From assembly GCF_040954645.1 (NCBI RefSeq), contig NC_092813.1, forward strand, positions 14,734,136 through 14,798,135: 64,000 bases of DNA. The letters run 5' to 3'. Every line of letters begins with the position of its first letter. The stretch's first letter is position 1. This document shows positions 1 to 64,000 of the stretch, one piece after another. The notes beneath the pieces were generated by a model that was not told where the DNA came from, ran no database searches, and saw nothing but the letters and a program-made list of their open reading frames with translations. Both the position numbers and the translations under genes were made by a program. This DNA comes from Diabrotica undecimpunctata. Lineage: Eukaryota > Arthropoda > Insecta > Coleoptera > Chrysomelidae.

Positions 1-2395
1 CTGACGAACTTAAAACAAATATTAAGAGTTCTGAAAATACAGCTCCTGGTATTGACGGCATTAACTATAGCATGCTATTAAACCTGCCAGTAATTGCCAT
101 ACATTATTTGTGCAAATTATACAACAATATTTTAATTAAAGGAGACAACTGTGATTCTCTTAAACAATGCTTGGTTATTCCTATACCCAAAGTAAACCAG
201 CGTACTGCCCTAAGATCTATCTCTCTTATATCTTGTTTGCTTAAAACATTTGAACGAATTATGAAAAGCAGATTAGAATGGTGGTGTGAAAACGAAAATA
301 TTTTCCCAGTGTGTCAATATGGCTTTCGTAGAAATAAAGGGACTATGGATTGTGTGTCTCAATTAATGACTGATATTCAATTATCCTACTTAAATAATAA
401 TTATCTATCTGCCATATTTCTTGATATTTCAGGGGCTTATGATAACGTCAATTTAAATATATTATTTGAAAAACTAAAGCACATAGGTATTCCACCTTTA
501 TGTTCATATGTGTTAGTAAACTTATTTCTTAATACACAGGTATTCATTCAATGTAATGATAGATTGATTGGCCCGAGAGTAGTGCATCAAGGTCTACCAC
601 AAGCCTCTGTCCTTAGCTCCTCGTTGTATAATCTATACACTATAGATCTTCACAGTATAGGCATTAAATGCAATATATTACAATATGCAGACGACTTCTG
701 CTTTTACACTGTGAATAATTCATACCAACAAAGTATTAACTCAATAAAAACGATTATGTGTGACGCAAGAGAGTATTTCTTTAAACAAGGGTTTGAACTT
801 ACTACGAAGAAATCAGCTGTGGTATTTTTTACGCGACATCGTTTACCAGTTATATCCAGCAATAACATAATGTTTAACAGCCTAAGTATACCCGTTCAAA
901 ATCACTACACTTATCTTGGTATTATATTGGACACCAAGTTAACATGGGACGAACACATTCACAAGTGCTTAATGAAATGTGAGAAAAGTTTAAATATTTT
1001 TAAAGTAGTTAATCGCTATCGATGGGGTGCCGACCCTAAGATTAACTTAATGTTTTATCGTGCGTACACCAGATCCATTCTAGACTATGGAAGCTTTCTA
1101 TACGGATCTGCCACAAACAGTCTTCTTAAAAAACTAGACCGCCTTCAGTATAAGGCTCTGCGATTAGTTCTAGGTGCGCTTAAATCTACACCTACAGAGA
1201 ACCTTCTAGCCGAATCTATGGAACCTCCCTAACATTTAAGACGACTATTTTTAGCTGAAAAATTTATTTTTAAATGCCAGTCTTACAATCAAAATGAGCT
1301 GCTACAAAAAATATGTGATATTTCTGTTTTGGCATAACAGGAATTTTCCTATTCTGGCAGTGGCATATCCTAACGTTTCTGAGTATCTAAACACTCCGTG
1401 TGACTTAACTTTCTTTCAATCAAATTTCAATGTTTCTTATGCCAAAGTCAATGTTTGGTATCTTAATTTTGACAATGAGAATCCAGTTGATTTTCAGCAT
1501 CAGATAGCCAAGCTTAATAATCCATGCAGAATGCGGATGGTTCTAAATTAAGATTAGGAGTCGGTTGTGCTGTATATATTCCGGATCACAAAGAATCCCT
1601 TATGTTTAGGTTAGATAAACAATGCTCTATATACTCTGCAGAAATGTTCGCAATTCATAAAGCCCTAGAATGGGCTGTCAACAAAAAAATTTCTAACCAT
1701 CAAGTTGTAATTATGTCAGATTCAATGTCTACGTTATTAGCTTTAGAAAACTCACGTAAATATTTATATAAATATAGTCTTGTCGTTACAATTTAAGAAA
1801 ACCAACTAAAGCTGCTGGAAGAACATACTACTGTAAATTTCGTCTGGGTAAAGGGACACTTTGGTATTTCCGGCAGAAATACCAAAGCAGATTTTTATGC
1901 TAAAGAGGCAATCTTATCAAAAATAACTTGGCTAGATAGAAGCGATCTAACACCCACTTGCAAGAAAAGTCTAAAACAAAATTAGGACATTGAATGGTAT
2001 GCTTTCTGTAATCGAAGCAATAATCTTTATACAAAAATTCATCCAGTTTTACCTACTGAGCCGTTTGCCGTAAGAAGTTACCCAAACAGAAATATTTATT
2101 CCATGTTTGTTAGATGTCTCTTTAACCATGCCACTGTCAAGACATACCTCTATAGACTAAATTTATCCGAATCAGAAATTTTTGATTGCAATGGTTATGT
2201 TGATGGTATTAATCATTGGCTGTTTGGATGCAAGCATAATGATGATGCAATTAAGTATTTGATGCACACTGACTCAAGAACAGATACCTTTACCACAAAA
2301 TCAAACTTCTCTCTTATACTTGTCTCGAAGAAACTGTAAAACACAACAAATTATTTGGGAATTTTTAAAAAGAACTAAGAGAAAAATCTAACTTG
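1..2395 (+). mobile_element. R1/I-like non-LTR retrotransposon, 3' part, cut by the window start
   Basis: This is the 3' half of a non-LTR retrotransposon. A reverse transcriptase open from base 3 is followed by RNase H and a C-terminal cysteine/histidine tail, which is the order seen in the I and R1 groups. The endonuclease and 5' end would lie upstream of the window. The coding part ends near 2390 with no clear poly(A) tail, and at about 2421 the sequence changes to a block that recurs at 43249, so the element seems to be inserted in, or joined to, copy 1 of the P-like transposon. Several stops and frameshifts show that it is dead. Confidence 0.8.
3..2390 (+). pseudogene. Broken ORF2: reverse transcriptase plus RNase H
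   Basis: The RT opens in frame from base 3 with TAPGIDGINYS, then shows FRRNKGTMD, LDISGAYD and QYADD near residue 210 of the stretch from the ATG at 72, so the catalytic Asp pair is kept. The usual GxPQGS motif reads GLPQASVLSS. A TAA at 1230 follows MEPP, where related elements continue without a stop; the reading resumes as HLRRLFLAEKF. RNase H follows in another frame from 1524, with ADGSK (first Asp), YSAEMFAIHKAL (Glu) and MSDSMS (Asp). After a stop at 1794, WVKGHFGISG and KADF carry the last His and Asp near 1845-1895. A cysteine/histidine tail lies at 2103-2339. At least four breaks are visible. Confidence 0.8.
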
Positions 2396-2420
2396 TATGA
2401 ATGAGTCGGCTTGAATGTGT

Positions 2421-3217
<797 letters not shown>

Positions 3218-3587
3218 GTCTTCGTAACAAGGCGAGATCCGATTAAATCGAGGACAACCCGAGATCCACCAATAGGAAATTAATTATTTGAGTATATTGT
3301 TCATAACTATATTTATAATTAACATATTAATCATGGCACACTTAGAGGGGAAAAGATTTTTAAACTTAAATTTTTCTGATAAATTAAAAGCGAAACGAGA
3401 TCCGTAGCTGAAAAGGGAAAGGGAAAACTTATATACAAAATTTTAGATATTTTCCGATCAACGCGAGATCCCACACTGTTGCCAGCTCTAAAGGGTATTA
3501 GTCGAGCGACCAGAGCTCGTCTTGTATTGCATATTTCCTACTTAAGGAGTAAAGTAATTTGCGGTTACGGTATTTTATATTTTATAA

Positions 3588-4825
3588 ATGTCTCGAGGGC
3601 AGCGGTTAGTTAAATTAGTGAAACAAAATTCAAAGATAACAAAAGGTAAGTAATGATTATAATTTTTCTGTATATAATCAAATAATTCAACATAAACTTT
3701 ATAAACCGAATAACTAAAATGCTCTGTTTTATTGAATTTGTTGAATTCTATTCTCAAAGCTATTTTTGTTTATTATTTATGTACAAAATTAAAAAGCGGA
3801 AATTATTTAAACTTAACAGTTTATCTGTATAAGAAAAGCTATCATTGTAACATTCTAATCGTGTTTTTACATAAAAATATTAGTTTTGCACAAGAGTAAA
3901 TACGTTCCATATAGTAGAGTAAATCGACTGACAAAAATTTATTATTTACTTATTTGTCAATAAATTTGTTCTGTCTTAAATTAACTATGCTGTGGCTTTT
4001 TAAATGTTGTAATTTTTTAGATATTGGTCAGTACGAATTTCTCACTGTGATTTGTTTTAAATAATTCCCTTGACTTTAGTAGACTGATTTATTTTCTTTT
4101 TTTAATAGGTCAGCACTTCGAAGGCCAAAAGTGTAGAATGTAGTCTGCGGAAAGGAAGGGTGTGGAACAAGAGAGACCGCTGCCTATACTGCAGTTTGGA
4201 CGTAACAAATTTTTCTAGGCATATTTTTAGAAAACATCCTAAAGAGGAGAGTGTTTTAAAAATAACCATGTTACCCAAAAGAGATACTGCTAGAAAGCAT
4301 ATGTTAGATCTCCTAAGAAAGCAAGGGAATTTTTCATATTTGCATGCAGCCGATACCATTAGACATGTCCAGAGACCTTCGTCTTTTTCAAATTATAATA
4401 CTGTATCGGCATATTACTTACCCTGTATATACTGCAAAGGTTTATATAAACAAAAATCCCTGAAGCGACATGCAAAAAAATGTTATTATAATAAGGAAAA
4501 CAAAGCAGGAATTAAATATGCAAGTGAAGGCCAAACCATGCTTTCATTCACAGAATCTCGAAAGAGATTTTTGGATAAATTAAGATTGAAATCTGAAATT
4601 TTTAATTCGATGCAGGCTGATCAAATTTCATTAAATGGAAAGGGAGATGTAATAATATGCCAATATGCGGAAGATTACTTAAGAAAGCATAAAAGGACCC
4701 ATATAAGAAGAGCTGTTTCAAATAAAATTCGTGAATTAGGCAGATTGTTAATTCCTCTACAAGATTTGTATGGCATTAATACTATGATAGAAGCACTTAA
4801 AGCTGAACTAAGCCCAACTGGTTTG
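3588..4825 (+). pseudogene. Zinc-finger protein gene, 5' part, interrupted
   Basis: The coding part from 4109 to about 4825 encodes two Cys2His-type fingers (CLYC..H..H near 4178-4235 and CIYC..H..C near 4425-4490), followed by an alpha-rich domain ending RELGRLLIPLQ. It resembles the N-terminal half of multi-copy arthropod and fish proteins whose C-terminal half, from memory, looks like a Crypton-type tyrosine recombinase; that half is absent here. A splice acceptor (TTTTTTTAATAG) ends at 4108. An upstream ATG exon (3588-3645, MSRGQRLVK) ends at a good donor, G|GTAAGT, but it has one base left over while the finger frame needs phase 0, so the two do not join in frame. The protein is cut after residues EALK by the Jockey-like insertion. 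DNA-binding transposon protein is the likely role. Confidence 0.55.
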
Positions 4826-7200
4826 ATAGACGGACAAATGCGAACGGCAGACGACTCTGTGCCTATCTCGAAAACAAAAACAACACCACTGTAGCGGGTC
4901 CAATGGACCCAACATGCTTCCACGGAGAACTTCCCTCGCACATAGACTTAGCAATTCTACACAATATAGGGCAACAATACGAAATAAAATCAATAAATGA
5001 AGGCGATTCCACACACAACGTAATCGTCATAACCCTAGGCGCAGTGGAACTAAATCCACTGCAGCCCCATCAAATAAAGAAAACAAACTGGCCTAACTTC
5101 AGAAGAGTATTGAGCGAAACCATCGGGGCAATCCCAACAATTAACAACATAGAAGAACTCGAAGAAAGTATAACAAGATTAGAACAAACAATAATAAATG
5201 CCATCGATGCCAGCTCAAAAACGGAAACAAAGACAACACAAAAAGGAAGATTCCAAGAAATATCAAATGAGCTAAAAGATCTCATTAAAGAAAAGAATAG
5301 GAAAAAAAGAAGAGCACAAAGAACAAGAAATCAAGAAGACAAAAGAATTGCTAATGAACTAGACAGAGAAGTCAAAAGAAGGCTAAACGAACACAGAAGT
5401 GAATATTGGGACAAGAATTAAACCCGAATAAATCTGCATTCTGGAAAGTATCAAAAATACCCATAAAGGATAAAAAAACCCATACCGCCCCTACACGGAG
5501 AAAATGGAATGGTATATACCGAACAAGAAAAAGTTGAAGTAATGCGAAATACACTCGAATCCAATAATATGAAAAACTTTCACCCGGCAGAAGACCTAGA
5601 CTTCACGGAGGAAGTAGAAAGAAGCGCCAGACGCTTAAGAAGAAGAAAAGGCATAATAGGTCTAGAACACACAAGTCCAGAAGAAATTAAAGAACTAATC
5701 AAAGTACTAAATCCAAAGAAAGCAGCCGGGCCAGATAAAATCACAAACAGGGCAATTAAAAATGTACCAAACAAAATCATAGTGTATATCACGAATATAG
5801 TTAACGGTATACTAAGACTAAGATACTTTCCAGACAGGTGGAAAGAAGCAGAAGTTATAATGATAGAAAAACCGGGGAAAAACGAGAGCTTTCCACAGAA
5901 TTATCGATCAATAAGTCTCCTATCATCACTAAGTAAGATAGCTGAAAGAATAATCCTAAAGAGACTACAAACAGAGTCAAAAACAATTGGAACGATCCCA
6001 GAATCACAGTTCGGTTTTAGATCCAGACACTCCTGCGAACTACAAGTACTTAGACTAACCGAATTTATCACTAAGGGATACAACAACAAAAAGGTACACT
6101 GCGGCAGCCTTCCTAGACGTCAGTAAGGCCTTTGACAGAGTCTGGCATGAAGGCCTGCTTTATAAGATGAGTCAATATGGATATAGTGAGGCAATGACAT
6201 GTCTCCTTGCATCATACCTGACGAACCGGAAATTCAGAGTTTGGATAGGGCCTGCCCTGTCCGAGGTCGGAACTCTGGAGGCAGGTGTGCCACAATGAGC
6301 GGTGTTATCTCCGTACCTATATACCATATATACAGCAGACACACCCAGTGATCACAAATCACTGCTCGGCCTATAGGCAGATGATACGGCAATTGCAACA
6401 AACAATAGAAACGTAAATTTCGCAACAAGAGACTTACAACGCTCTCTAAATCGATTACATGCATGGTGCATACAGTGGAAAATAGCACTCAACCCGGAAA
6501 AAACACAGGCCGTCATGTTTAGAAAAAGGAGACAAATACCAAACATGGAACTAAGTCTAGCTAATGAAAACGTAGAATGGAGCAATCAAGCTTAATACCT
6601 AGGAGTGACCTTTGATCACAAGCTCACATTTACTGAACACGTGAACCAAGTAGTTTATAAAGCAAAACTAACAAAGATACAACTTGCCTCATTAATAGGC
6701 AGGAAAAGCAAGCTAAATTTCTTCACAAAAATAAGGGTAGCAAATAGCATAATCCTTCCAACGTTAACTTACGCATCAGCAGCGTGGGGATATATCTGTA
6801 AATCAAACAGGAAGAAACTACAAGTAGCACAAAACCAGCTTATTAGAGAAGCACTAAACGTACCGAGATATGTACCACTAAGGTACCTATACAGAGATAC
6901 AAAGCTGAAAAGAATCCTTCATACAATGAACAAAAAGGCATACGAGATCTTCAACGAAATAAGAAACCACCCCAACAGAAAGCTGAGAGAGCTAACGGAT
7001 TATGATGCAAATATCAGGACGACACACAGACGACCTAAACAACAGATAGCTGGATATGTCCCAATAGCATAAAGACATATGAGGATTGAAATAGGCACAG
7101 AGTAGTCAAAGGCAACGCGGGTTAGGAGTAGAAAAAAAGGTAAGAACTGGGGTCTTGGCATTTTAGAGTTCCGGACACCAGGCCTTGCTCACCAAAAAAA
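4826..7200 (+). mobile_element. Jockey-like non-LTR retrotransposon, 5' truncated
   Basis: The element starts inside its endonuclease (ANGRRLCAYLEN at 4839) and runs through RT to a short A-rich end near 7195. Base composition is richer in C and A than its surroundings. It has no RNase H after the RT, which fits Jockey rather than I or R1. It sits inside the zinc-finger gene in the same orientation. I could not find a convincing target duplication. Confidence 0.75.
4839..7072 (+). pseudogene. Dead Jockey-like ORF2 (endonuclease end and RT)
   Basis: The endonuclease C-terminus (4839-5100) and a basic linker rich in Lys, Arg and Glu (5180-5420) precede the RT. Frameshifts fall around 5420-5509. 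The RT has PKKAAGPDKI, YRSISLLSSLSKIAE, FGFRSRHS, then a one-base shift near 6093, then FLDVSKAFDRVW. TGA replaces a codon after the VPQ of the VPQG motif (6296-6298). TAG replaces the Tyr of YADD (GL-stop-ADD, near 6375), and TAA lies just before YLGVTF (near 6595). The C-terminal thumb region, 6605-7072, is open. This copy cannot make an RT. Confidence 0.8.
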
Positions 7201-8705
7201 TATCTTAGTTTTAGTCTTAGTATTAGTATAAAAATCGGGAAAATACCTTCTAACACCGCGAATAAATTATAGTGGCAAGGAATAGTTTAGTACCTATTCA
7301 TAGTTTTCCGGGTCTTCAACCCACAATCTGCGCGATACTGACTCTGTCGCACACACATATGTACCAAGCGAGAGTACAAAGAGAACCATAAGTTCTCTTC
7401 GTACAGCCAAAATTTTGGCTTAGGCCCTTAAGGCAGGTCTATTTGGGAGACCAGCACCGCGATTTTCTGAGCATCGAGGCCATGTGCGACAAGCATGGGC
7501 TCGGTGGCCAGACCAGTCGGGTGCCCAGCTGGCGAGAAGAACAAATTAAATTTTGCCAAATCGGCAGCTGAGTGACCGAACACACACTTTCCCTGTGCGG
7601 AGAGACACCAACTTAGGTTGGTGCCTCTCCGTGCAGGGCACACACTTTTTTAGGGACAACAGTTCAAAGTAATGCTAACACCAAAGTAAACTCAGTAACG
7701 TAATTAGGGAGAAAAGCTTTCTAGCTACCCCTTGATTTTAAGTGGCCTAACCACAACCATGTAGATACGGAGGGTGTTGTTTATTACCCAAATCGACCGA
7801 CGTAAAGTTCATAAGCCTTCACTGCGTATGTCAGACGTAGTAAAGGGGTGGAGGAAAAACCTGGAGGTCAGATAGGTACCGAACCAGAATAATTGATTCT
7901 TCTGGAGCGAGACCGGTTTGATCTTCGGACATGTGGATCCCACTGACTAGCAGTGGTATACACATGTCACTAGGGGTTGGGTTGAACGCCTCGCGTGTGT
8001 GTGTGTGTATTTGACGTACAGTGTCCAAGTTTAGCAGAAATGAACTACATATATTGAAAAATATTTCCTTGGAATCTCAATATAGTACGTGAACAGCATA
8101 GTTGGTCCCTTAATTATAAATGATATGCAAAATAGATTTGTGTTAATAACTCTCAATCAAATTGAAAGCGGTTGGGTTTATTTTATAGGTCTTTTAAAAG
8201 CGATTAAAATAAATTTTTAACATTTTTTGTAAAACGAACAATGGAGAAGATATATAAGAAAAATTGTAAAAAAATAATACTACAAATAAACAATATTCGG
8301 ATACGACGTCTAGTTCTCGAGATATTTGACAATCGCCTTTCTGGACAGAGCTCTTTAATAATGTAAATATTATTATTCAAACCAGAAATAAGCCGAGGGG
8401 AGGGAGAGAGCTGACTGTAAAATTCATTTGCGATGTTGCCAAGTTTACCGGATCTCGGGTTGTCTACAAAATGTATATTTAGCATATACACAACGGATCA
8501 CTCGCCCTGACCTCTACAGCGAATTTCGTGGAACTACTGCAATATAAAATTCGCCAAAAGGGGTGCAAAATGAGGTCCAGACAAAAATCGATTTTCTTGT
8601 ACCCCCATCATTGTTACATCGAGATATCACTATATACACGTGAATACAAGGTGAGATCCAAAATCGGATCTCGCCTTGCAAAATGGATCTCATCTTGTAT
8701 AGCTT
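7201..8705. other. Right interior of the candidate TA-flanked transposon, no gene seen
   Basis: About 7240-8030 is more GC-rich than its surroundings and shows no coherent protein in either strand. It holds a strong hairpin at 7591-7638 and a short TG/GT run near 7998. From 8040 to 8440 the sequence is AT-rich. GGATCTC words begin at 8453. It may hold decayed 3' sequence of the zinc-finger gene, but I cannot read any. Confidence 0.4.
7591..7638. other. Strong 22-bp stem hairpin with TTAG loop
   Basis: The left arm 7591-7612 and right arm 7617-7638 pair over 22 positions with two G-U pairs and one A-C mismatch; the core is ACCAAC-TTAG-GTTGGT. The palindrome is flanked by direct repeats of CACACACTTT (7581-7590 and from 7640). 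No coding sequence overlaps it. It could be an RNA hairpin or a tiny palindromic insertion. Confidence 0.7.
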
Positions 8706-8736
8706 ATGATACAAACGGATCTCGCATTGATATGAA

Positions 8737-9039
<303 letters not shown>

Positions 9040-9042
<3 letters not shown>

Positions 9043-10453
9043 GACGATTGGGGTTTATAGAAAATAATTTATAAGTTATATACTACATAATATTAGATAT
9101 AAAAAAGTATTTGATTATTTTAAGAAGTTATATACTAGAGAATTTAATAAAAATATATTTATGTGAGGGCATTTTTAATAAATTAGCATATAATAAGTGT
9201 AAAAAGTTGTATTTTAATGTTGTAAATATATTTAAGTGAGCCATGTGCATAGGCAACCAACTATACAGTAAATTGACAGATAGAAATTAATCATAATACG
9301 AATATAAGTGGGGCTATAATAATAATGTTAGTTTAAAATGTTTAATTTATATATATATTTAATGATTTAAATGTTTATTCTGATCTGAAAAGCCTAAATG
9401 TCAACAAAATTATTAATAGAAAAGAATGTAATTCTCTGGATCACCGGAGATGGCCATGTTTGCGAAATGGTTTGTTCCAGAAAATTCAGACATGTATTTA
9501 ATAGAACAAATTGGAACATGATCTCTTACCAGATGGTTCTAGAATATCCAAAAAGATATAAATACCCGTGATTTGGATTCAAGATGGCAGTTTTTAGTCA
9601 GAAGTCAGGCCAGTTTATTATGAAAGTTAGTAGACACATTTAGTTAGTGAAGTAAATTGTTCAGAATTTTCAAGAAGTCAGTCAGAAAAGTTTAGTAAGA
9701 AATATGAAAGTTAGTTGGAGTCAGTGAATCAAGTACAAATAGTCCAATAGTTTAATATAGTGAGTTAAATGAAGATTAAAAATTATGCCTATATTTAATG
9801 CACATTTATAATTATACACAAATAATTATGGAAGATTATAAAAGTATATTAGAAGAATATTGGATGGACATTGGAAGGAATTAAAATTATATTATGATTG
9901 GAGATTAGTATAAATCAACTTATAATAATTGGATATTGGTATATTGAAAAGAAGAATAAATATAAATGGTGTTTGCTGGTTTGATTGGTGGTTTATAAAT
10001 GCTGGTGAAGAAAAATATATCTTAAATTGGTAGAAGCTGATAATTGGAAAAAGTAATTTCACCAAAAACAAGGATAACCGAAGTACGAAGACATTCAGTG
10101 GTGATTAGAATCTATATAGTGGAAAACAGTTCATTTAGGCATTCAGTGAAAGAAAGGTACAGAATTTTGTTAATATAATTTAGTTAATGTCATAACAATT
10201 TCAATTTTGAAGATAGTTTGTTTAAATTTTACATTGTCTATAGAATTTAATTAGTTTTATAAGAGTATCAATTTAAAGATAGTTTATTTTAAATTTACAT
10301 TGGCTAGGTTAGATATATATGTGTGTTTCATAATAGTTATAATAAAGATAATTTAAAAAAGTACTTACAAACTAATTCTTTGAGAACCGCGATAAAAACC
10401 CTATATTATTAAAAATACTCATTGCTCATCATTCAAACAAAAAAACACATCAT

Positions 10454-10456
<3 letters not shown>
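9040..10456 (+). repeat. LTR-like repeat, forward copy of a facing pair
   Basis: This block begins TGTGACGATTGG and ends CATCATAACA. It is present in inverted orientation at 11448-12734. It has no ORF. It contains TATAAATA at 9557-9564, followed by the conserved tract CCCGTGATTTGGATTCAAGA, and AATAAA at 10341-10346, in the order expected of promoter and poly(A) signals within an LTR. Ends of the TG..CA type support an LTR. Both sides abut TA arrays, so no target duplication can be seen. The element family is unknown, and a foldback or non-autonomous element remains possible. Confidence 0.5.
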
Positions 10457-10515
<59 letters not shown>

Positions 10516-10644
10516 CCAAAATTAAATTCGCATAATTTAATAGTTATATAACACTTATCAAAATTCTAATATCTACACCATAGACAATATTAACAAAATA
10601 ATAATTCAAGGTAAAAAAACAAAACAAAATTGTTTACATTAATA
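10457..10644. repeat. (TA)n tract (10457-10513) and AT-rich spacer
   Basis: A TA tract of about 57 bp is followed by 130 bp of A-rich sequence with no ORF or recognised motif. Homology to copy 2 of the P-like transposon starts again at about 10645. Confidence 0.8.
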
Positions 10645-10683
10645 GTTATAGAAATTGATTGTAACATTGTTTTCATGAACTAA

Positions 10684-11265
10684 AATATGCAATGTATGAG
10701 TTGGATATATCTATGAACCAGCAATACTAGTTTAAAAATATAAGATCGATGTTTTACTACAATGGTATCAAGTCCAACAAACGTTATGCTAGCAAAGTGT
10801 TCAAGAAAAACTGCAGCAGAAAACTGAGTTTGTGGCTTTGGTGCAGTTTGTACAGATTTTGTCCTAATCTTAACCAGTCTATTTTTTAGTGCTGTTATGC
10901 GAGCTTTCAGAAGATTAATCCGTATTCGAGATGCAAGTAATCTCCTTTAAAGTGTGTGATAATTATGAAATCTTTTTTTCTTGACCAATGGTGATAACGG
11001 CATATCTATGAGCCCATCAACAAAATCGTCAAGTTCAGAATTATCACTGTGCGAAACAGTATTGGCACTGGTTGATGGTTGTTTTGCTATCGAATACGTA
11101 TGAAAAACGTTCGTTAACGAACCTTCCTCTTCTACATCACTATATTTTTTTGGTATAGCAGTACTGGGTAAATATTAGGCATTTAGATATTTTTGGTCAA
11201 AATGCTTACTGCATAGAAATTTTTTTTTAAATCGGGTAGCTCCAGACTTTCCAATGCAGCATTAC
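10684..11265 (-). pseudogene. THAP-domain protein exon 2, copy 1
   Basis: On the minus strand an acceptor (CTTGTTGTAG) at 11266-11267 precedes an exon reading GNAALESLELPDLK and then, after an A run, FLCSKHFDQKYL. The C-x2-H of CSKH is the second half of the THAP zinc-binding signature. The nine-A run leaves the two halves out of frame (ten would be in frame). Further on come an acidic stretch and a basic, leucine-rich, probably coiled segment (ARITALKNRLVKIRTK) with stops after YLNA and HTL. Exon 1 at 23379-23502 ends in phase 1 and this exon begins in phase 1, giving WILHS-GNAAL across the junction. THAP proteins bind DNA; in P-like transposons this domain begins the transposase. No catalytic domain is seen. 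Confidence 0.7.
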
Positions 11266-11384
11266 CTACAACAAGATTATTATTAACACAACTAAAAAAA
11301 AAGCAACTTTCTGCACAATAAAATAAAAAACAATTTAAGTTCTGTATTCAAAATATAGATAACTTGGCAGTTATTCCAATATAT

Positions 11385-11390
<6 letters not shown>

Positions 11391-11447
<57 letters not shown>
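11391..11447. repeat. (TA)n microsatellite
   Basis: A TA tract of about 57 bp between THAP block B and the reverse LTR-like repeat. Confidence 0.95.
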
Positions 11448-11452
<5 letters not shown>

Positions 11453-12732
11453 TTTTGTTTGTGAATGATGAGCAATGAGTATTTTTTAATAATATAAGAT
11501 TTTTATCGCGGTTCTCAAAGAATTAGTTTGTAAGTACTTTTTTAAATTATCTTTATTATATCTATTATGAAACACACATATATATCTAACCTAGCCAATG
11601 TAAATTTAAAATAAACTATCTTTAAATTGAAATTCTTATGAAAATAATTAAATTCTATAGACAATGTAAAATTTAAACAAACTATCTTCAAAATTGAAAT
11701 TGTTATGACACTAACTAAATTATATTAACACAATTTTGTACCTTTCTGTCACTGAATGCCTAAATGAACTGTTTTCCACTGTATAGATTCTAATCACCAC
11801 TCAATGTCTTCGTGCTTCGGTTATCCTTGTTTTTGTGAAATTACTTTTTCCAATTATCAGCTTCCACCAATTTAAAATATATTTCTTCTTAAGCATTTAT
11901 AAACCACCAAGCAAACCAGCAAACAGCATTTATATTTATTCTTCTTTTCAGTATACCAATATCCAATCACCAAATATATTATATAATTTTAATTTTTAAT
12001 TAATACTTCTTGCATTATCCAATCACCATTTATACATTACATAATTTTTAATCTTCAATAATATTTTCTTTATACTGTTTCTTAATCTTCATTTAACTCA
12101 CTATATTGAACAATTGGACCTTCTGTCTGACTATAATTGATTTGACTTCTATTTCATGCTAACTCTAATTAACTTTCATACTAAACTGGACTCATAGTAA
12201 CTGTAACTCATAACTGATTGACTAACTGAATGGACATCTTGAATCCAAATCACCGGGTATTTATATCTTTTTCCATGTTCCAGAATCATCTGGTAAGAAA
12301 TCCTATTCGATTTTGTTCTTTTTCTTCTATATGGATGTTCTCGAAAAAAGTATATGTTCGATCCACAGACATAACCATTATTCCAGAATGTTGCACCGTA
12401 AACAAAGGTCAAATTCTGCATTCTGGAGAATTCCTTAATTTTCTATTGATAATTTTGTTGACATTTAGGCTTTTCAGATCAGAATATACACTTAAATTAG
12501 TAACTAACACTCTAATTTAATAAAATACACATTTTAAACAACATATTATTATAACCCCACTTTATATTCCCAATTATTACCTAAAATGTCACTTGGAGAG
12601 TATGTATAGTTGGTTGCCTAGTCACATGGCTCACTTAAATATATTTACAACATTATAATTATAAAAAAATACTTTTTATAAAATTCTCTAGTATATAACT
12701 TATAAATTATTTTCTTTAAACACCAATCATAT

Positions 12733-12734
<2 letters not shown>
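11448..12734 (-). repeat. LTR-like repeat, reverse copy of a facing pair
   Basis: Read on the minus strand it parallels 9040-10456 from end to end, with many indels in the upstream third. TATAAATA (complement of 12258-12265) and AATAAA (complement of 11554-11559) are both kept. It begins TGATATGATTGG and ends AACATCA. The two copies lie head-outward with 991 bp between them, including THAP exon 2. ORF-like stretches inside it are not conserved in the other copy and are not genes. Confidence 0.5.
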
Positions 12735-12769
<35 letters not shown>

Positions 12770-12791
12770 TATTAATATATATTAATATATA

Positions 12792-12872
<81 letters not shown>

Positions 12873-12955
12873 AGAGTAAGAAAAAAGAATTTTTTTAGAT
12901 AGGAAAAAAAAGATCCCATAGAACTACCAAAAACAAATTTTGAACTTTTTTCATT
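12735..12955. repeat. (TA)n tract with TTAATATATA variants, then A-rich spacer
   Basis: 12735-12866 is an imperfect TA tract. 12867-12955 is A-rich with no feature recognised. Confidence 0.85.
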
Positions 12956-12998
12956 CCAGTGGATATGATAACATTTGCCATGTTATCATATCCACTGG
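12956..12998. other. Perfect 18-bp inverted repeat at a duplication breakpoint
   Basis: CCAGTGGATATGATAACA (12956-12973) and its exact complement (12981-12998) flank the 7-nt spacer TTTGCCA. Only the right arm is present at the equivalent place in copy 2 (46769-46785), so the left arm was added or the copy-2 side was lost. The junction marks where copy-1 homology to 46766 begins. Confidence 0.8.
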
Positions 12999-13219
12999 TA
13001 ACTTTAACATCCTAATATATAAGACTAAATAATGTAAACTAAATTGTAACATATACCTTTTAATGGGTTTTTACGCAGATATTTAGTGGCTCAAAATATG
13101 TTTACCTAGACACTGATGATGGAATATGGATTCCGAAAACCTTTTGTCTTCATGACATAGCCCGTTTGGGTTTCTTAATTTATATACCTTTTATAAAGGA
13201 TTTTAACAAACATTTTTTT

Positions 13220-14990
13220 TGTAATGATCTTTCTTTTATCTTAGTAGAGATTGTTAGCTGTACGTCAGTGGTAAATTTACTGGCTTCATTTAGAGGGTCG
13301 TTGGTGCCTAAGGAATTTTCGAGAAATGTTTCAAGATAATTCTAGAAAACCCTAATTTTTGTGTTTATATAGGATTTGAGTGCAGCTTTTAGTTCGAAAT
13401 AGTTTGTAGAAGAGTTCGGATAATTGGTATCTTGTGAAACTGAGGATGAATAAGGAAAAGGTGAAGGAAGAAAAGAGTATATATGGTTAGGTCCAGATTT
13501 GTTGCAAAACTTTTATTTTATAAGTATAACCTTTTGATTAAAAAAGGGATTGGATATTTTAAGGTTATTTTTTATTAACAATTTTTTTTTCAAACTAGAC
13601 TTGGGCTAGTATTTGAAGTACATAAAGTTTTCTTACTTAATTAAATATCGTGTCTAAATTTGGCAAAAGATGAAGTAAAAATATACATAGAGCAGGAAAA
13701 ATTAATAAATGCGAGAGAAACGGAGAAATTCTATTCATCATGTATTCTGTGATTAGATTTGACATCAGAAGATTTATCAGAGGATGCACTTATATATACT
13801 CTTGTAAGTCGGAGGTAGGCTGTTCTTTTAACTTTTTTAAGATTATAGTGATAAGGTTTTTTAGTGATCTTTTCCTTGTACCTATGTAGAGCTGCAATAA
13901 TTTCTTTTAAATATAATCTATGTTGTAGGATTTTTAAGCTTCTTGTAGTGGGGTGATACATACAAAAGAGATCTCAAGAAATGCAATAAGTTGCGTGGAA
14001 TTGAGCGTAAAATGAGTCGGATTATCTTAATAGAGATAAAAGGAGGAAAAGGACTTAATAGAGCAAGAATACCGGATGAAGATAGAATGGTAGGAGTATC
14101 AGGAGGACTCTCATTGAAGTGTCCTCTTTTTTGTCCTACTGCCAACATGGGCTTTGAATTAGTACGACGAGGTATGGATAAATCCATAATGGCAGCCAGG
14201 ATGGGTGTGTAGTTAACGGAGATGGACTCAATTTCCGAAGATAGAAGTTCTTTTGATGAAGTTAAGGATTCAGGATTAAAGACTCCTTAGAGTTAGCTGA
14301 AAATGAAGGAGAGGGAGAAGCATTAGCTGCAATGAGTGTGTGATCTGGTCAACTGGAGACTTTGCGATCAAACTCCACGGTACGACCCGTAAGATTACAA
14401 AGAAAACACTATAGTCTGTCAGACAATAAAAATATGTTAAAGGATGTATTTTCATGGTTAATTAACAGAGAAGATTGCACTTCGAAGTCCTCCTTGTCAG
14501 GGATTACAAATGTTACCCTAGGACAACTCATGATATATGCCTATTGATCATCTGATGTTCCGTATCTTTTAGGGACTGTTCGATTAGTGAATGCGGGATG
14601 AAAGGATTTGAAATTGCATTTGAAATAAGGATTCTTTTAGTAAAATTAAGTTTAATTAGTTAAGTAATATTTTTTGGATAAACTATTTCACCAATTTCTT
14701 TAATATATTCAAATAAAACAGTATTCAAAATGGAGTGCATGACAATAACTTGTTTCCTTTTAGAAAACGAACGGGAAGGAGGTTTAGAGACTACGGCAAC
14801 GACATACGATTTTGGGTTGGAACTGAAGTTGTTTTGTGTAAATGTAAATATTTAATTGCTGTTCATGATGTGTAGTCCTGGTTACCCAGACCGTAACACA
14901 ATACCTAAACGTGACTACCTAATGGACCCTCTCCCAAACTGGAAAGAAAGAAACAAAGGATCTCACCTATTTCTTGGGATTTTCACTGGT
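13220..14990 (-). pseudogene. Captured I-like retroelement fragment (ORF1 and start of ORF2), copy 1
   Basis: Read on the minus strand, a 5' leader (14990-14880) precedes ORF1. The N-terminal part, near 14780-14650, shows SFSKRKQVIV and a residue pattern shared with ORF1 at 17911. The C-terminal part ends at 13731 with SDKSSDVKSNHRIHDE after a basic segment. Between them the frame is broken many times. From 13450 to 13220 a different frame gives the linker that lies between endonuclease and RT (KAALKSYINTKIRVF, NSLGTNDPLNEASKF). The 3' half is absent here, although copy 2 has RT and RNase H sequence at 44251-46765. Copy 1 also lacks about 120 bp of ORF1 kept in copy 2. Confidence 0.65.
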
Positions 14991-15189
14991 TTTCTTTAAT
15001 TACACCAATATAGCCACAATTAAATTCGACTATTGAAATACAAAACCAAACTTGGTACTCGTTTTCTTATCACATTGTGATTAAAGAACTTCGCTTCGTA
15101 TCGTTAACTCGTCGATGAATTAATTTATCTGTTTAACACTGTTTAAATCTTTAAAATCCATGAGGAACTTTAAAAAGGGTGTTTAACCT

Positions 15190-17560
15190 TTGACAGTTAT
15201 TTGATGTTTTTTGAGTCGATTATTTGAAGCTTTATTTATAAACTTTAATATTTTATTAAACTTATTATTAAAAAAACAGTTTGCAAAAGTGCTTTTTAGC
15301 TTCTAAACATTTATACTACTTTTGATATTTTTCATGTCATACGGCTGTACGTAGGTCTAATGAAAAGCTGGTGTAAAAGCACAATTAAAAAAAAAACAGA
15401 ACTTTCCATAACCAATAACAAGAAACAAGCTAAGATATTGCAGCGGACAGATCTCCCTTGCATTTTTCTGTGGCGATATTTTACGAGTACCATTATTTTA
15501 ATGTTTTAAAACTAATTTACTTCTTCACTGTGTATGTCATTTATAAATCGAATTATAAAATTTAGATATTCTTTTACAATGTGTTCAATTTTCAGCTCTT
15601 AATGTTAATAAACAATGAAAATATTTGCAATTTCTTAAACAAGAAAAAAATGCTATTTGATTTCCTCTGGGCCATAGAAGGTTTTGGTTTTTTTTAATGT
15701 TTTTTTTCTTAGCTTTATATTGAGCCTACAAAAAAGTATATGACATAAAAAAGTCAAAGTTATTAGAAATTTTTTATGCTAAAAATTTGTTATTCTTCAA
15801 ACTGATTTTTAAAAACATTGATATTGATGATAACAATTTAATATAATCTTGATGTTTTTTTTTAATAATTTAAAACGAAGCCATAAAAAATCAATTGCTA
15901 TTTACAAAATATCCCTAGAGTGACTGTTTGGACAGTTGTTTAAATAATCGGTCTCCTGGATAAACAAATTGAATAACTCATAAACTGTATGGTCGTTCTG
16001 TATGACATTTAGCACACTTTAAAAACTCATTAACTGCCATAATTTTAAATAGTTGTATTACATATCGTTATGCAAAAAGAAAGTTATTAACATTTATAAA
16101 TTATACTTTAAAAATAAGGGTTTTTAAATTATCTCGGTCAATTCTTTATGTATTTTAATTATAAAAATCTCAATATTAGAGAACATTTTATGATCTATAA
16201 CTTTTATTTTAACCATATATCTCTAACATGTATAAGAAACGTTTTATGCGCATAAACTTTTTTCACTTTTTAAGATTGTTTAATAAAAAAGCAAAACAAA
16301 ATTAGCTGAAGTCTTTAGATCATCAGCTACCCCTCATATACCTTTTAGAGACTTTAAATATCTGTTTAAGATTTTTTCAGCTTTTTTAGAGTTGTAGATC
16401 ATAAAAAGTTATGTAACTTTTGAGAGTATCCAAATTAAAATACATGAAACTATTAATCGAAATAGTTACAAAAAAACCTTATTTTTTCAGTTATTTATAA
16501 TTTAAAATAACTCTTTTTTGCCCAAAGACATGTAACATAGCTCGTTGAAATTATGGAAATTAATAAGTTATTAAAATACGCTAAATATCAATCAGAGCAA
16601 ATAGTTTATAGGTTATTTAATCTGTTTATAAACATTTATATTAACTTTGATATCGTTTATGCTACAAAATTATATAGAGGCTTAATGAAAAACTGATGAA
16701 AAACACACTTAAAAAAAAAAGAATCTTCTATGACCATTACGTGCCAAGAGAGCATTTTATATTTAAAACCAAAGCATTTTATTCTTAAAATCATACTTCC
16801 ATTGTCTATTAACAGTAAGAGCTGAAAATTGAAAGGATTCTAAATAAAGATCTTAATTGTGCGATCCAACTTTTGTACAGGTGGCATATGCCGTAAAGAA
16901 GTACAAATTTATAACCCGTTAAAATGATGGTATTCGTAAAATACCGCTTCGGAAAAGTAGAATGGAGAACCATCTGAGCTCCGTTTTTTTTTTTACATTT
17001 AAACTTTTTTAAAATGAATCGCGCTTGCAAAATTTGCAATATCTTGGCTTCTGTGGCACGTAAAACATAAATTTTTTTTTAACTGGGGTAGCTCAACAAA
17101 AAGTTGTTGAAATAATCGCTTTCCATGATAAACAAATCGTCACTATTTTTATTAGTTACATTATATACCATTATGCAAAAACAAAGTTATTAAAATTTAT
17201 AAAGTTCTGCAAAATCAAGGGTTTTTTGCAACTATTTTGGTGAATTCTTTATATATTTTAATTTAAAAACTCACAAATAGAAGAACTTTTTGAGATCTAC
17301 AATTTTTATTTTAACTATTTTTCTCTAACTGGATAAAAAACGTTTTATAGGCAAAATAATGACCTCTCACTTTTTAAAATTGTTTAAACAAAAACAAACC
17401 AAAATCACCTGTATGTCTTCACAGATTTATTGTTAAGTAACCCTCATAAATCTTTTAGAAGATTTTTACGTGAAATCAATCATTTTTTCCCAGATGGACT
17501 GGTGTACAAATTAGTTCTCCGATAAAGATGAACTTATTTCTACTTTTCGATACTTTCAAT
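15190..17560. repeat. Foldback satellite-like DNA inside the P-like transposon, copy 1
   Basis: This AT-rich zone is built from diverged repeats. 15290-15440 resembles 16625-16760, and 15950-16330 resembles 17100-17430, so a unit of about 1.2 kb recurs. Other parts are inverted: the tract AAATTAAAATACATGAAAC near 16430-16490 is the complement of 16105-16165. No ORF of interest is present. The whole zone is repeated in copy 2 (49230-51560). Confidence 0.6.
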
Positions 17561-17598
17561 TCAATACAAACTAAAAATAGCTAAAGAAATACATATTT

Positions 17599-17610
17599 AA
17601 ATATCTAATA
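17599..17610 (+). repeat. Target-site duplication, left, of the I-like element
   Basis: AAATATCTAATA here, and ATATCTAATA again at 23131-23140 after the poly(A) tail. The empty site in copy 2 (near 51610-51630) carries one copy of it. Confidence 0.9.
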
Positions 17611-17910
17611 GACGATTCGACTCTGAACATAGTAGCTAATACGTGTTTTAAATCGAGCTCTCATAATTAATTTAAAAACTAGTGAAATACTAAAAATATT
17701 TTCGTTAATTAGTGATCCAGCAGTGAAATAACAAAAATAAACACAACAGAGATAGTAAGTTACTTTAAACATAACAGTTTTTACTATTATCAAATATTAT
17801 TTTGGATAACCTACAAAATCTAGGACAGGTATTTATACCAAACCTGTTCCATTACCGACTAAGAAGGTTGTTTGCCAGGACCGTACTCCAGTTACAAATG
17901 ATAATTAAAA

Positions 17911-19293
17911 ATGGATAGTTCTATTCAATCTGAAATTCCTACAACTAACAATACACCAAACAGCTCCTCATCATATCAATTTAATGGATCACCTACATAT
18001 TCTTTCGTAACCAATCAAACACCACAATCCAATATATTTCCATCAAGAAAACAAGCAATTATTTTTGATTCAATTAAAAATACCAAACTAGATGATTACT
18101 TGTCCGCTTTGAGTCATCTGATACAACCAACCCAGATATCCTTCTGTTCAAAATTATCAAATAATAGAGTATGTATTTATTTAGCAAACGAAAAACTAGT
18201 TGAGGATTTCATAAACAGAAATGAAAAAATTCAAATAAACCATCAACTCTTACAAGCTCGTAGACTAATTAGCCCTAGTCAGCGATTAGTATTGTCCAAT
18301 GTCTGTCCCTCAATCCCACACTCAGTCCTAATATCCGCATTAAAATCACATGGATTAAATCTTCTGTCACCTATAACATTCCTAAGAATAGGCACATCAA
18401 CACCACAATTCCAACATATTTTGAGTTTCAGACGCCAAACATACATATCTCCACTAAATAACCAGCCCTTACCTGATTCTTTTCTTATCACATATGAGGA
18501 AACGACATACAGAATTTTCCTTTCATTAGATAACCAAGCTTATCAAACATGTAAACAAACCAACCACTTAACAAAAAATTGTCCAATGTCTACTGCGATT
18601 ACAACAGATAATTCAACATCAAATAATCCAGTTCCAAATATAAACCCAATTAAAAATACAACTAATCTATCAACTCAAAAAACCCAGACAAACACTAAAC
18701 AACAACAATCAAAAGGAGAAAGCACACAACAAGAAACCCAACCACAAAATAACCAACAAGAAAAACCACACATGCAGCTAACCAAAGAAGATTCAGAAAC
18801 AACAAACTACCCAAAAATAGATATAGAAAATAAGGCGACGCATATAAACACAGGGAAAGCACAAAACAAACGCACAATCTCCCAAGTCTCTCCATCAGCT
18901 ACTACATCTACAGAGGAACCTACTTTTATTACACCAAAAAATAAAGAGAAGAAAGTAAAATCAGATCAAAATGTCAAACCACAAAAAACACTAGAAGAAA
19001 TGCTAAGATACTGTAAACCTTTATTTGAGAACCCAAATTCCAACTACCCTATAACTTACGAACAGTTATTAGACTTTTTCGAAAACTGTGAGAACTCACC
19101 AGACCCGTTAAGTGTCACCAAAATGTATACAGAAGAAACAGCAGAGGTCACAGATCTATTAACTAATATATACCCTTACCTAAAGGACCGAAAAATTAAA
19201 GTCAAATGCACTTGAATAAAAAATAAAATATTAAAGCAAATCAACTTAGACCTTCAAACAGACTTAGAAAGCGACGCATCAATAGAAAATTAA
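17911..19293 (+). pseudogene. IEL-1 ORF1 (gag-like RNA-binding protein) with one in-frame TGA
   Basis: The first 434 codons are open to a TGA at 19213-19215. The frame then continues for 25 codons (IKNKILKQINLDLQTDLESD..) to TAA at 19291-19293, and this tail matches the ORF1 end of the relative at 39223, so the TGA is a premature stop. The N-terminal 40 residues are Ser/Asn/Thr-rich. Residues about 45-215 look like the fold that carries nucleic acid in related ORF1 proteins. A zinc-knuckle-like motif near residue 212 reads Y-Q-T-C-K..H..C, with Tyr at the first Cys position. A Gln/Asn/Thr-rich linker and a C-terminal domain follow. The family role is packaging of the element RNA. Confidence 0.85.
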
Positions 19294-19296
19294 TAA

Positions 19297-22200
19297 CACA
19301 TCATTTTCAACTCTCTAATTCAATGGAACATAAATGGGTATTACACCCATTTAGAAATGTTAAAATTACTAATTTCAAAACATAAACCTAGTCTGATATG
19401 TTTACAAGAAACCCACTTCAAAAACAACAAAGCTCATGACTTGAAGAATTTCAATTGTTTTTTTAGAAATCGAGAAAATTCGAAAATTGCAAGCGGAGGG
19501 GTAGCAATCTACATAAAAGATAGCTTTGACGCTAAACTGATAAAACTCACAACAACTATTGAAGCAATTGGAATGAGAGTCACAGACACAATTTTTTTTT
19601 CAATTTGCAATATTTACATTCCCCCCAATAAGGAACCCGATTCAAAAGAAATTTCAAACTTATTAAATCAACTACCTGCTCCAAGGATAATAATTGGAGA
19701 TTTCAATGCACCTAATCCGTTATGGGGTTCAGCAAAACTAACATCTCTAGGTCGAAAAATAGAAAAAATAATAGAAGAAGTCAACCTAAATATTCTTAAC
19801 GACGGACAACATACGCGCTTTGACACAAGAACAGGTGAAGGCTCTTGTATAGATCTATGTATTTGCGAACCATCAATTACACATACTCTTACGTGGGATG
19901 TGTTACCAGATCTATATGATAGTGATCACTACCCTATCATAATAAGCAATGAACTACAATCAACTACCCCGCAACAACTAAAATGGAATTTAAAAGGCGC
20001 AAATTGGACAGAATTTCAAAATTACGTTGAAAACAACCTGCAAAACCTAAATGACAATGTAGATATAGACAAAACAATATACTCTCTGACAAACGTAATC
20101 ACAGAATCATCAAAAAAGTACGTTGGAATAATTAAGTACGATCACAAACATCAGTCGGTACCTTGGTGGAATCATGACTGCAAAGAAGCATTAAAACAAT
20201 CGAAACAAGCTTTTAATAAATTCAAACGACAAAAAACTCAAGAAAATTCTATAGAATTCAAAAAATTAAGGGCAGTCGCTAGGTATACCATTAAAAAAGC
20301 CAAACGTGACTCTTGGAGAGAATATGTCACCATAATACATAGTTCAACTCCTATAACAGCTATATGGAAAAAAGTCAACAAAATGTCTTGTTCCAAACCC
20401 TATAAATCAATAAACTTTTTAACTCAAAATAACACTATTTATAAAAGCCCAGAAGAAATATCCAATATACTAGCATCTACTTATGAATATAACTCAAGTA
20501 ACTTAAATTATACTTCCAATTTCTTAAAAATCAAAATAAAAGAAGAAAAAAATCCTATAGAATATTACGATCAAAACAATAACGATCTCAATATACAAAT
20601 AACAAAGGAAGAATTAGAAAATGTATTTCAGAATTGTAAGAACACTTGTCCTGGACCCGACAATATACCGTTTATATTTCTTAAAAATTTAGGCCCTCAA
20701 TCTAAAGAACACCTACTCAAAATCTACAATATAATCTTATCCAGAAACGTATTTCCTAAATCATGGAAAAATTCAATCATAATACCTATTCAAAAACCAA
20801 CTAAACCAAAATCAGATCCACAAACATATCGACCGATATCACTCACATGTAGCATAGGTAAAATATTAGAAAAGATAATAAACAATAGGCTTATGTGGTA
20901 TTTAGAAGCAAACAAATTAATTATTCCAGAACAATGTGGTTTCCGAAAACATCGCTCAACTTTAGACAATCTCGTTGACTTAGAATCAGAAATCCACGAA
21001 GCATTTGCAATAAAACAGCATTGTGTTGGAATATTTTTTGATATAAGCAAAGCATATGATACAGTTTGGAAATATTCAATCATTAAAACACTCAGCAGCT
21101 GGTTAATATGGGGTAACATATTAAAATACATTTCAAATTTTCTTGAAAACAGACAATTTCAAGTTCGAGTTGACGGAACATATTCTCAAACAAAAATTCA
21201 ACAAAATGGTATACCACAAGGATCAAATTTAAGCACAACTTTATTCTTAGTAGCAATAAATTCGATATTAACACAAATTGAAAACCCCGTCAAAGCTAGA
21301 TTATACGCTGACGACCTAGTTATTTTCTGTAGAGGAAAAAACATAGCAACGATTCACAATCACATTCAAAAAGCGTTAACACACATTGAGAAATGGTCAG
21401 CTACAAGTGGACTTCAGTTTAACACTACAAAAACGAAAGCAATCTGTTTCTCAAAGAGAAATCAAATCCAAACAGAAGAATTATATCTACACGAACAAAA
21501 ACTAGATTATGTAGAAGAAATCCGATTCTTGGGTATGACGTTTGATAAAAAATTAACTTGGAAGACACATATTCAACAGCTGAAAAAATCCTGTCTACCT
21601 AGTATAAATTTACTACGATCCCTTGCCTTTAAAAACTGGGGTGCCGATTATTCAAGTTTAATACTTATTTACAAATCCATAATTCGATCAAAACTTGACT
21701 ATGGAGCCATCGTCTACAACTCCTCCAAAAAAACACATTTGAAGTCACTGGATATTATCCAAAATAGATGTCTACGTATTTCTTTAGGTGCTCACTACAC
21801 AAGTCCCATTCAAAGTCTTTATTGGGAAAGTGGAGAACTTCCTCTTTCTTTTAGAAGACAATATCTAAGCCTAACATATGCAGCGGCAGTGTCATCAAAC
21901 CGAAATAATCCAATACTGCATAACGTTTTTGCTGATCGATTTACAAATAAATTCCAACAAACACATCAAATTGATCATCCTTTTTACTTTCGTGTAAAAT
22001 CATACTTATCCAAATTAAATTTTCAATTTCCAAAAACCTATGATACCTCTTCAATCCACAACCCAGCACCATGGACAATATCTATTCCTGATATCGACAT
22101 CAGTCTAACAAGCCTAAGAAAATCAGAGATATCATCAACCGTCATTAAACAAAAGTTTTATACACTATTAAACAGATATGGCAATACTTACAACGTATAC

Positions 22201-22992
22201 ACCGATGCGTCAAAAAATGAAGACAGAGTTGGAACAGCAATTTATTCGGAAGACTCCTCAGTTAGTTTCAAATTGCCATCAATTACAACCATCTTTTCGG
22301 CTGAATTATTTGCAATCCTAAAAGCACTATTGTTAATACAAAACAAAAACAAAGAAAGATATATAATAATCACAGATTCTTTAAGTTCATTATCCTCACT
22401 GACTCAATTGTACTGTGACAACCCCCTTCTACTTCTTATTAAAAAAGAACTTAAAAACATTGCAAATAAGAACATCCAAGTTCACTTTTTATGGGTGCCT
22501 TCTCATATAGGAATTGAAGGTAACGAAGTTGTAGATAAACTGGCTAAGAACGCACCAACTAACCCGATGTCCGAAGAAAGTAATATATTGGTACAAAACG
22601 ATTTAAAACCATACCTAAAACAAAAAATAATTCAAAAATGGCAAGAAACTTGGAACAACACTCCATCAAGGCTATACGAAGTCAACAAACATTCACATCT
22701 TTGGAAACCAAAAATAAAAGACAGGAGAGAGCAAGTGATACTTACCCGTCTCCGTATCGGCCATACACGACTTACTCATGACTATTTATTACAGCGCAAA
22801 AATAAACCAGTGTGTGAAGTGTGCAACAGTGTTCTAACGGTTAAACATTTTTTAATACAGTGTCCCAAATATAATAGTGAACGACTCAAATATAACATAC
22901 CCAACTCCCTAAGAGATGCCCTAGAAGAAAATACAGACACCCGAAAAATATTTTCCTATCTTAAAGACTGCCAACTCCTTCAAAAGATCTAA
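19297..22992 (+). CDS. IEL-1 ORF2: endonuclease, reverse transcriptase, RNase H
   Basis: The frame is open from 19297. The first ATG is at 19357 (1,211 codons follow), but the endonuclease motif with its catalytic Asn (QWNING, 19321-19338) lies upstream of that ATG, so the true start is probably non-AUG or a lost AUG next to the ORF1 stop. Numbering from 19357: endonuclease QETH 17-20, GDFNAP 114-119 and SDHYP 189-193; RT FDISKAYD 561-568 and YADD 650-653; RNase H YTDAS (Asp950), SAELFAIL, ITDSLS and WVPSHIGIEGN; C-terminal Cys1153, Cys1156, His1164, Cys1169. All catalytic residues expected for the family are present. It nicks target DNA, copies the RNA and probably degrades the hybrid. Confidence 0.93.
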   Translation, partial: HIIFNSLIQWNINGYYTHLEMLKLLISKHKPSLICLQETHFKNNKAHDLKNFNCFFRNRENSKIASGGVAIYIKDSFDAKLIKLTTTIEAIGMRVTDTIFFSICNIYIPPNKEPDSKEISNLLNQLPAPRIIIGDFNAPNPLWGSAKLTSLGRKIEKIIEEVNLNILNDGQHTRFDTRTGEGSCIDLCICEPSITHTLTWDVLPDLYDSDHYPIIISNELQSTTPQQLKWNLKGANWTEFQNYVENNLQNLNDNVDIDKTIYSLTNVITESSKKYVGIIKYDHKHQSVPWWNHDCKEALKQSKQAFNKFKRQKTQENSIEFKKLRAVARYTIKKAKRDSWREYVTIIHSSTPITAIWKKVNKMSCSKPYKSINFLTQNNTIYKSPEEISNILASTYEYNSSNLNYTSNFLKIKIKEEKNPIEYYDQNNNDLNIQITKEELENVFQNCKNTCPGPDNIPFIFLKNLGPQSKEHLLKIYNIILSRNVFPKSWKNSIIIPIQKPTKPKSDPQTYRPISLTCSIGKILEKIINNRLMWYLEANKLIIPEQCGFRKHRSTLDNLVDLESEIHEAFAIKQHCVGIFFDISKAYDTVWKYSIIKTLSSWLIWGNILKYISNFLENRQFQVRVDGTYSQTKIQQNGIPQGSNLSTTLFLVAINSILTQIENPVKARLYADDLVIFCRGKNIATIHNHIQKALTHIEKWSATSGLQFNTTKTKAICFSKRNQIQTEELYLHEQKLDYVEEIRFLGMTFDKKLTWKTHIQQLKKSCLPSINLLRSLAFKNWGADYSSLILIYKSIIRSKLDYGAIVYNSSKKTHLKSLDIIQNRCLRISLGAHYTSPIQSLYWESGELPLSFRRQYLSLTYAAAVSSNRNNPILHNVFADRFTNKFQQTHQIDHPFYFRVKSYLSKLNFQFPKTYDTSSIHNPAPWTISIPDIDISLTSLRKSEISSTVIKQKFYTLLNRYGNTYNVYTDASKNEDRVGTAIYSEDSSVSFKLPSITTIFSAELFAILKALLLIQNKNKERYIIITDSLSSLSSLTQLYCDNPLLLLIKKELKNIANKNIQVHFLWVPSHIGIEGNEVVDKLAKNAPTNPMSEESNILVQNDLKPYLKQKIIQKWQETWNNTPSRLYEVNKHSHLWKPKIKDRREQVILTRLRIGHTRLTHDYLLQRKNKPVCEVCNSVLTVKHFLIQCPKYNSERLKYNIPNSLRDALEENTDTRKIFSYLKDCQLLQKI

Positions 22993-23130
22993 AACGAACA
23001 TTGTAACACAAAGATATTATTATTATTATTGTAAACTAATGTATATTTTACTTATTGTATCTATATTGTAATAATCTAAATACGCTAATGACCCTGCGTG
23101 GTTGATGCGTTAATAAAATAAAAAAAAAAA
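22993..23130 (+). other. IEL-1 3' UTR and A-rich tail
   Basis: It carries a TTATTATTATT run, the conserved GACCCTGCGTGGTTGATGCG near 23091, and AATAAAATAAAAAAAAAA directly before the target duplication. The conserved tract is probably the recognition signal for the element's own RT; that role is inferred. Confidence 0.75.
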
Positions 23131-23140
23131 ATATCTAATA
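23131..23140 (+). repeat. Target-site duplication, right, of IEL-1
   Basis: ATATCTAATA repeats 17601-17610 exactly; preceding A residues merge with the tail. Confidence 0.9.
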
Positions 23141-23378
23141 CTTTGTTTATGTTTATTAACTTGATATTTATTCACTAATTTGTTTTTCCGAAATTTATGA
23201 TATCATAATTATATTACTAACGAGAACGTAAAATTCAAATTAATGCATCTCGAATATGACGCATTCACCCTGGCGATAATAAAAAATGAATGAAAAAAAA
23301 TAAACATTTTTTTAAGTTAATTACGTAACGGAAACGGTGTAAAATAAAAGAATATAAAAAAAGTTTCTATTTACTTAC

Positions 23379-23502
23379 CAGAGTGTAATATCCATGTTTG
23401 ACAAGCCGAAGGATTTTTTGTCGGAAATCTGAACATTCTTAATCCATGAATTTTGTATGGTGATAAACCACATTTGTAATAACAACAAATATTTCTAACC
23501 AT
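23379..23502 (-). CDS. THAP-domain protein exon 1, copy 1
   Basis: The ATG at 23502 opens MVRNICCYYKCG, then RMFRFPTKNP and QTWILHS, and the exon ends at a donor G|GTAAGTAA (boundary 23379). The Cys cluster, the RFP and the Trp are the first half of a THAP zinc finger. The exon is 124 bp, leaving one base, which is the phase needed by exon 2 at 11265. The intron would be 12.1 kb and holds all the inserted DNA between. The second copy (51878-52000) begins MAGNICCYYKCG but has lost one base in an A run. It probably encodes the N-terminus of a P-like transposase or a THAP protein derived from one. Confidence 0.7.
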
Positions 23503-24329
23503 CTAATTATAACTTTGTGTTTTGAAAAGGAGTTTTTAAAAATTATTTTATTTACTTTTTGAAAATACAAGTTTACAAAAATTAACAAACAAAAGTTATG
23601 AAGCAAAAACTATGAAGCAAAAGTTAAGTAGCAAAAGTTATATTAATTAAAATGTTCCTCTATTTATAATATTGTATTGCGTAGTTTCTATTGTCCTACA
23701 ATGTGCAGATTCTGTGGAATCCAGTGGCGTAACTATCTGTAAAAAATCATTTATTTATTATGGAAGTAACATTATTTTAATTTAAAATCACTTTTTTCAA
23801 ATATTATCGAATGTATGTATTATCCGGTAAAATTTATTTCTAAATACCTAATTTGTTCATTTCTCATACAAATGTTTTTTGTTTTAAACACATAGAATTA
23901 AAATGTTTTACTTACCTCGGACCAAATTTTTGTAATACAATTCCAAATAAAATAAGATAATTAAATTCTTTAAACATATTTAGATATAGGCAGATTTAGA
24001 AGCCACAGCACGTTTATGTACAATTTTAGTTGACACGATATTTACTAGTTCTATTTTAAATGAATAATGTGATTCATGGTCTGTCTTTTGTAACATTTTT
24101 ATTTGTAAGTAAACCTGTTGCTACTATGTCAGTGAAATATTGCAACGCTGTTGAATTTAATTCAGGGGATCAAAAATGGACGTTTAGTTTAGTACTTTTT
24201 CACATAGCACCATCTAGTATAACGTATATCAAACAAACAATGGTATATTAAAATCTATTGAGACAGAAAGAGTGGTGACATCTCGTGACTGTCTCAATTA
24301 GAATCAAACAAATTTATACATTGCGTTGG

Positions 24330-24353
24330 CTAACTAGTCCCATTTAAACAATG
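24330..24353 (-). repeat. Right terminal inverted repeat, P-like copy 1
   Basis: It matches 52609-52632 at 23 of 24 bases and is inverted relative to 42987-43010. Its partner at the left end of copy 1 is not in the window. Confidence 0.8.
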
Positions 24354-24429
24354 GTATTAGCATTCTACTATATATCGTGGCTGAATGGATCAATAATCCA
24401 AAGCCATTAAAAAAAACAAAAAAATAACA

Positions 24430-25621
24430 GATAATGGTGTTATTTGATTAAAAAATTCTTCCTCTTATGTACTGTCAAAGCATTTTGTGTTCGATATTGG
24501 TTTTCTGTTTATTTTCCTGGCTTGATTCCATAAAGTTGATGATGGAGTATTTTTATTTAGGGCGGAAACAAAATTTTTCCAACTTTGTTTGGCTATTGCT
24601 TTTAGTTTTTTCTTACCGTTTGCTATGGTCTCTTGGCATTTCAAGTAATTTTTAAAATTCGAATTATGTTTGTACATTGAAAGGGATTCTTGCCTCTTAC
24701 TGATGACTCTGTCGCCGTCTTTATTCCACCAAGGGGGAGGGTTTCAAATTTTGTTTTTAAAAGGTTTATACTGTGGAATTAAAATTTCTGCTGCCTGGTT
24801 GATCCCATCTTTCAAGAAACTGTATTTTTTTGATATATTTTCCATTTGGTACTGCTTATCAAAAAATTGTTCAACAGAAGATGCATATAAATACCAATTG
24901 GTCTTTTTTTATTCCACTTGCTTGCAGGATTAATCTTTTCAATTTTATTCTTGCAATTCATTTCCATGTTGATGATAAAATGGTTTGAGCCTAAAGTATC
25001 TGGATAGACGGACCAGATTATTTTACTAGTTAGTTCAGGCGAGGCGAAAGTTACATCGATGGCTGAAATATTTTGATCAGGTCAGGTAAGAATAGTTGGT
25101 TGGCTGTTATTCATTACTATATAACCCAAATCATCTGCAGCTATTATAAGTTGTTTTTCAACTACGTCTTCTAAATTCGATCCCCAAATTGTATGATGAG
25201 CGTTGAAGTCTCCACCTAAAATTGCTTGTTTACTTACTTCCGAGAAAATATTCGTCCAATCAGATACTGTGCTTTTACTTTTAGGCGATCTGTATATAGA
25301 TAATATGCTTAATTTACTTTTTTCGTATTTAATCTTTGTACCACAAACTTGAATATCTTTATTAAAATTACAATTTAACTTTAATTCGCTAAAAGAAATT
25401 GAATTATAAATTAATATGGCAACGCCGCCAAAACCGTCGTGCCTGTCATTCCTGATAAGATTGTAACCATTAAATCTATATTGCAATTTTTTTTTAAACC
25501 ATGTTTCACTGGGAAGAAGAATGTCTATTTTTTCTTTGTTTAAATAATTCGTTAAGCTGCCTTTATTGGCAACCGCAATAGCGTTCCACTGACTTATTTT
25601 AAAAAAATGTTTATAAGACAT
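24430..25621 (-). pseudogene. Retrotransposon ORF2, endonuclease and linker only
   Basis: Open from ATG 25621 for 179 codons: ISQWNAIAV (catalytic Asn), ILLPSETW, FGGVAILI and GGDFNAHHTIWG. A TGA at 25082-25084 follows QPTILT; the reading continues as ISAIDVTFASP and then GSNHFII, where most family members have SDH, so the catalytic Asp before His is Asn here. The linker to RT follows with frameshifts (KKKLKAIAKQSWKNF at 24600). RT is absent because the sequence ends at the transposon junction. Confidence 0.75.
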
Positions 25622-25639
25622 TAAAATTACTATTATCTA

Positions 25640-26743
25640 TTGTATGAAATACCTGTTCTAAACCTGAAATTATTGTTTTATCGTCTATCGTTTTAATGTC
25701 GTCCAATGTATGAATGTTACTTAAAAGCTTGATTATAAAAGTTGACACACATTTAGCTAATTCATTTTTGTTATCAGTTTTTCTTTAGTTTGGTTTGTAT
25801 GGGTTAGGAGGTAAGGGTTGTGAGGGTCCAAATGTGAACCGAAATATTGGTTGCTGTACTGTTGATTGAATAGGAGAGGATTTGGCTTTTCTTTTCTTTC
25901 CTGTAGGAAGATTTTCGCTGTCAAAATTAGTTTGACGGTGTGTTGGAATTTGAGTTTGTCTTATACTCATATTTGAGCGAATTATAGAAATATTTTTATT
26001 ATTTACAGGGAGTGTGGAAAATTCTTTATCATAATTTGAAAGAACAGAAAAAGGATTGTGACTAATTTGGCCGAAGAATAAATTTTCGCAGTATAATTTT
26101 GTTTCTAAAAAGGTAGTTTGATGCTCTATCCTAATGGTCTTAATTTTTTTCTGCTTTTCATAAAAACGGCAGTTTTTAGATATTGTTACATGGTCAGTAT
26201 TGTTACAGTGTATGTAAAACTTGGTGGTAAATATTGTACAACTCTACCAACAAATTGCTAAATGGGAAATTAAACTCGATTAAAGGCTACGAAACTGGGA
26301 AGAATATTTCCCTTAAAAGTAATAACTACAGTTTTCTGATTTATCTACTCTGTTGTTGATTCTTTTTGACTCTTACACTTTGTTCTATACATACTTAAAA
26401 CTTTAGACGTACATTCAATATTCTCCATTAAATAATTAACATCGTACCGAGTCTCTACGTCCCTAACTAACCCTATCACTTCCAACAAGTGATTTGGTAT
26501 ATATGCTCTTAAATTATGTTCTTTTAATGACTTATTATTAACTAATTCATTAGCATCTAAACGAGAATTTACTAGAATCTTTACTCGATTCCGACCAATA
26601 CTCTTAATTTCTTTTATATTACTAAGTTTTAATATCTTAAACAGTATATGTCCTACATCAATTACCAATGCACTGTTCTCACTTATCACATCCATATCTA
26701 TTTCTTTCGTCGAAGAGGACATCTTTAGATTTTTATCAATCAA
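25640..26743 (-). pseudogene. Retrotransposon ORF1 remnant
   Basis: 26743-26345 is open for 132 codons (start MIDKNLKMSSS) and shows the pattern RVKILVNSRLDANELV..YIPNHLLEVIGLVRDV, typical of the RNA-binding part of Jockey/R1-type ORF1 proteins. After a stop, further fragments at 26330-26000 and 25970-25785 (a Pro/Gln-rich tail, SIRQTQIPTHRQTN) continue in changed frames to a C-terminal piece ending just before ORF2 at 25621. No intact zinc knuckle is seen. Confidence 0.6.
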
Positions 26744-26786
26744 TCAAGGTTTAGTATTGGGTCCTCTAATTTTCCTTATATTTATA

Positions 26787-27005
26787 AATTCTAATTGTAA
26801 CTTTAACATCATAACATAAAAGATTCAATAATGTAACCTAAATTCAAATTAATAACATTTACCGGGTTTTTACCCACATATTTAGTAACTTCAAACATGT
26901 ACACCTAGACACACTGATGATGGAATATGGATTACAAAAACGTTTTGTGATGTAGCCCGATAGGGTGTTTTAATTATATTCCTTTTATGAAGAATTTTTA
27001 AATAA
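26787..27005 (+). repeat. Short dispersed repeat R, third copy
   Basis: It resembles 12990-13210 and 46778-46995: CACTGATGATGGAATATGGA, then CGTTTTGT and TAGCCCG. The GGAAT-ATGG-ATTCC mini hairpin is kept in the two other copies and partly here. No ORF. It could be a non-autonomous element or a retrotransposon 3' end. Confidence 0.55.
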
Positions 27006-27369
27006 TTTTTTTTGGTATTTAAATTTTATAATAATAATTATTATTATTAAATTTTTAAAAAGAGTCTAATACCTACGCCACTGTTCAGAGTAATAATTCA
27101 ACTTTCGCTTATAACATTGTTGCCATTTTTTGGCGTCTTACTCTAGCGTAGGAGATTTATTAGTACAATTCCTTGCCAACAGGTAGATAAAATATACTAA
27201 AATACCCTGGTAAATACAAATTTTATTGGTTTTTCCACGAAGATAATGAAGCAACAAAAATTCTAGTTAGTAAAAACAACAATCTAAAATATATTATAGT
27301 ACTAACTCAGTAAACTACTGCTACTACTCCTACTACTCAGCTCTTCTGGACTCAGCAAGTCAAATGGAC
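27006..27369. other. Intergenic, no gene seen
   Basis: AT-rich with a short TTA/TAA run near 27030-27055 and a CTACTACT run near 27316. Protease-like BEL/Pao coding begins to be readable near 27440. Confidence 0.5.
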
Positions 27370-28676
27370 ATTATTAATCGTTGTTTTGCGCAACGAATAA
27401 ATGTACGTTTCCAAAAACAAAATGCAAATATTTCCGGTTAAGGTAGTAATAATTATTGTACCTATAGCGGAGAAGTGGTAGACATTACTTTCAATTCTCA
27501 AATAGCTCCTCATCTTATATTTAGTATACCTTGTACAGTTATAGACAAAATAACCAATAACTTACCACAATTTTCTATCTCTCCTTCTAACTTTAAAATT
27601 CCGGCTCACATGAAAGTTGAGCTTGCCGATTCTTTCTTTTTTGAATTCAGCCAAATATATATTCTGATTGGCTGCGATTTATATCATTATTTACTTAAGT
27701 CTACCGTGATTATTACGGGTGGTAATTTAGCGTCTTTTATAGACACTGATCTCGGATACGTCATAGCAGATCCTGCACCTCGGAAAAATGTTAATTCTTC
27801 TAATGCCAATACTTTGGCTTCTACCTTTTTAACGGTATATGATGATCAATCTGATCAACAGTTGGAACTCTTCCAGATTATGGAAAGTTTTTGGGAGCTG
27901 GAAGAAATCCCTGATTGTAACCCAAAATATTCAAATAAAGAATATGTGGAAAACTTATTTCAAGATACAACTCTTATCCTTTCTTCCGGGCGATATCAAG
28001 TAGATATGCCTTTCCTGTCAAATCAAAACAAAAAATTAGGCCGGTCGTTTGGTGTGGCCACTTAAAGACTCTTTGCTCTTGAGCAAATTTTAAAAATGAT
28101 ACAAAGCTTTTTGCAGAGTATCAGAGTGTAATTTCAGAATATCTGACACTCGGACACGCTAAGATCATTCCTTTATCTTTTTATCATAGTTTATCAAACG
28201 AGTTCAAATATTTCATACCTCATATGTCGATAATACGAGAAGAAAGTGTGCCCAAAAAACTCGGGGTCGTGTTCGATTTTTCAGCTAAAACTGACTCTGG
28301 TGTGCCCCTTAACGACTTAATTTCAGAGGGTTATCAACTTCAGGACAATCTTTTTGACATTTTGTGTCGATTTAGATGCTACAAATATGTTATTTGTGCT
28401 AACATCAAAATGATATATCGATTTATTGACATCAACCCAAAACATAGACATTTACAAAACATACTGTGGAGAGACGAACATACTCCCGATGAACATTTTA
28501 AGTGTATTCAATTATCCTCTTCAAGTTTCGGGAAAAATTGTGCCCTATTTCCAACCACTCGTGTCTTAAAAGAGATTGCTTTAAATAATCCTGAGTTTCC
28601 CAAAGCACAGCATTCTATCCTCCATCAAACTTATATGGATGACATTCTGACAGGAACTAATAATAAAAATGACTAA
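27370..28676 (+). pseudogene. BEL/Pao retrotransposon pol fragment
   Basis: The first frame (27475-28065) shows the end of the protease/DUF1758 region (YILIGCDLYHYLL, DLGYVIADP) and the FWELEEIP..LFQDTT..GRYQVDMPF..LGRSFGVA block that lies before RT in Pao elements. A shift follows, then 28224-28676 gives KLGVVFDFSAKT..PLNDLI, RFRCYKYVICANI and finally YMDDILTG near the end, the Pao form of the RT active site. Parts of RT between are compressed. No LTRs, RNase H or integrase were found, so this is an isolated fragment. It ends at a TAA inside AATAAATAAATAA repeats. Confidence 0.8.
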
Positions 28677-30300
28677 ATAAATAAATAATAAATAAATAAA
28701 TAAAAAAGACAATTATTTAAAGAAAATAATGATAGCTTATACAAGCGACAAAGTATTTAAAACAATAGTAATGAACATAAAATTGTAAAACTGGTTTATA
28801 CATACGAAACCAATACAAGAAATAATATAGTATCATAAGGCACCAAAATATTTTATCTGAGTAATGTCAGTAATGTTACGTATACGATACGTTATGGACC
28901 GTTAATGGATTACATTTTAAGTAGGCGTTATTTTCATGTATTTGTCGTTAATTTTAATATAAAAATTTGTTGTCATAATATTATACATGTTTAAAAAAGA
29001 ACTCAGATTCGGAGATCGAAACGTCAAATAAAATATGTATGTAAAATTAACTATGAATACTTCTAGCATACTTTCAGGGTTCTACACCAAAAATATTTAA
29101 TTAGTTAAAATTAAAATTACTCACGTAGGTATTTATTTTTAATGCAGCTCTTATCTATATCGGCAGCTCTTATCTATACGGTAGCTCTATAACATGTTAT
29201 ATTTACAATTCTTTCTGGAACGAGCTGTAATTTTTCTTAAATAACCATATTGTGTGGTTCAGGCGCATTGTCGGTTCGGCATGATTTGTCACATGCTCTT
29301 TAACGTATTCGTCAATACTAATATCGTTTGAAAAAATTTTTTCAGATACTTCCGTTTTGTTACTTAATCTCTTATTTGACTTTCAATCTACTTTTAATGT
29401 TACTTTAAATGGTCAAGTAGTGTATTTGTACAGTCTAGTTATAAGCTAAATTAGGTGTTGTGATATGCCTACTTCTTTTATCCGCCATAATTGTATCGGT
29501 CTGTTCATGTGTATCCAGTGTACAGTGGGATATTGGATTCCCTAGAATTAAAAATCGACATTATTGAAATTAAACAGTAAAAATTATAATAATATTGATT
29601 TATAAATTATTGTGATTTAAATTTTACTACTTCATGAAACAAATATTGCACGTCATAAACTGTAGCAATCGTAAAGTTACTAAGATCTCCTTGTTGTACA
29701 GAGTTTTCTATAATTTTATGTGGTAACAAATATTAGAGTACTATTACTTTCTTAAACTGTTACACGAAAACTCTACTCGATATACGAACATTTATACAAT
29801 AAATGTTCCAGTGACATGCATTAAAAGAAAATACTAATGTATAAAAATAGAAACTTTTCAAGTTTATAATAGACGCTTACTTAAGTTTAAAAATAATTAA
29901 AGCAAGTAATAGAAATTTTGACCTTGCTTATTAAACATAAAAGTAAAATAAAGTTATATGTCGATTAACATATTATATTATAAAATTTTTAACTACATTA
30001 GCCAAGTATCTATGAAATTCGTCGATAACTAAATTGATGACTAATAAAATTATTGGCAACATTGCAGGAGTTTAGTTGTGTACGCGAAAAGGTGCATAGG
30101 GACCCCAAACATTTTTTTAACGTATTACGAAGTCCACTTGATAATATGCGTTGGTCGGAGTCTACATAAAACGCTACTTGGATAATAATATATACGGTGT
30201 ATATTATCCTGGAGTTCGTATAATACTGTTTTATCAGTATGAAGCCCACATTAACCGCTAGATTTAAATATAGAAAATAAATAAATAGATAGGAAATAAA
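28677..30300. other. AT-rich intergenic stretch, nothing recognised
   Basis: (AATA)n fills 28675-28705. A tract CTCAGATTCGGAGATCGAAACG near 28999 resembles the hairpin-plus-AACG words of repeat R but is not the same sequence. Short ORFs show no family features. Confidence 0.5.
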
Positions 30301-30344
30301 TTTGGAAAACTCCAATATAGTTATATATATTGGAGTTTTCCAAA
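30301..30344. other. Perfect 19-bp inverted repeat, 6-nt loop
   Basis: TTTGGAAAACTCCAATATA (30301-30319) pairs perfectly with 30326-30344; the loop is GTTATA. It lies in non-coding DNA and could be a hairpin RNA or the scar of a palindromic element. Confidence 0.75.
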
Positions 30345-30563
30345 ACCATATTTTTAAAAAATATTTATTTAACACAAAATAGTAACAATACGTTGTACTA
30401 TGATAAAAGCAGAATCTAGACTAACTTATAATATGATTTTTACACAGAATGAAATATAATAGCAATATAACGTTCCGAAGAAATAGAAACAAATCCAGTT
30501 TTGGGTCAAAATCCACACCGGTTTTCGAACCGGTGACAGGGCCGGACTTAAAATTAATCAACC

Positions 30564-31546
30564 ATGACTTCGAATAAAACTATGAATACTACTCACACTT
30601 CATCTCACGTCTCATATTCCAGTATTGTCAACGCATTTAAAGATCCAACTGAAGAACAAGCTATAGTACTTTCCAGTATTGAAGGAACCAAAGTTCATGA
30701 CTACATCATCGCCGTTGATTCACTAGGTGGTCCACGTAACGTATCCTGAATGCTCTAACCAAGCAAACCCCACTACTTCTAATGTACACTCAGAAACTTC
30801 TCAAAATATATTACCTACAGTAAATACATGTAATAACCAAACAGAACTACAAAGTTCTGACAAAGCTAATTCATCCACTGCTAGTGCACACCCTGAAGCT
30901 TTTTAAAACACATTAATTAAAATAAAATCCTCTAATAACCAAACAGAACAAATTATGAAAACTGGCAATAACCTGACAGGACCCATAAGTAATAGAAGTG
31001 AAACATCTTTTAAAAGCTTCAACATCATCAACCTCAAACAATATCAGAAATCCTACTCCAGTAGAATTAACAGCAAATCCAATTACTACAAACGTCCCTA
31101 ATCAACTAAAAAGGTTCATCTCATTTTCTCCAGACATTAACGAAAATACCACACAGAACGATTCACAGATATTAACTTCTCCTGTAATAAGCAAACCAAA
31201 AAAAAAAAGTCAAAAAAGTCAACCAGAAATTCCCGCGAAGAACTTTTACTTTCACTAGAGTCAATTAAAGACAAAATAAAAAACAGATCACCACCGTTTA
31301 TCCTAAACTATAATGAAATATGTGACTTTCTAGAAAACACAATATATGCCAAACACCCTGAAATAATTTCAAAAGATTACTCGAATGAAACTGCCGAGCT
31401 AATTGAGATCCTTAAATTTGTTCACGCTTATACCCACAATTCAAAATTAAAAAATAATATAACTAGATTAAAAAAAAAAACTAAACCCCAATAATATCTC
31501 TTCCACAGAAGAGACAGATGAACAATTATCTCAGGCAGAATTCTAA
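30564..31546 (+). pseudogene. IEL-2 ORF1, internally deleted
   Basis: It opens MTSNKTMNTTHTSS and aligns with the N-terminal 60 residues of IEL-1 ORF1 (EEQAIVLSSIEGTKVHDYI). After GGPRNV the sequence jumps to the region after the zinc knuckle, so roughly the RNA-binding core is missing. Stops at 30747 and near 30903 and a shift near 31258 break it further. The C-terminal domain (SIKDKIKNRSPPF..) is readable to TAA at 31544-31546; one base later comes the ATG of ORF2. Confidence 0.7.
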
Positions 31547-31547
31547 C

Positions 31548-34500
31548 ATGTCCAATTCCTTTATTTTACAGTGGAATCTTAATGAGTTTTATACCCACTT
31601 AGAACAGTTAAAACTATTAATAAATGAATTATGCCTACAGATCTTATGTCTTTAAGAAACTCATTTTAAACAAGTTAATATAAATCTTAAAAATTATCAA
31701 TGTTTTTCAAAAAACAGAGTAGCTCAACAGGCCAGTGGCGGAGTAGCTATCATCGTAAGTACAGACCTAGAAGCTAAGCCAATTACATACATTAAGTACT
31801 AATCTCGAAGCTGTAGCAGTGAGTATAACATACCAAAAACATATTAATATATGCAACATTTATTAACCACATCCTAGCAAGCTAGACCTACAAGAACTAA
31901 ATAACCTTCTTGATCAAATTCCACACCCAGAAATAATTTTAGGGGATATGAACTGCCATCATTCTACATGGGGAAGCTCTAAAACAGACAAATACGGTAA
32001 TCTAATGAAACATCTCATTGACTCTTCTGAGCTACTATGACTTAATACAGGAGAACCTACCAGATTTAACTCCTATAACGGCTCTTTTTCCGCCATAGAT
32101 TTATCATTATGTAGTCAATCCTTATCAACGTTTCTTACGTGGAATATTATAAAATCGTTATATGACAGTGACCACTTTCCTATCTGCATATCATTAAATC
32201 AAATTCAATCTCCTAATTGTCCAATCTATCAATCCTGGAAATTAAAGACTTCAAACTGGTCGTCTTATCAAGATGACATTGAAAAGAAAATTGAAAACTA
32301 TCATCCAAGTGATGATATAAACTATAACTAATATTATCTCCTTAAACAATATAGTTATAGAAGTAGCTTTAAATAATATAGGTAAAACAAAGCTCTGCAA
32401 AAGACCTCCAGTACCTTGATGGAACAATGAAGTAGCATATGCTCGATCTTCTAGCAATCATGCTTTTAATGTACTTAAAAACATAATACTAATGAAAATT
32501 TACTAAATTTCAAAAAACTCAGAGCAACAGCAAGATATCTCATAAAGAAAAGAAAAAGAGATACCTGGAGAGATTACGTATTATCTATCAATTCGTCTAC
32601 ACCCTCCGAGGTTATCTGGACTAAAATTCGTAAAGGCTCCAATTCTTATAGACATATAAATACCTTAACACACAATAATAAATTAATCACTTGCAAAAAG
32701 ACAATCGCAGAAGCTTTAGCTAATGTCTATCAACAAAATTCTAGCGACAAAAATATTTCTGACCAATCCCTACATCCTGACATACAAGAAAAACATAGAA
32801 GCTTCTACAATATCCATTAATAACTCTGACAGCCCCTTAAATGCTCCCATAACTCTTCAAGAATTAGAAGTTTCTCTCTCAAATATAAAAAACACATCTG
32901 CAGGACCAGATGAAATTCTAACAGTCTTCATTAAAAAGTTACCATTCGGAGCCAAATTAATTCTGTTAGATTTATTTAATACATGCTTCTTAAAGCATGA
33001 ATTCCCAGATCTTTGGTCTCAAGCAATTATCATTCCCATTATTAAGCCTAACAAACCAAAAAACAACCCTACCTCTTACCGACCCATCTCTCTTACATGT
33101 TGCATGTGCAAAATCCTAGAAAAAATTTTAAACTTCTGGCTTATATGGTACTTAGAAAATAATAACTTTCTTACTCCCTTTCAAAGTGGTTTTCGAAGAG
33201 GCAGGTCCACATAAGATAATCACGTTGCAGACTTCAATTAATGAAGATTTTGCAAATAACCAAAAACTAATAGCAATATTTTTCGATATAACCCAAGCCT
33301 ACGATAGAGCATGGAGACACTGTATTTTACAAACATTGAAAGATACTGACATTCAAGGTAACATACTTGCATTTATAATTTTTTTTTTAAAATGGCTCAA
33401 TTCAAGTTAGAATAAATGGTGTTACAAGCTCATCTAAGATGGATCATAGCTCACTAGATAATGGAATTCCTCAAGGTTCGACTGTTAGTCCAACTTTATT
33501 CTTAATCGCTTTTAATAGTATTATGGATGTCATTAAAGCACCCATTAAAGCTAGTCTTTACGCAGATGACATTGTTATTTATACTAAATCAAATAATCTA
33601 ATGACAGCAACTAAAATTATACAGAGTTTCTTAAATCGGCTTTGTAATTGGACGATAAAAACGGGATTTGTTTTTTCTACTGAAAAAACATGATACATTA
33701 TTTTTAATAAAAATAAAACCCACCTCACAACTAGTTTAACATTAAATAATTTACCTTTAGAACAGTCAAAAGTAATAAACTTTCTAGGTCTAACTTTTGA
33801 GAGAACTTTAAATTGGAATTCGCACATAAATAAATTACAGCTTTTCTGTCAAAAGAGATTAAATATACTCAAAATATTATCCAACAAAATTTGTGATGCT
33901 GATCATAAAATATTAATTAGGCTTTACAAACCGCTCATTAGAACTAAAACCGGCTATGGTTGCATATGTTACGATGCTGCATGTAAAACCACTCTAAAAA
34001 AACTAAACAGTATTCAATCTATAGCTTTGAGATTAGCTCTGGGAGCTTTTAAAACTAGTCCGGTTAGTAATATGCAAATTTTAACTGGAGAACCTCCATG
34101 ACATATAAGATGACAGCAACTATCCTTGAACTACATGCAAAGATATCATCCCAGAAACAGAATCCTGTATTTTTCCACATCTGCAACCCTGGCCTTCTTC
34201 CTAACAATAATGCTAAAAACTCTACACCCCTCATAGAAAGTATAAAGCTCACAACTTTTGATTTGAATCATCTCAATGTATTGCTACCAACACGCTGGAT
34301 GGACGACATTGGACGAATATCCAAGAAACGGCAACAAGAAGCACAGAACCGTGAAGAGTGGCGAAATATGGGAGAGACCTATGTCCAGCAGTGGACAGAA
34401 GAGGTTGCATGATGATGATGAATGTATCGCTACATATAAATGCAATATATCCCCCATGGACAAGCCACCCAGTAACTATTGACGTAACACTTATCAAGTA

Positions 34501-35380
34501 TCCCAAATCAACTACAAATTCCACACTAATTAAATCTCTATTCATGGAGATTCTAGACCACTACCCTAAGTATTTGCAAATCTTTACCGATGTCTCTAAA
34601 ACTCCCAATGGTTACGCTGCTGCCTACTACTGTATCTAAAGAAAATATTCTTATAGCATATCGATACCAACCAACTGCAGTATACTAACAGGTGAAGCTA
34701 CAGCTATTTTGGAAGCCCTCATCTTCTTCGAAAAGAGTAGACCGATGAAGTGCATTATCGTAACAGACTCATTAAATTCATTACTGGAACTGAAACAAAT
34801 ATATACCAACAACCCTATTATACAGAGTATAAAAAACGAACTAGAAAAATTTCGATCGTTAGGAAAGGAAGCGGCTTTTATTTGGGTACCTTCACATACA
34901 AGTATTTACGGAAATGAAAAAGCAGATCAACTGGCTAACAAAAGTCGAATGAACTCAAACCATCCTGCAAAATGGAAGACATATCCGTATACCGATCTAA
35001 AAAACCTGGTTAAAATCCACTACATTAATACTTGGCATAATTATTGGAAAAAATTAGGTACTAAATTAAATGTAATCTGCCCAAAAATAAACGATGTTCT
35101 GGAGACTCCTTTAAACAGAAGAAACCAAGTCATTATTAATCGTCTAAGAGTTGGCCATACTTCCTTAACACACAAATACCTACCTAATATCAAAAGAACC
35201 ACTACCAATCTGCTCCAGCTGCTCTAGCCGACTGACTGTCAATCATATCCTGCTTGATTGTCCTCAATTCATGGAAATAAGAAGATCCCTCAGATTCACA
35301 GATGATGATCTCAAGACAGTTCTCATCAAAAAAATTTCAACGGTGTTAAGATATTTAAAAGATATCAAGTTATTCAATTT
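31548..35380 (+). pseudogene. IEL-2 ORF2, many lesions
   Basis: It starts ATG TCC (MSNSFILQWNLN). The endonuclease reading has several stops between 31640 and 32040, but GDMNCHHSTWG and YDSDHFPI are visible. RT: TSAGPDEI, YRPISLTCCMCK, FRRGRST then TAA at 33213, FFDITQAYD, NGIPQGSTVSP and LYADDIV (33558). RNase H runs from about 34540 to 35000: FTDVSKTPNGY (first Asp), TGEATAILEAL, VTDSLNS and WVPSHTSIYGNEKAD. The Cys/His tail (CSSCSRLTVNHILLDCP-like) is split by a shift near 35220. Confidence 0.8.
34288..34420 (+). mobile_element. 133-bp RTE-like retrotransposon 3' fragment
   Basis: The insert encodes RWMDDIGRISKKRQQEAQNR and EEWRNMGETYVQQWTEEV before a stop, a C-terminal pattern common at the end of RTE-like ORFs in arthropods, then ends in ATGATGATGATG. 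It is flanked by AATGTATTGCTAC (34275-34287) and AATGTATCGCTAC (34421-34433), a 13-bp target duplication with one substitution. Removing it restores alignment of the host ORF2 with the relative at 55630. Confidence 0.85.
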
Positions 35381-35538
35381 TATTTAATGTAATATTTCAT
35401 GTATTTGGTATATCCACTAATAACCCTGCAAGGATTTTTTTTTCAAAAAGCCGCATCAACCATAAAAGTTTATTACAATATGGTAGTGTACAGATTATAA
35501 GGTTAGGTAAAATAAAAATTTATCAACTAAAAGAAAAA

Positions 35539-38500
35539 TTACATTTTATGAAATAGGTTAATGTCCTTAAGATATTTGATCGTATTGGTTAAGTTACAGT
35601 TTAATATATTTTTAAGTTGACCTGGTTCTTCAGAAATGTTGTTGGTGCTTCGTTCATATGAGTAAAGTAGACAGTCTGTAAGTATGTGTTGGACTGTTTT
35701 TTGGCATCTACAGTATGAGCATTCTGGTGATAGCTGCTTCGTTAATAAGTGTTGATGGGTTAATGTTATATGACCAATTCGTAGTCGATTTATAACCACC
35801 TGTTTTCTTTTTTTTTTCTGGAAGTTGGAGCCGGACACCGGTAGAGGGTTTAATTACTTTAAAATTTGAGTTATTTGAATCCCAGCATCGCTGCCAAACT
35901 TCTGTACAGTATTGTTTGATATTACGGTAGATATCTGTGACTGGAATTTGTTTGGTAATATCGATGCGCTCATTTGAGGTTGTTTTAACCGCTAAGGCGT
36001 CAACCTTTTCATTACCTGAAATACCTATATGTGATGGTATCCAGAGGAAGTGAATGTTTATATTTTTGTTTTGTAAGTAATAAAGCATAGATTTTATGTT
36101 TTGGATGATTTTATGTGTTGGATAGACCTGTTTGATGATTTGGAGTACAGATAATGAATCCGAGATAAACAGAAGATTAGTATCTGTATATTTTTGACAA
36201 AACTCAAGTGCTTTTAAAATTGCAATAGCTTCACCAGTAAATAAACTGCAAAAAGTAAGTATTCGTATAGCATATTCGATATCATATGTTAAAAAGGCTG
36301 CGGCACAGCCGTTTTTGGTTTTTGATGCGTCGGTGAAAATCTTAACATAATTGTCATATTTTGATAGAATTTTTTTATATAATATACGAACGAGGGTAAG
36401 ATTTGTGGTATTCTTTGGGTAAGCTACTAGAGATGTATTAATAGTAGGAGTATTAATTGTCCAGGGGGGTTCAGTTGGGTATGTAGATAGCGAGTATGTC
36501 AACAAATTGGTATTATATCCACAATTCATTACAAGTTCTTTAAAGGTTAAATATCTTGATTGTCTGTTACTTTTGTGGGTGGTGTTATTTGTATGTAGGA
36601 GTAGGTAGTTAGGGTTGTTAATATTGCTATATAGTTTAGCAGCATATCTTAGTGTGGTATATTGTCTTCTTATAAACAAAGGTGGTTTATTTAGTGCAGC
36701 TTGAAGACTTGCTACCGGACTAGTACGGAAGGCATCCAGCACAAGTCTCAAAGATGCACTTTGGATAACGTCCAAGACTTTAAGAATTTTTTTACTAGCA
36801 GTAGAATAGCACGTTGCACCGTAATCTAATTTACTACGGATGAGTGATTTATATAAATATAGCAGAGTAGTTGTATCAGCACCCCAATTTCTGTTAGAAA
36901 GTATTTTAAGGAGGTTTATTTTTGGCTGACAGGATAAGGCTAATTTTTTTATATGGTCTGTCCATTTCAAATGACTGTCGATTCTCAATCCTAGAAAGTC
37001 TGTTGAATCTACTTGTTTTATGTTAATATCATTTAGAATTAGGGTAGGTTTGCTATTGGTTTTATTTTTACTAAAGATAATAAAATAGGTCTTTTCACTT
37101 GAAAAGGTAAAACTACTTTTGTGGGACCCTATTTTCAGTTTGTGAAGAAATGCCTGAAGGATTTCTGTCGCGAGAGAGATATTACAACTTCTAGTGTAAA
37201 CTATTAGATCGTCAGCATACAAATATGCTTTTAATGGTAACTCTATTTCTTGTGCAATATTATTAATAGCTAATAAGAAAAGTGTAGGGCTTAAAGTGGA
37301 ACCTTGTGGAATTCCATTTTGTAAGTGCTTAGTCTTTGAATTGATGCCATTAACACGAACTTGAAATGTTCTGTTACTCATAAAATTTTTAAAAAAGGCT
37401 AGAAAGTTTCCTTGTATGCCGCAGCTAACCATTATTTTCAGAATGCGATGTCGCCATGCAGTATTAAAGGCTTTTTCTATATCGAAAAATAAGAAAATTA
37501 CTTGTTAATTGTTTCTAAAAGATTCACATATATCATTTACGAAAGATATTAGATTGTCATTTGTCGATCTTTTCTTTCTAAATCCATTTTGGATGGAGGT
37601 CAGTAGCTGGTTTTTCTCTAGAAACCAAACTAATCTATTAGTTAAGATTTTTTCAAGTAATTTACAAATATTATTTATAAGAGAAAGTGGTCGGTAAGAA
37701 GAGGGGTCAGTTTTTGTTTTATATGGTTTTAAAATGGGGATGATTATAGATTGACACCAGATTATAGAAAAGGTTTTTTTAATGAAAATCTGATTAAATA
37801 TATGTAGAAGGATTAGTTTACCTGAGAGTGGGAGGTTTTTTATAAAAATAATTGGAATATCGTCAGGGCCTGGAGAAGTATTTTTTGATTTTTGCAAAGC
37901 CTCTTCAAACTCTTGATATGTGATAGGCAATTTAATTGATCATTATTGTCTATTATTCGGATATTTTCTTTTTCATTCTCACATTTAAAATTTAAAAATT
38001 TAGGGTTAAAATTTGTATTGCTAGAATTTGTTTTATATACATTTGCCAGTGTATTACAGATTTCTTGTTTAGATGTTATTAAATTATTACCATTAAGCCA
38101 GGTACTAATTTGAGTTGGATTATGTTCTCCTTTTAGTGTGCGTACCTTGTTCCATATAACTGGCATCGGAGTTGATGAATTAATCGATGAAACATATCGC
38201 ATCCAGGTTTCTTTTTTATTTTTTTTAATCAGATATTTAGTTTTACCTCTCAAACTTTTAAAATTAAGAAGATTCTCAGAAGTTTTATGTTTTTTTAGAA
38301 TATTAAATGCATTCTTGCTAGCTTTTATAGCAGCAGCTATCTCTTGGTTCCACCATGGAACCGGTTTTCTTTTACATAATTTGGTTTTTCCTATGGATAT
38401 ATTAGCAGCTTTTATAATGATATCATTAAAATATTGTATGTTAGTATCTATATTTTCTTCTGGAGTATAGTCCAACATCTAATTTCTTACAATATGTTGA

Positions 38501-39221
38501 TATAGTTTCCAATCGGCGGAATCTACTTTCCATTTTTGATAGGGGTGTTTGGTGTGTCGGTTATAGTGGTTTCCATTATTATAGGATAATAATCACTATT
38601 ATAAAGATAATCTAGACTATTCCAAATGAAGGAGGTTGATAATAAGGGCTCACATAGAGGTATATCTATGGCGGAGGAAGTACCATTCTGAGAGCTGAAA
38701 TATGTAGGCTTACCAGTATTCATGAGTATTAAATTTTGGGCATCTATAATATCCATGAGCAATCGACCATTTTTATCTGTTTTGTTGCTACCCCACGCGA
38801 TATTGTGACAATTCATATCACCTACTATTAATTTGGGATTAGGAATTTGGTTAATTAGATATTGGAGAACTTTTAGTGTGGTTTCATTAGGATGAGGTAG
38901 ATAAATATTGCAAATATTGATGTTTTTGCAGTTGATATTGCATGACACTGATATAGTTACAGCTTCTAGATTAGTATGTAGCTTAATTTCTTTGGTCGGA
39001 ATGTGATTTTTTACAAAAATACCAACACCTCCACTAGCATATGTTGCGTCTCGATTTTTAAGGAATTGGGAATAATTTTTTATATTCAAGTTATTAGTTT
39101 TAAGGTGGGTTTCCTGTAAACATATTATAAGAGGAGAAAGATCGTTTATAAGTAGATTAAGGGATTCTAAATTATTAAAATAACCATTAAGATTCCACTG
39201 AACCATGAATGTATTATCCAT
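35539..39221 (-). pseudogene. IEL-3 ORF2 with three or four lesions
   Basis: It starts MDNTFMVQWNLNGYFNN. Endonuclease: LQETHLK, GDMNCHNIAWGS and YNSDYYPI (SDH has become SDY). A shift near 38530 in an A run and a TAG near 38480 break the linker. RT: TSPGPDDI and FRKKRSTNDN, TAA at 37505 just before the FFDIEKAF motif, then an open 574-codon stretch with NGIPQGSTLSP, LYADDLIVY (37215) and RNase H FTDASKTKNG, TGEAIAIL, ISDSLS and WIPSHIGISGNEKVD. A run of A near 35820 shifts the frame before the Cys/His tail (CSYCRC..H..C). Confidence 0.85.
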
Positions 39222-39222
39222 T

Positions 39223-40370
39223 TTATTTTACAACGTGGGAAAGGGAGTTATCGCTTTCAATATCCGAGGATGAATCGGTAACTGAGGATTGTATCTTTTT
39301 TCGAAGTCTTGTTAGTTTATTTTTTATTTTGCGATCAGGAATATGGTCGTGGGCGAATAGAAGTATCTCTTTAAAAGAAACCATATCGGTTGTGTAATTT
39401 TCTACTATGGGGGTAGGATATCTTGAGTTTGATGCGTTACATATCGCGTCGCAAAGAACTGTAAATTTAAGAGGAAATGTCGGGTATTTAGATTCGATTT
39501 TACCTTTAATAGATTCAAGTGATTCGAGGATATCAGGTGGTGATGATTTTGGCCGCTTAACCGTATTTTTGGGTTTGGTAAAAATTGTTGGATCGGGTGG
39601 CTGGCGTTTCATGTATCTCAGGAGAGTCAGTCGATATTTGTCTCTTTGTTTTTTGATGGGAGGCATCAGTGTTCAAAATAATAGGATTGCTATTTTTAGT
39701 CGTTTCGTTGTAAATATCTTCTGCTGTTATTTGAAAGTTAGTGGTATTATTAATAGAATTTCCTGCTTGTGTTGTAAGATTTTGAGGTTTAGACGGGAGT
39801 GATATTGTAGATTGAGATTCAATGGGTGTTTTAGTTGATGTCAATTGTGATAGAACAGGGCAGTCTGTTTTGCGATGACCTTTTGACATACATTTAGGGT
39901 AATTTAAGTCAGTGGATAGGTAAATTCGATAGTTGGTGTTGTCGTAAGATATTATAATAAAATCTGGGATAGTGATATTTTCAATGAGAGTGATAAAAAT
40001 TTGTCTTCAAAAGCTTAAAACGTGGTTATAGGTAATGTCCGGCATTCCAACTCGCAGAAAAGTCATCTGAGATACAGTATTAAGTTCTAATTTTTTCAGC
40101 TCAACTTCAAGTACTGAGTTTGGTATTGGAGAGGTAAATACAAATTCTGTTATTCGAGATGCGGGATGCAAATAACATATTTTTTGGTTTTACTATATTT
40201 CCCATTGCTATCACATATTCGTTTATTTTTATTCAATTGAGAGCAGATAGGACAATGGCTTGGTTTTTGGTTGGATATTTAAATGAAGTAACAGCGTTGG
40301 AATATGAACATGGTTGATTGTTGTTAGGAGAAGAAACAGAACCAACAGAATCTTCATCCATTTTTAAAAA
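39223..40370 (-). pseudogene. IEL-3 ORF1, frameshifted
   Basis: The N-terminal part (40360-39900) is read in pieces and begins near the MDEDSVGS reading at 40361. The zinc-knuckle-like motif near 39890 reads NYPKCMSKGHRKTDCP, with Tyr where the first Cys is expected, as in IEL-1. A Ser/Thr/Asn-rich linker (39860-39600) shifts frame once. The C-terminal domain (39550-39223) contains RKIKNKLTRLRKKI and an acidic Ser-rich end, SSDIESDNS. The TAA at 39223-39225 is one base from the ORF2 start. Confidence 0.75.
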
Positions 40371-40579
40371 TATTATTCATATTTTGGCACCTCTATTCTT
40401 CAGACGGTCCTGTTTCCATAAAAACAGAATCAGTAATGAGGTACCAAAAGTTGTGTAGTTGATAAATCCGGTGCCAGGAACTTGTTTTGATATAAGTATC
40501 TCTAATTATATTATAATAAATACTACTTACAGTTTTTCTCCAAGTAGTTCAAATTTATTTTTATAGTAACACTACACTT

Positions 40580-40645
40580 TATTGCAATTTTATCAACTCA
40601 ACCCTGCGCAGTTGATGTGATTTTGTCTTTAAATAAAAAAAAAAT
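40580..40645 (+). repeat. Short I-like 3'-end remnant with A tail
   Basis: CAACCCTGCGCAGTTGATGT followed by TAAATAAAAAAAAAATAAAA looks like the conserved 3' terminus of the IEL family in plus orientation. No coding part precedes it, as the upstream DNA is the leader of IEL-3 on the other strand. Confidence 0.5.
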
Positions 40646-40662
40646 AAAAGTATTCAAGTTTT

Positions 40663-41484
40663 AAACAGATTTCGGATAGTATTAAATATGTATTACAATT
40701 CTTAAATAGTGCAAAATATAAGCACAAAATATTATTTTTATCATGTAGAACCTGTTATAACTAGAATTAGTCCTCTAATGTTCTTATTGTGAACTGCTTT
40801 CTAAGGAAGCCTTACAAGCATTTCCATTATATACATAAGTATATTTTATGGCATCCTCAAAACACGCTCGAAATTGGTTTGCTCCCTAACGATAAAATAA
40901 CTGTCCTAGTCACACAAGAGAAAAATTTGAGGACTTCTTTTTCTGAAAGTTATAATAATAACAAAGATATTTCCAAATGCTGATATGATACTCAGATGAT
41001 TGCCTAATAAAAGTAACTTTTAAAATTCTAACTAAAATTGATAAAAAAAATATTTGAAGTTATTAAATAGATTTTTCGTCGGTTTTAAGGGGCTCTCTTC
41101 TAACTGGCGGAAATAATTTAAAAAACGACACTCACAATGTAACATTTGCTACTATAATTAGAGTTAGTTCTACAATCTGCTTGTTATGAACTACTTTCTA
41201 AAAAGACCATAAATGGAAATCGATCATACGCATGACTTCATATTCATGGCCTCCTTAAAAAAGAGCTCAACATAGGTAAGGTTTCCAGCCATAAAATGTT
41301 TGTCCCAGTCGCATGAGGAAAATCTAAGGACTTCTTTCTGAAAACTATAACACAGAAAATATTTCCAAATGCTGAAATCTATTTTCGGTGGTTGGTTGGC
41401 CGAAAGATTTAGTTTTTAAAATCATAAATAACATTGATAAAAATAATTATTATTGAACAGATTTCGGATAGTATTAAAATGTAT
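40663..41484. repeat. Degenerate tandem satellite, period about 396 bp
   Basis: AACAGATTTCGGATAGTATT occurs at 40663 and again at 41456. Between them, 40745-41060 matches 41140-41456 with many changes, for instance GAACTGCTTTCTAAGGAAGC against GAACTACTTTCTAAAAAGAC. About two units are seen, the next being cut by the retrotransposon tail at 41487. No ORF. Confidence 0.65.
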
Positions 41485-41752
41485 TATTTTTTTTTTATTT
41501 TAGTTGGATTGCCTTGGCCGAGCCAATTAGACAGACAAATTTAAAGACAAACAATTTTTACAATCAGAGGAATTTTTTTACAATTAGAGGAATAAATATA
41601 CAATCATTCGTACAATCTAACGTACAATTTTTAATAAATTAATTTTTTTTTCCTGCGCTTCAACATCTCGGAGGTTTACATCTTCCTTTTCATTTTTTAA
41701 TTCCTTAATATTTTTTTTGTATATATATTTTTTATAATTATTATTTTTATTC

Positions 41753-42268
<516 letters not shown>

Positions 42269-42286
42269 AAGATTATCATATAATTT

Positions 42287-42986
42287 TCAATTATGTATAT
42301 TCAAAATATGTAATACTTCTTTTCCATACCTGCAATTAGGTGACTCCGTGAGACCCAACTTGTACATACGAAGGGGGGTAAGAGCATGATTAGATCTTAA
42401 TCTGTTTTTAACCCTTATGAAATGGCGATTTGATAGAGTGTGAAACCATCTGATTATGGGTATTTCAGGCTGCATTTGCTTGTAATTATTTCCAGTTCTC
42501 GTGTTTCGATAATATGTTTGCCATTTTTCTTTTTGATGCCGTTTACTAATTATATCAATGTCTGAAAAGGGGAGTAAGTTCAAGGGAGATTCTCCGCCTA
42601 TCTTTAGGGCAGATATGGCTAGGCTATCTGCTATTTCATTGCCATTAATGCCCGCGTGTCCCTTTATCCATGATATAATAATGTTTTTTCCTAAATTTGT
42701 AATTTTATTGTAAATAGTCATAATTTCTAGTTCTATATGATTTAGTTGTTTGGACCTATGTACGTTTGTTAATCTGTCGATGACAATCTTACTGTCTGTA
42801 AGTATTATGCAGCTGTAGGGTTCGTTACTATGCATACGCCTTAATGCAAGAAGAATCGCTGTCATTTCAGCAGTGTATATCAATGATTCAGCTGGCAATT
42901 TCAATAATTTTTTAAATCCACTTTGAATAATATTTAATGCACATCCTACTTTGTTTTGTACTTTAGATCCGTCTCTATAGTAAAAC
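42287..42986 (-). pseudogene. NLR-5 RNase H domain and C-terminus
   Basis: FYYRDGSK opens the domain (catalytic Asp), then YTAEMTAILLAL (Glu), ILTDSKIVI (Asp) and WIKGHAGINGNEIAD (His and Asp), so the active site is complete. The C-terminal segment RVKNRLRSNHALTP..LGLTESPNC ends at TAA 42287; the usual Cys/His tail is incomplete. The frame joins to RT sequence at 52633 with one TAG at the junction. Confidence 0.8.
42980..42986 (+). repeat. Target-site duplication, left, of P-like copy 2
   Basis: GTAAAAC, repeated at 52633-52639 directly outside the right terminal repeat. Confidence 0.8.
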
Positions 42987-43010
42987 CATTGTTTAAATAG
43001 GACTAGTTAG
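42987..43010 (+). repeat. Left terminal inverted repeat, P-like copy 2
   Basis: 24 of 24 bases are complementary to 52609-52632. The 11-mer CATTGTTTAAA is found again in the internal palindrome at 43504-43537. Confidence 0.85.
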
Positions 43011-43248
43011 ACAATCCTTATGGAACAAACGTTTGACTTTTACTCTGCCGTCATATGGCGGCCTCTAGTCATAAATTTAAAAAACTATTAACAGAAACTT
43101 AATTCTCGGCAGGATTCTATTCGAGTATATTTTTACCTGTCTCATGACTAAGACAAACCTGTAAACGGATGCCAGATTGTGAAGAAAATATAAGACTTTA
43201 ATAAAATGCTTATTGTTATTATCGTTGTATGCGTCTAGTGAAAGATAA
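43011..43248. other. Left subterminal DNA of P-like copy 2
   Basis: No ORF. It contains GTCATATGGCGGCCTCTAG near 43050. The equivalent part of copy 1 would lie left of the window. Confidence 0.5.
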
Positions 43249-43865
43249 CTTGACTATTTCGAGAGAATATTTCAAATTGTTTTTATACTTTGAGACTTGC
43301 TAAATCTAAATCGGTTAGTAATCTATTTAAATAAAGTATGTAAATGCTGACTTTTTTTTAATTTTTATTAGTTTATCAGATATTTATTTTGGTTATATGA
43401 TTTGCTAGAAAAGGATTAAATATTTAATTGAAATACACTCGATTGCTATCGTCTTAGAACACTCATGCGGAGGTTTATTTTTTAGTCAAGATTTAAGTTT
43501 TATCATTGTTTAAAAAAGAAAATCTTTTTAAACAATGGTTTTATGTATGTTTTGAGAAAATTAAATTTTCAATCTTTTAATCTTTAAAATGACGTTTGAA
43601 AATATAGTAAATATAAAAAAACACATCGATATGCCACAACAAGAGGCAACACATATTTAGGGACAAATTAATCTATGTGTTGGGATAAAAGTAATAATAA
43701 TTAACAACACTTTAATAAATAGTATCCTTTATTTTATTTATTTATGTATTTTGTAATATAAACACCAGTTTTGTATTTCTGTTTATATGAATGAGAAATT
43801 TAAATGAATGAGCTGTTAATAATGAAATAATTTTAAATTACAAAGTGATAGAGATACAATTAGTG
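43249..43865. repeat. P-like transposon copy 2, block A
   Basis: Counterpart of 2421-3067. It carries a 13-bp inverted repeat CATTGTTTAAAAA..TTTTTAAACAATG at 43504-43537 that reuses the terminal repeat sequence. It joins block B directly at about 43865. Confidence 0.7.
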
Positions 43866-43929
43866 ATAAAAATTGATTGTAACATTGTTTTCATGAACTA
43901 AAATAAGCAATGTATGTAGTGCGAAACAC

Positions 43930-44123
43930 TATTGGCACCGTGGATGGTTGTTTTGCTATCGAAAACGTATGAAAAACGCGTGGTGTCGTTAACAAACCTT
44001 CCTCTTCTACCTCACTATATTTTTTTGGTTTGCATTTAGATAGTTTTGGTCAAAATGCTTACTGCATAGAAATTTTTTTTTTTTTTAAATCGGGTAGCTC
44101 CAGACTTTCCAATGCAGCATTAC
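43930..44123 (-). pseudogene. THAP-domain protein exon 2, copy 2, internally deleted
   Basis: The acceptor AG lies at 44124-44125 and the exon reads GNAALESLELPDLK, a 14-A run (10 or 13 would be in frame), then FLCSKHFDQNYLNA and, in a shifted frame, YSEVEEEGLLTT. The leucine-rich part present in copy 1 is missing beyond about 43930. Same role and phase as the exon at 10684-11265; this copy is not functional. Confidence 0.65.
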
Positions 44124-44250
44124 CTACAACAATATTATTATTAACACAACTGAAAAAAAAAGGCAATTTTCTGCACAATAAAGTAAAAAAACAATTTAAG
44201 TTCTGTATTCAAAATATAAATAACTTGGCAGTTATGCCAACATATTTTTA

Positions 44251-46765
44251 ATTTTTTTGGTAGTATGGGTATGGGTATGGGATCTAGTCTTTCACCCATT
44301 TTAAGTAGCTATATCAAGGATGATGTTATCAGTGATTGTATCAACAATTGCACTTTTTTCATTCCTTTTTTTAAAGATATGCAGATGATTTAGTTTTGGC
44401 ACTTCCTAAACACAAAATTATTGAAATAGTCAACATTTTCAAGTATCATAATCAACATATACAATTTACAGTTGAGGAAGAGGTAGACAATTCTCTAGTT
44501 CCTTAGAGTAGGTTTCAAATCCAGTGCTTTATACAGGATGGTGAATTGTTTGCAGTTGGTAAGTTTGATATGGTTGATTCGTAGTTGTAATAGTCGATGC
44601 TTCTCTTCTAATTATGAAGTCTAGGGAGAGATGACCAATAAAAGATTGAAGTTTATGAAAAGTTGTTTTGCTCTTTTGCTCTAAGTTTTGTCAAGTATCC
44701 TCTACCGACTTTTTAAAAACGAATTTCGAGATTCGTTAGCTAGTTGAATTGGAGTGACTTCAGTCACCCCAAGGTTGGTAGCTTCTTTGGCAAAATGATC
44801 TGCTGTTTTATTACCAGTAATTCCGGTGTGAGAAGGCAGCCATATGAGAGAGACTGTTACATCGTAAGCAGAGAGATTTTGGTATATGTCATAAATGTTT
44901 TGAACTAATAGGTGGTCAGTGAAAATTGTATTGACTAAATGGATATATGAAAGATAATCTGAACAAATGGCAATATGTCTGTTTTGATGTGAGATGCATT
45001 TAAAAGCCAACACAATACTATATAGTTCACCTGTGCAAACGTTGCATATTAAGGGTAACCGAGATGATCTTACAAGTTCATGTTTAGTGGTTACTGCACA
45101 ACCAATACTAGTGGTAGTTTTAGAAGCATCTGTATAGAGAATTAAATTCTAAAAATGCGTTCTTTATGAGAAGGTTAGAAGATTCAAGTTTGTTAAAAAT
45201 AATGAGTGAGGTATATATTGAAGGGATATCTTTAGCCCAGAGGGGAAGTAAAGGTAGAGGAAATAAACTAGTCAGAAAAAGGTCAATATTTTTAAGTAGT
45301 GGACAAATTAATTGAGGTATAGGTTTTATGATAAGGTGTTGGTTATTGTTAGTGGAAGAAAACGACATTGTGGCAATTAGGGAATGAACAAGATTACATG
45401 GATTTGCAGATGTTGATGCAGCATACGAAAGTAGAAGTGATTATCGTCTTAGGGTAGGAGAAAGTTCATTAGATTCACGGTATACACTCTCAATAGGACT
45501 AAAGCGAAAAGCGCTCAGACCTAGAAGTAGTTTTATTGGCACCCCATTGAAGATGACTGAGGGTTTAAAAATGTTCAACTTTTTAAAACAATTGATTTTA
45601 AGTTCAGAGATTCGATTTTTTCAATTTAATCTGGAGTCAAACATAAAACCGAGAATTTTACAATAATTAACACCAGAAAGTAGAGAATTGTTAAATAAAA
45701 TTTGGGGTAAGGGAGTGAAAATCCCTATGGAAAATTTTATTAATTTGGTTTTGCTCTCAGAGAGTGATAATCCTAGTTTGTTAAATCTATCTTGAAGTAG
45801 ATTTACTACACTTGATGGCAAGAATGAATAAAGTTAAACTTAATGCAGATTCTAAAGGGACACCTTAATTTTGAGGAAGAGATTTACCCGAAAAAGTTTA
45901 CCCTTGGCAAGGACTTTAAAGATTCTTTCAATTAGATATTTTTTTACAAATGAGAAATTATTACCATTTAAATTATAGTGGGAGTTTTTGTCAATGATTG
46001 CTTTTCTGGAGATTGAACAAAAAGCCCCTTTAACGTTAAATATAGTTGCTATGACATCTTGTTTATTATAGATTGCTTAAGAAATGTGTGTTTGAAAAAT
46101 AAAAAAGTTATCAATAGTAGACCGATTACGTCGGAAGCCGGATTGAGCGTCGGGAATAATATTATACTGTTTAACGAACCACGTGAGTATTTCATTGATC
46201 ATTGTTTCAAGAAGTTTGCAGGTAATACAAGTAAGAGAAATCAGACGAAAGATATTGGAGTTATAGAGGGCTGGTCAGGTTTTTTAATTGGAATGATTAT
46301 AGAATTGCACCAAACATCTGGGAATTTTTGTGTGTTCTAGATAAAGTTATAAATTTCGAGAAGTTTGGAGAGAGATGTATTAGAGAGATTTTTTAAAAAT
46401 ATATAAGGGATATCATCGGGATCATCAGCAGATTTTGTAAATGAAAACAAGGTAAATTTTAGTTTATTTAGGGTAAACAAGCCGTTCATAAACTTGACAT
46501 CGTGTGGAGTTGACGAGATGGTGGAGAAAGATTGAGCGCGTAAAGAACTGGGAGTAAAAGCTATATTACTTTTATTGAATCTGTCTTCAACCCCATTAGC
46601 GAGTGTGTCAGAAATGAATTGACTGTCAGAGATAACTGTGTTGTTGAAGAAGATGATAGGAGAAACAGTTAGGATATAGGAATGAAGGATGACTAAATTC
46701 ATAGGATGAAGGTTAGTTTTATTGCCTTGGATTTGTGAAACAGTTTTTTTTATAAATGAGAGTGG
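44251..46765 (-). pseudogene. I-like retroelement ORF2, RT to RNase H, inside P-like copy 2
   Basis: On the minus strand a linker (KTVSQIQGNKTNLHPMN, 46740) precedes RT (SADDPDDIPYIFLKNLS, SIIIPIKKPDQPS). The region that should carry YADD is deleted: the VPLESALSLTLFILAI motif near 45850 jumps to NLLQDRFNKLGLSLSESKTK. RNase H follows with CSDYLS and WLPSHTGITGNKTADH (44830) but a poor first half. The 3' end is near 44251-44262 in an A/T run. It is probably the 3' half of the same captured element whose 5' half is at 47060-49000, as the order and strand fit; copy 1 lacks it. Confidence 0.65.
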
Positions 46766-46995
46766 AGTTATCATATCCACTGGTAACTTTAACATCCTAA
46801 TATATAAAACTAAATAATGTAAACTAAATTGTAACACATAACTTTTATCGGGTTTTTACCCAGATATTTAGTGGCTCAAAAAATGTACACCTAGACACTG
46901 ATGATGGAATATGGATTCCGAAAACAATTTGTCTTCATGACATAGCCCGTTTGGGTATTTTAATTTATGTACCTTTTATAAAGGATTTTAACAAA
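46766..46995 (+). repeat. Dispersed repeat R, copy 2
   Basis: Matches 12981-13210 and more weakly 26787-27005. It separates the two parts of the captured retroelement, so it either inserted there or replaced part of it. Confidence 0.55.
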
Positions 46996-47059
46996 ATTTT
47001 TTTTTGTAATGATTTTTCTTTTATCTTAGTATAGATTAGGGCAAGATCTTTCATTAACG

Positions 47060-49000
47060 ATTGTCAGCGGTATGTCAGTGGTAAATTTACTGGCTTCATT
47101 TAGAGGTTCGTTGGTGCCTAAGGAATTTTCGAGAAATTTTTCAAGATAATTCTAGAAAACCCTAATTTTTGTGTTTTTATAGGATTTGAGTGCAGCTTTT
47201 AGTTCGAAATAGTTTATAAGAGAGTTCGGATGAGTGGTATCTTGTTGTGAAACTGAGGATGAATAATGAAAGGGCGAAGGAAGAAAAGAGTATATATAGT
47301 TAGGTCCAGATTTGTTGCAAAACTTTTATTTTAAATTTTCTGCCAGAATCTTGGCTGTCTCTTAATTGTCAAGGATAACCTTTCGATTAAAAAAGAGATT
47401 GGATATTTTAAGGTTATTTTTTGTTAACAATTTTTTTTTCAAACTAGACTTGGGCTAGTATTTGATGTACATAAAGTTTTCTTACTTAATTAAATATCGT
47501 GTCTAAATTTGGCAAAAGATGAAGTAAAAATATACAGAGAGCAGAAAAAATGAATAAATGCGAGAGAAAGAGAGAAATTCTATTCATCATGTATGCTGTG
47601 ATTGGATTTGACATCAGAAGATTTATCAGAGGATGCACTTATATATACTCTTGTAAGTCGGAGATAGGCTGTTCTTTTAACTTTTTTAAGATTCTAGTGA
47701 TACGGTTTTTTAGTGATCTTTTCCTTGTACCTATGTAGAGCTGCAATAAGTCCTTTTGAATACCATCTATGTTGGAGGATTTTTAAGCTTCTTGTAGTGG
47801 GGTGATACATACAAAAGAGTTCTTAAGAAATGTAATAAGTTGCGTGGAATTGAGTGTAAAATTAGTCGGATTATCTTTGTAAATCATTTCTATAGCGGAA
47901 ATATAATAAGGTTTCATCGAGTAATCCAATCAAAGATTAGATTTGGACATTTTTTGGCTGGTTTCGGTGGCATTGAAAATGTCGAAGGAGGAAAAGAACT
48001 TAATAGAGCAAGAATACCGGATGAAGATAGATGGTAGGAGTATCATGAGAACTGTCATTGAAGTGTCCCTTTTTTTGTCCTACTGCCAACATGGGTTTTG
48101 AATTAGTACGACGAGAGATGGATAAATCCATAATGGCAGCCAGGATGGGTATGCAGTTAACGGAGATGGACTCAATTTCCGAAGATAGAAATTCTTTTGA
48201 TGAAGTTAAGGATTCAGGATTAAGGACTCCTTAGAGTCAGCTGAAAATGAAGAAGAGGGAGGAGCATTAGCTGCAATGAGTGTCTGATCTTGTCAACTGG
48301 AGACTTTGCAATCAGACTCCACGGTACGACCCGTAAGCTTACAAAGAAAACACTATAGTCTGTCAGAGAATAAAAATATTTTAAAGGATGTATTTTCATG
48401 GTTAATTAACAGAGAAGATTGCACTTCGAAGTTCACCTTGTCAGCTATTTCAAATGTTACCCTAGGAAAACTCATAATATATGCCTATTGATCATCTGAT
48501 GTTCCGTATTTTTTAGGGACTGCTCGATTAGGAATGCGGGATGAAAGGAGATACATTTGAAATAAGGATTCTTTTGGTCGCAGAAAGAAGCCTGCAGATC
48601 AAGATGACGGTGGAATTAATTATGACGTTCGGTGTATTAGTTGATCAACGATGTCGGTAGAAGTGAGGAAAATGCAGATTCGATTATTCGAAATGCGAGA
48701 TGTAAAAGTAATATTTTTTGGATAAACTATTTCACCAATTTCTTTAATATATTTAAATAAAACAGTATTCAAAATGGAGTGCATGACAATAACTTGTTCC
48801 CTTTTAGAAAACGAACGGGAAGGAGGTCTAGAGACTGCGTCAACGACATATGATTTTGGGTTGGAATTGAAGTTGTTTTGTGTAAATGTAAATATTTAAT
48901 TGCTGTTCATGATGTGTAGTCCTGGTTACCCAGACCGTAACACAATACCTAAATGTGAGTACCTAATGGACCCTCTTCCAAACTGGAAAGAAAGAAAAAA
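47060..49000 (-). pseudogene. Captured I-like retroelement fragment (ORF1 and start of ORF2), copy 2
   Basis: Counterpart of 13220-14990. It keeps about 120 bp of ORF1 (48590-48710) that copy 1 lost, which read ITFTSRISNNRICIFLTST, the expected continuation after the N-terminal block, and also 115 bp near 47875-47990. Stops and shifts are frequent. 5' leader near 48900-49000. Confidence 0.65.
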
Positions 49001-49229
49001 AGGATCCCACCTATTTCTTGGGATTTTCACTGGTTTTCTTTAATTAGACCAATATAGCCGCAATTAAATTCGACTATTGAAATATAAAACCAAATTTGAT
49101 ACTCGTTTTCTTATCACATTGTGATTAAAGAACTTCGCTTCGTATTGTTAACTCGTCGATGAATTACTTTATCTGTTTAACACTGTTTAAATCTTTAAAA
49201 TCCGTGAGGAACTTTAAAAAGGGTGTTTA

Positions 49230-51560
49230 ACCTTTGACAGTTATTTGACGTTTTTTGAATCGATTATTTGAAGCTTTATTTATAAACTTCAACATTTTAT
49301 TAAAAAAAATAACAGTTTGAAAAAGTGCTTTTTAGCTTGTAAATATTTATACTACTTTTGATATTTTTCATGTCATACGGCTGTACGTAGGCTCAATGAA
49401 AAGCTGGTGTAAAAGCACTTTAAAAAAAAAACAGAAATTTCCATAACCAATAACAAGAAACAAGCTGAGAAATTGCAGCGGACAGATCTCCCTTGCATTT
49501 TTCTGTGGCGATATTTTACGAGTACCATTATTTTAATTTTTCAAAACTAATTTACTTCTTCACTGTATATGCCATTTATAAATCGAATTATAAAATTTAG
49601 ATATTATTTTACAATGTGTTCAATTGTCAGCTTTTAATGTTAATAAACAATGAAAATATTGGCAATTTCTTAAATAAGAAAAAAAATGCTATTTGATTTC
49701 CTCTGGGCCATAGAAGGTTTTGTTTTTTTTTTAAATGTTTTTGTTATTAGCTTTATATTGAGCCTGCATACAAGTGTATGACATAAAAAAGTCAAAGTTA
49801 TTAGAAATTTTTATATGCTAAAAATTTGTTATTCTTCAAACTGATTTTTAAAAACAAACTTAATATAATCTTGATGTTTTTTTTTAATAATTTAAAACGA
49901 AGCCATAAAAATCGATATCTATTTACAAAATAACCCTAGAGTGACTGTTTGGACAAGTACAGTTGTTTAAATAATCGGTCTCCTGGATAAACAAATTGAA
50001 TAACTCATAAACTGTATGGTCGTTCTGTATGATATTTAGCACACTTTAAAAACTCATTAACTGCCATAATTTTAAATAGTTATTACATATCGTTATGCAG
50101 AAAAGAAAGTTATTTATATTTAAATTATTTATATTTATATTAACATTTATAAATTTTACTTTAAAAGTAAGGGTTTTTAAATGATCTCGGTCAATTCTTT
50201 ATGTATTTTAATTATAAAAATATCAATATTAGAGAACATTTTATGATCTATAACTTTTATTTTAACCATATATCTCTAACATGAATAAGAAACGTTTTAT
50301 GCGCATAAACTTTTTTCACTTTTTACGATTGTTTAATAAAAAAGCAAAGCAAAATTAGCTGAAGTTCACATAATTGTCATCAGCTACCCCTCATATACCT
50401 TTTAGAGACTTTAAATACCTGTTTAAGATTGTTTCAGCTTTTTTAGAGTTGTAGATCATAAAAAGTTATGTAATTTTTGAGAGTATCCAAATTAAAATAC
50501 ATGAAACTATTAACCGAAATAGTTGCAAAAAAAAACCTAATTTTTGCAGTTATTTATAAATTATAATAACTCTTTTTTGGGCAAGGACATGTAACATAGC
50601 TCCTTGAAATTATGGAAATTAATAAGTTATTAAAGTGCGCTAAATATCAATCAGAGCAAATAGTTTATAGGTTATTTAATCTGTTTATAAACATTTATAA
50701 TAACGTTGATATCGTTTATGCCACAAACTTATTTAGAGGCTTATGAAAAACTGGTGAAAAACACACTTTCTAAAAAAAACAGAATCTTCTATGACCATTA
50801 CTAGGCAAGAGAGCATTTTATATTTAAAACCAAAGAATTTTATTCTTAAAATTATACTTCCATTGTCTATTAACAGTAAGAGCTGAAAATTGAAGGGACC
50901 CTAAATGAAGATCTGAAATTGTGCGTTCCAACTTACATAATGGTATATGCGGTAAAGAAGTAAAAATTTATAACCCGTTAAAATGATGGTATTCGTAAAA
51001 TTCCGCTTCGGAAAAGTAGAATGGAGAACCATTTGAGCTAGGTTTTTTTTTTAGATTTGAACTTTTTCAAAACGAAGCGCGATTGCAGAATTAGCAATAT
51101 CTTGGCTTCTGTGACACGTAAAACATAATTTTTTTTTTCAAACTGGGATAGCTCAACAAAAAGTTGTTTACATAATCGCTTTCTACGATAAACAAATCGT
51201 CACTATTTTTATTAGTTACATTAGGTACATACCATTATGCAAAAACAAAGTTATTAAAATTTATAAATTTCTGCAAAATCAAGGGTTTTTTGCAACTATT
51301 TTGGTGAATTCTTTATATATTTTAATTTAGAAACTCACAAATGGAAGAACTTTTTGAATCTACAATTTTTATTTTAACTATTTTTCTCTAACTGGATAAA
51401 AAACATTTATAGCCAAAATCACCTGTATGTCTTCACAGATTTATTATTAACTAACCCTCATATATCTTTTAGAACCTTCAAATATCTGTATAAAATTTTT
51501 ACGTGAAACCAATAATTTTTTCCCAGATGGACCTTTGTATAAATTAGTTCTCCGATAAAG
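49230..51560. repeat. Foldback satellite-like DNA, copy 2
   Basis: Aligns with 15190-17560 throughout with small indels, for instance the extra TTTATATTTAAATTATTTATA near 50115 and a loss near 51405. Confidence 0.6.
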
Positions 51561-51877
51561 ATGAACTTATTTCTACTTTTCAATACAATAACTAAAAATA
51601 GCTAAAGAAATACATATTTAAATATCTAATACTTTGTTTATGTTTATTAACGTGATATTTTTTATTCACTAATTTGTTTTTCCGAAGTTTATTATATCAT
51701 AATTATAATACCAACGAAAACGTAAAATTCAAATTAATGCATCTCGAATATGACGCGTGCACCCTGGCGATAATAAAAAATGATGAATGAAAAAAAAATT
51801 AAACATTTTTTCAAGTTAATTACGTAACGGAAACGGTGTAAAATAAAAGAATATAAAAAAAATTTCTATTTACTTAC

Positions 51878-52000
51878 CAGAGTGTAATATCCATCTTTGA
51901 CAAGCCGAAGGATTTTTGTCGGAAATCTGAACATTCTTAATCCATGAATATTGTATGGTGATAAACCACATTTGTAATAACAACAAATATTTCCGGCCAT
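51878..52000 (-). pseudogene. THAP-domain protein exon 1, copy 2
   Basis: MAGNICCYYKCGLSPY, RMFRFPTK, then one A fewer than copy 1 shifts the frame before the Trp. The donor GTAAGTAA after 51878 is intact. At 123 bp rather than 124, its splice phase no longer suits exon 2 at 44123. The intron would be 7.75 kb. Confidence 0.7.
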
Positions 52001-52608
52001 CTGTAAAAAACCATTTATTTATTATGGAAGTAACATTATTTTAATTTAAAATCACTGTTTTCAAATATTATCGAATGTATGTAGTATCCGGTAAAATTTA
52101 TTTCTAAATACCTAATTTGTTTTCTCATACAATGTTTTTTTATGTTTTAAACACATATAATTAAAATGTTTTACTTACCTCGGACCAAATTTTTGTAATA
52201 CACTTCCAAATAAAATAAAATATTTAAATTCTTTAAACTTATTTAGATATAGGAAGATTTAGAAGCCACAGTACGTTTATGTACAATTTTAGTTGACACG
52301 ATATTTACTAGTTGATAGTAATAACTCTATTTTAAATGAATATCTTAATTGATTCAAGGTCTGTTTTTTGTAACATTTGTAAGTAAACCTGTTGCTACTA
52401 TGTCAGTGAAATATTGCAACGCTGGTGAATTTAATTCAGTGGATCAAAAATGGACGTTTAGTTTAGTCCTTTACGTTTTCACATAGCACCATCTAGTATA
52501 ATGTATATCAAACAAACAATGGTATATTAAAATCTATTGAGACAGAAAGAGTGGTGACATCTAGTGACTGTCTCAATTAGAATCAAACAAATTTATACAT
52601 TGCGTTGG

Positions 52609-52632
52609 CTAACTAGTCCTATTTAAACAATG
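52609..52632 (-). repeat. Right terminal inverted repeat, P-like copy 2
   Basis: Exact complement of 42987-43010, followed by GTAAAAC. Confidence 0.85.
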
Positions 52633-54600
52633 GTAAAACTAATAATGTGGCCATTTATGCCGTATAAATGATTGAAAAGCGACTGGATCTAAATTACTGT
52701 CCATAAAAAAGGTATTAATATGTTTTGAGAAAAGCTCTTCTAATACATGGGAATACATAGATGACCTTGTGGAATTTGATGTTATCTAGAGAAAAGACAA
52801 ATTTTCGTTTTAGATTCTGATATTTCTAAACCAATACTTTCATAGTGATTAAGAACAGCTTTAATTGAGAGATCAAAATTATTTTTACATATATCCAATG
52901 ATTTGTGGGCTGTGTAAACTACTACATCATCAGCATATTGAATAATTGTTGTTGTGCTATTAATACAATTTTCTAAATCCATATTATATAAAATAAATTG
53001 TATTGGGCTTAATATTCTACCCTGTGGAATTCCTATATTTGTAAGACGTGGTGGAGAGATGGAATGGTTGATTCTTAAAAAAGTTTATCTATTAATGTAC
53101 AGAGTCCTTAGAAAGCTAGCTATGGTGATGGGGAACCCGATATCTAATAGGTTTTTATGCATAATGTCCAAGTTAACGGTATCGAATGCAGAGGAGACAT
53201 CAAGAAAAGCAGCCATAGTATACATATTATCAGTACAGTTTATTAGTATGTATGAGACTAAGGCAGTTATGGCATCTTGAGTTGATTTTGATTTTCGAAA
53301 TCCATACTGAGATTTTGGGAACTAACCAATGTTCAATTCTATTTTTTATTAATCTTTCTAACGTCTTTAGGAAGCAAGAGGCTAAGAATATTGGCCTATA
53401 TGATCTACTGCAATTTTCTAGTTTCCCAGGTTTTTTAATAGGTATTATTCCTTCCAGCTGTCTGGAATTTGTGACGTATCATTCCAAATGTCATTAAAAA
53501 TATTTAATAATGATATTTTATAGTGGTGAAGAATATGGTATATCATGGAATATGAAATATCCTGGTCTTTACCTGGAGCACTACTATTTTGTTCACTAAG
53601 TACTCGCTCTAACTCCCACATTTTAAATGGTTCTTCTAAGCCAAACCTACCTCTTGACACTGTTTCGCTGTATTCTAGAAAATGTTTTGAAGGTACCCAC
53701 TGTGGAGATATTTTCTTATGAAATTCATCTAGCCAGCTGGATTCTGGATCTATTGGAATCTTCTTGGACTGTTTGCGATTTTTAAAAGCGTTTACTTTCT
53801 TCCATACTTCACTGATTTGTGTTTTTGAATTTAGCCTTTCGCAGTATTCTACCCAATGCTGTTTTTTCTTATGTTTGAAGAGTTTTTTTGCGACAGCGTC
53901 AAGTCTCTAAAATTCAACTAAATTATATCTTGTAGGATTTTGTTTATATTTTCCATATGCAATTTTTCGGTTATCAGCGGCGGTTTTGCAACTTTCACAC
54001 CACCATTGGTTCGAAATTCGTCTCTTATGTATTCCGTCAGATGAAAACTTTGATATTGCTAAATTGGCTGCTTTATTAATGTTTGCTATTAGAGTTTGAT
54101 TGATAGTTTCCAGGAGAATTTTCAGCTTCTAGTACAGATGTGTATAATTTCCAATCGGCCTTGTTAAGATTTCAGATCTTGTGACAGTTTTGAGTTGGAA
54201 ATGAAGTTATATGATCTGTTTCTATGTTAATGATAATCTAAAGATGATTGGATCTATGAGGGTCTTGTAGGACTCTCCAAGTAAAAAATTTTGAAATATC
54301 AAATTTTGAAATACAATGATCAATACATTCTAAAAGTTTTTTACCATAGCTGTCTTCAATTTCACAGCCCCATGCGATACTGTGGGAATTAAAACCCACA
54401 CCAATAATAAACGGTTTAGGTATGTCTTCAAAGAATTCCAACCATTGACTTTCAGATATCTTGGTCTTTGATTCAATGTAAACTAACACAATATTGGTGA
54501 GATTTTTACCTCGGAAAATTTTAACTGAAATATATTTATGAGTGAAAGGATATCTATTTTTAAGATTTATTTCTTCGCATCTAAAGTTTTGTTTTATTAT
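52633..54600 (-). pseudogene. NLR-5 ORF2, endonuclease end, linker and RT
   Basis: Minus strand. The endonuclease C-terminal half (54590-54200) shows PKPFIIGVGFNSHSIAWG, where GDFN has become GVGFN. The linker at 54130-53700 includes KIPIDPESSWLDEFH. RT: SSAPGKDQDISYSMI, FRKSKSTQDA, AAFLDVSSAFD, GIPQGRILSP and QYADDVVVY (52925), with stops near 53465, 53115 and 52780. It ends at 52640 in FIRHKWPHY-stop, which continues in frame as FYYRDGSK at 42986. The 5' end is cut at about 54600 by the tail of the next retrotransposon. Confidence 0.8.
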
Positions 54601-57265
54601 TTAAAACACGTATACCACATCAACCACGCAGGGTTATTAGTGGAATGACAAACACAATAGTTTTAATACGATTATGTACATTAAATAGTATAATACAATT
54701 TTATATCTTTTAAATAACTTAATACATTTAAATTTTTATCTGTCAAGATGGATTTGAGGTCGTCTGGAATTCCATACAATCTTCTTTGATTTTGGAAACA
54801 GGGGCAATCAAGCAGGAAGTGTTTCACTGTCAATGAAATGGAGCAGTTATTGCAAATTGGCGGTGGATCTTTAGTGATTAAAAATTTGTGTGTGACAGCA
54901 GTATGACCAATTCTTTAACGGTTTATAATTACTTGATCTCGTCTACTTGTGGGGTTATTCAAAGAGCTGTTTACCTTTGGGCATATTGGGTTTAATTTGG
55001 TTACTGAATTTTCCCAGTAATTTTGCCAAATGTTATTGCAATGATCTTTAATTAAATGTTTCATGTCACAATAAGGATATTTTGTCATTTTTGTAGTATC
55101 TTCTAAGTTGATACGGCTTGTAGTTGCTGGTTGATTTGCTTTTTCATTTCCCCAGATTCCAGTATGCGATGGTACCCAAATGAAAGCTATGTCCTTTCCC
55201 ATGGAATGAAGTATTTCTAATTCATTTTTTATTGCTTGTATAATGGGATTTGTTGTATAAATTTGCTTTTTAATTTCAATAACGCATTAAGTGAATCTGT
55301 AATGATGACGCACTTCATATTGTTACTCGTTTTGAAAAAAGTTAAGGCTTTTAATATAGCTATGATTTCACCTATGAGTATACTACAATTTGTTGGTAAG
55401 TGTATGCTGTAGAAGATTTCTTCATCAGAATAGTAAGCAGCAGCATGTCCATCTTGGGTTTTAGAAGCGTCGGTAAAGATTTGTAAGCAGTTGGGGTAAT
55501 TTGATATGATGTCTGCAAAAAGTTGTTTAATTATCGAGAAGTTTATATATGATTTGGGATACCTTCTTAGTGTTAGGTCAATGGTAAGTAGGCGGGTTGT
55601 CCATGGAGGAGATATTGCATTTGTATATAGCAATAGACTAAGTTGATCCATGTTAAAATTTGTGACTTTTATTCTTTCTATTAAAGGAATACAGTTTATT
55701 GTCTTTTTAAAAGAGAGGATGCCAGGGTGGAAAATTTGAGAGAAAAGAGGATGTTGTTTTTGAATTGAAATTTTGGCAATATATTTTAGTGATAATTGTT
55801 GTCGCCTTATGTTTAGAGGTGGCTCTTTGGCTAGAACTTGTAGACTACTAGTGGGACTAGTTCTAAATGCACCAAGTGCTAAACTCAAAGCTGTAGATTG
55901 AATACCGTTAAGCCTTTTTAAGGTAGTTTTGCTTGCAGAGTTATAACAAATGCAACCGTAATCCAGTTTACTCCTAATGAGTGATTTATATAAGTTTCTT
56001 AATATTTTAGTATCTGCTTCACAAACTTTATTAGACATAATTTTGAGTATATTTAAGCTAGATTGACAGGAATGTTGTGGATTATTGATACGTAAGTTCC
56101 TATTTAAGGTTCTGGTAAAAGTTAAACCTAGAAAATTAACTTCTTCTGATTATTTTAATGCTAAATTATTTAAAGTTATGTAAGTTGAATATCGAGATGT
56201 TTTTATTAAAAATTATGTAATGTGTTTTTTCTGTAGAGAAGTTAAACCCAGTTTTTAACGCCCAATTTTCAATCCGAGTTAAAAAATTTTGTAAAATTTT
56301 AGTTGCCGATTTTATATTGTTTGATTTAGTATAAACGACGGTGTCGTCAGCATAAAGACTGGCTTTAATTGGACTTATGATGGACTTAGGATGGAACCTT
56401 GAGGGATTCCATTATGTAATGTTCTTGTTGAGCTTTTAAGGCCATTTATTCTAATTTCTATTGATCGATTCTTTAAAAAATTGTTTACAAATGCTAGTAT
56501 GTTACCTTAAATCCCGTTATCGCTTAGATTTTTCAAAATGCAGTGTCTTCAAGTTTTGTCAAAAGCTTGGCTGATGTCAAAAAAAAATAGCAATCAGTTT
56601 TTGGTTGTTTGAAAAAGCTTCATTAATTGAGGTTTGTAAAGTAACATGGTTATCTGACGTCGATCTACCTCTTCGAAAGGCACTTTGATAAGGGGAAAGG
56701 AGATTATTATTTTCCAGGTACCATACAAGACGAAGGTTTGAAATTTTTTCCAAGATTTTACACATACTACAGGTAAGCGAGATGGGGCGGTAAGAAGTGG
56801 GCTTATCTTTAGGTTTGTTGGGCTTGATGATGGGAATTATTACAGCCGGGGCCCAAAGATCAGGAAATTTATGTTTTAGAAAACAAGTATTAAATAAATT
56901 TAGTAAAACTAGTTTAGCTGTAAATGGCAAGTTTTTTATAAATATTGGTGGTATGTCATCTGGTCCAGCCGAGGCGTTTTTTAAATCAGAAATAGCAAAT
57001 TCTAATTCTTGAAGAGTTATAGTGATGTTTAAAGGATCATTGGTATCGTTTATGGCGATAATAGAGGATTCTATAGTTTCCTTGTGCGTTAACATTTCCT
57101 GAGGTATATCATTATTGCTAGAATTTTGTTGATAAATATCAGCAAATGTTTCTGCAATAGCTTTGTGACAAGTAATTAGTGTTTGACCATGAGTTAAGGA
57201 GATTATTAGTTCAAAAGAGTTGGAACCTTTGAGTTTACGAATTTTAGACCAAATGACATCTAAAG
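54601..57265 (-). pseudogene. IEL-4 ORF2, RT to C-terminus, and 3' end
   Basis: Minus strand. RT: ASAGPDDIPPIFIKNLP, YRPISLTCSMCK, FRRGRSTSDN; the frame breaks near 56577 before the FFDI motif is complete, the catalytic zone near 56350 reads LYADDTVVY, and PQGS is broken. RNase H: FTDASKTQDGHAAAY (55470), IGEIIAILKAL, ITDSLNAL and WVPSHTGIWGNEKAN (Asp changed to Asn). A Cys/His tail (CSISLTVKHFLLDCP-like) lies near 54830. The 3' UTR carries ATAACCCTGCGTGGTTGATG at 54625. The frame resumes on the far side of the Gypsy element at 62650. Confidence 0.85.
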
Positions 57266-57269
57266 GGGT
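57266..57269 (+). repeat. Gypsy target-site duplication, left
   Basis: GGGT, repeated at 62646-62649. Removing the Gypsy element and one GGGT restores the split ORF2 reading NSSTP-LDVIW. Confidence 0.85.
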
Positions 57270-57902
57270 TGTGATGGGTAGCTCTTTCGGGGCGACAGAC
57301 TCAGTAAAACACAGGTTGTAATAAAAAAAATAAATCTATTAATTTAGCATATATACAATTAACAATAATAAAATGAATTCTACGCCGTACATACAGTAAA
57401 TAAAAATGAAGTGAATTCTACATCCCCGTCTGGGTCCCGCGATGAATAAACGCCCCGGCGAACGTCTATAAAAGAAAAGAAACTAATTATTACTAATAAA
57501 GAAAAGAAATATCAGACCAACGGTAATGTTCAATACACAATACCGACGGGTTCCGCTTGGCTAAGGACAGAGTACAATCCTCAATACGGAAATCTCTCTG
57601 TCCGGGTTGGCTCTGTGCAGATCCACGGTAATGTTCAATACACAATACCGATGGGTTCCGCTTAGTTAAGGACAGAGTACGATCCTCAATACGGAAATCT
57701 CTCTGTCCGGGTTGGCTCGCAGGTTCACTACACTGGCGAGTCAGGGAGCCTAGAGCGCTAACTACAAGACTGTCTAATTCCGCTATTCACACGCCTTAAA
57801 TAGTCGTTCCGAATCCCACTTCGCCGTCCCGTTGTAGAAGTGGATGCGCAAATATTGACACTCTCACGGTTCGAACTGTTAAACGATCAGAACATCGTTA
57901 CA
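57270..57902 (-). repeat. Gypsy 3' LTR, 633 bp, with internal 105-bp repeats
   Basis: On the minus strand it starts TGTAACGATGTTCTGATCG and ends CCATCACA. It contains two near-identical direct repeats, 57520-57624 and 57625-57718 (ACGGTAATGTTCAATACACA..), which may be promoter or enhancer units. Confidence 0.85.
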
Positions 57903-57915
57903 CCCTCTTCTGTTT
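57903..57915 (-). other. Gypsy polypurine tract
   Basis: AAACAGAAGAGGG on the minus strand lies directly against the LTR. In the family it primes second-strand synthesis. Confidence 0.8.
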
Positions 57916-57997
57916 GGAAAAAAAAGTAACATACCTTTTTTTTGTGTTTATGGTGTCTACAGCCTTGTGATGCCATCTATCCCTCTCGGTATCTTTA

Positions 57998-60900
57998 TCA
58001 CAATATTCCTCCCCATGGTTTTAAATCTTTTACATGCGCCGTCATCTGCTTGCGGCTACTACTATCGGCCAATTTCCGTTTTACTATTACTGGTGATATC
58101 ACTGACGTTACTATGTATGGTCCTGAGTACTTCGGCGCTAGTTTGCTGGTGAAAGCTGCACTAGCCGATGATATATGGTGTTCCTTTTTCATGACTCGAT
58201 CTCCTGGATGTGGCTGCCAGTCTCTTCGTCTTAGATCGTAATGTTTCTTTTGGTCCTCGAAAGCGTGTTCCATGTGCACTTTCGCCAGTTCTCTTAACGC
58301 TTCTAACTTGTTTAAGTTCTCTGCATACCCCTGTATATCTTGTCCATTTGTCGCCTCTGTTGTGTCTAATTCTCTTCCGAAATTAAGAAGCGCTGGTGAA
58401 AATCCTGTTGAATCGTGTCTTGACGAATTTATGGCGTAGCAGAATTCTGGTATAAATTTGTCCCAGTCTTTATGGTTATCCTCCACGTAAGTAGCTATCA
58501 TCGTTTTCAGTACTTTGTTTATTCGTTCTACTGGATTGCATTGAGGTGAGTACGGCGCTGTTAGAATGTGATGTATGTTATAGGATTTTAGAAACGCCTT
58601 AAAACTTCCGCTTGTGAACTGCGCGCCGTTGTCCGAGATGATTTTCTTCGGAAGACCGAATTGCATGACTACCTTTTATCGTAGAGTGTCGATGATTGAG
58701 TTGGTAGATGCTGATCTTATTAGCTGGGCGATGACCCATTTGGTAAACCGGTTTTGCACGACTATTAAGAAAATGTTTCCTTTTGCAGATCTTGGGAATG
58801 GTCCCATTAAATCAACTGAGATAGTATGCCAAGGCTGTTCTACAGTGAACGGTTGCATTTTCCCGGCTGGTTGCATTTGAGACGGTTTATATTGGAGGCA
58901 CTCGTACAGGCTCTAACCTAGTCTGCAATTTGTTTAAACATCTTAGGCCAATAGTACTTTTGCGCTATTCGGCAAATTGTTTTTGCAATTCCTAAGTGGC
59001 CTGCTGTGGTCGAGTCATGATTTTCCTCCAAAATATCTTTCCTTTTATATCTTGGTACGCATAATTTCCATGGGTTATTAAACTCTGGGTCGGCTAAATT
59101 ACGGCTGCTCCAAAAGTGTTTATATAATTTCCCGTTTGATATTTGTAAATCCGGGAAATCGTCTGGGTTCTGGAGTACATTCCTATATAAATTATCGTAC
59201 CAACTGCATGATTCCAGCTCTGATGCTAATAATTCCGACTCTGGTTCTTCACTCTGGTTTTCTTGTGGTTGTCGTGACAAAGCATCTGCTACCTTGTTGA
59301 GGTCTCCCTTTCTATATATTACCTCGAAATCGTACTGTTGCAGTTCTAAACTCCACCTGGCTAACCGACCTGACGGGTTTTTAAGGTTTTTCAGCCATTT
59401 GAGGAACTAATGGTCTGATATGACCTTAAAATTGTATCCTTCTATATATGGCCCCATTTGCTTTATCCCGTACACGATGGATAGACATGCTTTTTCCGTT
59501 GTGGAATATTTTGTCTCGGCTGGTGTGAGGGTTCGACTAGCATATGCAATTACTTTATCCTGGCCGTTGTATTTCTGTGTTAGTGCAACCCCAAGTCCAC
59601 AGTTCGACGCATCTGTTTGCAGGTAAAATGTTTTTGAAAAATCGGGGCATGCTAATACTGGGGCCAATGTAAGTTTGGATTTTAGTTCTTCAAACGCGTT
59701 TTCCTGTTTATCGGTCCATTTCCATCTTATCTTCTTCTTTAGAAGCATGTTTAGCCGTCCTGCTATTGTCGAATAGTTCTCTATAAATCGGCGGTACCAT
59801 CATGTTATTCCTAGGAACCGGCGAAGTTGACGCACATTTCTCGGTGCTGTAAGTCCGGTTATAGCGTTGGTTTTCTCCGGGTCAGTTTTTATTCCTTCTG
59901 CTCCAACCACATGTCCTAAGTATCTGAATTCTGATTGGCAAAACGTGCATTTCTCGAAGTTCAGCTGTAATCTGGCTTCTTTCAGTCTTCGGAAGACTTC
60001 GTGTAGGTGATTTAAATGCTCTTGGAGCGTTTTAGATATTACTACGATATCATCCAAGTAGGCAAACGCAAATTCCATATCGGAAGGTATTACCTTATCC
60101 AGTAGGCGTTGGAAAGTGGCTCCTGCCGAATGCAGTCCGAATGGGGTGGTTTTGAACTGAAAATGGCCTTTTCCGGGTACGCTGAATGCTGTCACTGGGC
60201 GGCTTGTTTCTTCTAGGGGTATTTAAAAATATCCCTGTTTCAAACCGAGGGTCGATATAAAATTTGCTTCCTTAAGTCTATCCAGAATTTCCGATATTCT
60301 GGGTAACGGATATGCGTCCTTACCAGATAGTTCGTTGACTTTTCTAAAGTCAATGCAAAATCTGTATGAGTTATCCTTTTTCCTAACTAGTACAATCGGT
60401 GAACTCCAACCACTTGTGGAGGGTTCGATGGTTCCTTCTTTTAACATCTTCTTCACTTCTTGGTTGATGATCTGTAGCATTGCGGGACTGTGCCGCCTAT
60501 AAGGCTGCTTGACTGGATCGCACTTTTTCTTTAATTTTATTTCGTGTCTTATTAAGTTGGTGGGTCCCGTTATGTTCTCAAACTCCCTTAGTTCTTTTCT
60601 TAGGAACCTTTCTAAATCCGTATTTTGAGTGGAGTCTTTTAAAGTGTTACATGTCTCTTCTTGATGTTGTATGTATTGTTTGGTCGTATGTTTATCGAAT
60701 TTAAGTTCGATAGAATGGTTCCTGAGGAAATCCACTCCTATTAATGCATCTTCCGTCAACCCTGGCATTACTATGAATGTTTGTCGGATTTGTAACTTAT
60801 CGATCTCGCATTCAATTGTCAACTATTGGTTAAGCTTCATTGGCGCTCCATTTGCTAGTCTTGTTCTACCGCTGTAGCTATCTAGAGAGTCCTTGTATAT

Positions 60901-61060
60901 ATGAGCTATTCTATCCCCGACGTAATTTTTAGTGGTTCCTGTGTCGATGAGCGCTCTGTATGTTCTTTGCCCTATTTTCAGTGATGCGAACAGTCTAATG
61001 TCATTGCTTGCTAGCTGTGTAACGGCGAAAACGAATGGAGTCGAATCTTGTCATACAGAC
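57998..61060 (-). pseudogene. Gypsy pol remnant (protease, RT, RNase H, integrase)
   Basis: Protease: ALIDTGTT near 60940 with the DTG active site, then LIGVDFLR. RT: VRKKDNSYRFCIDFR, TTPFGLHSAG and FAYLDDIVV near 60040. RNase H: FYLQTDASNCGLGVAL and YSTTEKACLSIV. Integrase: a His-His zinc part (HDSTTAGHLG), then VDLMGPFP, SDNGAQF and NPVERINKVLK for the D, D, E residues, and a KLAPKYSGPY segment before the end at 57998. Stop codons lie at 60823, 60223, 59800, 59407, 58918 and 58676, and a frameshift lies between 58876 and 58918 where the second Cys of the zinc part is lost. No product can be made. Confidence 0.9.
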
Positions 61061-61166
61061 TGGGACGACTCCTTGTTTCTCCAGTCTGTAATTCGTTTCC
61101 CTGACGCCTGAAACAGCAGTCACTGCTGTAAACCCCTTCTCTGCCACAACGCGAACAAAACTTTTC

Positions 61167-61890
61167 TCATGGGTTTTTGCAGTTTTTGCGGATGTGACCT
61201 GGCATCCTGCATCTAAAGCATTTCGTTTTCGCATCGTACTCTGCTTGGTCCGTGCGTCTCCAGTTTCCACGGCAAATCTGATTTACTCTGGTCTTTTCGT
61301 CTTCTAGAGCTTCGTATTCTTGGGCTAAACCTTGTAATTCGGCTAAGTTTCCGAAATCCCGATGGCGGCAAGCATAAAGCTTATATTCTGGTAACAAATT
61401 TTTGTATATCCTTTCGAGTTCTTGATTTCTGGAAAAAGATCCTTCTCGTCTGATTAATGTTTGAATCTCCGTGATATATCTATCTACTGGTTCGTTTTGT
61501 CTCTGATTTCTGTTTCGGATTTGCTCTTCTAGTTGTAGCAAATATCCCCTGGGATAAAAAGCTTTTTTAAAATATTCGCTGAAATCTGTCCATGACTTCC
61601 AATTTTTGTTATTGTTTCTGTACCATAACAAAGCGTGGTCTCCTAATAATTCTGGTAATGCTCTTAGTAGATCTTGTTTATCGATCTCGTAGGCCAAGCT
61701 TAATTCGTCTATCCTCTCTAAGAATTCTATTGCATCCGAATGTTTCTTGTCGAAGTGTGTGTTCCACTTTCGTACTTGATTTAGCAATTCTGATTGCCCC
61801 ATCTGTTTCGTTATTGTTAATTCCTGTAATTGTCTTCGGATGCCCGAAATTTCCTGGGTCAGTGTGTCGGATTCTGTTTCCTTGGAAGTT
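61167..61890 (-). pseudogene. Gypsy gag remnant, N-terminus missing
   Basis: The frame is open from about 61888 (no start codon, as the 5' end is replaced) to a TGA at 61167. It carries the capsid-like pattern LLWYRNNNKNWKSWTDFSEYF and one good CCHC zinc knuckle, CFRCRMPGHIRKNC, near 61200. Past the TGA a second knuckle-like motif (CSRCGREGVYSSDC) has Tyr instead of His. Gag and pol lie in different frames. Confidence 0.85.
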
Positions 61891-62615
61891 TTTTAATAAC
61901 AATAATAAATTGCCTTTATTTAGTCTGTAAAAGTTTACAAACAAGAGATACATGAGGCGAAGTCTAGCTAGAGCTACTCCACTTAACCTCAAGTTTACAA
62001 AGTCAGTTTGAAATAAGTAGAACACGAAAAAAAAATGATTTATAAATTGACATAAATAATAATATGATATTGAAATGGTAGAAATAGTCATGTGGCTACT
62101 AGAAAAATAAGATAAAGAAAATAATTTGTGATGTTATGTGATAAATGATATTAATGATAAATAAAAACAAAAAAAAATCTAAAAATTCTAATGGTAACAA
62201 TTACGACAATAATATACTATATAATAATAATACGTTACTGCGATTGTAGTAAAAATTTCTTATAATGCCGCTTCATGAAATCAAAAGATTCACCTCTTAA
62301 ATTTTTTGTTAAACTATTAAACACTAAAACAGCATTGTAAGTAAACGATCGCTGGAAAATAGCTAGTCTATATCTTGGCAGCATAAGACTATGAGGATAT
62401 CTCAGATCCAGATTATGAGCGTCTCCACGAAATACTAATTTGTTCCTTAAATAAATAGGATTTGACGACGAAATAATTCGATATATTAATAAGACGAGGT
62501 GATATTTGTATAAATTATCTATTGTTAACCATTGAAGTTCTTTAGTTTTGCATGATACACGATCATATTTTCTTATGCCAAAAACAAATCTGCAAACAAT
62601 TATTTTGAATTTTTT
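61891..62615 (-). mobile_element. CR1-like retrotransposon 3' fragment in place of the Gypsy 5' LTR
   Basis: On the minus strand 62610-62230 encodes an RT C-terminal domain, with ELQWLTIDNLYKYHLVLLIY, LPRYRLAIFQRSFTYNAVLV and a stop after LLQSQ near 62240, a pattern typical of CR1-type ends. A 3' UTR follows and ends AATAAAGGCAATTTATTATT at about 61893. The 5' end is cut. It lies in the same orientation as Gypsy and is bounded by Gypsy sequence on both sides. Confidence 0.75.
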
Positions 62616-62645
62616 GAACTGTTAAACGATCAGAACATCGTTACA

Positions 62646-62649
62646 GGGT
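62646..62649 (+). repeat. Gypsy target-site duplication, right
   Basis: GGGT, matching 57266-57269. Confidence 0.85.
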
Positions 62650-63693
62650 CGATGAATTTATAGAAGAGACATAATTTTCCCATGTATTTCTTTTACTTTT
62701 TTTTATGAGATATCTCGATCTTGCTCTAAGTTTTTTTAAATTAAGTAAATTTTCTTCCGTATTATGGTTTTTAAGTTTATTAAACGCACGTTTTGTTATA
62801 GATAGAGCTAGTGCGATTTCGCTGGTCCACCAAGGCACTGGTTGTCTATTACAGAGTTTAGTTGAACCGATATTAGTTAAGGCAGCTTCTGTTATGATAT
62901 TATTTAAGGACCTAATGTCAGAGTTTGTTTCACTGCTTAATTGGAAATTTTCAATTTTCATTTTAATGTCGATCTGATAGGAGTTCCAGTTTGCATTCTT
63001 TATTTTCCAAAATTGATATATTGGGAATTTAGGAGATTGAGATTTATTAAGTGTTACATGAATGGGGAAATGATCACTGTCGTGTAGTGGTTCTAAAGTA
63101 TTCCATAAGAGATAAGTTGACAATGATTGGCTACATAATGTCAAATCTATGGCGGAAAATGAGCCGTTGTAAGAGTTAAATCTGGTCGATTTTCCATTAT
63201 TAAGTAGTATTAAGTCTGAGTAATCAATAAAATTATTTAATAAATTACCGAATTTGTCAGTTTTATGACTTCCCCATGCCGGATGATGGCAATTCATATC
63301 ACCTAAAATTATTTTTGGGTTTGGAATTTGGTCTATAAGATTTCTAAATTCTTGTAAATTGAGATCGTTGGGATGAGGCAGATATATATTGCAAATGTTA
63401 ATATGTTTTTGGTAAGTAACTGTTGCAGCTACAGCTTCAAGACTAGTACGTATTGCAATTGATTTAGCTTGTATATCTGTTCTAGTGAAAATAGCTACTC
63501 CGCCACTGGCTTGGTGTGCGTTTCTATTTTTTGGAAAACATTGATAATTTCGGAGATTTATATTGGTATTTTTAAAATGGGTCTCCTGAAGACAAAGTAT
63601 TTTAGGAGATAGTTCATTTATTAAAAGTTTTAATTGTTCAATATGGGTGTAAAACCCATTAAGGTTCCACTATACAATAAAAGAATCTGACAT
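62650..63693 (-). pseudogene. IEL-4 ORF2, endonuclease and linker
   Basis: ATG at 63693, MSDSFIV, then TAG in place of the Gln before WNLNGFYTH. Endonuclease: LQETHFK, ASGGVAIF, GDMNCHHPAWGS and LHDSDHFPI, all catalytic residues kept. The linker ends ENYVSSINSST at the Gypsy junction, and the reading continues at 57265. The stop of ORF1 and this ATG overlap as TAATG (63691-63695). Confidence 0.85.
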
Positions 63694-64000
63694 TAGATTT
63701 CCGAGTGGGATGGCGGTTCATCGGACTCTTCAATTGAAGATGTTTTATTGGGGTTTAGTTTCTTCTTTTAACGGGTAATGTTGTTTTTTAGTTTTAAATT
63801 GGAGATATAACAATGGACGAAATTAAGAATATCGATTAGTTCAGTAGGTTCATTGGAATAATTTTTGGAGATTAATTCGGGAGGTTGGGAATGTAGTGTG
63901 TTTTCTAGGAAATCGCAAATCTCATTATAATTTAGCATAAATGCGGGTGATCTGTTCTCTATTTTGTCTTTTATTGATTCAAGAGAAAGAAAGAGTTCAT
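63693..64000 (-). pseudogene. IEL-4 ORF1, C-terminal end, cut by window end
   Basis: LESIKDKIENRSPAF and DFLENTLHSQ match the ORF1 C-terminal domain of IEL-1 and IEL-2. A TAA near 63768 interrupts it; the natural stop is the TAA at 63693-63695. The rest lies beyond the window. Confidence 0.75.

Follow-up and report, generated by a model that had tools for sequence, protein, structure and literature searches.

The window, a stretch of 64,000 nucleotides of Diabrotica undecimpunctata (contig NC_092813.1, positions 14,734,136 to 14,798,135), holds one complete copy of a giant DNA transposon and, at lower coordinates, a second, interrupted copy. Their features are as follows:

2420..24353: second, interrupted copy of the giant element, left end absent
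42980..42986: left target-site duplication GTAAAAC
42987..43010, plus strand: left 24-bp terminal inverted repeat (TIR), at the gene's 3' side
43011..43887: left subterminal region, taken to be 3' untranslated, shared by 20 of 20 copies
43504..43537: 34-bp palindrome, both arms with the element's 11-bp outer end, GTTTTAT twice as flanks; probably an old miniature insertion
43888..44125, minus strand: remnant of the second THAP exon (C half of THAP plus spacer), limits approximate
44256..44560, plus strand: short Penelope-type reverse transcriptase-like stretch, found by eye, aligned in 20 of 20 copies
44600..48900, minus strand: dead LINE within the giant intron, outer limits approximate
49305..51500: AT-rich direct and inverted self-repeats, foldback-like
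51878..52000, minus strand: first THAP exon, here with a 1-bp shift; its ATG follows an AG acceptor and its donor is GTAAGT
52609..52632, minus strand: right 24-bp TIR, at the gene's 5' side
52633..52639: right target-site duplication GTAAAAC

In the complete (first) window copy, the TIRs at 42987-43010 and 52609-52632 are reverse complements without a mismatch (family end CATTGTTTAAATAGGACTAGTTAG), and the similarity between the left and right ends drops beyond 24 bp. The perfect ends flanked by GTAAAAC that an earlier note, made from the letters, had described were thus borne out, as was the retrotransposon it had taken to be split, given that the flanks joined by one GTAAAAC read HKWPHY-stop-FYYRDGSK in a single frame. 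With LINE proteins (n = 120), 21 of 33 BLASTP alignments crossed this rejoined insertion junction. Two TIR-like pairs with the same 7-bp flank were found in the 64-kb window, against none in each of 20 single-base shuffles.

Between the ends, none of the minus-strand frames of at least 35 aa tested from the left subterminal region had a Pfam match, the remnant at 43888..44125 has neither coiled-coil part nor transposase core, and at 44703-45148 the dead LINE retains a piece of RNase H (37.6 bits). The stretch at 44256..44560 resembles Penelope-type reverse transcriptase in a motif judged by eye. The description of the element as P-like, THAP-bearing, 9.6 kb long, devoid of a transposase core and carrying other mobile DNA inside a giant intron was upheld on all points, and no P-core Pfam domain was detected in the subset of frames tested from both window copies. 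It had also been called composite, which holds for the nested LINE but not as a peculiarity of the window copy, since the nested LINE is common to 21 of 21 copies.

The note had proposed a genome search with the 24-bp end, and this search, allowing up to 3 mismatches, returned 746 matches versus 4 for a reversed-pattern control, while the left-end 40-mer and the right-end 41-mer occurred exactly 265 and 203 times, respectively (controls 0). Twenty complete copies were taken from the genome, a selected sample drawn from the 22 exact-ended pairs that do not exceed 9,934 bp, which come in turn from 34 exact-ended pairs among 100 listed of the 746 ends. All 20 had perfect 7-bp target duplications and flanks of their own, and LINE sequence, foldback region and the junction between them were common to all, so that the common structure expected of a shared consensus was recovered genome-wide. 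Hundreds of ends, duplications in 20 of 20 copies and a common interior therefore indicate a high-copy family and no single accident. Unpaired 24-mers, or a lack of further copies with target duplications, had been named as what would refute the claim, and the search did not refute it, although not every end is paired (for 55 of the 100 exact left ends listed, the next 30 kb hold no exact right end). The commonest length is 9–10 kb, and among 45 exact-ended pairs obtained from 100 listed left ends the shortest measured 7,931 bp, with no MITE-sized copy below it. No stop-to-stop frame exceeded 172 aa in the 20 genome copies and the first window copy (21 of 21), and the family would therefore depend on a transposase from elsewhere.

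The duplicated 7-mers differ (19 distinct among the 21 copies, window copy included) and follow the pattern N-T-A-N-T-A-N: of the 21, 20 have T as the second base and 17 have A as the sixth. In these copies, chosen for exact TIRs, 2 of the last 100 positions vary versus 320 of 2,483 inside; variation is not lowered in the left 150 bp (20 of 150 positions, p 0.90). Two subfamilies, A and B, differ by 1.8–5.9% in 31 of the 35 intervals of 250 bp lying outside approximately 45990-46900, and in subfamily B the LINE has been partly lost or replaced. The idea that the element includes a working LINE was rejected given this loss and the lack of any frame above 172 aa in the 21 copies, and separate LINE insertions, considered from the A–B divergence, were rejected as well, the source being the replaced or unalignable stretch near 45990-46900.

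The second window copy has its right TIR at 24330-24353 (1 mismatch) and diverges from the first by 5.7% over 6,459 compared positions. The LINE flank at its truncated left side recurs at 6 of the 20 loci with 93.7–99.5% identity, for which reason an independent transposition was rejected for this copy; its branch was therefore copied as a larger block. It retains a fuller second THAP exon, at about 10682-11280, and its joined exons match the THAP domain (37 bits, 84 of 87 positions, with an X at a slip), as does, closer to the cut-off, the first exon of the first copy joined to the second exon of the second (24.5 bits, cut-off 23.9). The THAP-domain exons claimed for the element accordingly stand on the second copy, but the first-copy exon at 51878-52000 is shifted by 1 bp relative to the second window copy and 9 of the 21 copies, and an intact THAP protein in the first copy was rejected because of this shift and the deletion. 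Protein searches with the THAP/coiled-coil product gave no match at E ≤ 1 among 104 candidates (first exon in the shifted frame) and among a further 1,796; an exact TIR scan of viral and genome collections and a search of Rfam returned 0 matches each.

The second of these exons is related to the beginning (locus L053, around C5:4571003) of a 902-aa stop-to-stop frame on contig C5, in which the P-superfamily RNase H domain PF21787 scored 125.9 bits and of which the first 257 aa were read. In tblastn, the second THAP exon product, a query mixed from several copies, matched L053 with 92% identity over 156 aa (E 5e-103), and at the DNA level L053 is 93.4% identical to the second window copy over 606 positions and 86.8% identical to the first over 355. 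By these sequence comparisons, the THAP/coiled-coil exon is akin to a P-type transposase frame. The P-type helix-turn-helix PF12017 in the related transposase stayed just under the cut-off (22.7 vs. 23 bits), and the match to the solved P transposase 6p5a was weak (E 0.19). The autonomous copy with a P core that the note had suggested looking for was only partly found, in the form of this frame and its exon-like THAP/coiled-coil part; no exact family end lies near it at C5:4.57 Mb, a part of C5 that was fully covered for exact matches. Another exon match, at C2:87344618, ends at the same residue as that of L053 and is preceded, 10.66 kb upstream, by an exact right-type end in the matching orientation; PF21787 is not among the matches listed there. 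Genome-wide, with 150 of 1,400 candidates scored, the PF21787 profile matched at least 151 times, often in stop-free frames, and transposase sources therefore exist in the genome; by-eye comparison placed none of those listed on C1 and C2 inside the 20 copies. Other candidates bearing a core are located near C11:31528030 and C10:572620.

We consider it very probable that the giant element represents a core-deleted, non-autonomous cut-and-paste family of the P superfamily, multiplied as a whole and moved by a transposase encoded elsewhere; membership in the superfamily is supported by the THAP domain, the 7-bp duplications and the kinship of the exon with the PF21787-bearing frame. The ancestor would have been a THAP-domain transposase coded in at least two exons with a long intron between them, whose catalytic core was lost by deletion while ends, THAP exon sequence and intron were retained. 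The LINE and other repeats would have landed in the intron and decayed, after which the complete 9–10 kb unit was presumably amplified to hundreds of copies, inserting at weakly palindromic, AT-rich sites with 7-bp duplication. Both this order of events and mobilisation in trans, by a P-superfamily transposase from elsewhere in the genome that would recognise the 24-bp ends, are what we infer.

It is improbable that the family still yields a THAP/coiled-coil protein acting as an end-binding repressor, like KP of the fly P element: all 21 copies retain both splice signals (AG acceptor, GTAAGT donor) around the first THAP exon, 9 of them have this exon in an open frame and a long second exon persists at some group-C loci (L039), but the first exon is shifted in 12 of 21 copies (in L015 with stops besides), the 350-bp coiled-coil piece is present in none of the 21, and the shifted exon was already there while subfamily A multiplied. 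A transposon of another superfamily, e.g., hAT, with a captured THAP gene fragment would agree with the lack of a long frame in 21 copies and of a Pfam P core in the tested frames of the two window copies, and is nevertheless very unlikely, as all 20 copies have 7-bp duplications, against the 8-bp ones of hobo, a hAT element (PMC3276498 and PMC4168063, in excerpt), and the exon is part of a frame continuing into a P-type core, which fits a core deletion instead of a capture. Spread by segmental duplication, to which the recurrent left flank of the second window copy lends some colour, can hardly be credited for the family, given separate flanks and duplications at 20 copies and 19 distinct 7-mers among 21. 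Within the preferred reading of a core-deleted P-type family, it is conceivable, if rather doubtful, that size itself is preserved, with the dead LINE and foldback intron as permanent cargo of a 9–10 kb unit; short deletion copies would then be absent or lost, as the interior (repeats or spacing) might aid transposition or gap repair might copy faithfully.

Among known systems, 1360 elements are much smaller than the giant family. By description, in the excerpts of the sources cited here, 1360/Hoppel (P superfamily, Drosophila) resembles it in a palindromic target and in duplications of modally 7 bp (98.2% of 279 insertion sites; PMC3276498), and Galileo (P superfamily, Drosophila) in mostly 7-bp duplications, a consensus GTANTAC near N-T-A-N-T-A-N (PMC4168063) and nested transposons. 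Galileo differs in its long, internally repeated terminal repeats, whereas the giant family has 24-bp TIRs and internal repeats. At the single window site, ATAGTAAAACTAA agrees with the published P-group tendency ANAGT..ACTNT save for the final base. The P element likewise has internally deleted non-autonomous copies, some of which, e.g., KP, encode a short protein (PMC7776569, in excerpt), but fly P derivatives of 0.5–2.8 kb with 8-bp duplications, as given there, contrast with copies of mostly 9–10 kb, 7-bp duplications and no short pairs seen. In Anopheles, according to the excerpted account (PMC1562414), P families also have high-copy non-autonomous relatives, but the reference P copies (4,178–7,545 bp) and P-MITEs (205–2,450 bp) are smaller and have 8-bp duplications. 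In the open-access literature, a scope that excludes most subscription journals, no large P-type family carrying a LINE was found.

What is unusual in the giant family is its large size, the absence of short copies among 45 pairs and the amplification of a dead LINE as cargo. The fly P element measures 2.9 kb, and the giant element is more than three times as long and has no long frames in the copies examined, yet it reached hundreds of copies with its length mostly kept, while the P-type derivatives described in the excerpted publications reach a few kilobases at most. What limits the size of elements in P-type transposition now becomes testable, as does whether a DNA transposon can carry and multiply a piece of a retrotransposon, and a genome with many stop-free P-type transposase frames may be a good place to look for active P systems beyond the flies.

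The element at 42987-52632 (the first window copy) is framed by a perfect 24-bp terminal inverted repeat (TIR), starting with CATTG and ending with CAATG, and is flanked on both sides by GTAAAAC, a 7-bp duplication. When the element and one GTAAAAC were taken out, the broken LINE frame was restored, and 21 of 33 alignments with 120 database LINE proteins spanned the rejoined junction; of the nine organism names attached to the LINE relatives, eight were arthropods and the ninth a bacterial MAG, which makes an arthropod host probable. The perfect ends with a 7-bp duplication and the retrotransposon split by the insertion, both claimed in the earlier note, were thus borne out. Paired TIR-like ends with exact 7-bp flanks occurred twice in the window and not once in 20 single-base shuffles, the second case being a 34-bp palindrome within the first window copy (43504-43537). 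Each arm of this palindrome corresponds to the outermost 11 bp of the TIR, GTTTTAT flanks it on each side, and it is retained with few changes across the 20 fetched copies described below.

Searching the 1.74-Gb host genome, in which the window belongs to contig C11, with the 24-mer, as had been proposed, gave hundreds of matches (376 forward and 370 reverse with up to 3 mismatches, vs. 2 and 2 for the control), while longer end-specific patterns counted 265 exact left and 203 exact right ends. Among 100 listed 24-mer places, 34 correctly oriented pairs lay up to 30 kb apart, with lengths from 7,931 to 21,709 bp (21 of them 9,272 to 9,934 bp). Of 100 listed exact left ends on contigs C1-C5, 45 could be paired with an exact right end at most 30 kb away, 28 of these pairs measuring 9.0-10.1 kb and none less than 7,931 bp; the other 55 had no such partner, which weakens statements on family length. 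The 24-mer lacking paired ends, which the earlier note had set against its own reading, did not turn out to refute it, though not every end is paired.

Of the 34 pairs, 22 had exact ends and a length of up to 9,934 bp; 20 of these were fetched, and all 20 copies carry perfect 7-bp duplications, so that the anticipated further copies with target duplications do exist. With the window copy included, position 2 of the target site is T in 20 of 21 and position 6 is A in 17 of 21. Two groups hold 20 of the 21 copies, L015 standing apart from both: group A (n = 11, one of them the window copy; 1.4% difference on average) and group B (n = 9, 1.35%), the 6.1% difference between them being inflated by a single replaced or unalignable LINE stretch. 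At this stretch (window 45990-46900), subfamily B has a different sequence, a deletion (L025) or unalignable sequence, with an identity of about 0.6. Common to all 20 fetched copies are the stretch at 44256-44560, LINE sequence, the junction between LINE and foldback, and the AT-rich self-repeat (foldback) region itself, with part of the LINE absent or replaced in group B; the claim that the element carries other mobile DNA holds for these copies too, and the shared LINE sequence argues that the unit multiplied after the LINE had entered. The 44256-44560 stretch adjoins the LINE and by eye resembles a fragment of a putative Penelope-type reverse transcriptase. At C1:17971923-17990647, two complete copies (L011 and L012, 1.7% different) lie head to tail, separated by ATGATAG alone, which also stands at both outer sides.

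No open frame exceeds 172 aa in any of the 21 copies, in agreement with the claim that no transposase core is visible. The gene of the element comprises two exons that together encode one THAP domain:

51878-52000, minus strand, THAP exon 1, near the right end
about 43888-44125, minus strand, THAP exon 2, near the left end

Every one of the 21 copies retains the acceptor and donor of exon 1, whose frame is open in 9 copies; the remaining 12 have a shifted frame (L015, among them, also has stops). A 350-bp piece of exon 2 is missing from all 21. This piece is retained in the second window copy (2420-24353), with whose exons Pfam THAP matched at 37 bits, confirming the THAP-domain exons reported earlier. 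Scoring 40 of 181 candidates gave at least 40 genomic matches to the 350-bp piece, that of the window among them; a left TIR lies nearby at 9 of 20 fetched loci, exact in 8, and these loci were designated group C. Several exact left ends without an exact right partner adjoin group-C exon matches, which show no right end in the lists of exact ends.

The second window copy is joined on its left side to a LINE, a flank also found at 6 of 20 fetched loci with 93.7-99.5% identity (L030, L032, L034, L035, L036 and L038; five on C11, one on C88); this LINE flank with the left side of the copy is a segmental duplication. Inserted in the second window copy are:

17611-23128, LINE with open frames of 436 aa and 1,231 aa
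9331-10512 and 11388-12539, inverted repeat copies, about 77% alike, near long TA microsatellites

The 17611-23128 LINE is bordered on either side by a repeat of roughly 11-12 bp (AATATCTAATA), which fits a target duplication and whose left limit is blurred by an A-rich tail.

The genome is P-rich: PF21787, the P-superfamily RNase H domain, has at least 151 matches (150 scored of 1,400 candidates) and was absent from 14 control genomes in a profile search. Many matches sit in stop-free frames of 400-900 aa of several kinds. For 10 matches picked among the long-frame ones, 1.55 kb upstream was fetched. One of these regions, L053 on C5, encodes the THAP/coiled-coil exon of the family (92% over 156 aa, E 5e-103, the query being pieced together from more than one copy) and forms the start of a stop-to-stop frame of 902 aa that carries the RNase H domain; the first 257 aa of this frame were read. 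Among the nine remaining regions nothing similar emerged, the top one being L055 with 33% over 66 aligned positions at E 0.001. At the DNA level, L053 is 93.4% identical to the second window copy over 606 positions, stopping at the core start, and 86.8% to the first over 355 positions. The P-type HTH domain scored 22.7 bits (cut-off 23) in this related transposase, and among solved structures P transposase came closest by sequence (E 0.19). Next to PF21787 places at C11:31528030 and C10:572620 the exon product matched again, and it had another match at C2:87344618, which terminates at the same residue as that of L053, has a stop in its frame, shows no PF21787 among the matches listed, and has an exact right-type end on the fitting strand 10.66 kb upstream.

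The autonomous copy sought by the earlier note was therefore found in part, as a 902-aa frame with a related exon, with no exact family end near it in the lists of exact left, right and group-C left ends. The C10 and C11 candidates likewise had no exact group-C left end nearby (all 49 places listed), so that trans-mobilisation, in which a transposase of the L053 type would mobilise the window family, is an inference. The simplest reading of these alignments is that the family would derive from an L053-type gene through core loss.

As far as the consulted portions of the cited papers describe them, the family resembles 1360 and Galileo in duplication length and target pattern (PMC3276498, PMC2775673 and PMC4168063), KP-type P derivatives in core loss (PMC7776569) and P-MITEs in amplification (PMC1562414); it differs in being mostly 9-10 kb long and LINE-carrying, with no short forms among the pairs seen. 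Slightly weakened by the 92% coming from a mixed query and by the Pfam core test covering part of the frames only, the best explanation overall, which we still hold to be highly probable, is a core-deleted, non-autonomous family of the P superfamily that would be moved in trans.
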